Shown here one piece after another: positions 1 through 64,000 of a stretch of 64,000 bases of DNA. The stretch is from Macrolepiota albuminosa (lineage: Eukaryota > Basidiomycota > Agaricomycetes > Agaricales > Agaricaceae). The position numbers and the translations under genes are program-made. Location: NCBI GenBank assembly GCA_027475525.1, contig JAMWFC010000126.1, forward strand, positions 620,001 to 684,000, in the 5' to 3' direction. The stretch's first letter is position 1, and every line of letters starts with the position of its first letter. Below the pieces are notes generated by a model, which saw nothing but the letters and a program-made list of their open reading frames with translations, was not told the DNA's origin and did no database searches.

Positions 1-375
1 ACGTCTCACCATGTCTGCGAACTCACGATCCTCTGGGCCAACCGGCCCTGCTTCACCGCCACTCGACTTCAGGGCCTCCCCCAGGACTAGGCTTCCCAGC
101 CCTGCTGCATGTGGCCCATCTCCCATTTGTCCCTCAGACATCTCCTGAGCCTGCGCCATATCGCATGCTTCCAGTTCATGCTGCTCCTGCCAGTCCCGTA
201 GGTGCCAACTGCGCCTGGCCTCCTGAACCCGCATGGCCCGGATCTCAATCACATGCTCTTTGATCTCCTTGTATCTCTGCATGGGCAAATCCTCCCCGTC
301 TGGATCCATGCGCCTGTCCGCCTGGACATATTCGTACTCATCATATATGTCCTCCTTCATGTCACTCTCGAAGTA
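1..375 (-). pseudogene. Element V RNase H-integrase linker (truncated by window)
   Basis: Continues the pol frame after a stop near 375. The translated text, rich in Arg/Glu/Gln, aligns by eye with the linker between RNase H and integrase of Element III (about 44,990-45,220), including a YKEIKEHVIEI-like block against YQELREHVLEV. Integrase itself would lie beyond base 1. Confidence 0.55.
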
Positions 376-1944
376 TCAGGACAAACAGTGGGCAATCTTA
401 TTCAGCTCGCCTTTCACATATGTAATGTCAAACTGATACCTCGACATATAATCCACCCAGCGGTGTTGCTTCGGCGACAGGTGCACCTGTGTCTTGAAGA
501 ACTCAAGAGCCTTATGGTCGGTGATGACGTGTATCTTATACCCCATCAATTTGTCCTCCCATTTCAGCAGGGCCTCCAGTATGGCCAATGTCTCCAGCTC
601 ATGTACGGCGTAGTTCTGCTGTGCTGCTGTAAACTTCTTCGACATAAACTCGGCAGGGCAGCAAGTCTGCCACGACGCCCCCTGCCCATACATCGCCCCA
701 ACTCCAGTCTTGGACGCATTACAAATGAGCCATATAGGCTCATCCCGCCTAGGATCAATAGGACGCAACACCGGTGTCTTAGCACAAATCTGCTTGATCA
801 TCTCAAAGCACCGCTGGTGCAGCGGTCGCCAGTAGAACGGGGCCCCATTCAGCGTCATGGCCATCAGCGGCCCCGTATAGGCCGATATGTCTGGCAAGAA
901 GGTGCCAATATAATTTACCAACCCCACAAAGCGCTGGATATCATTGTAAATCTGTGGTACACGCCACTCCTGAATCCTATCAATCTTATTCGCATCGGGG
1001 TGGATCCCCTGGTCATCTATTACATGACCCAAACAGTCAATTGTCTCTGCATACAACTTGCACTTCTTCCACTTAAGATACAACCTATTCTCCCTGAGTC
1101 ATTCCAACATGACCCTGAGATGGTCCTCATGCTCCTCAATGGAGTCCGAGAATATAAATATATCATCCAAGTACACATGCATGAACTTTCCGATAACATC
1201 ACGGAATATTGAGGTCATCAACCTCTGAAACGTCGCCGGTGCATTACAGTCACCGATCTGCATAATATTACTCACAAACGTCCCCATGGGTGATGCAAAC
1301 AGTGTCTTGTGTATGTCGGAAGTACGTATGCGCACCTGCTCATACGCATCAGTCAGGTCAATTTTTGACCGTACTTTCGCCCGAGCCACATCCTCCCGAA
1401 TGACCTCCTGGTCCAGCAGGGGTGTCATGTCCTTAACAGTGTTATCATTGCGCTGCCACGCATCCAGCGCCGTGCGCAAAATCCCATCCTTCTTCAGAAT
1501 GCACAACAGTGGCGCTGCCTGTGCCACCGGCCTCGCCTCCCACCAACATGCATTCAAGTAACGGTTGGTCTTGTCCTGCAGCTAGTCCTGCAACGCTCAT
1601 GGACAGTGAGGCAGATGATATTTATACCGCTTATTGTCGTCAATGAGGTTTATCTCATGATTGACATCCCTCCAGGGAGGCAACTCCTCCTTTGTTCCAT
1701 TGACAATATCGGCATATTCCCTCTGCCATCGCTGGCACAGCAGCTCCACATCCACTCCTGGCCCCTTGCCTTTGTCAGCTGGCTGGTGTCTGTCCACCAC
1801 TCCCTGCGGTTGCCCACAAAACCTGTCATTGAGGGCCTGCAGACGCTCAGCGCTGCCATCCCCAACGTTCAGTCGTAGTAGCAGCCCCGGTGCTGACTGC
1901 AGCTGCCCCCTTGAATCTAATCTCCGACGGCGCCAATACTTCAT
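376..1944 (-). pseudogene. Element V reverse transcriptase and RNase H
   Basis: Three minus-strand pieces: 1,944-1,597 (RT N-terminal extension), 1,557-1,099 (fingers/palm) and 1,083-376 (thumb, connection and RNase H). The palm keeps HVYLDDIFIFSDS with an intact YLDD catalytic box, and SKIDLTDAYEQVRI carries the first catalytic Asp. RNase H has a degenerate first-Asp strand (ICNASKTGVGAMYGQ, D to N) and an intact ITDHKALEFF block. Pieces are separated by one stop (TAG-type) and frameshifts. Closest relative in the window is 43,029-44,992, which gives the domain order. Confidence 0.85.
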
Positions 1945-2485
1945 CCAGAGTAGCTAGGCGATATGCTTTGCCTCTACTAGACCCCCTGCGTACATTGCGG
2001 ATGCACATCAACGCCACCAGATCGTTCCACTCTCATGGCATCCGCGGGTCATAGGCCCATTGCACCTCGGGCACAACACAGGGCCGGTCCCACAAGATGC
2101 ACCCGGCGCCTGCTACCGACGCCGCCTCCGCAGCCCATTGCCGCTCCTCTTCCTCTGTTACCAGGTCCTCTACTTTGACCTTCAACGTGGTTGGTTGGCA
2201 CTCACTTGACGCTCGCACTGCACACCTCATCTCAACTCCGGCATCCCCGTTCCTCACTGTCCCAGGCCGAGCCATCCGACCCACCTGGAACTCCTCCTCA
2301 GTCATCATCAGGCATGGTGAATCTGCTGGTAGACTGGCCACAGGCTCGACTTCCTCTCTCACCTCCTCCACTGCCGCCTTGCATTGGCGACCATGGAGTC
2401 AGTTCTTGTCACGGCGCTTCTCGGTTGCCCTCTGTTGGCACAGACGTCCATCTGTGTCTTCCAAGACCACTTGTTCTGCCTTCAG

Positions 2486-2821
2486 TCATTCACCATTCAC
2501 GACTACCTCATCCTTGCTAAAGTCCAGTAGGACTCCATTCTTGCGCATGAATGGCGTACCAATAATCATGTCATAGCGATCAAAGTTCGCTACATCGAGG
2601 TACTCTGTCGTGGACACCCCGCCCACAGCCACCTTGGCCTTTGTCCCGAACTGGACTACCAACCTACTGCCCACTGTCCCCAACTGGAGAGTTATGGGCT
2701 CCTCCAATTCGTTAACGCAAATCTGGTGCACATGCGCAAACTGGGGTGTGATTCCCGATGTGGTACTTCCCAAGTCCCACAACGTCCATGCAGGACTACC
2801 ATTCACATTCACGTATGTCAC
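2486..2821 (-). pseudogene. Element V retropepsin-like aspartic protease
   Basis: Processes the Gag-Pol polyprotein. The fold signature is present: the AWTLWD..S active-site strand, a TLQLGTVGSR-like middle block and the IIGTPFMRKNGVLLDF flap/C-terminal block. The catalytic triplet reads D-L-G instead of the D-S-G seen in Element III (42,327-42,818), a change that should abolish activity. The frame is otherwise open for 111 codons. Confidence 0.75.
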
Positions 2822-2839
2822 CAGACACGCCTTCTCATC

Positions 2840-3337
2840 TCACCTATATCTCGGGCAACTCAGTTTTGACGAGGCCTTATGCAGCATTACTTGACGCATT
2901 CGCACGTGCTGGTCCCCTTCCGGACGATCATACTCATCCTCTGGATAGTCCGTGAGCGCCACCAGGTGTTCCAAGTTGCTATCGCAACTATAGTAATCAT
3001 TGGCGTACACATCCACAGTCACCAACTCATCATCCTCCTCCACCGCATGCTCATCATCACTCGCTTTGCTGTCAGCCAATTCGGCCTCCGAGTCCCCTCC
3101 TGGCCCGCTACCGGCCTCACTGGTCTCCCCATCACTGCCATCCACCATATGGGCAGCTTGAAGCTGCACACGGTCCCACGGCCTATACTGAGGGCACTTT
3201 GGAGAATTCGCAAAATGATCGTGCACTCCACAGTTGAAGCATTGCTGGATCCCAGGCGTTCTCACCCTACTCACGATCTTCGGCCCCACCCTCGGGCCTC
3301 CACCCTCGTCTTTATGCAGCAGTCCCTGTCCCTGCAC
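2840..3337 (-). pseudogene. Element V nucleocapsid zinc knuckle and acidic linker
   Basis: A CCHC-like zinc knuckle, CFNCGVHDHFANSPKC, near the N-terminus would bind element RNA. The last spacing is C-x2-C-x4-H-x5-C, one residue longer than the canonical knuckle in Element III, so this copy is probably damaged. It is followed by a strongly acidic linker (Glu/Asp/Ser-rich, with a VDVYANDYYSCDSN block also found in Element III). Protease follows downstream in another frame. Confidence 0.7.
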
Positions 3338-3364
3338 GTTTCCCTCATTCTTGGCCCGATCCTC

Positions 3365-5052
3365 TCATGGCTTCTCATCCCCACCTCCCCGTTGGGCAGC
3401 CCTATTCACCTTTCTATCATCACGGACCACAATCCGCGGGGTGCTACCCAACACCAAGTCGGCTCGCCGCATCATAAACGTGCCAATTTTATCAGCCGTC
3501 TGCTGAGGCGTCTGCTGCCTCGTTGTCCGCTGCTCATAGTGTGTTGCTGTCTTCAGCAACTGCTCGTATCGTATGGCATACGCCAAAAACTCATCCACGG
3601 TATTGATCTCCAGAGACAAATTATTGTCGCAGATCATTATTGTCACAGATCAGCGACCTCCTCATCTCCGAGGGCAATCCGTCCAGGAATGCCTCATGTA
3701 TGGTATACTCATCTGGGTATACAGCCATATTCTGAGCATGCTCCCAAAGCACATCATAAAACCCTTGCACGCCTGTCTTCTCACTATACTGCACCTTCCG
3801 AAAGGCCTCACACACATCCTGCATAGTCGATGGGCTCACAAACCTATTGTAAAGTCCAATGAGGACGTCCTTGAACGTCCACTCCTGGACTGTTCGATTG
3901 GTATGCAGAATATGGTGGCGATACCACACCTTTGCCTCTCCTTCCAGGAACTCCTGCAAGATGAACACTCTCTCGTGATCCATATCATCTCCCCCATAGC
4001 GGCACGCCGCCAGATGATAGCACACGTCAATGGCCCAGTCCTTGAGCTGCGAGAACCAGTAACCCCCAGTATAAGACCATATAGTCTTTGCCTCTGCTCT
4101 ATGGGGCTTAACCCCGTCAGGGAAATTGAAACGTGCCCCCAGTGCATCATCCACCAGGTGGATCAACCAATCATGCATGTTCTCCCTATGCACCCTGGCC
4201 GCCTCATTCATCCCAGGCGTGTTCTCCCGTGCCTCAGGCGCAGCAGGTGGCACTGCATTGCTCCCCTGCTGTCGCCTGCTGGCTGGTCGACTTGCAACTC
4301 TCGCCCCTGACCTCTCTGCGTATTGTGCTATCGTGCCTTGGGCCACCCCTGGCCCGTTGCCCTTGCACATACTGCCGATGCATATTATCCACAGGCGTCA
4401 TGCCATTAGCGCCTTCAAACACAATGCCTTGATTATCCACCCGCGACTTCCCCCAAACTCGGAGGTCCTGGTTCCTCATTCTCTGGAAGTTGACTCGCTC
4501 GGCCATAGTATTGGCCATCACCATCCGCTGGTTCCGCCACGGCTCCACTGGCCTCACTGGCCTCCCCAGCCCCAGCTGTTCTACCTGCACCTGTGGTAAC
4601 TCTGCTCCTTCCCCAGAGTTTAAGGCTCCTTCAACCTGTACTGGGCGGTACTCCACCCCTGTCTCACTCCTCACACCTCCCGCTACATCCTGTGTCGACG
4701 TTTCAACTGTTGACTTCCCCTTATTATCCATCCCCATTGAGTATCTCTGCCTGCTGGCAGCAGCGTGCCGCCAAACAAAGTCTTCCTGAGACTCGTCAGC
4801 CTTCTTGGGTGCCTCTAGCAGTTCCATCACCTCCTCTATTGCTGGAGTACGATTGAACCACAGGGAGTCATATCCCACCGAGCTTGTTGGTGTAGAAGTA
4901 GACGCCATACTACTCCTCATCCTCTTTTGCTTGAGGTACTGCTGCAACTCAAGCTCGAAGATTCGAGCAAACAGCTCGACATACAAACCCTCTGACTCTT
5001 CAGGGGGCACTGCCTGCTGGCGGTGCCTCATCATCTGGATGTGCTTTACCAC
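3365..5052 (-). pseudogene. Element V gag (capsid)
   Basis: Structural capsid protein of the retroelement, in overlapping frames: 5,052-4,234 (low-complexity N-terminus), 4,370-3,621 (capsid core) and 3,646-3,365 (C-terminal helices). The core has the retrotransposon Gag pattern, with conserved blocks WFSQLKDWAIDVCYHL and FLDGLPSEMRRSLI that recur in Element III gag (41,211-41,726) and in the Element IV fossil. At least two frameshifts separate the blocks. The first methionine at 5,052 may not be the original start, because Element III gag begins with an extra N-terminal stretch not found here. Confidence 0.75.
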
Positions 5053-5090
5053 ATACAGCTGCAGGCGTGCTTGCTGACCTATTCTTCATT

Positions 5091-5291
5091 CGCTTCACTC
5101 CAAATATGAGGATCTATAATTGAGATCTCCATTATCTGTCAATAGTGGAAACTTGTGTAATTGCTTTTCATCACAGATTGCCACTGAACATGACACTCCA
5201 ACCACACTCATTCTCTATTTCCTTTCCTGACATATGCTCCTTACATAACCTCCATAAAACGTATATATACCTCAATCTGTTGTAGTGTAAG
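5091..5291. other. Flanking DNA and target site of Element I
   Basis: About 200 bp of AT-leaning DNA with no recognisable gene. The last five bases, GTAAG (5,287-5,291), are repeated at 31,225-31,229 directly after the 3' LTR of Element I. That marks this as the original insertion target, with the other half of the target starting at 31,225. Confidence 0.7.
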
Positions 5292-6140
5292 TGTTATGAC
5301 CCCTCCTACCTGGAACCACCCCAGGACACCCCCGGAACTCCATCTGGAGCCTCTCCTCCAACTCTATAACACAACCGCTGACACTGCCATCACAAGCAGC
5401 AAGGCCTGCCATCATGCAGTACCCCCAACAGCCCCGCATTATGGACTCCAGGACTACCCAACAGCCTGACCACCACCCTGCAATCACTAATTGGATCATG
5501 CCATTCAACTCGGCCATCACACATCACGCATCATGACTCACTCTCTGCGCCAATTGATTGTGTGCCCTGCATGCATGATCCCTTGTATACAGTCCCCTTC
5601 CTCTACTCAATGCCCCCCAGAACTTGTCCCAGACACCCCAGAACTGTGTAGTACTTATAGAGTAGCCCCCTCCTTGTATTTACTCAATGCCCCCCAGAAC
5701 TTGTCCCAGACACCCCAGAACTGTGTAGTACTTATAGAGTAGCCCCCTCCTTGTATTTGCTAATCTTGATATTGCATTTGATTGTTTGTGTGCTCTTTGA
5801 TTGACTGGTACACACTGACTGGTACGCTTGACTAGCATGCTTTGACTAGCATGCTCAATTTGTTCATGTGCTCTTAAGATTGGTACGCACTTTGCAACTT
5901 AAACTTTACTAACTGGGTCTTGTCCTAGAACCTCTGGTTCTTGACTCGACTCCATCCTCTTAAGTCCTTTTGACTTCACCTGATTCCCAGACCAAGTCCC
6001 TTATCTCAGGAATCCCCCTGTTCACATCTTAAACCCCAGAGCTCAGCCCAGAGTTCCAGACACCAGAGTACCTGTAGATTAAGTCCGCCTTGTAAGGGCG
6101 TTGCTTTCTCAGAAAGCCCCTAACTCAGCAGAACCTGACA
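5292..6140 (+). repeat. Element I 5' LTR
   Basis: Begins TGTTATGACCCC and ends GCAGAACCTGACA. It contains a CTTATAG TATA-like box followed about 30 bp later by AATCTTGATATTG (near 5,762), the inferred start of R. The 77-bp offset duplication at 5,605-5,758 inflates the length, so the real LTR is about 772 bp. The partner LTR at 30,668 has lost part of its downstream half. Confidence 0.9.
5605..5758. repeat. 77-bp offset exact tandem duplication (5' LTR, Element I)
   Basis: Copy 1 at 5,605, copy 2 at 5,682. Probable assembly overlap. Confidence 0.85.
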
Positions 6141-6153
6141 TAATATCAAGACT
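6141..6153 (+). promoter_or_regulatory. Element I primer binding site (self-priming type)
   Basis: TAATATCAAGACT lies directly after the LTR. It matches the reverse complement of the predicted 5' end of the element's own RNA in 11 of 13 positions; in Element II the match is 13 of 13. This suggests Tf1/sushi-type self-priming rather than tRNA priming. Confidence 0.7.
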
Positions 6154-6170
6154 CTCTCCTTACACCGTTC

Positions 6171-6797
6171 TTGATGGCTATGTATACTCACACCTACTAC
6201 CCCACAGGTTACCAGACCAACCCCTATGGACATCTGGTCCTGACCACTACTCTGCACAGACCCTCTGCCCTGTCTACCCACCTCTCCCATATGAACCCCA
6301 ATGCCTCCACTATCACTGGGCCCCTGATCTGTCCCTTTACAATCTGGAGCCCTCAGCCAGCTGGGCCCCTCCATCCAACCTAGCCATGGCCTGACCTGTA
6401 GAGGCCCCCTTGTATCGGAGCATCCCTGGGGGCCTACCGGAGACCCTGCCCATTCTTAGTGGACCTCGCCCGATCCCCCCAGCAACGGTTTCTTTGCCCC
6501 CACTCCCTATTACAGTTACCAATGCCCTGCCCCCCAACTCTGCAGACCTCCCAACTACAATTACCCCCCTTGACACTACCCAGCTGCTGCCCACCTGCAC
6601 AGACCCCTCCATCGCCAATGGGACAACGACGCTTTGAGGAGTATGAACGTCAATGGAACAAGATGCTCCGCTTGCTTAGGATCTTGCCAGAGAACTTCAT
6701 GCAGTGGACGAGGGCATTACTCACAGAATTTGGACACGATGACTTCAAAGGCACTCTGGAGGACTGGGCCCACTGCTTGGTCAAATTTGGAAATTGA
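6171..6797 (+). pseudogene. Element I gag N-terminus
   Basis: Encodes the N-terminal, Tyr/Pro-rich part of the family-A Gag, with the conserved FEEYERQW and ALLTEFGHDDF blocks shared with Element II (27,950-28,200, minus strand). The start used is the ATG at 6,171/6,174, directly comparable with the Element II start at 28,633. A frameshift near 6,230 separates the first 20 codons from the rest. The capsid core seen in Element II (26,290-26,960) is missing here, replaced by unrelated sequence from about 6,812. Confidence 0.65.
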
Positions 6798-6811
6798 CTC
6801 ACGTGAGGAGA

Positions 6812-7030
6812 ACTGACAAAAGTATTTCTCAATCTTCATCTTATCTCTGGACCTGCAAGTAGCAACAGTCGCAAAGAATAATAGTTTTTATTTTTGCGTT
6901 CACCTACATGGAGTTCAACCTTTTATGTTGAACTCCAGGTAAGCACAATATTACTATTCTGTCCATACAATACACAATATTAAACCTCTTACGTTGAACT
7001 CCAGTTCCGTCTAATATCTAAGTCAAGATT
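6812..7030. other. Foreign segment replacing the gag capsid core
   Basis: About 220 bp unlike Element II and lower in GC. It contains a perfect 10-bp inverted repeat, GGAGTTCAAC / GTTGAACTCC, around 6,910-6,936, and a further GTTGAACTCC near 6,994. It could be a remnant of a small insertion accompanied by deletion of the capsid region. No coding potential seen. Confidence 0.4.
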
Positions 7031-7033
7031 TCA

Positions 7034-7285
7034 TTGCCGCTTACCTGTGCTGACGACATCAACAACCCTGGTGACAGCCCACACCCCAACAAGCTTCCAG
7101 AAGACCCAGATGACCCCAAACTCCCTGATGAGAGGGACAAAGAGGCCTTCTGGGCTAACCAATTTCAGAAGAAGGGACAGCCTTGGATTGAGGTTCCAAA
7201 GGATGTGCAGGATCGACAGAGAAGGGAGGGTGTCTGTATACTCTGCAGTGAGAAAGACCACTTCATTCTCAAGTGCCCCCAATGA
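7034..7285 (+). pseudogene. Element I nucleocapsid zinc knuckle
   Basis: An 83-codon open stretch ending in CILCSEKDHFILKC, a canonical C-x2-C-x4-H-x4-C knuckle for binding genomic RNA, followed by a stop. The upstream part is rich in Pro/Asp/Glu and matches the Element II block before its knuckle. It is the C-terminal end of Gag; protease starts in another frame downstream. Confidence 0.75.
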
Positions 7286-7437
7286 CAGACCATGGGACAT
7301 GCCACCTGGACTTTCAAGGGAGAAGACACCACCTACAAGTACTTGGAAAATGACCTGGCAATTTAGACCTGGAAGACACACTAACTCACAGAATTGACCC
7401 TGACATCTTCTCTGCCCTGGTCTCTCACCTATGCTCA

Positions 7438-7916
7438 ATGACACTTGTACAGGACACCCTCATGGCTTACCTACCCTCCCACTCCTTGCACTCCATCCTC
7501 CTGAAAACCCACATCACCTCCTCTGGAGACCTCTTCAACATCCTTGTTGATAGCGGTGCCACGGACAATTTCATTGATGAGGCCTGGTCCTTCTCCACCC
7601 TGGAGCCCACCCAACAACTTCCAATCTCCATCCAACTTTCGCCTCCACAGCTGGAGATATCACTTATTTTGTGTGTATGCCTGTTACCTTTGCCAACAGA
7701 CAAACTCACACTCTCCAGATGTTGGTAACCAAACTCCACCCCTCCGCACCTCTGATTCTGGGGCTCCCTTGGCTCTGGGACACCAATCCCCACATTGACT
7801 GGCAACACCTCACCCTCCAGCTAAATTGGGGACCAACAACTAATGACCAGCAGCTCTCCTTTGACATTCCCAATCCTCCAAGCTCCGATCCAACCCTGAA
7901 GGACCCTCCGGTGATA
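7438..7916 (+). pseudogene. Element I first retropepsin domain (PR1)
   Basis: Aspartic protease domain with the active-site strand ILVDSGATDNFIDEAW (intact D-S-G-A-T) and the C-terminal hydrophobic block LILGLPWLWDTNPHIDW. A frameshift near 7,700 separates the two halves. It is the first of two protease-like domains; the second follows at about 8,960, after a 1-kb insertion absent from Element II. Confidence 0.8.
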
Positions 7917-8959
7917 GGCTTCTACTCAGACTGAGCGCATCAAGGGACATTATAGGCCGACCAACACTTGACACACTAAAGGCTCTAGTGACCAGCCTTG
8001 GGTACAGAGCAGCCCTAGCACGGGCGCTCTATGGCAAGACTTATCCATTCATCTCAATCACCAGTATCAGCCCCTCAGCGCACTCCACTCAGTTACTTTG
8101 AAGACCAAGAAGACTCAGGACTCATAGCGCTAGCATAACGGTGGGAGGTGACTCTGACCAAACCCCGATCAGTACTGGAAGGAGTTAGCAATTGGCGCTG
8201 TCAATCACCGAGGCACCTCAATCAGAAGTCTAAAAGAATCAATGACGACAAGACAGGATACACGCAGACCCGACATTTAAATCTATCAAAAGATGGTACA
8301 ATGTTTAGCGCCAGAATTAGCGCTCACGGCGTCTGTCAAGGATTCCCCGACCATACCCCGGGATGGCATGGCCAATTAAATTACATCAAAAAGTGAGCAA
8401 ACTCGTACCACTTCTAAGTAGTTTTCGAGTCGCCGTTGGTCGCCGTCACCCATGTGCTGCAGGTCGCCGTTGACAGGTGGCCATTAGCCACAGTCACAAA
8501 GAGAGGTGCTAATTGGTAGCGCTGTCAATGGACTTATTTTGGAAATAATGTAGCGCATAGTATAAAAACTAGCTACTTGCCATGTATATAACAACGAATC
8601 GTAACCTCTTGAATACCCAGTTACACTTAGCGTTCAAATTGCGCTAGCACTGCCTGACTTTGTCACCAAGTTCAGCGCTAGCTTTGTCTATCTCGTCTTC
8701 GTCGTTTATGGTGCCACCTACGGGCACGCTACGCTGCGCTATTCGTTTATTTCTCTATAACCCCTCCAAAACTATGACGCTTACCACTTGCTAGGTAGCA
8801 CCCGAGGCGCTATCGTTTAGCGCATCGCCCTATTACCTCTGCCCGAGCACACCGGGACCCTGCCAGGACTCCTCACAAACCCGTACACCAGGCGCTGGAG
8901 ACGGCGTTGTACTGCGTATATGTCCAGCGCACCCAACCACAGTTGGCGTCATCACCGGA
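7917..8959. mobile_element. 1.04-kb insertion with short terminal inverted repeats
   Basis: In Element II the two protease domains adjoin, but here they are separated by unrelated sequence. Its ends read TCCGGTGAT (7,917) and ATCACCGGA (8,951), a perfect 9-bp inverted repeat. The body is rich in AGCGCT/GCGCTA motifs, less decayed than its host, and has a TATAAAAA box near 8,562. No long ORF and no clear TSD. It may be a non-autonomous DNA transposon, or a solo LTR of an unknown family. Confidence 0.45.
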
Positions 8960-9610
8960 TAAACCCACATCATTCTCCAGGCTCCAGTCTCACTCATTGA
9001 GATCCTTCATCATCAATGCCAGGTTGGACAGCACTCTGGGACCATTATCAGCCTTCATCAACAGCGGGGCCTCTAGAGTCTTTGCCAGCAATGCCCTTGA
9101 CCTCTTCCACGATTCCCTCGATCAACCTCTCAACTTGCAGCAACTTGACAGTACCTCCTCCTCCTCCTGCCCCATCAGGAGGTCTTACTTGGAGCACGTG
9201 ACCCTGGACAATAGTTTTGAATTCATGTCAGACTTGCTGGTCATGCGGCTTCACAACTTGACTCCACTCATACTGGGACTCCCCTGGCTATGGGACGTGA
9301 AATCTAACGTTGACTGGAGGATGCTTACCATGATGTTCCCAGGACCTGAGGACCACTTGATGACCACTGTACACCTCCAGGCCCTTGGAAGTGACCTGAC
9401 AACTGAGACTCCAAGCCCTGGAACCAGTCCCAAGCTTCTTGGACTGACATCCTTGACTACGCTCCTGACACCTGCCTGAGTCTGCAAGACCCCCAACCGA
9501 CCTCCCAACATTTCCTGGAACAAGTACAAGGGACCAAACTACCCAACCTAGTCTCAGACATATACTCCTCCCGTTCTGGCTGATGGCCTGACACCCCTGA
9601 TCAACCCAGA
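8960..9610 (+). pseudogene. Element I second retropepsin-like domain (PR2)
   Basis: A second protease-fold domain: FIINARLD...FINSGASRVFASNAL for the active-site strand and LILGLPWLWDVKSNVDW for the C-terminal block. The catalytic Asp is Asn here (N-S-G); the Element II copy keeps Asp (D-S-R), so the ancestor probably had D-S-G-A-T. It parallels PR1 in layout, suggesting an ancient domain duplication. The following linker leads into RT. Confidence 0.75.
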
Positions 9611-9611
9611 G

Positions 9612-11160
9612 GTGGGGCCACCCCCTTTGCACATCTCATGCAGGAAGAAACCCCCACGTTTCAACTGCACACCTTGCTCTCCCTTCTGGAAGAACACCTA
9701 TGAGCAGATACCCCCCCAGAGAAAAAAAACTGAGGAACAGATCTTACAAGAAGTAGTTTCTCCAGAGTACTATGAATTCGCTGACATGTTCTCTGAAGGA
9801 GACGCCAAGGAGATCCCCCCTCATTGTCTCTACAACCGTATGATTGACCTTGAGGAAGAGGCTTCCCTACCCTTTGGCAAGGTATACAACATGTCAGAAA
9901 CTGATCTATGTGCCCTCAAGGACTACCTTGACAAAATGCTCAGGAAGGGGTTCAACTGCTCCTTGGCCTCCGCTGCTGGAGCTCCAGTTCTATTTGCCAA
10001 GAAGAAGGACAGCTTGCTCTGACTTTGTGTCAACTACCAGGGACTAATAAGATCACCAAGAAGAATTGCTACCCACTCCTGCTTATCAGCAATCTGATTG
10101 ATTGACTCTGCAGCACCAAGGTTTATACAAAAATTGACCTCCACTCCAATTACAATAATGTCCACATTGCCCTGGGACATGAGTGGAAAACCACGTTCTG
10201 CATGCAGTATGGTCTGTTTGAGTACCTCGTAATGCCTTTTGGAATGACTAACTCCCCTGCCACATTCCAATACTTCATGAATGACATCCTCCAGAACATG
10301 AGTGATGTCTTTGTTATTGTTTACCTAGACAACATCCTCATCTACTCCAACTCGAAAGAAGACCACCAGAAGCATGTCCAGCAAGTTCTTGAACGCCTCT
10401 GGGAACACAACCTCCATGCCAAACCTGAGAAGTGTTTATTCCACACAGAAGAGGTTGAGTATCTCAGCGTCATAGTATCTCCGAGCAGCATTTGCATGGA
10501 CCCCCACAAGGTTGAGGCTATTGTCAACTGGCTGCAACCCTGGAATGACAAGGAAGTACAGTCTTTCTTGGGTTTTGCTAATTTCTACCAGAGGTTTATA
10601 GACAATTACTCTGGTATCACGAAACTCCTCAACCAGCTCACATGCAAGGATGTTGCATGGAACTGGGACAGTAAGTGCCAGAGCATCTTTAACTTGCTCA
10701 AGGAGGCTTTCACAGCCACCCCCATACTCTGGCATTACGACCCTGCCCTCCCAATCATCCTGGAATGCGATGTCTCTGACTATGCCATCGCCAAGATTCT
10801 CTCACAGATGGGACCTGACAGCGGGGAACCCCAGCCAGTTGCCTTCTACACCCAGTCTATGATCAACGCTAAACTCAACTACAACATCTATGATAAGGAA
10901 CTCCTTGCCATCATTGAAGCCTTCAAATAGTGGCAAGCCTACCTCGAGGAGGCCCAGCACCTGATTCAGGTCTACTCAGATCACAACAACCTGCAATACT
11001 TCACCACGACCAAGCGACTTAGTTGACAACAGGCCTGGTGGTCTGAGATCCTCTTGGAATATGACTTCACAATCCAGTACTGCCTGGGACAACTCAGAGC
11101 TAAATCTGATGCCCTCATCTGGCGACCTGACGTCTACCCCAAAAAGTCATTCAAGGCGGA
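9612..11160 (+). pseudogene. Element I reverse transcriptase and RNase H
   Basis: RT fingers/palm 9,612-10,330, thumb/connection to about 10,740, RNase H to about 11,160. Recognisable blocks: KKKDSLL (then TGA at 10,020-10,022) [49 protein letters not shown] and CDVSDYAIAKILSQ. The second catalytic Asp of YLDD is Asn, so this copy is inactive. The TGA before LCV also occurs in Element II. An in-frame TAG interrupts RNase H near 10,928. Confidence 0.9.
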
Positions 11161-11239
11161 GCACAATGCATTCAATCATTACATGGTGATCCCCCCTGAA
11201 CATTTGAATGCAGTACTGATTCTAAATAACAAAGAGACC

Positions 11240-12250
11240 CTAAGCCAGATCCACTGTGCCCCCCAAAACAAGTACTTCACCAACCACGATCTCCACAACC
11301 CTCTCGATGGGACTGATCTGGACCCTGCCTTCTCCTTGTCTCCTGACAAAAAACTTCTCCTCCAGAATGGTCACATCTACGTTCCGGATCACGCCTGACT
11401 TTGATATAATGTCCTTCACCAACATCATGACCACAAGCTCTGAGGACACCCTGGGATATGTAAGACCCTCCAGCTTGTCTCCTGGACTTACTTTTGGCCA
11501 GGACTGAAAAAGGATGTGACCCACTGCATTTGATTATGCAAACCCTGCCTCTGGGCCAAGGTCCCCTGACACCAGCCCTACAGACTCCTGAAACCTTTGC
11601 TGGTTGGACGACATTCCTGCTCCTCCATATCTATGGATCACATCATTGAACTCCTGGAATCTGAAAGGTTTGATGCTATTCTTGTTGTTGTGTGTAGGCT
11701 GACCAAACAGGGCATCTTCCTACCCTGCCACACTACAAACACTGCCCCAGACTTTGCCTGGCTATTCCTTGAGCATGTCTTTGCCAAGCATGGACTCCCA
11801 GATAACATTGTCTCTGACCATGGCCCACTCTTCATGTCCAAGTTCTGGACCTCCCTGTATAAGGCCCTTGAAGTAAAGACTAACCTCTCTACTACTTACC
11901 ACCTGGAAACTGATGGCCAAACTGAAAGGGTCAACCAATCTCTTGAGCAGTACTGGCTGTATGCCAACTACTTGCAGGATAATTGGTGCGCTGAGCTCCC
12001 CCTGGCCAAGTTCACCTACAACAACACGCCGCACTCCACTACCAGGGTATCGCCCTTCTTCACCAACAAAGGGTACTACCCCCGACTGACCCTCTTGCTC
12101 TGGAACATCCCATTGCACGCCACCCATGAAGTCACCCAGAATCTCTGGTCCCTTCACAAGTTCCTCTGGGAAGAGATTGACACTATGAACTAGGCCTATG
12201 TGAAACATGCTGACCAAAAGTGGGAGGACACCTCTAACTGGGCCCCCAGG
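11240..12250 (+). pseudogene. Element I integrase core
   Basis: Inserts element cDNA into the genome. The N-terminal zinc-binding part (11,250-11,560) is damaged by stops and frameshifts; the catalytic core is open from 11,597 to 12,193. DDE residues can be traced: D in SMDHIIELL, D in VSDHGPLF, E in DGQTERVNQS, with the usual ACHTT..TAPDF and YNNTPHSTT surroundings. A stop follows at 12,191, then a frame continuing toward the chromodomain. Confidence 0.88.
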
Positions 12251-12289
12251 ACAAAGGTATAATTAGACCGACACCACCTCCACACCCGC

Positions 12290-12730
12290 TGACCCTCCCC
12301 AAAGCTTGATCACAAGCACCTCAGTCTGTTCAGGATCTTGAAGAAAGTCTCATCCCACATCTACAAGATCAAACTCCCCCTGGGACTCAAGGGTCTACAC
12401 CTGGTCTTTCATGTCTGCCTCCTGAAACAACACCCCCCAGACCCCTTCCCCAAACAACACTCCAAATCCCCTCCCCCAGTTGAGGTCAAGGACAAATACC
12501 ACTACAAGGTTGAAGATATCCTTGACTCCTGAAACATCTGTGGACAATTCCACTTCCTTATATGATGGAAGGGATACAGCCTGGAAGATGACACCTGAGA
12601 GCTATGCCAAAACCTCAAGGGCACACTTGACAAACTCTGGGATTTCCAGCAACAGCACCCAGAAAACGACCTTCCCAGGTGCAGGACTCACAGACAGCAT
12701 TAGTGGGCATAACTCCTGCCTCTGGGTCTA
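12290..12730 (+). pseudogene. Element I integrase C-terminus and decayed chromodomain
   Basis: [17 protein letters not shown] is the usual GPY/F-linked tail preceding a chromodomain. It is followed by [11 protein letters not shown], a TGA where Element II has Arg (SRNIRG), and further decayed chromodomain text. The chromodomain directs integration to modified chromatin in this retroelement branch. Homology to Element II ends just past 12,730; convergent coding from the antisense gene begins at 12,875. Confidence 0.75.
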
Positions 12731-13558
12731 ATATGGATTCAACTCCCACATATATTCCCCATCATTTTTCACTATTTCTCCTTTCTTACCCGTTTTAATA
12801 TTTCTATGTACGACAGGATCTGAGAAGATCCCTTCACTTATAGCCAGTCCCCCTTACACATGCTAATCACTCTCCTAAGTCCTGAAGCAACAAGTATATA
12901 TATATTTTTTGGTACTAGTACAATATTCTACAGAAAGCACAAACAAGGAACAAACGAGACACGTGAACAAGAAGGGGGCCCCTAATGCTGGACCTCTGAA
13001 CCCCCCTCCCTCAGCCAACCTCAGAAGTCCTCCCCAACCCTCCCTTGGACTGTGCTCCTGCAACATCTCCTCCGTCAACTGGTCCCAAGACGGGAGCTGC
13101 TCACCCTCATTCAGGACCTGCTTGAACCATGACCCAGGGGCAGGAACGTTCCTTCGGTAGTGCACAGCCACCATCCTCCCCAATAGGTTGAGGCCCTGCT
13201 TGACCCCAAGATTTGCCAACTCCAGTAGCAACCCCTCCTGTAGGGATGCAAATGCCATGGCTGCCCCATCCAGAAGCAGGCAATGCTCCTGAGCCCAGCC
13301 TGGAGGTGTCAGCACAGATCAAACCAGGAGAGAAGGGACACTCACTCAATGAGGCCATACACACAATCACAATGTCCCAATGCAGAGCCTCTACCAGCCC
13401 CACCCCCTGCCCCAGCCTGGCCCACAAGGTGTCTAGCTGGACTACTCTTGCCTCCTCCAACTCCTGGAGCACTGCCTCGCAATCCTCCTCCAACCCCCTC
13501 TGGAGTGCTGCCTCCTCACTTGCCCCCTCCTTGCACTCCCCCTGCTCCTGCTTGGCCC

Positions 13559-14270
13559 TGTCAGGTTCCGCTGAGTCGGGGGCTTTCCGGGAAAGCAATC
13601 GTCCTTACAATGCGGACTTGACCCACGAATACTCGGGTGTCTGGAACTCCGGGGCTAGGACTCCGGGGTTCAAGACGTGGACAGGGATAATCCTGGGAGA
13701 GGGAACTTGGTCCGGGGGTTTTGGGTTGCGAGTAACTGGGGGACTCAGGTGGGGGTCGAGTCGTGAATCGGAGGTTCTAAGACAAGACCAAGTTAGCAAA
13801 TTAAAGTCGCGAAGTGCGTATCAATCTTAGAGCACGTGAGTATTCAAGCGTACCAGTCAAATAGAGGGCACGCAACAATTCAAGTAACCAAGGGAAAACA
13901 GTGTAAGCAGTGTAATATCAAGACTAACAAATACAACGGGGAACTACGCTATAAGTACTATGGGACCAGGTCTCGGCGTTCCGGGGTGTCTGGGATGGGT
14001 TCCGGGAGTCATTGAGTAGCGGGCAGGGACTGATACCTGGATCACACGTGTGGGGCACGCAATCAATTGACACGGAGGGAGCTGTGATGTGTGATGCACG
14101 TGATCTGATCGTTGATTGGGGCTGGTGGCAGCTGATGGCAGTCCTTGATGCGTGTGATGGCGGCATCGGTGGTCGTGATGGCGGGGCGTGTCCTGTGGGG
14201 TCGGAGGGAGGGTCCCGGGTGGTGTTCCGGGGGTGTCCTGGGGTGAGTCTGGAGGGAAGGGGTCGTGACA
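13559..14270 (-). repeat. Element II 3' LTR
   Basis: In sense (minus) orientation starts TGTCACGACCCC at 14,270 and ends CGGAACCTGACA at 13,559; 712 bp. The R-start block TAATATCAAGACT (plus strand) is at 13,913-13,925. Compared with the 5' LTR it lacks 28 bp of a short direct repeat near 13,840. Confidence 0.92.
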
Positions 14271-14284
14271 TCACCCTCCCCTCA
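14271..14284 (-). promoter_or_regulatory. Element II polypurine tract
   Basis: Sense strand GAGGGGAGGGTGA immediately upstream of the 3' LTR, matching the Element I tract in sequence and position. The antisense gene must be transcribed away from here, so its promoter lies in this short gap or in the LTR read backwards. Confidence 0.7.
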
Positions 14285-15448
14285 GCGCCGAGACCCTCTG
14301 AGGCGCGCGTAGCTGGTGGTCTGGACCGGGGTCCAACCGTGGGATCCTGCACCTAACCTGCCACGTATTGAAAAAAAAAATTTACCATCAAACTCAACCA
14401 TGTCGCGTACGCCGACGCATTCCCCGACGCCCCTGCAAACTAACAAAGTCACACCCCTCATGGCTTGGGAAGCCTGGGATGTGCGGTATCGAGCCTGCCT
14501 GGACCGGGAGCACGTGGTGGCGCTCATGCAACAACGTGAGTATTTCCCACGCTGCTCGCTTGTCGTTACTGACCTTTCCTTTTCAGAACAACACAACATT
14601 ACTGCCTCGGAGGCAGGTCCCAGCCGGCTCCCAGAGCCTGTTCCTGATGCAGGTCCTGGGGGTCCTTTGGGGTCAGGCCCCAGTCGTCCCACGCCCACTT
14701 TTGCACGGATGACCGTGCATCCTCCCCGTCCCCTTCCCCCTCCTCGTTCTAGACTGGTCACCCCTCATTTCCATCGCTCTGGGATGGCAGTGGGGGCCAT
14801 TTCCGAGGTCCTGGAGACTCAGCACGTTGAGTGGGCCAGCACAACGCAGGAGGCCTTCAAGGGGGCGCTGGTGAGGCCCCAGGGCTTGCCTCCCCATGCC
14901 TGGTGTATCAGCAACGGGCCAGTAAGTGGCTTCGTACCTCCGGTCCCGTGGCTAATCCTTCCTAGTGTCTTCACTGCGCACATTGCTTGTTGACATGTTT
15001 GTTTGAGGCCCCGTCTGCCTCGTCCTGGCGCGACACTTCCGTGTGTGAGGCCTGTCGCCTCAATCATGAGTGATGTTCCGTTTCGGGCCTCTGGAGGGCA
15101 TATTGCATTTCGCGGGAGCAGGGTTGGCCGTTGGGAGGGATCACCCGGAGGATGGGGGTGGAGGAGAGGGATTGGGTCGTGGGGGCAGCAGCGGTTCAGG
15201 AGGAGGCGCTGGGGGTGGGGCGGGAGGACGGGGGGTTGTCCAGGTGGGCAGCCGGGGCCGGCCCGTGGTCTTGATCACACGCTGGGTGACCCAGTCTGGT
15301 GCCCCAGGGCAGGAGGAACGTGAGGGGCGCCCTGACAAGGGGAAACAGCGGGCGTCGCCTAGCACTTCCCCAGGGCCCTCCAAGAGGGTGCGCTTGCCCC
15401 CGGAGACCCCATCTCTGGTCTCCCACCCACACCTATCCTCAGCGACAT

Positions 15449-16140
15449 AGTATACCAAACCTAACACTAACTTAACCCTAACCTAACACTAGGTTTACCT
15501 TAACCAGGTTTAATCAACGTGGTTGCTCTGATGAAGGACCCCTATCACAGGGGGAGATACGTTGAGCCCTAAGGGCAATATACGGCTGCCTAATCACCAG
15601 CACTTCTATGCGCCCGCTTAAACCCTAGGCAAGGTCATCACCGAATAACCGATCGAATCACGGTGCGATCGTTCTCCTTGATTCGGCTAGTATAATGCGC
15701 GTCTATCACTGACAGTTGATAAGCGCCGAGGCCTTTATCAACAGACATCACTGATAATCACTGATAATCAGTGATAATCACTGATTGATCTGATAAATGA
15801 TAAGGTCTCCCTGACGATTCTGAAGAACAATAGAGTGTGGCAACCTTGTGGCAAACATGAGGCGCTCACAATATGCCATTGGATGGCTATTGTTCTATTG
15901 TTTTCTATTGTTCTTATTGTTCTTATTGTCTTTATTGTCAGCAGTAAGGCCCTGGCTCGGCGCCTGAGGCGTCTGAACTAGGAAACAAGTCAAACGTATG
16001 CAAATAGGCCTGATGAGACTTATATAAAGTCGAAACTGGTCGGTTGGGAAGTCCCCAGCCAGTTGCCAGCATACGACAACACCTCCAGACCTACCATCGC
16101 CCTCTCCTTCTCGCTTCGCTCGAAGTCGAGAGGCTCCTCC
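15449..16140 (+). repeat. PLE left pseudo-LTR
   Basis: Nearly identical to 19,822-20,569 from AGTATACCAAACC to GGCTCCTCC. It lacks a 56-nt GT...AG segment present in the right copy (19,850-19,905). It includes direct and inverted ATCACTGATA repeats near 15,750-15,800, a hairpin GTTGATAA...TTATCAAC near 15,716-15,743, TTCTATTGTT-type simple repeats near 15,890-15,940, and a TATATAAAG box at 16,021. Confidence 0.85.
16021..16029 (+). promoter_or_regulatory. PLE TATA box
   Basis: TATATAAAG, about 140 bp upstream of the first ATG of ORF1 (16,168). The same box is at 20,450-20,458 in the right pseudo-LTR, so the right copy could drive transcription outward into the antisense gene. Confidence 0.5.
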
Positions 16141-16167
16141 CTAACCCTAAGCTTGCGATCTTTCCTC

Positions 16168-17359
16168 ATGTCTCGTACTCAGCATTCTACCCACTCCCGG
16201 GCTGATACGGCTATGGCCGTGGATCGTGCGCCCGCTTATTCTTCGTCTTCACACTTTGATATTGACGATGACGATCGTGCTGATGCTGCAGCCGCTGCGT
16301 TGGCCCCCAGCGTCGACGATTCGTCGGCACGGTACGCCAAGTACCAAGCAGCTTCGACGTTGTCGGAGCTGCTCGCGGCACTCCCCTCAGAGTACCGTGT
16401 CCCCCTTCGTGATCCGCTTATGCAGATCCAGGCTGTGGCAAGGAAACTTGTCGCAGCAAGGTCCACCGTTGCTCGGTGGGAGGACCTTGCGTCCCGGGAC
16501 GAACTTCCCCCTGCTTTCAAGGGGAAGGCCTCTCCAAGCGTTCAGCTGTCGTCGCTGTTCGCTGGGACTGCCACCGGCCAGAACGATCTGGCCGATATTG
16601 CTAAGACCGCTGTCACTGGCAATAAGGCTGTGTTTACTGCTGCGCTCGCTGCAAAGCGTCGCGACGTAACGCACCTGGAATCTCTTTTACGTCCCCAGAA
16701 TATCTGGGATGGCCTCCATCCCACCATCTCTGCCCGGTGGGAGGCCATCAAAGGTTCAGCTCAACGGCCAATCTTTGCTAGCGACGTAAACGGAGAGGTT
16801 CAACTCTCTGGATGGGTTACGGACCCTGCTGCTCAGCAGGTGTACAACGCCCTCCGAGAGGACTTGGTCCCGATCGGCGTTCGCGCCTGGATCATGGTGG
16901 AGTCGCAGGAGCTCGCTTCTGCCTCCAAGAAGAAGGCCAAGTCCGCCCTCAAGAACGATGCTGACGTTGAGATGGGCGAGATCACTTCCGACTCTATTCG
17001 GAAAATGGTCTCCTCAGCCGTTAGCAAAGCTCTCGCCGGCAAAGTGAGTACTCCTACCATGACAGGAGCCATTGACCAACAACGAGGAACGTTTGTTCTT
17101 CGTTTCGGTTACGGCCTCTCTGTCTTGGGACAGGTTTCAGATCTATTACTGATCGATACTCTTCTTTTTCTTCAATCCTTAGGGTGGCCCAAAGAAGAAG
17201 TCCGGCACTCGCTCCGCGCCCACCTCTCGAGGTGGCCCCGGTCCTTCATCCTCGAAGACCGGCTCCGGCAAGTCCAAGAAGTCCGGCGCGGTGAAGAAGT
17301 CGAAGAAAGTCAAGTCCTCGACTTCGCAAAAGGCAAGGAAGGGGAAGGGGAAAGCCTGA
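16168..17359 (+). CDS. PLE ORF1, two exons, basic C-terminal tail
   Basis: Start at the first ATG after the pseudo-LTR (16,168; CTCATGTC). Exon 1 16,168-17,043, intron 17,044-17,182 (GTGAGT...TTAG, 139 nt), exon 2 17,183-17,359; 350 residues. Unspliced reading would change frame and give unrelated text, while splicing gives a Lys/Ser/Gly-rich tail (GGPKKKSG..., KKSKKVK, KARKGKGK) typical of nuclear localisation or nucleic-acid binding. The N-terminal part is acidic/alanine-rich (IDDDDRADAAAAAL), and the middle has PSEYRVPLRDPL and helical segments. No domain recognised. Probably an RNA-binding partner for the RT, by analogy with ORF1 proteins of other retroelements; this is inference. Confidence 0.65.
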
Positions 17360-17562
17360 TTCTCAGGCGTGTCATTTGTAAGTACGATGACCCCTCCACA
17401 TACCCTGACTGGTATCTAACAATACCACGACCATTAGTTACTTGAACATTATTATCTACTGTTCCGCTTAACGTACTATCTGCAGCTCGTTATCGTAGCT
17501 TTGTACATACATCGCCTAATGTAACGTTGCCTGACGACATTCATCTCCATCTAAGCACGGGC

Positions 17563-19671
17563 ATGAACTTCATGTTTCCGACTAAGCTGAATAAGGACTT
17601 AATAAAATCAGCTTGGGAAGACTTTGAAGCACGCCTTACATGGCGTCTTTACTTTGCTTTCAGTCAATATGGAATGGAGTCCGACTATGATCCTGACTAT
17701 GAGGTACCGCATGAGCGTAAAGCGAATCTACCTCAACTACCTACATATCTTCAGCGTGGCATTCGCGCAGGGAGGTCTTTTGTTGACCGATCGCTACTCA
17801 GCATCCCTGACCGATCTCCGAAGGGTCCATACTTCTCGCTAGACCCTAAGACGTACCGCCTGAAGAAGTTCTTGATTGACCATGACTACATTGTCACTGG
17901 CACCGACAAGAACCTCGGAATAGCTGTCAGTAGGCGAGACTGGATCATAGAAAAATCGTTAGAACTACTTAACAACCCAGAGGACTATCATATCCTCAAT
18001 CCGCTCATAGCTATAAGTAGACTAACTAAAACAGCGACTGACATGCAAGCAATTGCTAAACAGGCGGACAATATTGACCCCGCCGGACAACTGGGTAAAT
18101 TTTTCCGACATCTTATACCTACAAGTGTTAAGGGAGTCATCCCTGTGGAGAACTTTAAGATTCCGCAGTTTTACGGTATTCCTAAAATACATAAAACTCC
18201 GGTTAAATTTAGACCAATCATACCGTGTCACTCTGCCATCCAGAACCCAGCCGCTAAATATGTCAGTAAAAGACTTAAACCGATTATTCAATTGGCGCCT
18301 AGTATCATTCACGGAACGAAAGATCTAGCGCAAAAATTAAGCAGACTCTCGTTGCGGCCTGGTCGCCAGTACTTTATTGTCACTGGCGATGTCGTAGCTT
18401 TCTATCCGCACATAGATCTGACACGCGCTAAGACTTATGCCTTAGACGCATATGCAGAACACTATCTTGGACGCGTGATGATCGCAGGTGAGAACCTGCG
18501 TGAAAGCTTCGGCGACGAACTAATAGATGAATACAAGCTATTCTTCGACTGTCTTCGTGTAGGAAACGAGAATCTTATTGTACAATTTGAGGGTACATAC
18601 TATCACCAACACAGAGGTCTTGCAATGGGTGTTGCGGACTCTCCAGACTTGGCGAACATTTATGGACTGTGCTTTGAGAGGCACTTTGATATCCTCAACG
18701 ATGACCGAGTCCCGTTTTACGGTCGTTACATAGATGACTGCCTAGCTATTGTATATGCCTCCAGTGAAGCTGAAGCTATATCAATTGTAAGCAGAGTTAG
18801 ATTCTATAACTGTACAATAGAATGGAACGCGTCGGCTTTCTCACAGCCATTTTTGGATATGCTGATTTATCGAGACCATGATAATAAGCTACAGCATATG
18901 CCCTATCGGAAAACGCGTAACCATCATGAAAGAATCCCATGGCACTCCGCCCATCCACTAGATGTCAAGAAAGGCACCTTTTCGGGCGAGATGAGCAGGA
19001 TGGCCACCCTCTGTAGTAACTTAGACGTCTACAGGGATGCGGTAGGAGACCTTATTGGGTTGTACCGTGCGCGTGGCTATCCAGATAACTTGGTTAAAAG
19101 CTGGGCTAAATCCCAGTTCACTGAACGATGGAATAATAGGCTCAATGTCAAAGAGCAGCACGATCACGGCGCGTTCGTACTCAAATCTGAGTTTAACCAA
19201 ACGTGGGAATTCTTCAATGTCAAAGAACTTGGCAGGATAATAACTAGTAGCTGGCGAATGTGGTTAAACAAAGCCGAACTCGTGACTTGGAAAGAGCCCG
19301 AGCTTCGCCGTACGTTGGATCTAGGCGCTTTGCGCCAAGTGGACCCGGACGTGGCATTGGTAGTTGCAGTGTCACGGCCGCCCCTTGATGATTTGGTTCT
19401 TCTAGTCCCTGACGTCCGGAAATTAGATCTACTAGACAATAGATGGATTACTTCTCATAAGCGTACTCTTAACATTCGAGACTTAACTTTGTCTTGGAAA
19501 AATATTGTCATGCAACGGTTAGCAGAAGCCCAGACTTCACAACCCCAGACAAGGAAGGAGGAAACTCGAAAGCGTGGTCGGAGACAATCCGACGATGACA
19601 TCACGATCTTTCTACATCGACGAAGTCGGTCTCCTCCGGCACCTGGGGCCTGGCGAGCCGCTCCATTCTGA
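17563..19671 (+). CDS. PLE reverse transcriptase
   Basis: First in-frame ATG at 17,563 (702 residues); the frame is open back to 17,446, so a spliced or upstream start is possible. PLE RT hallmarks in order: TDKNLGIAV, YGIPKIHK, FRPIIPCHSAIQNPAAKYV, TGDVVAFYPHID (catalytic Asp), QHRGLAMGVADSPDLANIY, YGRYIDDCLAI (YIDD box), FLDMLIYRD and ERIPWHSAHPLDVKKGTF. The C-terminus (about 120 residues after the thumb) is Arg-rich and shows no GIY-YIG motif. No internal stop, so this is the best-preserved protein gene in the mobile part of the window. A candidate 60-nt intron (GTAAGT 17,378, CTAAC 17,416, TAG 17,437) lies in the leader. Confidence 0.88.
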   Translation: MNFMFPTKLNKDLIKSAWEDFEARLTWRLYFAFSQYGMESDYDPDYEVPHERKANLPQLPTYLQRGIRAGRSFVDRSLLSIPDRSPKGPYFSLDPKTYRLKKFLIDHDYIVTGTDKNLGIAVSRRDWIIEKSLELLNNPEDYHILNPLIAISRLTKTATDMQAIAKQADNIDPAGQLGKFFRHLIPTSVKGVIPVENFKIPQFYGIPKIHKTPVKFRPIIPCHSAIQNPAAKYVSKRLKPIIQLAPSIIHGTKDLAQKLSRLSLRPGRQYFIVTGDVVAFYPHIDLTRAKTYALDAYAEHYLGRVMIAGENLRESFGDELIDEYKLFFDCLRVGNENLIVQFEGTYYHQHRGLAMGVADSPDLANIYGLCFERHFDILNDDRVPFYGRYIDDCLAIVYASSEAEAISIVSRVRFYNCTIEWNASAFSQPFLDMLIYRDHDNKLQHMPYRKTRNHHERIPWHSAHPLDVKKGTFSGEMSRMATLCSNLDVYRDAVGDLIGLYRARGYPDNLVKSWAKSQFTERWNNRLNVKEQHDHGAFVLKSEFNQTWEFFNVKELGRIITSSWRMWLNKAELVTWKEPELRRTLDLGALRQVDPDVALVVAVSRPPLDDLVLLVPDVRKLDLLDNRWITSHKRTLNIRDLTLSWKNIVMQRLAEAQTSQPQTRKEETRKRGRRQSDDDITIFLHRRSRSPPAPGAWRAAPF

Positions 19672-19765
19672 AAGAAGCGGGTTTCAGTACTCTCACCCGG
19701 CTAGGGAGGAGTAGACTGCCCAGGACATCGGAATAGCCAACAAGTTCTCTCTTGCCGCCTTACGG

Positions 19766-19816
19766 TAAGTAGACGTGAACGTTGATATGGTGAGGACTAT
19801 GCTAACCTCATCATAG
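19766..19816 (+). other. Candidate 3' UTR intron of the PLE
   Basis: GTAAGTAGACG... begins near 19,766, GCTAAC is near 19,800 and TCATAG ends near 19,816, just before the right pseudo-LTR. Consensus 5' site, branch and 3' site in about 50 nt fit a fungal intron. Confidence 0.4.
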
Positions 19817-19821
19817 TTGGG

Positions 19822-20569
19822 AGTATACCAAACCTAACACTAACTTAACGTGCGTCAATCCCTTAGTAATAAGGGCTCTTAGCTGACAATCAGAATGCAT
19901 TACAGCCTAACCTAACACTAGGTTTACCTTAACCAGGTTTAATCAACGTGGTTGCTCTGATGAAGGACCCCTATCACAGGGGGAGATACGTTGAGCCCTA
20001 AGGGCAATATACGGCTGCCTAAGCACCAGCACTTCTATGCGCCCGCTTAAACCCTAGGCAAGGTCATCACCGAATAACCGATCGAATCACGGTGCGATCG
20101 TTCTCCTTGATTCGGCTAGTATAATGCGCGTCTATCACTGACAGTTGATAAGCGCCGAGGCCTTTATCAACAGACATCACTGATAATCACTGATAATCAG
20201 TGATAATCACTGATTGATCTGATAAATGATAAGGTCTCCCTGACGATTCTGAAGAACAATAGAGTGTGGCAACCTTGTGGCAAACATGAGGCGCTCACAA
20301 TATGCCATTGGATGGCTATTGTTCTATTGTTTTCTATTGTTCTTATTGTTCTTATTGTCTTTATTGTCAGCAGTAAGGCCCTGGCTCGGCGCCTGAGGCG
20401 TCTGAACTAGGAAACAAGTCAAACGTATGCAAATAGGCCTGATGAGACTTATATAAAGTCGAAACTGGTCGGTTGGGAAGTCCCCAGCCAGTTGCCAGCA
20501 TACGACAACACCTCCAGACCTACCATCGCCCTCTCCTTCTCGCTTCGCTCGAAGTCGAGAGGCTCCTCC
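19822..20569 (+). repeat. PLE right pseudo-LTR
   Basis: Direct repeat of 15,449-16,140, ending GGCTCCTCC at 20,569 and followed at once by antisense-gene exon 4. It carries the extra 56-nt GT...AG segment at 19,850-19,905. Confidence 0.85.
19850..19905 (+). other. Intron-like 56-nt segment present in only one pseudo-LTR
   Basis: Starts GTGCGT, has AGCTGACAATC (branch-like CTGAC) and ends TTACAG. The left pseudo-LTR joins the two flanks exactly (CTTAAC/CCTAACC), and the alignment is unambiguous, so the left copy looks like the spliced version of the right. Confidence 0.6.
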
Positions 20570-21483
20570 CCCCTGTCTGGGGAACTCCAAGCTGACGAAG
20601 TTGGGGCTCTGCAGAAGCAGGAGCAGGGGGGCCACGGGAAGGGGGCGAGGGAGGAGGCGGCAGCTGGGCGGGATCTGAAGGAGGGTCAGGAGGCGATGAT
20701 CCGGGACCTGGAGGAGGCCAGGGTCGCCCGAGGAGAAGTGGAGGCCGAGTTGGAGGCGCTGCAGGCGAGGCTGGGGCAGGGAGTGGGGAGCCCGGAGAGG
20801 ATCCCCTCGGAGCTGGAGTTGATGGAGGGGCTGCGCCATGATGTGGTCATTGCGCGCATGGTGTCCTTAAGTGAGTCCCTTGTCACTCACTCACCTCTGT
20901 CGCTAACGTCTTCAGGCTGGGCCTGGGAGCACCATCTGCTCCTGGACGGGGCTGCCACGGCACTCGCTGCGTTGCGGGAGGGGCAACGCCTGGAGGTGAT
21001 GACTCCCAGGGTGGAGCGCGGCCTTGATCTCTTGGGGCGGCTGGTGGCCGCACATCGGCAGAGGAACGTGCCCGTCCCAGGATCCTGGTTTGAGCGCGTG
21101 CTGGACGAAGGCAAGCCCCTCCTATTCTGGGATCTGTTGGCCAAGGAAGTGTGGCAGGAGCATGGCCCAGAGGGGATGGGGGAGGGTTTCCGGGGCTGGC
21201 CAAGGGGAGGGGAGGGTGAGGGTAGTTTGGGGCCCCAGCTCTAGGGGTCCCCGTTTTCTTGCTATCGCTTGTCTTGTGGTCTCGTAACTGTAGCATAGTG
21301 TACCTCTAAAAATGTATATACTCGGTTGTCCTGGATCAGTGAGAAGTATGAGTAAGGGGGCGAAGAAACTGAAGGAAACCAGAAAGAACACCTTGCCCAG
21401 ATTTCGGGGCACTACTACGAAGAGGTACTAAAAAAGAGTAAGATCTAGAAAGGGAAAGTAGAAAGTATACATGGGAGTTGAAT

Positions 21484-22890
21484 CCCTACTGAGCCCAGAG
21501 GCGGGGGTTATGCCCACTACTGCCGTCTGTGAGTCCTGCGCCTGGAAGGTCGTTTCCCAGGTGCCGTTGTTGGAAGTCCTGGAGTTTGTCGAGGGCGCCT
21601 TCGAGGTTTCCACGTGGTTCCCAAGTGTCGTCTTCCGGGCCGTATCCCTTCCACCGTACAAGGAAGTGGGGTCGTCCACGAATATTCCGGGAGTCGAGGA
21701 TGTCTTCAACCTGGTAGTGGTACTCGTCCTCGACTTCGACCGGGGGAGGGGGAGGGATCCGGGGGGTGTCGTTCCAGGAGGCAGACGTGGAATACCGAGT
21801 GCAGACCTTTTAGTCCCAGGGGAAGCTCGATCTTGTAGGCGTGGGATGAGACCTTCTTCAATATTTTGAACAGGCCGAGGCGCTTGTGATCGAGTTTTGG
21901 GGAGGGCCGGTGGGTGCGGAGGTGGTGTCGATCTAACCATACCTTTGTCCCAGGGGCCCAATCGGGGGTGTCTTCCCATCTCTGGTCGGCGTGTTTCACA
22001 TAGGCCTGGTTTGCGGTATCAATCTCTTCCTGGAGAAACTCGTTAAGGGACTAGAGATCCCAGGCGACCTCGTGGGCGGCGTGTGACAGGATGTCCCGGA
22101 GTGAGAGCGTCAGTCGAGGGTGGTATCCCTTGTTGGCAAAGAAGGGTGATACCCCGGTGGCAGAGTGTGGTGTGTTGTTGTAGGTGAACTCAGCCAGGGG
22201 GAGCTCGGCGCGCCAGTCGTCCTGCAAGTAGTTGACGTACAGTCGGAGGTACTGCTCAAGGGACTGGTTGACCCTTTTGGTTTGGCCGTCAGTTTCGGGG
22301 TGGTAGGTGGTAGAGAGGTTAGTTTTTACCTCAAGTGCCTTACACAGGGAAGTCCAAAACTTGGACACAAAGAGGGGGCCGTGGTCGGAAACGATGTTGT
22401 CTGGGAGGCCATGTTTGGCGAAGACGTGCTTGAGGAACAGCCGGACGAAGTCTGGGGCGGTATCCGTGGTGTGGCAGGGTAGGAAGATGCCCTGTTTGGT
22501 TAGCCTGCACACAATGACAAGAATGGCATCGAACCCTTCAGATTCCAGGAGTTCAACAATGTGGTCCAGAGATATGGAGGACCAGGGACATCGTCTGACC
22601 GGCAGGGGTTTCAGGAGTCCGTATGGTCGGTGTTGGGGGACCTTGGCCTGGAGGCAGGGTTCGCACAATCGAATGTAACGGGTTACGTCCTTCTTCAACC
22701 CTGGCCAAAAGTAAGTCCAGGAGATAAGCTGGAGAGTCTTACGTATTCCAGGGTGTCCCTGGAGCTTGTGGTCGTGGTGTTGACGGAGGACGTCGTAGCG
22801 GAGTTGGGCATGATCCGGGATGTAGATGCGGCCGTCCCGGAGGAGGAGTTTTTCATCAGGGGACAAGGAGAAGGCGGGGTCCCAGTCGGT
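21484..22890 (-). pseudogene. Element II integrase and chromodomain
   Basis: Zinc-binding N-terminus (HHDHKLQGHPG...CEPC, HHCC type) and catalytic core on 22,866-22,051, then a tail and a full chromodomain on about 21,760-21,484 ([34 protein letters not shown]). Catalytic D and D are in SLDHIVEL and VSDHGPLF; the third residue reads K in DGQTKRVN, whereas Element I has E. Loss of this Glu should abolish integration activity. One-base loss in a poly-C run near 21,755 and a stop near 22,050 break the frame. The chromodomain is complete and conserved, better than in Element I. Confidence 0.9.
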
Positions 22891-23812
22891 TCCATCGGAA
22901 GGGTTTCAGGGGTTGTGATCGGTGAAGTACTTGTCTCAGGGGGCGCAGCGGATCTGGCTCAGGGTCCCTTCATTGTTTAAGATTAGTACGGCATTCAGAT
23001 GTTTGGGAGGGATCACCACACGATGATTGAACACATTGCGTTCCGCCTCAAACGACTTCTTGGGATAGACGTCCGGTCGACAGGTGAGGGCATCGGGTTT
23101 AGCTCCGAGTCGTCCCGGGCGGTACTGGATTGTGAAGTCGTATTCTGAGAGAACCTTGGACCATCGGGCCTGTCGTCGACTAAGTTGCTTAGTTGTGGTG
23201 AAGTACTGCAGGTTGTTGTGATCCGAGTAGACCTGAATCTGGTGCTGGGCTCCCTCGAGGTAGGCTTGCCATTGTTTGAAGGCTTTGATGATGGCGAGGA
23301 GCTCCTTGTTGTAGATGTCGTAGTTGAGCTTGGCGTTGATCATGGACCAGGTGTAGAAGGCGACTGGCCAGGGCTCCCCACCGTCAGGTCCCATCTGCGA
23401 GAGAATCCTAGCGATGGCGTAGTCGGAGGCGTCGCATTCCAGGATAATCGGGAGGGCCGGGTCGTAGTGCTGGAGTACGGGGGCGGCCGTGAAAGCCTCC
23501 TTGAGCAGGTTAAAGACACTCTGGCACTTACTGTCCCAGTTCCAGGCGACGTCCTTTTGTGTGAGCCAGTTGAGGGGTTTTGTGATACCGGAGTAGTTAT
23601 CTATGAACCTCCAGTAGAAGTTAGCAAAACCCAAGAAGGATTGTACTTCCTTGACGTTCCAGGGCTGCGGCCAGTTGACAATGGCCTCAACCTTGTGGGG
23701 GTCCATGCGAACACCATTCGGGGATACTATGACGCTGAGATACTCAACCTCTTCCGTGTGGAATGAACACTTCTCGGGCTTGGCATGGAGGTTGTGCTCC
23801 CAGAGGTGTTCG

Positions 23813-23966
23813 AGGACTTGCCGGACATGTTTCTGGTGGTCCTCCTGCGAGTCGGAATAGATGAGGATGTCGTCCAGGTAGACGATCACAGGACTTGCCG
23901 GACATGTTTCTGGTGGTCCTCCTGCGAGTCGGAATAGATGAGGATGTCGTCCAGGTAGACGATCAC
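23813..23966. repeat. 77-bp offset exact tandem duplication (RT, Element II)
   Basis: Copies start at 23,813 and 23,890; breaks the RT frame just at the YLDD box. Confidence 0.85.
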
Positions 23967-24365
23967 GAAGACGTCGCTCATGTTGTGAAAGATGTCATTC
24001 ATGAAGTATTGGAACGTGGCGGGGGAGTTAGTCATTCCGAAAGGCATCACAAGGTACTCAAACAGACCATACCGCGTGTGGAACGTGGTTTTCCACTCAT
24101 GTCCTGGGGTGATGCAGACGTTGTTGTAACCAGAGCGAAGGTCAATCTTCGTGTAAACCTTGGCACTGCGGAGTCGATCGACCAGATTGCCAATGAGCGG
24201 GAGCGGGTAGCGGTTCTTCTTGGTGATCTTATTGAGTCCCTGGTAGTCGACACAGAGTCAGAGCGAGCTGTCCTTCTTCTTGGCAAATAGAACTGGGGCT
24301 CCGGTGGCGGAGGCGGAGGGTTGGATGAATCCCTTACCGAGCATTTCGTCGAGGTAATCCTTGAG

Positions 24366-24519
24366 GGCCCGGAGTTCGACCTCCGACATGTTGTACACCT
24401 TGCCGAAAGGGGGGGCAGCTCCTTCCTCGAGGTCGATGGTATGGCCCGGAGTTCGACCTCCGACATGTTGTACACCTTGCCGAAAGGGGGGGCAGCTCCT
24501 TCCTCGAGGTCGATGGTAT
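24366..24519. repeat. 77-bp offset exact tandem duplication (RT, Element II)
   Basis: Copies start at 24,366 and 24,443; breaks the RT N-terminal frame. Confidence 0.85.
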
Positions 24520-24655
24520 GGTCATAGGGGCGGTGAGGGGGAATCTCCTTGGCATCTCCTTTGGAGAATACATCAGCGAACTCATGATACTCCGGAGGAA
24601 CTACTTCTCAGAGGATTTGCTCCTCGGTTTTCTTTTCTGGGGGAATAGCGTCCCC

Positions 24656-25345
24656 TCATAGATGTTCTTCCGGGAGAGAAGGCAAGGTGTGTAGCTGAAA
24701 CGTGGGAGTTCCATCCTTCATGAGGTGGGCAAAGGGGGCGGCCCCAATGATCCTAATGTCAAGTGCGTTCGGGTTGATTGGGGTCGCAGATGCATCGGCC
24801 GAAGCGGGTATGACATGTGTCTGAGACCGGCCGGGGTAGTTCGGCTCTTTATACTTGTTCCGAGGAATGTTTGGGGGTCGATCAGGGGCCTTGCAGTCTC
24901 GGACAGGCGTGGGGGGCGCGGCAGTTGTCCTGGGGGTGTCGGGCGTTGGGTCGTTTCCTAGAGCCCGGAGGTGCACGGCGGTCGAGGGGTGGTCTTTGGG
25001 TCCTGGGAAGGTCATGGTAAGCGTCCTCCAATCGATGTCGGGGTTTGTGTTGCGCAGCCAGGGTAGTCCCAGCACCATCGGGGTCAATTCGTGAAGTCGC
25101 GTGACCAGGAAGTCAGAGGTGAACTCGTAGTCGTTGTCCAGGATCACGCGTCCCAAGTGAGACCTCTGGATGGGGCTGGAGGAGGAGGGGGTGCCGTCGA
25201 GGTGTTGCAGGCGGAGGGGCTGGTCAAGGGAGTCGTGGGGAAGGTTGAAGGCATCGCTGATGAAAACTCCGGTGGCTCTGCTGTCGATGAGGGCCGATAT
25301 CGGTCCCAGGGCACCGTCCAGCCTGGCATTGATGACGAAGGATTG
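24656..25345 (-). pseudogene. Element II second retropepsin-like domain (PR2)
   Basis: FVINARLDGALGPISALIDSRATGVFISDAF forms the active-site region in two frames joined at about 25,160 (D-S-R-A-T; Gly changed to Arg), followed by the open frame 25,156-24,656 with RVILDNDYEFTSDFLV and MVLGLPWLRNTNPDIDW. Layout repeats PR1 (26,019-25,358). A single TAG separates PR1 from PR2 in one continuous frame near 25,358, so both were probably in one polyprotein. Confidence 0.75.
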
Positions 25346-25357
25346 GGACGAGCGGGA

Positions 25358-26019
25358 CTAGAGTCTGGGGGGTGGTGGGGGCCCGTTCTTCGGGGTAGGG
25401 TTCAGGAAGTGGGAGATGTCGAAGGGGAGTTGCTGGTTGTTGGGTGTCGGGTCCCGGGTCAGGCGAAGGGTGAGATGTCGCCAATCAATGTGGGGGTTGG
25501 TGTCTTGGAGCCACGGGAGCCCTAGGACCAGGAGGGGTGGAGTTTGGTTATTAACATCTGGAGGGTGTGAGTCTGTCCGTTGGTGAAAGTAACGGGCATA
25601 CACACGAAATAAGTGACGTCCCCCGCCGTAGAGGCGTCTCCATCAAAGAGGCAGAGCCGTACCGGGACTGGGAGTCGCTGAGCGGGTTCCGGGGTGAGGG
25701 TAGACCATGCTTCATCGATGAAGTTGTCAGTGGCGCCACTGTCAACGAGGGTGTTGAGGGGGGTTCTGGAGGGGGTGAGGCAGGTTTTGAGAAGAAGAGA
25801 GTGCGAGGAGTGGGAGGGTAGATAAGCCATGAGGGTGTCCTGTATGAGTGTCATAGAGCGAAGATGTGAGACCGGGGCAGAGAAGATGTCAGAGTCGATT
25901 CCGCAATTTAGGGCATCTTCTGGATCTAAATTGCTGGGTTGTTTTCCGAATACTTGTAAGTGGCGTCCTCCCCTTTGAAGGTCCAGGTGGCACGTCCCAT
26001 GACCTGCCGTTGGGGGCAC
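25358..26019 (-). pseudogene. Element II first retropepsin domain (PR1)
   Basis: TLVDSGATDNFIDEAW gives the intact D-S-G-A-T active site; PVTFTNGQTHTLQMLITKL and LVLGLPWLQDTNPHIDW follow. There is a small frame change near 25,530. The N-terminal part (SVSHLRSMTLIQDTLMAYL) matches Element I at about 7,420-7,470. Catalytic residues look functional, unlike PR2. Confidence 0.82.
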
Positions 26020-26292
26020 TCGGAGATGAAGTGGTCTTTCTCACCGCAGAGTATGCAGACACCCTCCCTTCTCCGTCGGGACCTCCACCCAGGGTCGCCC
26101 CTTTTTTGAGAGCCGGTTGGCCCGGAGGGCCTCTTTGTCCCGTTCATCGGTGAAGTCAGGATCTTCGGAGTCTTCCGGAGGTTCCTCGGGGTTTGGTGCG
26201 TCGCCCGGGTCGTTGGCGGCCACGGCGGCGTTGAGTTGGGCCTGAGGGCGGGCGCCGCTGCCAGGGTTAGTATTGGGCGGGCCGCAACTCAC
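25926..26292 (-). pseudogene. Element II nucleocapsid zinc knuckle
   Basis: CILCGEKDHFISEC is a canonical C-x2-C-x4-H-x4-C knuckle in the frame 26,147-25,926, following an acidic/proline segment on 26,292-26,041. It corresponds to 7,034-7,285 of Element I and terminates Gag. Frames change once between the two segments. Confidence 0.75.
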
Positions 26293-28633
26293 TGGGGATC
26301 GGCCACCAGGGAACGCGGGAGGACCAGGGTTTTGGGTTTGGGGGTTGGGGGTTTCACCGGGGGGCCATGGGGGTCCTCCCCTAGGGTTCCAGAGGGTTCA
26401 GGAGTTTGAGTACTCGCTGCAGTCTTCCCAGTAGTGCTGGTCGATCTGCATGACGAGGGCCTTGTATCTGTCATAGGAGGGTTGTTTTGGGGCAAGTCAA
26501 AGGATGTCCTTGATATGTTGCAGCAGTGTGTGGCGGAGGGCATACTGGAGAGCACTGTAATTCCAGCCTGTCTTGTAAGCTTCCTTCTCGAAACATATGA
26601 TGAAGGTGGTGAAGCGTTCCTCAGAATGCATCTGGAAGTTGAAGAGGTTGTCCTCAGCCTCGGCCATGGTGTCGTAAATCCCGAACTTCCTGGAGAACTC
26701 GTCAACAAAAGCTTGCCAGCAGGAGAGCGCCGGGTTGTTGGGGTCGAACTGGATGAGGGCCGTGTAGTGGTCAAAGGCGATCCCCTGGAGGTACGAGGCG
26801 GCAAAGGCCACTTGGGAGCTGTCAACCTGAAATGTGAGTGGTTTCGCCTGAAACGTATTGAGACACTGAGTGAGGAATGTATGCCATTTTCAGAGGTCCC
26901 AGCCTGTGAATGCATCGGGTTTCTGAATGTCCAGACATCCTTTGCGGGTGAGAGCGTCGCAAGCGTCGTCTAGTCTGGCAGTGTTGCGGAGGGAAGGGCT
27001 GGCATTGTAGTAGTAGTAGTAGTAATGATTACCCCCCCTCCTTGTGGAGGAAAAGCACCGAGGGCAGGACCCCACCCGCCTGGAGGGCCTCCTCTGGGTG
27101 GCTCACCTGGGGGTCCACGCCTGCGGGGTCCATTGTCCCAGGGGGATTCGTTCCTGCTAGAAGGAGGCCCAGGTCTCCACGCAGGGGGTGGTGGAGGTGG
27201 GGGACCTGGGAGTTGTCCTCGAGGTTCGGCTGGGGGTGGCGGAGGCAGTCGGGGAGGGTTCAGCGGTGTCGGGTCAGGTGGAGGGGGGCCGGGTGCTGGG
27301 TCAGGTGCCGGATTGCGTGGGGGACATTCAGCCCAGGAGAGTCGTGCTTGCATCGGGGGTCGCGGGGGGTTCCGTAGGTCGAAGTGGGGTGGCGGATTGC
27401 GACAGAAACTGGGTTCTGGAGGGGCCGGGGTGGACATGGGAGGCGGTGCCAGAGCAGGTGCGGGCGCGGGACGTTGTTTGTTGTTGCAGTGCGTGAGCTC
27501 GTCGATGTAGCACAGCATGTCGTCCGTGCTGGGGGTGTCCACCTGGGCTCTACCGGGGTTCGCTGGGGACAGAGGTCGGGCGTTGTCCATTCGCGGGAGC
27601 AGTTTCAGGGGTCTCTGGGGCTGTCCCCAGGTCTCGAAGGTACTAGGAACGGAGTTAGCCCTGCAGCAAGTTGACAAGCCTACCGTGTGGGCAGCGGGTT
27701 GATCAAAGAGACCTCCAGTCAGATTGAGGGACCGCAATATGGCTGAGGCGTTTTGTCGCTCTTCCCGTTGTCATTGTTCCGGAGTGGGGGCCGCGGGGGC
27801 TGTTGGGGCTGCCGGGGCCAGTTCTGGGGGTTCTTGTCGAATGTGAATTGAGCGACCTGGGTCCGCGGGGTTGTTGAGGGGTCGAGGGGAGGGGGACGCG
27901 TGGACTTCGTTGAGCAGCTGCTGCAATTCTTCTTGAAGGATCGTATTGCGCCTATACTTTACCATAGTTTGCTCCGGGAGTTCTCCTCACGTGAGGCAAT
28001 CCCCAAATTCGACCAAGCAATGAGCCCATTCCTCTGGAGTGTCTTCGAAGTCGTTGTGCCCGAATTCTGTGAGCAGCGCCCTTGCCCGTTGCACGAAGTC
28101 CTCCAGCGAGATCCTGAATGAGTGGAGTACTTTGTCCCATTGCCGTTCATACTCCTCGAGGCGTTGTCATCCCATTGGCGAGAGAGGGGTTCGAGCAGGT
28201 GGAGCGGTGGCCGGGTAGTGACGAGGGGGATAGTCGGGGTAGGGGGGTCCTTGGGGCTCTCGGGGTTGGGGAACGGGGTGCTGGTAGCCGTAGTAGGGGG
28301 TGGGTGCAAAGGGGCCCTCGCTGGGGGGAATCGGGCGAGGCCCACTGGGTACTGGTGGGGTCTCTGGCAGGCCCCCGGGGATGCTCCGGTACGAGGGGAC
28401 CTCCATGGGTCGTGCCATGACTAAGTTGGGTGGAGGGGCCCAGCTGGCTGAGGGCCCCAGATCATAGAGGGATGGGTCGGGGGCCCAGTGGCAGTAGAGA
28501 TACAGAGGTTCGTACGGGAGGGGTGGATAGATGGGGCGGGGGGTCTGTGCAGAGTAATGATTGGGTACCGGGCACCCGTAGGGTCGGTCTGGTAGCCCGT
28601 GGAGTAGTAAGTGTGAATATATGTAGCCATCAT
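26289..28633 (-). pseudogene. Element II gag
   Basis: Start at ATG 28,633 (MATYIHTYY), followed by a Tyr/Pro-rich N-terminus and the EEYERQWDK / ALLTEFGHNDF block (about 28,180-28,000), a proline-rich central region (27,737-26,970) and a retrotransposon capsid core on 26,811-26,497 (SYLQGIAFDHYTALIQFD, FVDEFSRKFGIYD, FTTFIICFEKEAYKTGW). A GTAGTA-type triplet run sits at about 27,008-27,027. Frameshifts and stops (for instance after LSPMG) break it into at least five frames. Element I has lost the capsid core. Confidence 0.75.
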
Positions 28634-28650
28634 GAACAGTGTAAGGAGGG

Positions 28651-28663
28651 AGTCTTGATATTA
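28651..28663 (-). promoter_or_regulatory. Element II primer binding site
   Basis: Sense strand TAATATCAAGACT, immediately after the 5' LTR. It is the exact 13-nt reverse complement of the inferred R start inside the LTR (29,046-29,058), the arrangement used for self-priming by Tf1-like elements. Confidence 0.75.
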
Positions 28664-29403
28664 TGTCAGGTTCCGCTGAGTTGGGGGCTTTCCAGGAAAG
28701 CAATCGCCCTTACAATGCGGACTTGACCCACGGATACTCAGGTGTCTGGCACTCCGGGGCTAGGACTCCGGAGTTCAAGACGTGGACAGGGGTAATCCTG
28801 GGAGAGGGAACTTGGTCCGGGGGTTTTGGGTTACGAGTAACTGGGGGACTCGGGTGGGGGTCGAGTCGTGAACCGGAGGTTCTAAGGCGAGACCAAGTTA
28901 GCAAATTAAAGTTGCGAAGTGCGTATCAATCTTAGAGCACATGAGTATTCAAGCGTGCTAGTCAAAGCATGCCAGTCAATGCGTACCAGTCAAATAGAGG
29001 GCACGCAACAATTCAAGTAACCAAGGGAAAACAGTGTAAGCAGTGTAATATCAAGACTAACAAATACAACGGGGAACTACGCTATAAGTACTATGGGACC
29101 AGGTCTCGGCGTTCCGGGGTGTCTGGGATGGGTTCCGGGAGTCATTGAGTAGCGGGCAGGGACTGATACCTGGATCATGCGTGTGGGGCACGCGATCAAT
29201 TGACGTGGAGGGAGCTGTGATGCATGATGCGTGTGATCCGATCGTTGATCGGAGCTGGTGGCGGCTGATGGTGGTCCTTGATGCGCGTGATGACGGCATC
29301 GGTAGTTGTGATGGCAGGGCGTGTCTTGTGGGGTCGGAGGGAGGGTCCTGGGTGGTATTCCGGGGGTGTCCCGAGGTGGGTCAGGAGGGAAGGGGTCGTG
29401 ACA
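28664..29403 (-). repeat. Element II 5' LTR
   Basis: 740 bp, sense orientation TGTCACGACCCC (29,403) to CGGAACCTGACA (28,664), flanked outside by TSD GGCCC (29,404-29,408). U3 extends to about 29,059; R-U5 covers the rest. Confidence 0.93.
29046..29088 (-). promoter_or_regulatory. Element II LTR promoter: TATA box and R start
   Basis: Sense CTTATAG at 29,088-29,082 lies 30 nt upstream of AGTCTTGATATTA (29,058-29,046). That spacing fits a TATA-directed start at or just before the sequence that pairs with the primer binding site. Both elements and all LTR copies keep this arrangement. Confidence 0.65.
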
Positions 29404-30653
29404 GGCCCACTCCAAACACTTCTGCAGGACCCCCACATCAATGTCTAGTGGCCTCCTGGACAAGGGAGAAAAGGCCTCCAGAGAAAGATGCGCTGAGAAG
29501 GCCAGAATTGGGGTCTCTACAGGCAGATGTGCCCTCTTGGAAGGCCCCGAGAAGGGGCTAGGCAACATCCGCCACTTCCCCTTATTGAGGCACCCCTGAG
29601 TACCGGACCAGGTTGCCCAGCATGTGATCAACATCACAGGCCGGCCCTGGCCCCCACCTGGCTGACCCCCCTCTCCCCTGCCCCACCCTCAGAAACTCCC
29701 GTGGGCACCTCCTCCAAATCTCCTTCCAGCTTTGCCATCCAGTCTTTCTCTTCCACCCCCATCCTCCAGGTCATGCCCCCCAGCGGCCACCCCTGCTTCT
29801 GCAAGACACAATAGGCCCTCCACAATGCCGAAATGGAGCACCTCTCATGGTTGAGGTGGCACGCCTTGCACACAAATATGTTCCTCTAGGTAGAGGAGCC
29901 CAGGGCTTCGAATAGACAAGGCACAATATGACGGGTGCAATGTAAGCACTGGAACCGATGTCAGCAGCAAATCAAAGGTACAGAGATACTTACCGGCCCA
30001 TTGCCAATGCACCACACATGGTGATGTAAACTCTGGGGCCTCTTTAGGGCCCTCTAAAAGGCCTTCTGTGAGTTGTCCTCACACAAGAGTCTCTGATTTT
30101 CTAAGACCACTAAAATGGCCCCCACAGCCATGCCAGAGCGACGATAGCGAGAAGCCACAAGGCAGAGTTGTGGAGAAGGGTGTGGGTGAGGGGAGCCCAC
30201 AGTCATCCATGCCAGGGCAGGCACAGGACAACTGGGACCTGCCTCAGGGGCAGGTTTGGGAATTGACCTGAGAGGACTAAGCGAGCCTGTCTCAGGATAA
30301 GGCTCTGAGAGATGGCTGGGACCCACTTTCAGAGCAGAAGTGTGGTGTTGTTCTAAGAAAGGGAAGTCAGTCGTGGTAAGTGGGGCAAGCACAGATAAAC
30401 TCACATTGGACTAGTGCCACCATGCACTCACAGTCAAGCCAACACCAGTACTTTGCATTCCAGGCCTTCTACATGACCAGGAGGGCAATTTTATTTGTAG
30501 GTGGAGGCATCGGAGAATGTGTTGGCATGTGTGACATGTCAAGTTTGATGGTAAAATTTTTTTTTTTGCTATGTGTCAGGAGGTGAGACAATTCCCATGC
30601 TTGACCCTCCAGTCTGAGCTACTGACAACACGTGCCTTGGAGAGTCTTGGTGC

Positions 30654-30667
30654 TGAGGAGGGGGTGA
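30654..30667 (+). promoter_or_regulatory. Element I polypurine tract
   Basis: GAGGAGGGGGTGA directly precedes the 3' LTR (TGTCACGACC at 30,668). Element II has the near-identical GAGGGGAGGGTGA at the same place. Purine tracts here prime plus-strand DNA synthesis. Confidence 0.75.
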
Positions 30668-31224
30668 TGTCACGACCCCTCCCACCTGGAACCACCCCAG
30701 GACACCCCTGGAACTCCGTCTGGGGCCCCTCTTCTGACCCCATGACACAACTCCCCACCATCACAACTGCTGACACTGCCATCATGAGCAGCAAGGCCTG
30801 CCATCATGCAGTATCCCCAACAGCCCCATATCACGAACTCCAGGACTACCTGATGGCCTGACCACCACCCTGCAATCAACAATTGAATCATGTCATTCAA
30901 CCTAGCCATCATATATCACGCATTATGACTCACCTTGACCACCACCCTGCAATCAACAATTGAATCATGTCATTCAACCTAGCCATCATATATCACGCAT
31001 TATGACTCACCTTCATGCCAATTGATCATGCACCCTGCATGTGTGATTCTCAGTATACAGTCCCCTTCCGCTACTCAATGCCCCCCAGAACCCTGTAGTA
31101 CTTATAGAGTAGCCCCCTCCTTGTATTCGCTAATCTTGATATTGCATTTGATTGTTTGCATGCCCTTTGATTGACTGGTATGCACTGACTAGTACGCTAG
31201 CCTTCAACTCAGCGGAACCTGACA
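30668..31224 (+). repeat. Element I 3' LTR
   Basis: Begins TGTCACGACCCC and ends GCGGAACCTGACA, followed by TSD GTAAG. Compared with the 5' LTR it lacks most of the downstream part (a jump just after 31,195) and contains the 77-bp offset duplication at 30,859-31,012. Real length about 480 bp. Confidence 0.9.
30859..31012. repeat. 77-bp offset exact tandem duplication (3' LTR, Element I)
   Basis: Copies start at 30,859 and 30,936. Confidence 0.85.
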
Positions 31225-31699
31225 GTAAGACAAACTCTCAAAATACAGGACTCGAACTAGTTCATTGTCATTTGCTTTCTCAGCAGCCTTGTGTCACATA
31301 TCTTTTATTACAATTGTGACATGTTTTGTAACACTCTAAACAATGTAATGCATCAAGAATGTGGGAATATGAGTCTGTTGCATGTTCTATGCTAGTCATG
31401 CAAATTTTAGATGAAGAAAGAAGAGGCAGGAGGCAAATCATGATGAGAAAAGAATATGAAAAGAAAGACCAAAAGTCTAAGTGGCCACAGCATATTGTGG
31501 CCCAGAAAATTAACATTTGCTCTTGTCTGAAATGATTGAGAGTGCTACTTACTTAGTACAGTACAGTAATATATTGAGTATGTTATGAAATGATAGAGAG
31601 AGGGGGGATGAGATGAATGTAGCATATATTTTGGACCAAAGCGTGACTGAAATTGGTTGATTTGCAACTGCTAGCTCATGCTCATAGATAGCACATTTA

Positions 31700-31911
31700 C
31701 AGTGTTGATTGGATGAAGGTGAAGATATGCAAAATGCCAATGGCAAAAGTCAGGACAAAGCTGTGCACAGAAAACAAACATCCAACATGTCACTCACTTT
31801 TTCCCCAGTGTTGATTGGATGAAGGTGAAGATATGCAAAATGCCAATGGCAAAAGTCAGGACAAAGCTGTGCACAGAAAACAAACATCCAACATGTCACT
31901 CACTTTTTCCC
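31700..31911. repeat. 106-bp offset exact tandem duplication
   Basis: Copies start at 31,700 and 31,806; the only exact duplication with an offset far from 77. Confidence 0.85.
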
Positions 31912-32768
31912 ACATAGCAGTGAAAAGGCAAAGATGAAACACATGACAAACAATAACTGCACAATATGCTGTAGTACTTGGGATGCAAGTATTACTATAG
32001 TTCTGTAGCTTTCTTATAGCCTTAGAAAGTTGCCTCTAATCCACACTGCTTCTTGATAATGAAGTTGATGTATTGAAGATTTGAATGCTTCCCAAAATAT
32101 CAAATATCCTGAAATGCAGAGAGTCTCAACAAACTGTAGCCTAAGTGATTCACTCCCTGGGAACCACCAAGCCTTTGCCTATCAATTTTTATTCCATGCT
32201 TCTTTTGACATCCTTTCATTTTTCTTTCCTCTTTTTTTTTCAGTCATAAAAAATTGGGCATTGTTAGATCAGATCTTCCTTCCTTGATCCAGATCATTAC
32301 AATTTGATCTCATTTTGCTCCATCTGCCAGCCTCATGCTTCCTCTCCTCATAACAGTGGCTAGACTATTATTGAATTGATAGCTTGAGCTGGTCCTTGCC
32401 TTTTTATTCTGTACTTTCTGTGTATTTATTGGGGGGTCTTTGGAGATATTACTTGTTGCAACTGCTACCAGGTGGCTTACAGTTTTCAATCTTATAATTA
32501 AATGTTTATTTTGATTTCTGATATATGTTGTGTCTCTGACTGCTGGTACAGTATTGTATCATCTCTCCACCAATAAAGACTGTTCTCAGTCATTCACCAT
32601 TCTAGATTGAGTCAAGTCCCATTTCTTTGCTATAATTTCAAAATTCTTGTCTAGACCTTCTGTAATATTTTGAAGTTTCTTTTGCATGTTTTTGCTGTCT
32701 CCCATTTTGCTTCAAAGAGCATTTAAGCCCTCCATACTGTCTTCTACATCCTCACTTCATCATTTTCC

Positions 32769-33786
32769 ATGGCTCATCCTACTGGTCTCAAAAGGCCTCT
32801 TGGTCCAGACCCATATTCTCTCCTCAAAAATGCCATTATCCAAAGCAAAAACCAGTGCATCAAATTTGTTAAGCACATTACTGCCTTTACTACTGCCATC
32901 ACCTGTCTTGCTGAAAGAGCCCTTGCAAAAAAAACATTAGGCATGTTAGAGCTGCTGGACTGGTGTGTTGTTTCTATTTTTAGCTCTTGTTCTAAAATTA
33001 ATCTCTGCACATTGCCCTAGATCTTTGTAGATCACTCCAACTTACCCTTTATTTCTGAGTAGCCCTGTCTTTACAATGCTTTCTACAAGGTCCAGAAGCA
33101 CATTAACTACCGTCTTGCACAGTTTTTCTCCATCATTAAAAATTGGTGTATTTTTGCAGGCACTATTCTAAAATTAATCAATGATAACTGTGCCAACAAA
33201 GCAGTCAAACAAGCTGCTCATGAGGCCAAAGAGCCTGCTCAGGTAACTCTTTGCTTCTTCCCTCTATTATTTCTCTCTCACTCTTTATTTCTCCTCAGAT
33301 CCATTGATATGAGAATAATCATTACCATTATCAGAAATGCAACAGCAATGTGGAGATGATGAGTGTGTCATCTCCCCACTCTACTGAATGCAAAAGTAAT
33401 AATATGAGTGCCTTTTCTATTTTCAAATGCAAATTGACAAATTATTTATGCACTTGTTTCTCATTCTGACTTTGGCCTATGTTCAAGGCAGCACCTGATG
33501 CCAAGAAACTGTGCATATCTTTCTTTTAATCATATAACTCTGCCCTAATTTAGCCACGCTAGCCTCCTATCACCCTGACAGCTCTTGCATGCAGACTCTT
33601 CTTGACAAAACTGACCAAATCCTTGCCAAGAATGACAAGGTTTCACATGCCATCTTATATGACTACTCCCAGATACTTAAACAGACTGCCTGCCAGCAAC
33701 TCTGCAAACAACTTATTGCATGTGATGAGGCCATCCAGACTACTCTCAACAATCAAGCTGTCTTCAGTATCGAGCTCAGAATTTAA
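32769..33786 (+). pseudogene. Hypothetical spliced gene or remnant
   Basis: Two coding-looking stretches on the plus strand: 32,769 on (MAHPTGLKRPLGPDPYSLL..., with CLAERALAKK) and 33,540-33,786 (LLDKTDQILAKNDKVSHAIL... to a TAA). A bridging segment 33,090-33,240 reads AQFFSIIKNW...KAVKQAAHEAKEPAQ up to a GTAACT and could be a middle exon, with TTTAG near 33,555 as its acceptor. Helical, Lys/Gln-rich, no recognised domain. It may be the gag-like 5' ORF of an unknown element, because an LTR-D copy follows at 33,836. Confidence 0.35.
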
Positions 33787-33835
33787 GAGCTGCAAGTTGG
33801 TTTTTCCTCCAAATTAGTTTGTTTTTTCCACTTCC

Positions 33836-34291
33836 TGTAAGGGTGACCTCTGGAGGCTATAGCTCAGTCACACAGCTAGCAGAGAGAAATCCAAAGAGAA
33901 CAAGTCTAGGAATTATCTATGCTAGGTTGGACACTTTTGAGGCCTCTGAAGTATGGGAAACAACTCTATAGTACAACAAAACCTTAAAAACTCAAAAATT
34001 GCCTAAATAAACAACTGTACAAACAAGGCAGGAAAACTCTGGACTTTGAAAGTCAGAAAGGCAAACTCTGGCTTATGTAAGCAGTCTAAAAGCAGTACTG
34101 AAGGGTCCATACTTGTCTGAATAATAGCTAAGGAACCAGAGCACTTCAAAGGTTGAGAATAGTACTAACAGATAGTGTTAAAAGAATAGAAACAATAAAA
34201 TGAGAAAATGACAGAAGGAATAAAAAAATGAATGAAAGGAGAGTCAAGAAATAGAGAGTGAAAAAAGGAAGAAATGAGAAGTCCTCTGACA
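33836..34291 (+). repeat. LTR-D copy (truncated)
   Basis: TGTAAGGGTGACCTC...CCTCTGACA, same family as 54,232 and 61,671. It is shorter than the 518-bp copy at 61,671, lacking part of the region just after its first 60 bases. Flanks CTTCC and TTGTC do not match, so the insertion was rearranged. Confidence 0.75.
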
Positions 34292-35704
34292 TTGTCTATT
34301 TAGTTACAACTGGTGTTGGACCAATATTCATTGGTTACTAAAAAATCAATGTGAAAACATCTGCAGCTTTATATAATGAAGCATTTACAATTGCTGGCTG
34401 CTAAGAACCACAATGTATTGCAAGCAGATTCAACAGAATATATCAAATTGTTTGTACACATCTTTGAACTCAAAGTAATTGAGTAAGTATCTCAAGCATA
34501 AGGCAGCTCAAGGGTCAGCAGTCTCAATGACCATGCTAGCTGACTCAGTAGAATGTGAAATAATTGTGTGTCAACAAGCACTAGTAATTACAAATGTGAT
34601 GAATTATGCTGAATGCATCTTATCAGACCAATGAGTCACATCAAGACTATATTTGGCATCAAAATGCTGCAAACCATCAACAGAATGTGAGCAGGGTATC
34701 TCAACAGGCACTATCTAATGTTGAGACTGTGACAACTACTCTGGCAGAGCATGAAGAGCCAATTATATGTAGCTCAAAAGGTTAAGATATCTTAGAAGCA
34801 GGTACCATCAAAAGAAGAGGTGAACAAAGTCAATTTTCTGGAAGAACAGGCTAGACCTTGTTGCATAGCATAACATATCCACCTGGTAGACAATTGAAAT
34901 AAGCACATGAATTACCAGAGAATGTGCAACCAGGATTTGTGCAACTATAGCAAGTCATTAATTAATAATCAGTAGATAGTATTTGAAGAATATGAAGGAG
35001 TGATGCCTGTCAATGATATGTACCAACCAGTTCACTGCTTGAACTGCTCAACTAGACAGATGTTCAGAAAGTAATAACAATAGTAGTGAACACTACAATG
35101 ACAGAGAGCAAAATTGTTGCAATAATGACAATGAATGCTGTGAGCATAGAAATAACAATTAAGACAACAGAAATCATTGTGATGGTGGCAGACATTCTCA
35201 TGTACCACTAGTAGACCAAGATGTGAGGCAGCAGCCTACACTATGGCCAGAAAGAATGTTTAATGAATACCTGTTTTGCAGCCTCCAGGCATTCTCAATA
35301 CACACCCCTCATGACTTGCATGAAAGCATTCCTGGAATGAATGAGCAGGATCCATATGAATCATATGCATGACCATCTTACTTGATTATTGAATGATTCT
35401 CTTGAAGTCAATTCAAGTTTTTTTGCAAAGGTGAGTCCCCATAAATCTGATGGCAAGCATATACAAGCATATGCTGGAGATCATAGATTCTCCTAGTTGA
35501 AAGACTGTGCCATGAACATCTGCTACTACCTAGCAGCATGCTGCTATGATAGTGACAATATGGACCAAGAAAAAATATTTGTGTTACATGAATTTATGAA
35601 AAGAGAAGCATGAAACTGGTTCTGCCATCATGTTCTCTACATCAATTGCAATAAATCACATTAGACATTTAAAAAAGTCCTCATAAAACTATATAACAGA
35701 TTGA

Positions 35705-36527
35705 TCAATGCTGTAACAATACAAGTGCCACTGTCCTTGAGTGAGTTCATTTTATCACACATTGCTTTATACCACTCCAATATGTTCTTGTTAGCCATTG
35801 CTTTCTTGTACAATTTAGGGTTCATATTACATGCACCAATCTGCTGCAATGCAGTGGCATTTGCGATGGCCTTGTATCCACTAAAATCTTTGCCATGCTC
35901 AACAAAGGCACAATCAGCAAGTATTAATGCATCTTCCAACTTGACATTCAAGGCAAGTGCCACTTCCCATTCCTTATCCACATCAGCATCTTCAATGTTG
36001 ATATGCCATAGGGGCTCTTCTGCCAGCTCCTTGAGATAAGGCAATAGTGGCAGTAGTGGTGGCAGATTGTGTGTGAAGGGTGATTCCTTGTTTTGTTGTC
36101 TGTGTATGGCATCATAGTACTTGGCATCAGCACTGCACACTAGGAATCAAACACGTTGGCTAAATTTGCATGGCAGTGGCAGAGGTCTGAGTTGATGCAG
36201 CACCCATACCTGTGAGATGGGCTTGGCTCCTACTGCACTGTCATGCTGTGGTGGGTCTGCTTCCATAATTGGCAGCTGCTTGTTAACTCCTGCTCCCACC
36301 AATTCTGTGGCATCTGATTTGATGTTTGTAAGGGGCTCATCATCATCAAAGGTGTATTTGTTACTTGCTAGTGCATTTGGTGCCTGCATTGGCTTTGTCT
36401 GAGGTGTGATAACATTGTCCAAATCATATGGTGGATAATCTTTGAGGCTATCAAATGTGCTGACATTTAGTGCTGGAAGCACATTCTTAAGAGAAAGCCT
36501 GGAAAAATGGGTCTTGTCAAATATCAC
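35705..36527 (-). pseudogene. Copia integrase-RT linker and RT start
   Basis: 36,527-36,147 is the low-complexity linker after integrase; 36,140-35,705 ends with YKKAMANKNILEWYKAMCDKMNSLKDSGT, split here into recognised pieces AMANKNILEWYKAM and MNSLKDSGT. These are the first conserved copia RT residues. The element stops there. Confidence 0.65.
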
Positions 36528-36626
36528 ATCATAAGATATGATTATTTTCCTGAGGCTGGGTACATAGATGCGCCACTCTACATAGTTGTCTGCATAGCCA
36601 ATAAAAATACCTGAAGTAGTGTGTCC

Positions 36627-37546
36627 TTATAGTCCACAATGTTTGTTATGTCCAATGAGCATGTAGGCAGCACAGCTAAATATGTGCAGGTACCATACAT
36701 GAGGCCTCTTGTGCTTGTAAGCTTCAAAAGGTGTTCCATGGGTTGTGAGTGCAGATGTGGGAGTGCGATTGTATACATGTCTATACATGCTGAGAGTGTA
36801 AGTCCAGAAGCTCTCTGAGAGTTTTGCTTCAGCTAGCATGCATGTTATGGCTTCCTGAATGGTTCTGTTGAGCTGTTTGGCTACCCTGTTTTGCTGTGGC
36901 AATGTGATGTTGGTGAATTTGAGATGTATGTCTTCATCCTTACAGAATGTGAGAAATTTGTTTAAGATGTACTCACCACCTTTATCATGGTGTACACACT
37001 TGATCTTCATACTAGTTTGACATTCAATGAGGGCTTTATAGGATTTAAAAGTCTTGAATACATTGCTTTTCCACTGCATGGCATAAGTCTCCATCCACTG
37101 AGTGCTGTCATCAATAAAGATGCACCACCACTTATCATTAGTTTGATGTCCACCTGTAGGTATTGGACTATGCATATCTGAGAATACTCTGCCCAACACC
37201 TCTGTTGCATGATCTGCTGAGCATGAGAATGGGGCATGGTGCTGTTTACCTTGCAAGCATAGTTTACAAACATCAGAGAGGCATGACCCTGGCTTGATTT
37301 TCAGATCTTCAGTAATCAGACATTCTAGATGTTTGGTGCCTATATGACACATTCTCCAATAGAGCAGTTTCTTTCAATCATGCGAGAGGATGTTAGGCCT
37401 ACATTAGCTACTTTAGCAGCTTGTGGCAGTGATGAGATGAGTGTATGTCTGTCTAAATAGGATGCAAGGGTCTTATCTATTGTGGCAGAGAAGATTGGCT
37501 TGTCCTGAAAACTTTGCAGCCACAGAAAATGATAGTGAAGCCTCAA
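36627..37546 (-). pseudogene. Copia GAG-pre-integrase and integrase
   Basis: MCHIGTKHLECLI...CKLCLQGKQHHAPF contains the zinc-binding C-x2-C and preceding His. Core: VFSDMHSPIP (first D), VHHDKGGEYILNKF (D) and LPQQNRVAKQLNRT (expected Glu of the NGVAE motif replaced by Lys). The protein then runs through YNRTPTSAL to VWYLHIFSCAAYMLI. The missing Glu and upstream frame breaks make it inactive. Confidence 0.8.
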
Positions 37547-37916
37547 TGCACACTCAAAGCAATGATGGAAAGGAGGTTGTTGACTAGCTCAGATATGAAC
37601 AAAATGTTGGTAATAATAACATTTTTCAGAGTGTCTTCATTTCTGTCTTTCTCATCTGGTCTAAACAATACATCTCCCTTTTCTGCTGAGTAAACTACTA
37701 TGTTGTTTGCAAGGTATATGGGGACTCTCCATGGCTTAAAAGAATCTGCCATGAACCATTCTCAATGAGATGTCATATGCATTGAGACACCAGAGTCTGT
37801 ATTCTACAGTGTGTCAGCTGATAAAGAGGAAGGTGTAGTTGATTGACAAATAGCTGCCTCAGCTTTGATGGCAGGTCCATCGCAACCCACCTCCACTTTA
37901 GTCATGTTGGTGGTTT

Positions 37917-38602
37917 TCACAACATCAGCCCTTGCTCTCCTTTGACCCCCTCACTTTTGGATTTCACACTGTTGTCACCCTTCTTAGTGTTTATCTCTGC
38001 TTCTTCTTTGGCAGCGTAGCACTGAATTTCTTCTGTTTGAAAGACCTCAAGAACTGCTTTTTTGGTCAGCTCATTCAATAGTAACACTGACAAGATGAAT
38101 GAGGCATAGTCCTTGCAGAGCAGAGCACATAGCATAGCCATGGTTGAGAGTTCATCATTAAGCATGTTCAGTGTATATCTAAGTGACATTTGTCTGCCGG
38201 GACCTGCAACGGCTGGTGAGCAAAGTGCTTTAACCTGTTGCATCGTGCCCTCTATATGTGTGCAAAGTGCAGTCAAGCTTTTACCGTCATACAGACAAAT
38301 ATTGAACAAGTCACTAAGGGAGTTGAACCACATGTTTGAAGCGGACTTTGAGTGGATTTGTTTCAGCTTGTGCCACATAGCTGCGGGGTTATTATAAATG
38401 TTGTTGACATGGGTTTTGTTCCTTTTATCAAGCTATTGATATATCTTTCCTGCAGCTCTGTTGCTGCAAAGTCGGTATAATTGAACCATCTGGGCTGATG
38501 CAGCATCTCCTTGGTCTTGTGGCTCCATTTCTTGTCCAGAGACAATTTGTAATCCTCCAATAGACATAAGTCATCTGTACATTGCTTTTTCCTATTATGC
38601 AT
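37917..38602 (-). pseudogene. Copia gag
   Basis: Two frames, 38,602-38,363 and 38,378-37,917, match the UBN2/copia Gag pattern: LSLDKKWSHKTKEMLHQ-like start, MWHKLKQIHSKSASNMWFNSL, a middle rich in helices and a Lys/Glu-rich end. A frameshift near 38,370 joins them. No zinc knuckle is seen, either lost or decayed. Confidence 0.6.
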
Positions 38603-39272
38603 ATTTAATCATGCTGAGCTTGGACATCAGCAATTAAGAAGTTGTGTCATCTATGTGAGGTATACAGGCCAAAATTAATTGGCACTAAAGTTGTGAAAGT
38701 AAGAAAGTTTAGAATAAATGCAGGTAATGCTTCTATATTTGAAAACAGAGCAGAAATGATTTGATCTAGAATATAAGTCTGTAGGCCAGGGCCCATATCC
38801 TGTTGCAGTTGATTACGTGCAGGAAATGAACAGATTTATGTCTGTAGGGGTTCAGATTCAGTAATCAAACTGGTGTTTTGCATTTAGTAGATAATATATT
38901 AATAGTGGTGTAATTACACATACCTGGCATTTTGTATTTAGTAAATGAAGAATACAAAATGCCAGTAGTTGAAAAATATAAACTAAAAGTCATGTAAGTC
39001 AATGCAGTTAGTATGTACATTGTGTAGTGGTCCTGGCACCTATAATCTCAACAGCAAGAAGCCCACAACACCTTCATAAAGGCAGTATATAACACTAAGA
39101 CTAGTGTCTAAATATTTTGTGATAACCTGGTCAGTCATGTTCAGAATATGGCCATCTATCAAGACAAGTATACAATTCATGAGACATTCCTGGATGGAAT
39201 ATCAACAGATATAAAGAGAGCATTGATATGCAATAACAATTTGTCTCCTGTCAACATGGTGACTAAGCTTTT

Positions 39273-39506
39273 TGTAGCGTAGTCCGCTATGTGGCGTTGG
39301 CCACATAGCTTTACTTACTGTATAGTAGTCAATATTATATTATATTTATTATAATATAATATTATTTACATTATTATATAAATAGTTTTACCAGCTGCTT
39401 ACAAAGCAGCTTATTTTGTGTTGATACTACATAGTCAATAGACCAGACTGGTCTGATTCTGTGCAGTGTGAACCTAAGCTCTCACGATTCCTGTAACTTC
39501 ATTATA
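39273..39506 (+). repeat. Element III 5' LTR
   Basis: TGTAGCGTAGTCCGC to ATTATA (the 3' LTR ends GTTACA). 234 bp, with an AT-rich core (TATTATAATATAAT type) and an AGCTGCTT...AAGCAGCT hairpin at about 39,394-39,415. Differences from the 3' LTR are mainly transitions. Confidence 0.9.
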
Positions 39507-39637
39507 TTTTTTTGAATCCGCCAGCTAGGATCTATTGCCTAGCATCTGACGTCAGTCGCTGAGTTTGTTGACAGAACTCTATCAGCTTCTTGAGCTTCTT
39601 GCACAGCCACACCGTGCAAATTTCAGACAGAGAATCG

Positions 39638-41726
39638 ATGAGTAATCCCATACCTGCAGTTTCCACTGACAGCGGGCGGAATGCCCATGACTTATGGGGA
39701 GACCCAGCAGACACCCAGGACGCGTCAGCGTCCAATGCAGGTCAGACAAGACCCAAGGCTCAAGACTGAGGTCAGAGCACCAACCTGGCTGGGAATGAAA
39801 GCGAGGCCTGGAGAGCTGAAAGCTCACAGCAGGACGGTCAGCAACGCCTCCAGGACAAGATGCCAGGGGGATTAACGCCCCCAGTTACGCAGCTGCCAGG
39901 AAGACTGCGACAGTCTAGCCGATTGGTTTCCAAAGGACCCCCTGAGGACAGCCGACAGTCAACAGGCACCTATGGCGCCCCAGGAGACGCCGAGTCATCA
40001 GTACAGACTGGGAGAGCCCTCCCGCCGAGCTGGAGTAGTGGGACCAGGCGGTCCACCATGGGCTCAATGCCTTTTAAAATAGCAGAAGCCCGCATAGAGG
40101 AGGTACCGGAGGAGGCTGCAAGGCCTGAAGTATCCTGCGCGGAAAACCGATTCCCATGCACACCAGCAGTGGAGGAAGCTCCGGAGGTTGTAGAGCTTCC
40201 AGAGGAGGTGATGGAGTCGTCAAGTGACAACGACACCGGAGCAGAGGAGCAGCAGCTGAAAACCATGTACACCGTGCACTTGTGGGTGTTCTGGGACTTG
40301 CACCCAGAGGTGATGAAATACACCACCCAAGCGCGACTTGAGCACTACGCATCAGCACATATAGTAGCACTTAGGCGACAAGAGCACGAAGTGCCCAATG
40401 TATTCAGTACAAAATATACTGATTTGATGGTGAGAGTGCTCACTATAGAGCTGCAAATGTATGTGCAGCGGAAGGCCACACGGCAATTGGGGGTCTCGAC
40501 CTCCTGGAGCCACACGTCTGAGGAATGCTTGGCACAATGCAATCAAGACATCGGAATTGAGCTAGTGGAGGCACTAGCACGGGCGCAGGAAGTGCCCGAA
40601 GTAAGACCGGTGAGTACTTTCTATACTCCAGCAGGACGCTAGTGGAGGCACTAGCACGGGCGCAGGAAGTGCCCGAAGTAAGACCGGTGAGTACTTTCTA
40701 TACTCCAGCAGGACAAGGGTGGCATGAGGAGCCCCCACACATGCGTAACCAAGACTGTAGGACAGATATGTCAGGTCCGGATGGGCATGATAGTACTGTG
40801 CTCAAGGTGGAGAGCGAGGCATCTGTGATGCCACGCGTGCCCATGGCTGAAACATTGAGCGACAGAGTCGCGTATCAACGCATGTGCAATGGCGACCTCA
40901 GGACTAAGGGACAGTCCCTTATTGACGATCAGGGCATCATATTTGAGGGCACTAAGCCCATTGATGAGATGTGTTGTCAATTTGTCACGCAGGGTCAGGA
41001 GAATCAAGCTCCTCCAGTTCCAGGACGGTGCAACGATCATGGGTCAGCGGGAGGCCATTCAAATGCATCGTGAAGCCATGCATGATCACCTGCATTGAGT
41101 AGTCGATGATGCCCTGAGTGTAACCTTACGGTTACCAGACGGAGTGAAGCTGCATAAAGCAGACAGTAGGCACATTCACGTCCAAGTTCAGCGACCTGGA
41201 AGATTGGGCGATGGATGTATGCACCCATCTCGCCATGTGCTTATACGGAGGCAACCGTATGGAACGAGAACAAATCTTTGTCCTTCCTGAGTTCTTGGCC
41301 GGAGAGGCCATGGGGTGGTTTCGATGGGCAGTACTGCACATCAACCATGTCCAATATGACTGGACGTTCAAAGGAGTCCTTACAGGACTGTACGATCGAT
41401 TTGTGCACCCCTCAACGCTCCAGGATGCGAGGTGGGACTTCCAGTCCACCAAGTACACCAAGAAGTTAGGGGTGCAAGGGTTCTATGATACCCTTAATGA
41501 CCATGCCCAGAACATGGCAGTATACCCGGACGGGTATACAATGCTCGAAACGTTCTTGGATGGCATTCCAGCGGACATGCGCCGCTATTTGATACGTGAG
41601 GACGGACTGTCCCCAGAAGTCAACGATGTGGAAGAGTTTGTGGCATATGCCATCAGGTATGAGCAGTCCCTGAAGACTGCTAACCACTACGAGCATCGGA
41701 GTGGACACAAAGGGGGACCCAGGTGA
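39638..41726 (+). pseudogene. Element III gag
   Basis: Starts at ATG 39,638; one TGA at about 39,767 interrupts the otherwise open frame to 40,637. The 77-bp offset duplication at 40,561-40,714 shifts the frame; collapsing it joins the N-terminal half directly to 40,715-41,096. The capsid core is on 41,211-41,726 after a small indel near 41,150: LEDWAMDVCTHLAMCLYGG, FVLPEFLAGEAMGWF, AQNMAVYPDGYTMLETFLDG and VEEFVAYAIRYEQSL. The low-complexity N-terminus is Ser/Gln-rich. Confidence 0.8.
40561..40714. repeat. 77-bp offset exact tandem duplication (gag, Element III)
   Basis: Copies start at 40,561 and 40,638; produces a false frameshift and stop in gag. Confidence 0.88.
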
Positions 41727-42326
41727 CTACCGCCTGGTGGGACACTCTCATGGGGTCAGCATGTGGGGACCTTCCTGGCCAAAAAGACTGACTTGGACCG
41801 TGACTGCAACACGCGGTTTGTGGTATGCAGAACCCCTGCTGCAAACTGAGGGCAGAGCCACCCACGCCCAGAGTGGGCGCTGGACAGAGAACGTCCTAAA
41901 CCAAGGCCAGACTTCAAGCCGGCCAACCCACCAGGGCAGACAGGGACTTGTTTTGTGTGTGGCCAACCAGGCCACTACGCTACCAACTGCCCCACGAAGC
42001 CGGGAGCCCTGAGGAAGGGGTATACACCCCGCGCCCACCTTCGAGCTGCACATACTGCAGCCACGAGTGGGAGTGATGGAGACGTATCTGCTGAGTCTGA
42101 GACAGAGCACCCCACAAATGACCAGGAGCCCCCAGAGGAGGCATCGGGCGCTGAGCCTGAGAGTGTGGTCGTGGAGGGGGAGGAGTACGCCACAGTCGAC
42201 GTATATGACAACGTCTACGACAACGAGTACTACAGTCGTGACAGCAACTCCAAGTGCTTAGCAGCGATGACGGATTGGCCGTCCACAAATGATCCCAAAA
42301 AGAATAATGTGGTTCGGATGAAGTAG
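41727..42326 (+). pseudogene. Element III zinc knuckle and acidic linker
   Basis: CFVCGQPGHYATNC (about 41,950) is a canonical C-x2-C-x4-H-x4-C nucleocapsid knuckle. It is followed by a Glu/Asp-rich linker with YATVDVYDNVYDNEYYSRDSN and a TAG at 42,324-42,326, from which protease continues in the same frame. The upstream segment is frame-shifted relative to the capsid. Confidence 0.75.
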
Positions 42327-42818
42327 GTGACTCTTCATCGTGCAGAGGGCACTTTGCAGCGCCCTACATTGAAACGGGCAGACAAGGAGTGCCTGGTCTT
42401 GTATGTGGATGTTGATGGCCACAAAGCATGGACCCTATGGGACTCTGGGAGTACTACATTGGGCATAACACCCCAGTTTGCTCATGTGTACGGAATATCC
42501 GTGCAGGAGTTGGATATGCCATTGGCGTTACAGCTGGGCACCATAGGGAGCCGAGCCATGGTGCAGTATGGGACAAATGTGACTGTCCAAATGCCGGGCT
42601 CACGTAGCTGGGAATACATGGATGTAGCAAACTTCGATCGCTACGATATGATACTGGGAACGCCATTCATGCGGCGTAACAAAGTCATATTAGACTTTGA
42701 CCACTGTCAGGTACTAGTGAATGGGAAAGTGATCCCAGCCAAACGAGCTACAGCAGATGACACTGATAATTGTCTGCGACGTCATCGCACTACAGAGAAA
42801 TGCAAGGAGTCTCCATGA
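42327..42818 (+). pseudogene. Element III retropepsin
   Basis: Aspartic protease with intact active site (AWTLWDSGSTTLGITPQF, D-S-G-S-T), ALQLGTIGSRAMVQ and YDMILGTPFMRRNKVILDF. The frame is open from the end of the zinc-knuckle frame to a TGA at 42,818. Single protease domain, in contrast with family A. Confidence 0.85.
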
Positions 42819-43028
42819 CTTGGCCGGCGCAGAGTGCCGGCGGTGGAGGATGTGGAGGAGGAAGTGCAGGCTATGCCTGGACTAAGCGCAGACCACAACG
42901 TGGTAATGATGAGCGAGGAGGAGTATCAAGCCTCCAAGAGGAGCAACGAGCAAATAATCGCTCCTGAGATTCAAGGCGCAAAGCCTCCAGACAAACGCCA
43001 TTGAAAGGCGAGACAACGGGAGGACTCA

Positions 43029-44992
43029 GTGGATGTATGTCCACCTATGTCCTCACGAGTCAAGTTGGAAGACTTGAGAGACAGCATCCGAGAGGCAGAA
43101 GCCTCAGGAGAGGGGGACACACGGTCCCTATGGGAGCGACCAGCACCCCTGCCAGAGTATGACTGGGCATACGACCCCCGAATGCCGCAAGAGTGGAATG
43201 AGCTGGTGGCAGCCATGTGTGTGCAAAATGCGCACCAGAGACGGATGACCGTCAAACCAGTGTATCGCCAGCCAGCCTTGGATGAGGTGTCCATAGTGTA
43301 CTCACTTGTACGTGAGGGAAAAAGCCTTGTGGCTTATAAGGCAGTGGCAGCGGGTGCTTCGCTGAGACTACATATACCCAATGACAGTGTCAATTGGGTG
43401 CTTGCAATGCATGAGCAATATGCACCGCCACCTCGGCCACCCTCAGAGACGGTGGAAGTACTTCCCCCGGTATGTATGAAGGGGAAGCAGAAGGCGACAA
43501 GCCTTTGTGAGGAAGATATTCCTCGGTTGCATCAGCAATGGCAAGAAGAATTTGCCGACATGGTCAATGGGACCAAGGAGGAGCTCCCGCCATGGCAGGA
43601 GGTGAACCATGAGATCAATCTCATAGACGAGAGCAAGCAGTATAAGTACCACTTGCCATGCTGCCTGTGTGCACTCCAGGAGCAACTACACGATAAAACT
43701 AATCGCTATTTAAATGCTCAATGGTGGTCTCCATGCACCACTGCCCAAGCTGCACCATTATTGTGCATCTCGAAGAAGGATGGAACCCTTCGAACAGCTC
43801 TTGATGCGCGTCAGTGCAATGACAACACTATAAAGGATGTAACTCCTTTACAGATCAGGAGATGATCTGGGAAGACGTGGCTTGGGCGAAGTATCGCTTG
43901 AAGATTGACCTTACTGACGCTTATGAGCAGGTGCGCATTCGCACCGAGGACGTACTCAAGACTATATTTGCATTGATCATGGGCACATTTACGAGCAACA
44001 TAATGCAGATTGGAGACTGTAATGCTCCTGCAACCTTCCAGAGGCTAATGACCTCTATTTTTCGAGACGTAATAGGACATTTCATGCACGTCTACTTAGA
44101 TGATATATTCATCTACTCGGATTCTATGGAGGAGCATGAGCAGCACCTCAGAGTCGTATTCGAACGACTATGCAAGTACAAGCTGTACTTGAAGTGGAAG
44201 AAATGTGAGCTTTACGCTCAGAGTATAGACTGCCTAGGGCATGTCATAGATGAGCGGGGTATCCACCCCAATCAGGACAAGCTCGATCGCATTCGGGAGT
44301 GGCACACACCCCGAAACTACAATGACATCCAACAATTTGTTGGCCTTGTCAACTACATATCGAGCTTCTTGCCCAATGTCACAGCCTATACTGGGCCACT
44401 TATGGCCATGACACAGAACGGGTCACTGTTCAATTGGAGGCCGTTGCACCAGCGGTGCTTCGAGATGGTCAAATGGATCTGTACAAAGACTCCGATGATC
44501 CGACCAATTGACCCTAGACAGGACGAGCCAATATGGCTTATTTGTGACGTGTCCAAGACAGGCATCGGAGCCATGTACGGTCAGAGAAGCAGCTGGCAGA
44601 CGTGCCGCTCAGCAGGGTTCATGTCAAAGAAATTCATGACAGCCCAGCAAAACTATGTGGTGCACAAGCTCGAGACTCTTGCCATACTCGAGGCCCTCCT
44701 CAAGTGGGAGGATAAGCTGATGGGATATCCCATCCACATCATAACGGACCACAAGGCCCTTGAGTTCTTCAAAACTCAGGTGAACTTGTCGCCGCATCAG
44801 CGACGTTGGATAGACTACATGTCAAGATATCAGTTTGACATCACCTATGTTAAAGGTGAACTCAACAAAGTGGCAGACTGCTTGTCATGCTACTTTGAGA
44901 GTGATGTAGTTGGGGAGGCTCACAAGCCTCATGAGTATGTGCAGGCAGACTGCCGCATAGACCCTGATGGAGAGGATTTACCTCTCCACTGA
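43029..44992 (+). pseudogene. Element III reverse transcriptase and RNase H
   Basis: 43,029-43,865 holds the linker and fingers (WAYDPRMPQEWNELV, EVNHEINLIDESKQYKYHL, AAPLLCISKKDGTLRTALDA). A 2-nt loss near 43,850 shifts into 43,862-44,992, which has LKIDLTDAYEQVRI, HVYLDDIFIYSDS (catalytic YLDD intact), FVGLVNYISSFLPN, RNase H ICDVSKTGIGAMYGQ and ITDHKALEFF, ending in VADCLSCYF. Only one frameshift separates it from an open frame. Confidence 0.92.
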
Positions 44993-45031
44993 TACCAGGA
45001 GCTCAGGGAGCATGTCCTGGAAGTATGCGCT

Positions 45032-46670
45032 ATGCGTGACAATGAATGGAGGCAAAGCACTCGCCTCAGGGAGCAGCGTGAAGAGCGGGACGTAGCCGCC
45101 CAGTTGCTCAAGGAGCATGAAGCCATGGACCCAGCGCCCACTGGGGAGCACGAGCGCCCCGATATACCCGTTATGCTTGCGGAGATGCTCGAAGGTGAAT
45201 TGCCTTCAGCCCAGCCCCCTAGCCTAGTCAGCGACGACTTCCAGAAGGAAGTGGTGCAGGACTATGGCAATGATTCTCTCTTCACCGAGATAATCGCCAA
45301 CCCTGACGGCCATCCTCAGTTCAGGCATGAGCCTGGTGGACTGATCACGACGGAGAACCATCAAGGGGTGGCAGTGGTCTGCCTCCCCCATACGCGAACC
45401 ATTGTTATGCGGGTCTTGGACCAGGCCCATGCACTGGTGGGGAACTTTGGTGCTGCCCAGACGTTGGGCTACATCCGGAGATGGTATTGGTGGCCACATA
45501 TGGCCCAAGAAGTGACTAAGTTCTGCGCCTCATGCGCAGCGTGTCAGAGATCCCCTCCCGGGAAGCTACACCAGCTACCCGTACCGGTGAAACCTTGGGA
45601 TTCCATTGGAATGGACTTCGTAGGTCCCTTTCCCGAGTCCAGAGGGTTCGATTACCTCTGGGTGGTAATATGCCACATGACGAGCATGATGCACCTCATA
45701 CCGGTGCGAACTACGCTGATGGCTAAGGAGCTGTCATGGATCTACCTGAGGGAGATCATTAGGCTGCATGGGCTGCCTAGCACCATTGTGGGCGACCGTG
45801 ACTCAAAGTTCACATCTCAATGGTGGAGGGAACTCCACAAACTGCTAGGAGCACGACTTCTCATGTCGACGTCCTTCCATCCTCAAACAGATGGGCAAAC
45901 AGAGTGGGCTAACCGCAGTATAGGTCAGATTCTGAGGGCAGTTGTTTGCCCTGACCAACGAGACTGGGTGGACTGGTGTCCACTCACTAAGTTCACGATT
46001 AACATGAGTATCTCAGATACAACAGGGTATGCGCCCTTTGAGCTCAACAGAGGGTACTTGCCCTCCATGCTGCACAAAGTTCATGCTGATATGGTGGCCC
46101 ACCGAGGAGTTGTTGAGTTCGCCAGGCAGGCCCTGGAGAACCTTGCGGCGGCGCATGACGCCATCATAGAGGTGCGAGTCTTTCAGGCAAAAAATGCCAA
46201 TCACCGTAGGTGAGCAGAACCGCCAATAGCAGTAGGAGCATTGGTTTACCTGTCAACACGTAACCTGAGACTTCCAAAGGGTCGGGCGAGTAAACTCTGC
46301 CTGAAATGGGTAGGCCCATACCGCGTTCTAGACGCAGAGCCAAGTACCTCCAACTACGTGTTGGAGCTGCCTCTGGCATTGCAGGAACGATGCATTGTTC
46401 CAAAGTTTCACGTGTCGCTGTTGCGACCATACAGCGTGTCTGACAATGCGCTATTCTCTAACAGGGCAACCCTGGGCCCCTATAATTTTGGGGCTTGAGA
46501 CGATGACAAATGGTTCGTCGAGTGCATCATTGGGCACCGGTGGACTGAGCATAACACACTCGAGTTTGAGGTACGCTGGTCCTTCGGGGACACAACATGG
46601 GAGCCACACTCCCATTGCTCCAAGTTGGTGGCACTTGACCGTTATTTGGAGTTGAAGGGCGTTAAGCGCC
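45032..46670 (+). pseudogene. Element III integrase and chromodomain-like tail
   Basis: Open 45,032-46,213: zinc-binding H..H (HALVGNFGAAQT is degenerate) with CASCAACQRS; D in GMDFVGPFPES, D in VGDRDSKFTSQW, E in DGQTEWANRS: complete DDE triad. After a stop at 46,211 the same region continues with LKWVGPYRVLDAEPS (GPY/F module) and CIVPKFHVSLLRPY. Past a TGA near 46,497 comes WFVECIIGHR...LEFEVRWSFGDTTWEPHSH, which looks like a diverged chromodomain. The TGA codons sit where CGA is plausible. Confidence 0.88.
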
Positions 46671-46759
46671 CACATCAATTAAGTAAGCGTGCTGGCGCTT
46701 AATTTAATTGGCAGTGCCGATCACGGCTTGGCTGAGTTGGTCAGCAGCTGTGGCTGAAA

Positions 46760-46805
46760 CACGTCTTAAAAGGCGAAATTTCTTTTTTGCTTTTTTCCCT
46801 CAACC
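46760..46805 (+). promoter_or_regulatory. Pyrimidine-rich leader of the accessory ORF
   Basis: TTTCTTTTTTGCTTTTTTCCC followed by CTCAACCATGG. Pyrimidine-rich tracts just before a good-context ATG are common in fungal promoters and leaders. This hints at an independent transcript, but does not prove it. Confidence 0.35.
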
Positions 46806-49800
46806 ATGGACAACATGCCCGTGGATCAGACTGAGCAGCAGCAGCAGGAGCAACAGCAGCATCACATTGAGTTTGCGCCGTTGGTCTTATCGTCAGCTGA
46901 AGGAGGAATGCAGATGGCTCCCCCGCTGACCCAAAATGCGCCCCAGTGAGGACAATCGCAACAAGCTGTGGGCTTTCCACAGCAGCAGCAACCACCAGCG
47001 GTGGGCTACCTGCCACAGCAGCCGGTGATCAGTGGCTATCCGCCACTCCAACCCATGCAGGGCAACTTCATGCCCCAGAACGCACCTGTGGGCGGCTATC
47101 AGCCCCAACAACCAGTATCGGGCGCTTATGCGCCACATCACACAGAGGGCCAATCCCAGCAACAGGCCTACAGGGGGCTAGTCAGCCCCCAAGCAGTGCC
47201 AGGATGGGGGCAGTTTGCCCCTGCTATGGTGAGAGGGGCTATGGGCGCACATCTTTTGCCCCAGTTTACTGCCCTGGCGCACTACCCTGGGATGGGTGGT
47301 GTGCCCGTAATGATGCCATACCCCCTGGCTTGGATCGGGGCTTGGGGTGCAATGCCCCAGTACAGCGACTTGCATGAGGCGCCAGCCAAGGGAGGCTGGT
47401 CGATTTCCCTGTCGACCACAGCACCAATTGACAATCTAGAGGGACACCAAGCATCCCTCATGCAGGCCACCGCGGCCATTGAGAGCACAGAAACTCTCAG
47501 TCCAGAACGGAGCATCAGTTCATCAGCTGATGCGCCAACAGAGAGCTTGGCCAAGCTCTCCTTGCTACAGTGGCTGGAAATGCCGCACCAATCCGAGCCC
47601 AGCTCGGAAGAAGAGTCACATCCTCGACGCAACAAAGGAAAAGCATGGGCTGTCGAGCCCAGTCACAACCAGGACTTAGTCCTGGCTACCCTTCTCCAAC
47701 GTCTGGAAGACAATGGGTACGATGTACCCGCAGAGTCATCATTCCTCCGCAATGTGGAGGCAGTCATCCTCATCAGCTGGATGATGGACGACATGGATCA
47801 TATGCGCGTCCAGCGCAAAACTGATCTCCTTGCCCTATCAGCTGCTCATAAGCGGCAGACTACACCCCCGAGTCGGGACACCGACTCCAGCAAAAGGGCA
47901 CGTCGGCAAGGAGTGGAGGACGTGCCCTCCTGCTCAATTAAGTCGAGCATTGTTGCCCCTGGCTGGGAGGCCGGCCTAGGACGGGACATCCTTCCCTATG
48001 AAGATGTCCCTGCTCCAGCCGCCCCCCGGCTTATCCAGCGCCTTGCCAGCGGCACATCTGAGGTCGCATCTTCGCGACCAGTATCCGTGGTTTCCACCAC
48101 ATACTCTGGGGAGCAGAGTTCCAGGGGCGTGAGCACATGCCCCACTGAGGCTAAGGCCTCACAACCCTGAAAGGATTGTCGGGGTAAGCAACCAGAAGGG
48201 CACGCATACGTCAACATGCACTTCCCTGAGGATGCCCCGAAAGGGGCCCCAGGGGCTAACATCCCCTTTTTACCCGCAATACTGGTAGAGGGCCCACCAG
48301 CCTGACTCCTGCAGTGTGTGTGGGCAATGGACCCACGGTCTGATAAGTCGGAGCCGGAGAGGCTGCCATCCCCGCCCTCCAATGACAATTGGTATGAGGA
48401 GCCTGAAGAGGCTCGTATGGAATCCCCTGTGCCGCACGAGATGGCAGCACAACATATGGCACGTGAACGGCACAACAGCAATTGACGGGCCAAGATAGAG
48501 TGTCGGGCACAGAATAGCGCCAAGCGAGGAGCTGCCCTCCTCGAGGACCAAACCGGGCGCATCCCTGATGCGCTCGGTGTTGTGATCTACCGTGATCACA
48601 CTATTGAGTGCCAGAACTCATTCTTTGGCGTGGGGTTAGCTCCCCAGTTCTATTGGTCGCCAGTCACCAATACCATCTTCATCGGGCAAGAAGGCCGCGC
48701 AGCCAGGTCCTTCGAGACCGATAAAGAGGGCAACGCCGTGTCGACACTCCACAACAGTAAAGTGTACCAAGTGGCACCTCGTGGGTTTCCCCGCAGTCCT
48801 CGAGAAGTCTGCAGGCTTCATGCACTGGTTAACAACCAGTTTACGCTGATTCATTAGTGTCAGTTGGGCTACCTATTGCTCAATGAATTCAAGCGGGTGG
48901 CACTCAATTGCCACCCTACTGCCCAAGACAGAGCTATGTCTCACTTACTTGACGAGGTCAAGTATAGGACCATCACGGTACCTTTTGTGAGTCCAGAGGA
49001 GCGGGAGAACATCCTGCGAATGATTGTGCCAATGCAGATCTATTGCTGCAAAGAGGGAGGGAGAATTGCCTTCGTTGGCCTTACCCCCCCTGATCCAAAG
49101 CAACCATTTGCTTTGGACTACCTGGGCTCATACGCCCTCCTCTATGGACATCCTGGGACGTCCAATGTATGGACCGGTCTGGCCATGGACCGTGCCATGT
49201 GCATTTATTGGCGCAGCCTCTTTGGATTTGTGCTTGTACACGCCCTCAGCGCCAGCCACCCCTCCAAGTCCACAGTACACAAGTACCTGGCCTATGTATT
49301 CGCAAGGCCAGGCCTCTACAAAGAGGCCGTGGCTGAGTACGAGGTGGCTACGGGGCAAGTCTTTGTGCCCCTCCATGCTGACGACCCTAACTTCGAGGCT
49401 TGGGCTGTGGACATTCCCAAAGCATCAGCTTCCGTGTTCACCACTTCGGACGCATTACATGTCCTTCTTCACAATCAAATTCTGGTCAGCTGGGCTGACC
49501 ATGTGTATACTTATGGGGTCACCTACTTGGCCCACCTATTCTTCAGCGACAGCTGGCTCTACAACAAGGCGGCCGCTATCAATGATGAGAGGCTGCAATA
49601 CCTTGATCATTACGGTACACCCCAGTCCATTGCTCAGTGGGATGGGTGGCGCGAGGCCACCATTGGCGATCAACAACGCCTGATGCTCCAGCAGCAGGAC
49701 AGTCGTCGTGCTTACGACGACACACTCACCAAGGAGATGTACCTCCTCATCGGGCAAGACATTTATGCCTGCAAGATCTGGACGCACCAGTACCCATCTG

Positions 49801-50042
49801 ACACTGGAGATCTTCCTGATCCCCAACCACCTATCCCGGGGATTGTTGACCCCAATCCCACACTGTCCTCCCTCCGGGACTATGACGACTCCCTGCCAGT
49901 AGCAGGGCCTTCGGGCACTTCCTATGCGCCTGCACCCAAGGATGAACTCCTCGACTGCGACATGGACGACGCGACTGCCGATCCATTCCAGGAGCCTGGG
50001 GACTCTTCCATTGCCCCCGTCCCTGACTTACCGACGGCCTGA
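46806..50042 (+). pseudogene. Element III sense accessory ORF, 1,078 codons with five stops
   Basis: One uninterrupted frame from ATG 46,806 (CAACCATGG) to TGA 50,040, broken only by TGA at 46,947, 48,168, 48,303, 48,483 and TAG at 48,855, and by no frameshift. N-terminus Gln/Pro-rich with repeats like VGGYQPQQP; centre Ser/Glu-rich with a basic SSKRARRQG; C-terminal third looks globular (YWSPVTNTIFIGQEGRA, VYQVAPRGFPRSPREVCRLH, LLLNEFKRVALNC, PFALDYLGSYALLYG, YLAYVFARPGLYKEAV). No known domain recognised; not a typical envelope (no membrane segments). Position is between the integrase/chromodomain and the 3' LTR. Confidence 0.75.
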
Positions 50043-50048
50043 CTGTCG

Positions 50049-50202
50049 TATTATCTCAAGACCATAGCTCGGTCTGATTGGGGGGTGTGTAGCATAGTCC
50101 GCTATGTGGTGTTGGCCACATAGCTTATTATCTCAAGACCATAGCTCGGTCTGATTGGGGGGTGTGTAGCATAGTCCGCTATGTGGTGTTGGCCACATAG
50201 CT
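50049..50202. repeat. 77-bp offset exact tandem duplication (PPT/LTR, Element III)
   Basis: Copies start at 50,049 and 50,126; duplicates the polypurine tract and LTR start. Confidence 0.85.
50156..50164 (+). promoter_or_regulatory. Element III polypurine tract
   Basis: GATTGGGGGGTG directly before the LTR start at 50,165. The same text appears 77 bp upstream (50,079-50,087) because of the local duplication. Confidence 0.6.
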
Positions 50203-50475
50203 TTACTTACTGTATAGTAGTTAATATTATATTATATTTATTATAATATGATATTATTTACATTATTATATAAATAGTTTTACCAGCTGCTTATAAAGCA
50301 GCTTATTTTGTGTTGATACTACATAGTCAATAGACCAGACTGGTCTGATTCTGTGCAGTGTGAACCTAAGCTCTCACAATTCCTGTAACTTCGTACTACA
50401 TAGTCAATAGACCAGACTGGTCTGATTCTGTGCAGTGTGAACCTAAGCTCTCACAATTCCTGTAACTTCGTTACA
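50165..50475 (+). repeat. Element III 3' LTR
   Basis: TGTAGCATAGTCC...GTTACA followed by TSD CTTTT. It contains an internal 77-bp offset duplication (50,317-50,470); without it the length is 234 bp, equal to the 5' LTR. A first, artefactual LTR start lies at 50,088. Confidence 0.9.
50317..50470. repeat. 77-bp offset exact tandem duplication (3' LTR, Element III)
   Basis: Copies start at 50,317 and 50,394. Collapsing it makes both LTRs 234 bp. Confidence 0.88.
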
Positions 50476-51910
50476 CTTTTGGCATATGCCATTAGATATG
50501 AGCAGTCAACACAACCTGAAAATCATTATGAGCAGCATAGTTCATGCCAAAGAATAGTTAAATGTCAGGCAGTGAAGGTGGGAACCTTGCTGGCTAAATG
50601 GTCAGAGATGGAGAAGAATTGCAATCTGCAATTTGTTGTCTGTAAGACAATCTTGGTAGGCCAACAGCCTAGACTTAAACCTGCTAGATATTTACCAGTT
50701 AAAGATAGTCAACTCTACTCAGGTCAGAACCAAGTAGCAGCCAGAGAGGCACCAGTGCCTATATCATGCATAGATGGAGGCAAAACTGGTGCAGTTGCAG
50801 AAGCAACTTAGAGGAAACCAGTGAGAGACTTCTCTGGATGCTACAACTGCAGGAGAGCAAAACTGGTGCAGTTGCAGAAGCAACTTAGAGGAAACCAGTG
50901 AGAGACTTCTCTGGATGCTACAACTGCAGGAGAGTTGGATATCAAGGATATTAACAAAAACATAGTGTACAGTATAGTTGGAATTGTAGAGAGCACACAA
51001 TTGCTATGGAATCAACCAGTGCCTCAACTAGAAGTTCAGTGGGCATATGACTTATGCATGCTACCACAGTGGAATAAATTAGTAGCATCAATTGTGACAC
51101 ATATGATTGGAAGGGTGCAATCAACCCAGACTAGAGAAATATACTGTTATGTATGAGAGAAGACAAGATTTTTGAACTATTAAATATAACATTTGATGGT
51201 TTATTGCTGAAAGTAAGGAGTGTGCAATTATTGTTGAAGACAACAAGAATGGTAAAGGTTCAACCAGTAGTAAGGTTCAATCCTGGAGACCTTACAGAAG
51301 AGCATATACATGTCTTATAGAAGCAATTTGAACCAAAAGTTCAACAATGCATATCATGTGTGTCAAAAGGAAAAGATAAGGCTATAAGCCTTTCAGAGAA
51401 AGACATTCCTCAATTGTGCCAGCAATAGCAACATGAGTTTGCAGACATCCATCAATGAGACAAAGAAGGCACTTTTCTCTTGGAGGAAGTGAATCACAAA
51501 ATTAATCTCATTGATGAGAAGAAGCAATATAAATATCATTTGTCTTGCTGTCTGCAAGCACTTCAGGATCAGCTTCATGAAAAAACAAACAGGTATATAA
51601 ATGCAAAGTAGTGAGAACCAAGACCAGCAGTGCAAGCTGCACTATTACTATGTATTCCCAAAAAGAATAGGATATTACAAACAGCATTGAATGCACAGCA
51701 GCACAACAATAATATGGTTAAAGATGTAACCCCTCTTCCAGATCAGAAAGGCATACACAAGAATGTTACCAAAGCAAAATACAGATCACAAATTGACCTC
51801 ATGGATACATATGAACAGGTTTGCATACATGAAGAAGACATACCAAAAATGTTATTTTTTTATGGAGACATTTATAAGCAATATGATGCAAATTGACGAT
51901 TGTAATGCAC
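50476..51910 (+). pseudogene. Element IV downstream part: gag end to RT
   Basis: Starts with LAYAIRYEQSTQPENHYEQH, exact continuation of the gag left at 39,267. Then a knuckle remnant (GCYNCRR), WAYDLCMLPQWNKLVA, EVNHKINLIDEKKQYKYHL, AALLLCIPKKNRILQTALNA and RSQIDLMDTYEQVCIH. RT ends abruptly at 51,910 within DDCNA. Many stops and A/T drift. No protease core could be found, so a deletion lies between 50,950 and 51,010. Confidence 0.75.
50780..50933. repeat. 77-bp offset exact tandem duplication (Element IV)
   Basis: Copies start at 50,780 and 50,857, around the zinc-knuckle remnant. Confidence 0.85.
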
Positions 51911-52785
51911 TGTCAGGAGACTCCTCATTCTTTTCTTCCTTCACTTCCTATTCCTTCACTCTCCTTTCAGTCATTTTCTTATTCCTTTTATCATTCTCTC
52001 ATTTTGCTGTTTCTATTCTCTTAACACTATCTGTTAGTACTATTCTCAGCCTTTGAGATGCTCTGTATCATTCTCTCATTTTGCTGTTTCTATTCTCTTA
52101 ACACTATCTGTTAGTACTATTCTCAGCCTTTGAGATGCTCTGGTTCTTTAGCTATCATTCAGACAAGTGTGGGCCCTTTAGTACTACTTCCAGGCTGCTT
52201 ATATAAGCTGGAGTTTGCCTTTCTGACTTCCAAAGTCTAGAGTTTTCCTGCCTTGTTTGTACAGTTATTTATTTAGGCAATTTTTAAGTTTTTAGCTCAG
52301 TCACACAGCTAGCAGAGAGAGATTTAAAGTATATTAGACTATATACTGAATATTATAATAACTACTCACCTAGCAGAGGGAGATCCAAAAAGAACAAGTC
52401 TAGGGATTCCTTATGCCAGGTTGAATGCTTCTGGGGCCTCTGAAGCATGGAAAACAACTGTACAATACAACAAAACCTTAAAAACTTGAAAATTGCCTAA
52501 ATAAACAAGTATACAAACAAGGCAGGAAAACTCCAGACTTTGAAAGTCAGAAAGGCAAACTCCAGCTTATATAAGCAGCCTGCAAGTGGTACTAAAGGGC
52601 CCACACTTGTCTGAATGATAGCTAAAAAATCAGAGCATCTCAAAGGCTGAGAATAGTACTAACAGATAGTGTTGAGAGAATAGAAAGAGTAAAATGAGAG
52701 AGTGACAGAAAAAATAAAAAAATAAATGAAAGAAGAGTGAAGGAATAAGAAGTGAAAGAAGGAAGAAATGAGGAGTCTCTTGACA
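51911..52785. repeat. Inverted pair of LTR-D copies
   Basis: 51,911 to about 52,290 is LTR-D in minus orientation (TGTCAGGAGACTCC...), joined head-to-head at TTTTTAGCTCAG to a plus-oriented LTR-D ending TTGACA at 52,785. The arms could form a hairpin of several hundred bp. A 77-bp offset duplication lies at 51,991-52,144. Confidence 0.7.
51991..52144. repeat. 77-bp offset exact tandem duplication (LTR-D)
   Basis: Copies start at 51,991 and 52,068. Confidence 0.85.
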
Positions 52786-54231
52786 ACAGCTCCAAGAAAG
52801 AGCAGGAATGGAGACAACAGAAAATCTGCAGCCAGCATACAGAATGCTTATGCAGGTAAACAAGAATAGAGAGGAAGGAAAAAATTGTAGAATTGAACAA
52901 ACTGTAGAAAGAAAAACAACAAGAGTATAAATAGAACAAAACAAAAAAAGAAAAAAAAAGAAACAAATGAAAGACTAAAGCAGGAGAATATAATGTGATG
53001 CACATAATGAATTGTAAGACCACAGATAGTGTCCACAGACCATAAAACCCACTACTAAAGTAGCAGGAATAGCTATTATAAATCAGTCCCAATTGGAACA
53101 TATTTAGATTTAGAGGCAGATTATATTCCTTCTCCTGTTTCTTGTCTTGTCTCTTTGTCTTTTTGTTACTATTATCTCTATTATCTCTATTATTGATTCA
53201 CTTACCCTATTTTTCTCCCTTTTATTATCTCATTTATTGCATCATGAATTCCTTCTACTCTAACATATAATTCTTTATTCTATGTATATAAGCCTGATAT
53301 ATTCAATAGAAAGACTTAACTCAGTTATTGTTAGTTTTCTGATTTTATATTAAGTCAAATCTTGACATTATAATCAAGTTCCTCACTCAGCCAAGGTCCC
53401 TAGCTCATCATAGCAAGTATTGTCCTCACTGTTTTTTTCCTTACCACCCTCAACATCCTTCTTTATACACCAATACTTACTTCACCTTTACATTTCTACT
53501 TACTCTCTGCATTAATCATGCAATTCTACAAGCTCAAGTACTTTTTTTATTTTTTCTATTCTTATTTGCTGGCACTACTAATGGTAGTTAGTACATAGCA
53601 AGGAACTCTAATCAGTATGTACAAAAGGGCTGTTCCAAAGCACTCTCCAGAGCTAAATGGTTAGGCCTGTGTTCTTAAGTGGGCCAGCTTTTTCTACACT
53701 AGTGCAACAGGCAGTAGTCACTTCTTTAAGCCTGAGTATTTCACAACTGCTTTCTGGTTTATTAGCATAAATGTGCATTGACTTGTGACTGACAAAAACT
53801 TTGACTTGCTTCCTGCATATGCTGTCCAAAGGTATATAGCCAGCTAGTTATACAGAGCTCTCACTTGCACACATGTCACAGCAATCTTTATTATATATCT
53901 ATGTTATCTGATTCTGATTCTATGACTACCCCAACACAAAAGGATGCTGTCAGCATCCTTCAAAGTAGAATTATCTCTATTCTTGAAGTCATCAACTACC
54001 TTATCTCCACTTAGAGTGCCACTGCTGCCAATCTGAATGTCACTATCCAATCTATAAATCAACTTGCTACAACCACTACATAGTCTGTTAATGCTCACTA
54101 TCAGCAATATTGCCACAATCACAAATAATCCTCAGCCATACATCAATGTAGCAGTCAACTCTAGGACTATCCTACTTCTTAATGAATTTGAGTGATCTAA
54201 GAACAAGGTAGCTTACTTCTTATGGGCTTGC
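52786..54231. other. AT-rich interval without recognised genes
   Basis: Contains A-rich and pyrimidine-rich tracts and short open stretches only. At 53,925-54,130 a plus-strand reading TPTQKDAVSILQSRIISIL and following text looks faintly like a gag N-terminus but has stops. The TSD CTTGC of the next LTR ends it. Confidence 0.5.
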
Positions 54232-54746
54232 TAAAAGGATGACCTCTGGAGGCTATGGCTCAGTCACACAGCTGGCAGAAGGAGATCCAAAGTATATTAG
54301 AGTACCAACAATATTATAATAACTACTCACTTGGCAGAGGAAGATCCAAAAAAAACAAGTCTAAGGATTTTCTATACTAGGTTGGATGCTTCTGGGGCCT
54401 TTGAAGCATGGAAAACAACTGTACAGGACAACAAAACCTTAAAAACTCAAAAATTGTCTAACTAAATAAGTGCACAAACAAGGCAGAAAAATTCTGAACT
54501 TTAGAGATCAGAAGAGCAAACTCCAGCTTATGTAAGCCATCTGGAAGCAGTATTAAAGGGCCCACACTTGTCTGAATGATAGCTAAAGAATCAGAGTACC
54601 TCAAGAGCTAAAAATAATACCAACAAATAGTGTTGAAAAAATAGAAACAGTAAAATAAAAGAATAACAGAAAAAATAAGAAGATAAATGAAAGGAGAGTG
54701 AAGAAATAAGAAGTGAAAGAAGAAAAAGATGAGGAGTCTCCTGACA
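54232..54746 (+). repeat. Solo LTR-D
   Basis: TAAAAGGATGACC (canonical TGTAAGGGTGACC) to TCCTGACA; flanked by CTTGC at 54,227-54,231 and 54,747-54,751. The TSD shows a complete insertion reduced to one LTR. The terminal TG has mutated to TA. Confidence 0.8.
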
Positions 54747-54751
54747 CTTGC

Positions 54752-55488
54752 AACTAGTACATTGTACAAGCTGAGGTCTTGAGTGACAAAGTAAAGGTAG
54801 CAACAGCATTAGCATTAATGAATGGAGAAAAAGCAAGTAAATAAGCAGAAAATCAGTTAGAATTTATTCAAGACAAGAAAGATGGTGTGCTTACTATTTG
54901 GGTACTATTTCAGGCTGCATTCAGAGACCATTTTAGAGACTGTACCCTCCAAAAAACTGCAAGATTTGAACTCTGGTCATAAAAGATAGGACAGCAGATA
55001 AATATAATACCAACATCGACAACCTCAAACATGATACAACATGACATACACGTACCGCAATCTATTCTGATTTCTGATTCTTTGACAACTCCACACTTAT
55101 ATTATTTTGTATGTGAATCCTACTTGTGATATACTATTCCACCCCTTTAGCTAGGAGAGTCCCCTCTGAGTCGGATGTCACTAAGGCGTCATAAGGCGTT
55201 CACACTTAGGAAGATGAATTCACACTCCGCTACTCTGTAAAGAACTAGTCAATGAGACTGAGACGTGAAAGCCTTTGCTTTGAATTGACAGGCATGACAA
55301 CTGGCTTGACCTTTTGCCACTAAGAGACTCAGCAATGAGACTTCGTCCCACTCTAGACTAAGTCAAAAATACATTAGGTAACATTTGTTCTGTCTTATTT
55401 GAAGTATTAGGATAGCTCGTTGCGGTAAAAAATCATATTGTCCAACTAAAAAAGGACTCTACGCTAAAGGGTGGAATATATTTGACAA
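54752..55488. other. Interval without recognised features
   Basis: Low-GC sequence up to 55,130, then closer to host composition. No ORF, repeat or RNA gene recognised. It is the downstream flank of the gene ending at 55,489. Confidence 0.5.
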
Positions 55489-56570
55489 TTATACAAAGTC
55501 TGCTTCATCTTCTACTTCTTTAATTTCAACGTATTCACCATCTATTGGCAGATCAACCACGTCTTTAATCCACATTGGCAGCGAACGTACTGTAGCAGCA
55601 CGACGATCGGCTTTTTCAGGGTCAGCAAGCAAAATAACGTCTTGGATGTTGAATGAAGTCATGTCTCCAAAGCGGCCCTTGTAGACGCTGACTGTGAATG
55701 TAGCAATAACAGTGGACCAGTTTGCCACATCAACGTATGCATGAGGCAATGACTGATATTTTTCAAGGTTGAATTTTTGGTGTCGCCCATCATAAACTGG
55801 TACTAGAATTGTTATTCAATTATAATAAGCCATAATAGAAAAAAGTGAGCAAATTTCATGGCTTACTTGAATCTCCGTATGGTCTTACTGCATCAGACCA
55901 AGATAACTTGGTCTGGCTGCGATTACCCTTCTTTGTTGGAGAAGCAGGAGCTAGTCTTGTGGATGAACCCAGTTTGTCTAAAGAGTCGTTAGCTTTCTAT
56001 ATTAAGTGATGGTTGTTAATTATACTGTATACCTGAGTGACTTGTGCTCTTTCTCATGAGCATTGTTGTAAGGGAGACGCCATCCTGTTGCATGATTACT
56101 GACAAATTCTCCTTGTTGGAAACCGCTCCAATAAAGGCCATTGCATGAGGAAACGTGCGATCTGAAAAAGCAACTGATATATAATGTGGGTCTTCTTCAT
56201 CAACCAGATGGCTAAACATGACCATTCCAACAAGATAAAAGACGGAAAAGTTTCGCTTGGCTGTAGAAGATCTTTTTCGCTGGAAGACAAATCCTTGTTG
56301 GAAGTCTTGAGGGTTAGCAGCCACGAGATTGACGACTTGAACATTACTTGATTTAGATACACGAACGTCCAATTCTATAAGATGACTTGCTACACTAGGA
56401 AAGGAGTATTCGAGATTGACAACAGCCTCTTCGGATACTTGGGAAGTTTTGGTGTCATAGCATGTATAATTGATTGCTTCTAGAATGAAAACACTTATTC
56501 TTATATAATCATCATAGTGGACAACGTGCTTTACTGCAAGCTTGCCAATGCCATATTTATATAGTTTCAT
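55489..56570 (-). CDS. Hypothetical protein, three exons, 320 residues
   Basis: Exon 1 56,570-56,033, intron 55,978-56,032 (GTATAC...TTTAG, GCTAAC branch), exon 2 55,977-55,867, intron 55,803-55,866 (GTAAGC...CTAG), exon 3 55,802-55,489. Phases agree and there is no internal stop, so this is probably a real host gene. Start at 56,570 is the first Met of the open frame. Exon 2 gives a Ser/Lys-rich linker (PTKKGNRSQTKLSW); the C-terminal part ends WIKDVVDLPIDGEYVEIKEVEDEADFV, written here as WIKDVVDLPI and an acidic tail. IATFTVSVYKGRFG...FNIQDVILLA recalls a beta-rich, OB-fold-like pattern; this is a weak inference. Family not recognised. Confidence 0.7.
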
Positions 56571-56799
56571 TCAGATGTTCGAAATGGACAACCATCAAAT
56601 GCAATCACTGTCGCAACTTTCCATGGATAAGAGGATTGAAATTTTGAATTGCGAAGATGCAGGAAAGTCAAAATACACATGTGATTTCTCATTATTCTGA
56701 TGATGTTTTGTATTCATTATAGTCAATCAAGCAACTTCTTTTGTGAACTTGTGACTCGCAGGTGCCTCCCTTTGTCGCCAACTTGCATACTATGATACA

Positions 56800-57178
56800 A
56801 TGCAGAAAATTGAAGAGGCATTTGAAGTCAAGTCTGTCACCGGTGGCTTTAAATGTCTTGTTTATCGTGGAATGGATTTGGAAGTTTTGCTTGATTTCTC
56901 TGGCTTTATTCTAGAGTTCAGGCTTCCTCCTCTTCCAAACAATTATTGGTCTGTTGCCATATTTGCTGTTATTATTCAATTTTAACTTATTCAAGCTATT
57001 ATTTAGTGTTTGCCGAAACGAATCCAATTCATTAAATTACTTCGTTACCATTATCACACCAAACAATTGCGATTACTTTGATGATCATTTAGCAGTCGAA
57101 AAAGCTGAGATCCATTGCTTTGGCTACTCTTATCCACATAGGATGCTTGTGCCCAAGAGCTTGGAAATATTGAGCTAA
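56800..57178 (+). CDS. Possible small two-exon gene, 106 residues
   Basis: Exon 1 56,800-56,948 (MQKIEEAFEVKSVTGGF...), intron 56,949-57,006 (GTCTGT...TTTAG; weak 5' site), exon 2 57,007-57,178 ending in TAA. Splicing keeps frame and joins FILEFRLPPLPNNY to CRNESNSLNYFVTIITPN. Divergent from the gene starting at 56,570, with about 230 bp between, so they may share a promoter. An upstream exon is possible. No domain recognised. Confidence 0.35.
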
Positions 57179-57719
57179 ACATAAAATTATTCATTGATAT
57201 GTTGGGTCATGGTTCTGAGATATAGCATAGATAGATTGTAGATCAAGATTATTCCTTGCATGTCAGAAAATGTCTTCACTTTTTGAAGCCACGTGTTTAA
57301 ACATTTAAGCTTAAGCTTTTTAAGCTTTTGTGCTACGTTATTGCTTATTAGGAATAGGAATATATCAATTAACTTATCTTTCAGTAAGTATATTCATCAT
57401 TCAACGAGAAGGACTAGTAAAACATACCAAGTTCTGACAAAGATCATGACATTTCGTCGTCCTTATCAGAGCTGCCAGTCATGTCTACTCGTCATAGTTT
57501 CAGAATAGAACGTAAATTCACAACCACTGCACTGCCATATGCACACTGTACATGCATTCTTTAACAAATTACCTAACAAAAGATGAATTTTTGAAATCAA
57601 TTTGACTCATTTACACTAGCAGCAAAGTATGACGCTTTCTTAACACTAGAGATCTTTATTTAATAATATTAATGAGAGTGCCGTGCCAACAGCAAAATAA
57701 ACATGGTTGAGTACTCATT

Positions 57720-58330
57720 CTCAACACAATTTTTGGATTCGAACCAAAAGTCATTATCTAATTCAATATTACCTGCACAGCCCATCTCAAGATTGACCAG
57801 GTGGTACATCTCAGATCACACACTCAGACTATTAGTATGTCCAATTACCTCTTCTGCAATGACTATTTTTTGATGATGTGCCTCCAACAAACAACCACCA
57901 ACTTGAATCCACAAATGCCTTCAACAAATCACGCAACAAAGACTCATCAATCCACTTTGTAAATCCAACGCCCTTCCATCCACCAACGTCTTTTGCAGTA
58001 CCACCTCTTTGAATAAACACACCAAGTGCTAAGCGCTTATTTCTCAACCTTTTCAAATTCAGACCAAAAAGTCATTGTCCGATCCGTCCGATTCTCAACA
58101 TTACCTGCACAGCCCAACTCAAAGCTGACAAAGTGACATAACCTTCTCAAATTATTCAGTATGTATATTACTTCTTCTATCTATATTCTAACTCAAGGCT
58201 AATCAAGTGACGTAAACTTCTCAGACTATTCAGTATGTCCATTACCTTCTTCTAACTCAGGACTGAACATATGGCATGAACTTCTCAGACTATTAAGTAT
58301 GTCCATTACCTTTTCTGCAATTGCTATTTT
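57720..58330. repeat. Degenerate direct repeats
   Basis: A segment like CTCAGACTATTCAGTATGTCC followed by ATTACCTCTTCTGCAATGNCT recurs at about 57,825, 58,220 and 58,290, and ACCAAAAGTCATT...ATTACCTGCACAGCCCA recurs at about 57,745 and 58,065. The imperfect, spaced copies suggest an old tandem array. No gene seen in 57,180-58,500 apart from a short open stretch on the minus strand (58,056-57,832). Confidence 0.5.
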
Positions 58331-58484
58331 TATAAATAAAGTTGAAAAATACCCCTTAGTATACTAGTAACCTAATTCAATTGACATTATCACCATTGAT
58401 CTCATTTTATAAATAAAGTTGAAAAATACCCCTTAGTATACTAGTAACCTAATTCAATTGACATTATCACCATTGATCTCATGA
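58331..58484. repeat. 77-bp offset exact tandem duplication (intergenic)
   Basis: Copies start at 58,331 and 58,408. Confidence 0.85.
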
Positions 58485-58526
58485 TTTCTGTAGAAATCTT
58501 TTGCAACCATACAATATACCGGTACA

Positions 58527-59170
58527 ATGTACAAACATATCTCAATCACTGACATGAGGCAACCACTATTAAAACACATCTCAACACTTCATTTGCGACT
58601 CACATCTCCTTTCATAAATACAAATCAGAACCAACAATCTTCTACACCAGCCAACTCCTCATCTTCAATCGACGGAGATACAAAGATGGAGCTGAAGTCC
58701 ATGACAGAAAAGTATTGTGCCGCGATGAAAAATAACAAAAGATGTATGTGACAATCTTCTTTTGGATACGACCTTGATTGATTATTTACACAGTGTACAG
58801 CCTTCTAGCCCGTGCAGAAAAAGCCGTCGATAATGCAGGCAAGCACCATTCTCAATATTAAATTTTCTACCAACATACTGACATTACAGCCTTACTTATC
58901 AGATGCAGCCATCAACCAAGCACCATTCTCAATATTAAATTTTCTACCAACATACTGACATTACAGCCTTACTTATCAGATGCAGCCATCAACAAAGTGA
59001 AAATGAAGAATGAACAGTTGACGACTCTAGTACAAAATATAGGTAAGTAACATCACATTTAAACTAAGTGATAATAGCTAATGCCGATTGCACTAGAGTC
59101 CCACCACCAAGAGTTAATAAATGTCAACAAATATCTGATGGATGCATACTTGTCAGAAAGTGACGATTGA
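58527..59170 (+). CDS. Small four-exon hypothetical gene, 132 residues, helical
   Basis: Exons 58,527-58,743, 58,794-58,838, 58,980-59,042, 59,097-59,170. Introns: GTATGT...ACAG (50 nt), GCAAGC...TCAG (a GC-AG intron containing the 77-bp offset duplication) and GTAAGT...CTAG (54 nt). Phases match through to a TGA with no stop. The C-terminal half (LARAEKAVDNADAAINKV, KMKNEQLTTLVQNIE, LINVNKYLMDAYLSESDD) is helical, coiled-coil-like; the N-terminus is Ser/Thr/Asn-rich and may start further upstream or at a later Met. No family recognised. Confidence 0.5.
58841..58994. repeat. 77-bp offset exact tandem duplication (intron of small gene)
   Basis: Copies start at 58,841 and 58,918; lengthens the GC-AG intron. 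Confidence 0.85.
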
Positions 59171-59296
59171 GATGACAATGACGGCACTACTATACTGACA
59201 TACACAAGAACCATCATGTTGCATACTTGTCAGAAAGTGACGATTGAGATGACAATGACGGCACTACTATACTGACATACACAAGAACCATCATGT
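59143..59296. repeat. 77-bp offset exact tandem duplication (end of small gene)
   Basis: Copies start at 59,143 and 59,220; overlaps the stop codon of the small gene. Confidence 0.85.
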
Positions 59297-59379
59297 TTGT
59301 TCTATGCATATACAGTTATATCTGGTATATGTAGTCTAAACTGTATATACAAAACGAAATTTCATCCACACTGTATATA

Positions 59380-59600
59380 AATAAACAGAGCCAAAAAAAA
59401 AAACATACCTATGGTGCAGACTACACCACCAAACCAAACACCACTCCAAAAAAAAAAAACAAAAAAAGACAATGTCAAGATCTAACACCAAACCAAACGC
59501 TACTCCAAAAAGAAAAAAAAAAAAAAAAGACAATGTCAAGATCTAACACCAAACTAAACGCTACTCCAAAAAGAAAAAAAAAAAAAAAAAAAAAGGTCTA
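59380..59600. repeat. A-rich minisatellite
   Basis: About 60-bp units (GACAATGTCAAGATCTAACA then CCAAACGCTACTCC and a long A run) in two or three slightly different copies. Unlike the 77-bp duplications these differ by point changes, so they are likely genuine. Confidence 0.6.
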
Positions 59601-59810
59601 ACATGCCTATACAAACTAATTATAATGGAAGCCGTACAGACTAATTATGACGGAAGCCGCTCTTTCCATAATATGGACTCCGACGCGAAAGAGTGCTATG
59701 GTGTTCCCAAATCTTGATATGATAGCATTGAATTGTACATCTCGAATGACTGGATTAGCATAGCAGACTGGAATACAACAACAATTATCCTTATGACAAG
59801 AATATCTACA

Positions 59811-59964
59811 GTCGCTTACAAAAACACGCTGTGTATGCTTTACCAAGAAATGATCAAGTATTTTGATCCATGTGATGAAGGACTGGAGTCGCTTACAAAA
59901 ACACGCTGTGTATGCTTTACCAAGAAATGATCAAGTATTTTGATCCATGTGATGAAGGACTGGA
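59811..59964. repeat. 77-bp offset exact tandem duplication (intergenic)
   Basis: Copies start at 59,811 and 59,888. Confidence 0.85.
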
Positions 59965-60129
59965 CAATCTATTGTCAATGATATGGCCCATCTGTTTATT
60001 TGCGATCTTCACGTGACGTGAACATGACTCTGAGTGTGAGCATCAGAGTGAGGCTTTGACTTTGATAGATGCGTCAAGTTTTGCTTTGACTTTAGTTTTG
60101 ACGACAGGAACAAGAAAACAGGCACAGAC

Positions 60130-60336
60130 ATGAGCACCTTTCTCCACCTCTTTCAAGTCTTCTTCTCAGCGTCTATCCTGCTCGTTGTACCAGAAACAGA
60201 GACAGAGACAGAGGCACCTACAGCCGGAGCCGGAGAAACGCCGGGAAACACACACACAAGTGCGTCAGCCAACGGCGAGGTCACAGACAGCAGCACAAGC
60301 CACTGTGTACTTAAATGCGGGGTTGATGAGGGGTGA
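60130..60336 (+). CDS. Short ORF with possible signal peptide
   Basis: 68 residues: MSTFLHLFQVFFSASILLVV resembles a hydrophobic secretion signal, followed by a Thr/Glu-rich stretch and two Cys near the end (CVLKCG). Could be a small secreted protein or chance. There is no splice or codon evidence, and similar short ORFs occur in non-coding DNA. Confidence 0.2.
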   Translation: MSTFLHLFQVFFSASILLVVPETETETEAPTAGAGETPGNTHTSASANGEVTDSSTSHCVLKCGVDEG

Positions 60337-61665
60337 ATGTTGAACGTTGACCTGGGGATGGCTAGAACGCTCACAGGATGAAACGGGCAATATCTCTTGA
60401 ACTCTAGGACGTCATCATGTTCGTTGTTGATGAAAACGGCACAGCTGATATACGTGCCTCGTGCTCACATGTGTACAATCGTAGCTACTGAGAATAAAGT
60501 CAACAAGAACCTTAGTGTTGTCCAGGAGTCTCGAGTATATATGATGATGAAAGACAATATAACCATGGGACTGTGATTGAATGATATGAAATATAGATCA
60601 CACATATAAAGTTTGAACGTGTGATGTTGTCTTTTGACCAATCATTATATAAGTGTTTGTCCACACAAATGATTACATAAGTGTTGATCCACACAAACAA
60701 TTACATAATGATTTTATTATTATTATTGTATCGTATAGAATGATCATCATTATACATAATACATATGTCTCTTTCTTTCCTCCCTGTCTTTTCTTAAAAT
60801 TTTTGATTTCAAACTATCTTACCGCTAGCTTGCTCATAGGTCATGTTACTGCACAACTCTTGAAATGCTATATCCTCGTCACTTCTTCTGCTATAACAAA
60901 CTGGTACTGTCAGTCTATGTTGTCATGTACTCACTCAACGGACACCTACTTGGAGGCAAACGCTATCAATTACTGTGGTTCAACTTGGTACTTATTACTA
61001 CTCGTTAGGGTTAGCGCTTTTTTTACATATTGTATTCTTTCTAATGTCAGCTCTTATACCCATCACGACCCGTGCACGTGACACCTCACTCTAAAAGGAT
61101 TCGATACGAACCAACGATTGGTCGCCGCCTTTCACGTACATCGTAGCGATGACAATCGATACCTTGACAAAGCGTTCACTTACACATATTCGGGTGATTT
61201 ATACAGCTAGACAGCGGAAAATATCATCGTCAAGCACGTCGTTCCCAGCCACATAACTCGACACCATATTTTCAACACAGCTTCAAAAATCGTTGTAAGT
61301 CTTCGTTTACTCTTCAAGTTTACTTCGAACTAACTCGACACCATATTTTCAACACAGCTTCAAAAATCGTTGTAAGTCTTCGTTTACTCTTCAAGTTTAC
61401 TTCGAACTCATTTTATTACAAGTGCACGTATATTATTACAACACAAAACAATAACGACATATCAATAGGTAGTATTACTTTCTTTTCATAGGTAAGTTAA
61501 CTTTCATTTTCACGATTACAATACGCTATATGTTTTTTTCAAACAGATATTATTTTATTTATTTATTTTATTATATAATAATATTATATATATTACGTAT
61601 ATAGTACCACTTAATGTATGTATTCATATCATATCATTTATCATTATCATATCTATATCTATACA
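60337..61665. other. AT-rich interval before solo LTR-D
   Basis: No convincing gene. Contains a 78-bp offset duplication (61,253-61,407), a TTAGGGTTAG at about 61,006, and a very AT-rich stretch at 61,540-61,670 ending in the TSD TACAT. Confidence 0.5.
61253..61407. repeat. 78-bp offset tandem duplication (intergenic)
   Basis: Copies start at 61,253 and 61,331, differing by one T in a homopolymer. Confidence 0.8.
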
Positions 61666-61670
61666 TACAT

Positions 61671-62188
61671 TGTAAGGGCGACCTCTAGAGGCTGTGGCTC
61701 AGTCACACAGCTGGCAGAGGGAGATCCAAAGTGTATTAGAATATATACTGACAATATCAAGGTAGCTACTCACCTGGCAGAGGGAGATCCAAAGAGAACA
61801 AGTCTGGGGATTCCCTATGCCAGGTTGGACGCTTCTGGGGCCTCTGAAGCGTGGGAAACAACTGTACAGTACAACAAAACCTTAAAAACTCGAAAATTGA
61901 CTAACCAAACAAGTGTGCAAACAAGGGAGGAAAACTCCGGACTTTAGAAGTCAGAAAGGCAAACTCCGGCTTATCTAAGCAGCCTGGAGCGGTGCTGAAG
62001 GGCCCACACTTGTCTGAGTGATAGCTAAAGAACCAGAGCACCTCAAAGGTTGAGAATAGTACCAACAGATAGTGTTGAAGAAGTAGTAACAGCAAAATGA
62101 GAGAATGGTAGAAGAAATAAGGAAGTGAATGAAAGGAGAGTGAAGAAATAAGGAGTGAAAGAAGAAAGGAATGAGGGGTCCCCTGACA
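61671..62188 (+). repeat. Solo LTR-D, best-preserved copy
   Basis: TGTAAGGGCGACCTC...CCCCTGACA, 518 bp, flanked by TACAT at 61,666-61,670 and 62,189-62,193. It retains more CpG than the other copies, so it is the youngest. No internal element is present. Confidence 0.9.
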
Positions 62189-62202
62189 TACATAATGTAT
62201 AA

Positions 62203-63153
62203 CACATTGTACCAATAGGAAAAGAAGCTTACCGAAAAAGTGTAATAGAAACAAGGAGAACAAAAGAGGGAGGCAAGCTGATACCAAGCAACATAAAGAT
62301 AGCATGGGAAAACGAACCTGTAAGACTCCTAGGCACCTACATAGGAAATGACATGGACACACCAAGCATATGGACACCCACACTTGAAAAAGTAACCAAG
62401 GACCTAGAGAGGTGGGATAAAGGCCACCCGACCATCAATGGACGACATTTGATAATAGGAATGGTTGTAGAAGATAGAACGCAGTACAAAACCTGCGTGC
62501 AGGGCATGCCTGTGGAAATAGAGCAGAGGCTGACCAGGATGATAAGACACTTCATATGGGGAGGAACTGCCCAACCAACAATAGGAATAGACACCCTAAG
62601 CAAACCCATCGAACAAGGCGAGAAGAAACTCCTAGACGTTAAGGTTAGAAACGAAGCAATAGAGCTCATGAAAATGAAGAGATACCTGAACTTCTCCAAA
62701 ACGAGACTGACATGGGCTAAGATTGTGGATGCCCTAATAAAAATGAAACTAAATAAGAAATGGAAAGTGGAAAACGATGGGGCATACCAAAACATCTTCC
62801 TGCAGACATTATTAACAGTAAACGCAAAAGACATCAGAGACGGCCTCCCAACCTCCCTGAGAAGGATGATAAGAACGGCGAGGAAACACAAAGTGACCCT
62901 ACCTCCTGCAGGCTTGAAGCTCAAAACAAAACTAGGCATACCTATCTGGTACCACGGTGGACTGAAAGACCGGGAAAACATAAGGCTCAATAATACAGTG
63001 GCGAAGTGTCTGAGGACGAACCACAGACTGAGGAAAGTAGGCGATGCGATAAAACTCATAAAAAGAATAAACACAACCATGAACACCGCCCACAAACTTA
63101 GAAAAAACTGCAAATGCGAGGAATGTAAAGAAGTGAGAAGAGATGGCTGCTGA
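62203..63153 (+). pseudogene. LINE RT C-terminal region
   Basis: Open frame from 62,203 (HIVPIGKEAYRKSVIETRR) through VRLLGTYIGND, IIGMVVEDRTQY, RMIRHFIWGG, IEQGEKKLLDVKVRNEAIEL and CKCEECKEVRRDGC. This is the post-RT region of Agaricomycete LINEs, with the F-I-W-G-G box preceding RNase H. Catalytic RT motifs lie upstream and are missing. Frame shifts near 63,150; continuation CGVGTRKLLNSIKDKWNP follows. Confidence 0.75.
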
Positions 63154-63222
63154 AACCCACACAAATGTGCGGAGTAGGAACAAGAAAACTACTGAACAGC
63201 ATAAAGGACAAATGGAACCCCC

Positions 63223-63376
63223 TAAGCATAGAACACAATGAGGAACACCACCCGATCAACAAAGGGATCCTTGAAAAGATAAGAGGTGGGGAGTCAGTAT
63301 AAGCATAGAACACAATGAGGAACACCACCCGATCAACAAAGGGATCCTTGAAAAGATAAGAGGTGGGGAGTCAGTA
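63223..63376. repeat. 77-bp offset exact tandem duplication (LINE)
   Basis: Copies start at 63,223 and 63,300. Confidence 0.85.
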
Positions 63377-63750
63377 CTATTCACGAAAGACATACGCAAT
63401 GGCACAACACTAAGCGAATAACAATTGATGTACTGACCAAGTCCCTGACAAAACATGAGGACATGGGATGGATAGAAACCGAAAACAAGGAAATCCTGCA
63501 GGCAACGGTATCACATATGAGAAGGCGAATAGGACAAACAATCCTAACAAAAGTTAAAGGACACAGCAATATCGAAGGGAATGATGGGGCTGACAAGCTA
63601 GCGAAACTAGGAGCACAGCCACAAGCACCCACATATGAGGATATATCCCCCGCACAAGGCTACCACACAACGGGGATAAGGCTAAGCTCAGCCTCCCAGG
63701 CATCCCTGTACATACAGGGGAATACTGAAGAAGAAGCCACTCTCCTATAG
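63376..63750 (+). pseudogene. LINE RNase H domain
   Basis: FTKDIRNGTTLSE, then (after a stop near 63,420) KHEDMGWIETENKEILQ and TKVKGHSNIEGNDGADKLAKLG, the C-terminal RNase HI block with the conserved HSxxEGND. Earlier catalytic residues are eroded or lost in the duplicated segment. The domain removes RNA from the RNA/DNA hybrid during reverse transcription. Confidence 0.75.
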
Positions 63751-63789
63751 AAGAGGAGCAACAATAAACCTAGATAGGATAAGATGGGC

Positions 63790-64000
63790 AATAAATAATA
63801 AAAGAAAACAACGGCGACGCACCGACGGATAAGAATATCTGGAGAGCCCTGAAGGACAAGACAATTACCAAAGAAGCCAGAGCATTCCTATGGAAGGCAA
63901 CACAGAACGCCTACAAGATCGGAGACTACTGGGAGAAAACCCCGAACTATGAGACAAGAAGTAAATGCCACGTCTGCGATGCAACTGAGGATATGGAACA
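63790..64000 (+). pseudogene. LINE zf-RVT domain (cut by window end)
   Basis: KNIWRALKDKTITKEARAFL, WKATQNAYKIGDYWEK and KCHVCDATEDMEH match the zinc-binding zf-RVT pattern following RNase H in Tad/I-clade LINEs of fungi. The last bases of the window end in this motif, so the domain and any 3' UTR lie outside. Confidence 0.7.

What the first reader, a model, noticed from the sequence alone, without database searches (positions are those of the whole stretch)
12875..30537. Family-A chromoviruses carry a conserved, multiply spliced gene antisense to pol, next to the 3' LTR
Two diverged copies (Element I minus strand 30,537-12,875; Element II plus strand 14,400-21,244) share start context, four intron positions, reading frame and protein blocks, and both sit between the chromodomain and the polypurine tract, inside TSD-bounded elements. 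Introns persist because they are antisense to the genomic RNA and so invisible to splicing of it. An accessory antisense gene with this structure is not something I know from fungal LTR elements; antisense genes exist in some retroviruses and in plant gypsy elements. It could regulate the element or its host chromatin.
Basis: partly seen in the sequence, partly recalled or inferred. Interest (0 to 1): 0.9.

Follow-up and report, generated by a model that had tools for sequence, protein, structure and literature searches.

The report
Hidden antisense gene in fungal retrotransposons
A large family of jumping genes in a mushroom-type fungus carries, written backwards on its opposite strand, a real spliced gene for a probable DNA-binding protein that is kept intact by selection yet comes in many very different versions, which hints that the element uses it to control itself or to counter its host.

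Summary
Both Ty3/gypsy chromoviruses in the window carry a gene antisense to pol, between the chromodomain and the polypurine tract, with three introns (not four). Both window copies are broken, but the genome holds hundreds of relatives; all 51 last-exon hits with a listed integrase hit within 3 kb lie antisense and downstream of it. The gene sits in elements with identical LTRs, splices to a 546-aa frame and shows dN/dS 0.17-0.33 and conserved splice sites. The protein has six near-invariant cysteines spaced like a fungal Zn2Cys6 cluster (longer loop, below Pfam's cut-off), a basic NLS-like stretch and a coiled coil. The arrangement is known in fungi (Boty's brtn), so this is a new variant. 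Function, probably a self-acting DNA-binding regulator, is inferred.

The parts
5292..6140 (+). 5' LTR of element A (TSD GTAAG 5287-5291)
8799..12700 (+). decayed gag-pol of element A (PR, RT, RNase H, integrase; chromodomain about 12494-12650); bounds approximate
   Evidence: Pfam; frames
12960..13299 (-). element A antisense gene, exon 4 (homologous part; the open frame runs on to about 12875)
13300..13345 (-). element A antisense gene, intron 3 (46 nt, GT..AG)
13346..13558 (-). element A antisense gene, 3' part of exon 3 (coiled coil), cut by element B
13559..14270 (-). 3' LTR of element B (TSD GGCCC 13554-13558)
14271..14283 (-). polypurine tract of element B (approximate)
14400..14535 (+). 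element B antisense gene, exon 1 (ATG 14400)
14536..14586 (+). element B intron 1 (51 nt, phase 1)
14587..14921 (+). element B exon 2
14922..14965 (+). element B intron 2 (44 nt, phase 0)
14966..15450 (+). element B exon 3, 5' part: six-cysteine cluster (with an in-frame TGA in this copy) and basic NLS-like stretch; end approximate, cut by an insertion
15477..20570 (+). third element inserted in B's antisense gene; 665-bp direct terminal repeats 99.85% alike; bounds approximate
20571..20870 (+). element B antisense gene, exon 3, 3' part (coiled coil)
20871..20915 (+). element B intron 3 (45 nt, phase 1)
20916..21244 (+). element B exon 4 with stop (WAxEHxLLLDGA block)
21500..25400 (-). pol of element B (PR, RT, RNase H, integrase; chromodomain about 21560-21716), convergent with the antisense gene; bounds approximate
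28664..29403 (-). 5' LTR of element B (TSD GGCCC 29404-29408)
29404..29948 (-). element A antisense gene, exon 3, 5' part (cysteine cluster)
29949..29993 (-). element A intron 2 (45 nt)
29994..30352 (-). element A exon 2 (in-frame TAG)
30353..30404 (-). element A intron 1 (52 nt)
30405..30537 (-). element A exon 1 (ATG 30537; in-frame TAG)
30655..30667 (+). polypurine tract of element A (approximate)
30668..31224 (+). 3' LTR of element A (TSD GTAAG 31225-31229)

Best explanation
SHOWN: the gene is a bona fide, intron-bearing accessory gene of a recently mobile chromovirus family. It lies antisense, its ATG about 130 bp from the 3' LTR, convergent with pol, kept by purifying selection, and much more diverged than the gag-pol backbone around it. 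INFERRED: its start lies so close to the LTR that transcription would have to begin in the 3' LTR or the leader of about 130 bp. The spliced mRNA makes a nuclear protein with a Zn2Cys6-like DNA-binding head, an NLS and a coiled-coil dimerisation part. That protein binds its own element's LTRs (candidate repeated motif TCCGGGG) and regulates element transcription, as an autoregulator of copy number and timing or as an LTR activator. Copy-choice recombination during reverse transcription swaps the module between elements, and selection favours having different versions, as with phage immunity regions.
For: Context: 51 of 51 last-exon hits and 60 of 61 exon-2 hits that have a listed integrase hit nearby are antisense and downstream of it; in 20 of 20 loci cut around the best last-exon hits the 3' end of pol lies on the opposite strand within 1.5 kb (two of the 20 are the window's own copy and its duplicate). 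Mobility: the element of L061 has two LTRs of 797 bp, both 100% to the query, 10.5 kb apart; LTR pairs at 97-100% also flank 8 of the 9 other copies that share its exon-2 match score, and one LTR is listed for the ninth. Coding: 546-aa spliced frame; dN/dS 0.17-0.33 per exon piece, variability at codon position 3 being 1.3-3.3 times that at positions 1 or 2; splice sites GT in 49 of 54 and 50 of 52, AG in 47 of 54 and 49 of 52, for introns 1 and 2. Cysteines kept at 43-45 of 45. Hyperdiversity: 7 elements, median dS in gene pieces 0.75-1.07 versus INT 0.21, RT 0.26, gag/PR 0.32; 21 copies, last-exon dS above INT dS in 194 of 210 pairs, INT-gene distance correlation only 0.16. LTR motif: TCCGGGG 7 times, all one orientation, in the L061 LTR against 0.4 expected; 4-7 in 6 of 6 measured LTRs and 5 in window B's.
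Against: No RNA, protein or DNA-binding data exist here. The cysteine motif misses Pfam's Zn_clus cut-off (16.6 versus 21 bits) and has a 15-residue middle loop; a genome-wide PF00172 search gave 21 places, none of them one of the listed gene hits (compared by eye). The AlphaFold model of a Termitomyces relative is poor (pLDDT 52.7) and matched no PDB fold. TCCGGGG was first noticed by eye; it is also raised in gag-pol (9 against 3.8 expected, 1.7 per kb versus 8.8 in the LTR); it is not the single commonest 7-mer in L062, L063, L065 and L068; it occurs 3 times in L067, once in element A's LTR (TCTGGGG 5 times there) and never upstream of the second-carrier gene; LTRs with very different gene versions share it, so version-specific recognition is not seen. 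Under the last exon a sense frame has fewer stops than the gene's own frame (1.6 versus 2.6 per 1000 codons), and in the NLS piece a shifted antisense frame has none. A related gene in a second repeat family without pol shows the gene does not need chromovirus LTRs.
Confidence: 0.5

Rival explanations
1. Sequence-specific anti-silencing factor: the protein binds repeated motifs in the element's noncoding parts and strips silent chromatin or DNA methylation, as VANC proteins do for plant VANDAL elements. Hyperdiversity then reflects an arms race with host silencing.
For: Fast-diverging element-encoded putative DNA-binding protein; repeated LTR motif. VANC proteins bind noncoding regions, their targets form tandem repeats and diverge rapidly (abstracts of PMC5735166 and PMC10398659). 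Recurrent R-to-stop change in the motif (4 of 45 copies) is compatible with CpG decay and so with CpG methylation.
Against: No homology to VANC was tested; the LTR motif does not co-vary with gene version; no methylation data.
Confidence: 0.2
2. Co-factor of the element life cycle (nuclear import, integration targeting or Gag partner) rather than a transcription regulator.
For: NLS-like basic stretch KGKRRAS...KRAR largely shared with Termitomyces relatives; a review proposes such roles for plant antisense ORFs (passages of PMC7264820).
Against: Does not by itself explain six conserved cysteines in DNA-binding-type spacing nor deep version diversity.
Confidence: 0.15
3. The antisense transcript, not the protein, is the functional product (dsRNA or transcriptional interference).
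For: Convergent arrangement with pol; antisense RNA roles are proposed in PMC7264820.
Against: Purifying selection on amino acids, conserved cysteines and conserved splice sites need a protein.
Confidence: 0.06
4. Transduced host gene riding as a passenger, with no role for the element.
For: Same gene architecture also in a second repeat family; three spliceosomal introns suggest an origin as an ordinary host gene.
Against: At least 150 scored copies, dN/dS 0.17-0.33, an intact frame in an element with identical LTRs. No single-copy host homologue was seen, but none was systematically sought.
Confidence: 0.05

Closest known systems
brtn of Boty-like elements, Botrytis cinerea and Sclerotinia (Zhao et al. 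2011; not read, seen as cited in passages of PMC7264820, PMC8365987, PMC4227169)
   Same: Fungal gypsy element with chromodomain pol; antisense gene between pol and 3' LTR
   Different: Ascomycete. I have no BRTN sequence, so homology, introns and cysteine motif were not compared
Plant antisense aORF-3R: Grande gene23, RIRE2, PvRetro13, Retand ORF4/TRP28 (passages of PMC7264820 and PMC11963269)
   Same: [quoted passage not shown] some proteins nuclear or predicted DNA-binding
   Different: Different proteins as named there; the word 'intron' does not occur in the main text of either paper; here three conserved introns and hyperdiverse versions on a near-uniform backbone
HTLV-1 HBZ-type antisense retroviral genes (passages of PMC11963269, PMC7264820)
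   Same: Antisense gene, nuclear protein; HTLV antisense promoter inside the 3' LTR
   Different: Recalled: HBZ is a bZIP protein; no sequence relation tested
VANC anti-silencing proteins of VANDAL elements (abstracts PMC5735166, PMC10398659)
   Same: Element-encoded, fast-diverging; would work on repeated motifs in noncoding element DNA
   Different: Plant elements (DNA transposons, recalled); function here only hypothetical
Fungal Zn2Cys6 (Gal4-type, recalled) regulators, PF00172
   Same: C-x2-C-x6-C ... C-x2-C-x6-C, then linker and coiled coil
   Different: 15-residue loop, below Pfam cut-off, no further regulator domain found by Pfam

Membership tests
Chromovirus (chromodomain Ty3/gypsy) | PR-RT-RNase H-integrase order with Pfam domains | tested here: met
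   RVP_2, RVT_1, RT_RNaseH and rve in both A and B (rve below cut-off in each); Integrase_H2C2 in B only, among the ten pieces scanned
Chromovirus (chromodomain Ty3/gypsy) | Chromodomain at the C-terminus of integrase | tested here: met
   PF00385 E=1.6e-15 in the pol end of L061; same block read by eye in A and B
Antisense aORF-3R arrangement (Grande/RIRE2/Retand/Boty-brtn kind) | ORF antisense to gag-pol, between pol and 3' LTR | tested here: met
Antisense aORF-3R arrangement (Grande/RIRE2/Retand/Boty-brtn kind) | Present and coding-conserved across family copies | tested here: met
   77 of 137 listed integrase hits have a listed gene hit (lower bound, lists capped)
Antisense aORF-3R arrangement (Grande/RIRE2/Retand/Boty-brtn kind) | Transcribed antisense to gag-pol | not testable with these tools
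   No RNA data
BRTN protein family | Sequence homology to BRTN | not tested
   BRTN sequence not retrieved
Zn2Cys6 cluster (PF00172) | Six cysteines, C-x2-C-x6-C-x(5-12)-C-x2-C-x(6-8)-C (pattern recalled) | tested here: inconclusive
   C-x2-C-x6-C-x15-C-x2-C-x6-C, six Cys at 43-45 of 45; middle loop longer than the recalled range
Zn2Cys6 cluster (PF00172) | Pfam gathering score | tested here: not met
   16.6 bits (cut-off 21) for the L061 protein; 17.3 for P0007 and 10.3 for P0006; genome search with PF00172 finds 21 places, none a listed gene hit
VANC-type anti-silencing factor | Removes silent marks from its own element | not testable with these tools
   Functional analogy only

The most novel reading that the evidence does not exclude
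A retrotransposon immunity/anti-silencing cassette: an interchangeable, antisense, intron-bearing gene whose many deeply diverged versions are shuffled by recombination onto one near-uniform element backbone and a second repeat family, each version acting on its own set of elements through repeated LTR motifs. That would be the retrotransposon counterpart of swappable phage repressor modules or plant VANC systems.
Probability: 0.2. Interest if true: 0.88.

Novelty: new variant of a known kind. Interest (0 to 1): 0.63.

Why it matters
Antisense genes next to the 3' LTR are known from plants and an ascomycete element, but what they do is unknown (PMC7264820). Here there are hundreds of candidate copies in one genome, a recognisable candidate DNA-binding motif, selection on the protein, and many natural versions on almost the same backbone. 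This makes the open question (why do retrotransposons keep antisense genes?) directly testable by binding and reporter assays, and suggests selection for version diversity inside a mobile element. Introns in a retroelement gene are also a clean marker: they can survive only if the replicating RNA is the other strand.

Tried and rejected
Rejected: chance ORF (selection, splice sites, copy number); a sense-strand env-like gene (sense frames carry more stops than the gene's frame in five of six exon pieces; in the last exon one sense frame does better, open in 46 of 53 against 41 of 53); a fourth intron; copia identity for the inserted 15477-20570 element (my first assumption, not supported: no Pfam hit in its two long frames). 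A marker query I called IN_C (window 21431-22015 -) proved to be out of frame with pol; its dN/dS of 2.1 serves as an unplanned negative control, and it was used only as a position marker. Led nowhere: homologue search with residues 108-228 (0 of 116 candidates); profile search (5 of the same Termitomyces proteins); PDB sequence and fold searches; paper searches for an Agaricomycete or Zn2Cys6 precedent (one search returned nothing) showed none that I recognised in the rows listed; they cover open-licence PMC papers only. The Mantel correlation of LTR with the cysteine exon, 0.71 (n=15), against 0.37 for exon 1, 0.48 for exon 2 and 0.35 for the last exon, is suggestive but was one of 18 comparisons and is confounded by proximity and relatedness.
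Full report
OBSERVATION. The window lies in an unnamed 100.1-Mb genome of 129 contigs. Two gypsy elements are nested. Element A (+ strand; LTRs 5292-6140 and 30668-31224; TSD GTAAG) was hit by element B (- strand; LTRs 13559-14270 and 28664-29403; TSD GGCCC), and B by a third element (15477-20570). In both A and B a gene runs antisense to pol, between the chromodomain and the polypurine tract. Three introns are shared, GT..AG in both copies: 52, 45 and 46 nt in A; 51, 44 and 45 nt in B. I do not find a fourth. Both window copies are broken by stops and a frameshift.

HOW COMMON. Exon 2 of B gives 150 scored matches (726 candidates), 84 to 60% identical apart from the window copy and its duplicate; the last exon also gives 150 (789 candidates). 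Only the best candidates are scored, so these are lower bounds. In 28 loci cut around the best exon-2 hits outside the window copy and its duplicate, 27 have all five query pieces in order on one strand (the five pieces come from four exons). In 20 of 20 loci around the best last-exon hits (two being the window copy and its duplicate) the end of pol lies on the opposite strand within 1.5 kb, and integrase itself in 19 of 20. By coordinates, 51 of the 150 last-exon hits have a listed integrase hit within 3 kb, and all 51 are antisense and downstream; of 150 exon-2 hits 61 have one within 4.5 kb, 60 in that arrangement and 1 opposite but upstream; 77 of 137 integrase hits have a listed gene hit on their 3' side (lists truncated, so absence means little). 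Ten longer stretches around gene hits were read (L059-L068), picked by me from the hit lists and not at random: nine show the arrangement, the tenth (L064) does not and is discussed below.

YOUNG ELEMENTS CARRY INTACT GENES. L061 (C6:2193898-2203798) gives a 546-aa protein after removal of introns of 49, 47 and 48 nt. Ten places, this one included, share one exon-2 match score. Searching the L061 LTR (797 bp) finds two copies at 100% on C6, 10.5 kb apart around this gene, and LTR pairs at 97-100% about 10 kb apart at the other same-score copies on C124, C26, C78, C104, C65, C88, C115 and C110; for C86 one LTR is listed (40 of 1764 candidates scored). A strict script found an intact spliced frame in 13 of 37 loci with a recognisable start (of 45 loci given; several are near-identical).

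SELECTION AND SPLICING. Across 28-43 distinct copies per piece, median dN/dS is 0.17 (exon 1), 0.27 (exon 2), 0.19 (cysteine part), 0.30 (NLS part), 0.33 (coiled coil), 0.17 (last exon); pairs with dS outside 0.05-1.0 were dropped, and copies with stops (1 to 12 per piece) were kept with the stop codons skipped. The loci were found by protein similarity, which favours conserved copies. Variation is highest at codon position 3 in every piece, least clearly in the coiled coil (0.35 against 0.22 and 0.26). Intron 1: GT 49 of 54, AG 47 of 54, mostly 49-52 nt; intron 2: GT 50 of 52, AG 49 of 52, mostly 44-48 nt; intron 3: a GT(A/G)A site upstream of the last exon in 55 of 57 by a loose pattern. The gene's frame has the fewest stops of six in exons 1 and 2, the cysteine part and the coiled coil, but not in the NLS piece (a shifted antisense frame has none) or the last exon (one sense frame has 1.6 against 2.6 per 1000). 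Six cysteines are kept in 43-45 of 45 copies. Pfam Zn_clus scores 16.6 bits against a cut-off of 21, and a genome-wide search with that family found 21 places, none a listed gene hit, so I call the motif Zn2Cys6-like and not a member.

THE GENE IS MORE DIVERGED THAN ITS CARRIER. In alignments of L061 with six close elements (L059, L062, L063, L065, L066, L068), pol and gag are 89-96% identical and LTRs 85-92%, but gene exons mostly 70-88% (exon 1 up to 94%), introns 48-92% and the gap behind the gene 69-82%; L067 is a more distant element throughout. Over those seven elements median dS is 0.75-1.07 in the gene pieces but 0.21 in integrase, 0.26 in RT/RNase H and 0.32 in gag/protease. In a second, overlapping set of 21 copies, median dS is 0.20 for integrase and 0.77 for the last exon, larger in the gene in 194 of 210 pairs; pairs such as L062-L066 have integrase dS 0.08 with gene dS 1.6. 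Integrase and gene distances correlate weakly (r 0.16, reached by 757 of 5000 permutations). Inference: modules have been exchanged between lineages by recombination, and old versions have persisted. Selection for diversity is a hypothesis; unequal homogenisation of the backbone would look similar. The sets were partly picked for gene divergence.

RELATIVES AND A SECOND CARRIER. The protein search returned 6 Termitomyces proteins (32-39% identical; only the 7992 candidates sharing most words were scored). They share the basic stretch and the WAREHxxLLDGA block; two (P0006, P0007) keep all six cysteines, P0008 has lost one, and the other three lack or scramble that part. A Termitomyces query finds further diverged copies in this genome. 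One group (L064, L069, L071) has the same cysteine spacing and the same three intron positions (read by eye in L064), but no family-A pol in 12.5 kb around L064 or 10 kb around L071, both of which contain runs of N. Pairwise matches together span about 6.4 kb, though no one pair spans it all, and two probes each hit about 40 scored places. No LTRs were found by self-comparison. What it is remains open.

MECHANISM. Cysteine head, basic stretch and coiled coil in that order recall Gal4-type regulators (recalled). The L061 LTR holds TCCGGGG seven times, all in one orientation, against 0.4 expected in shuffles; five other LTRs hold 4-5 and window B's 5; gag-pol holds 9 against 3.8 expected, the gene 3 against 2.0. 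It is the commonest 7-mer in the L061 LTR and tied for it in L059, but not the single commonest in L062, L063, L065 or L068. CGG triplets are known targets of Zn2Cys6 proteins (recalled). The motif was spotted by eye and does not vary with gene version. AlphaFold on a Termitomyces relative supports only long helices at 257-331 and 338-394 (pLDDT 50-83) and gives no PDB match at E below 7. My best model is self-directed regulation of the element; the anti-silencing model is the most interesting rival.

KNOWN OR NEW. [quoted passage not shown] PMC11963269). Boty-like gag-pol has a CHROMO domain and the element carries brtn (passage of PMC4227169). I did not read Zhao 2011 itself. A survey of fungal chromoviruses (PMC2864245) has no occurrence of 'antisense' or 'additional ORF' in its main text. 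So the kind is known; what I could show here and did not see described in the passages read is the intron-bearing, cysteine-cluster protein, the exchangeable diversity and the second carrier.

Noticed in passing
window 5604/5681, 23813/23890, 24366/24443, 30859/30936, 40561/40638, 50049/50126, 59143/59220 and others; also L060-L064: Exact or near-exact tandem duplications of almost exactly 77 bp in unrelated sequences. The uniform length suggests a k-mer (k=77) assembly artefact; it causes frameshifts, e.g. in L063's last exon.
   Followed up: partly
window 15477-20570: Element inserted in B's antisense gene: near-identical 665-bp direct terminal repeats, telomere-like TAACCC-type repeats at its left edge, and a 741-aa frame with GIPKIHK and YIDD motifs but no Pfam or PDB-sequence match. 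By recalled motifs it looks like a Penelope-like, possibly telomere-associated (Coprina-type) element rather than copia.
   Followed up: partly
G000:C27, window hits again 174,194 bp further on: Hits on this contig recur with identical scores at a fixed offset (e.g. 460395/634589, 466721/640915, 391741/565935): a large recent duplication or an assembly duplicate.
   Followed up: no
window 39273-50392: Another gypsy-like element (RT, RNase H, integrase) with about 230-bp 97% direct repeats; behind integrase it has two long sense ORFs (46950-48170, 48858-50042) without Pfam match.
   Followed up: no
L060 (G000:C89:2657001-2666901): A copy in which an LTR 98% identical to the 3' LTR abuts a truncated integrase, leaving LTR - part of integrase - antisense gene - LTR: a possible deletion derivative that keeps the antisense gene.
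   Followed up: no
L064, L069, L071: Second multicopy repeat carrying the diverged antisense-gene homologue, about 6.4 kb or more, with an inverted repeat in its upstream part; type of element unknown.
   Followed up: partly
codon 193 of the gene (L061 numbering), window 14966-15060 in element B: 4 of 45 gene copies are stopped at the same arginine codon in the cysteine motif, compatible with CpG decay (CGA to TGA).
   Followed up: no
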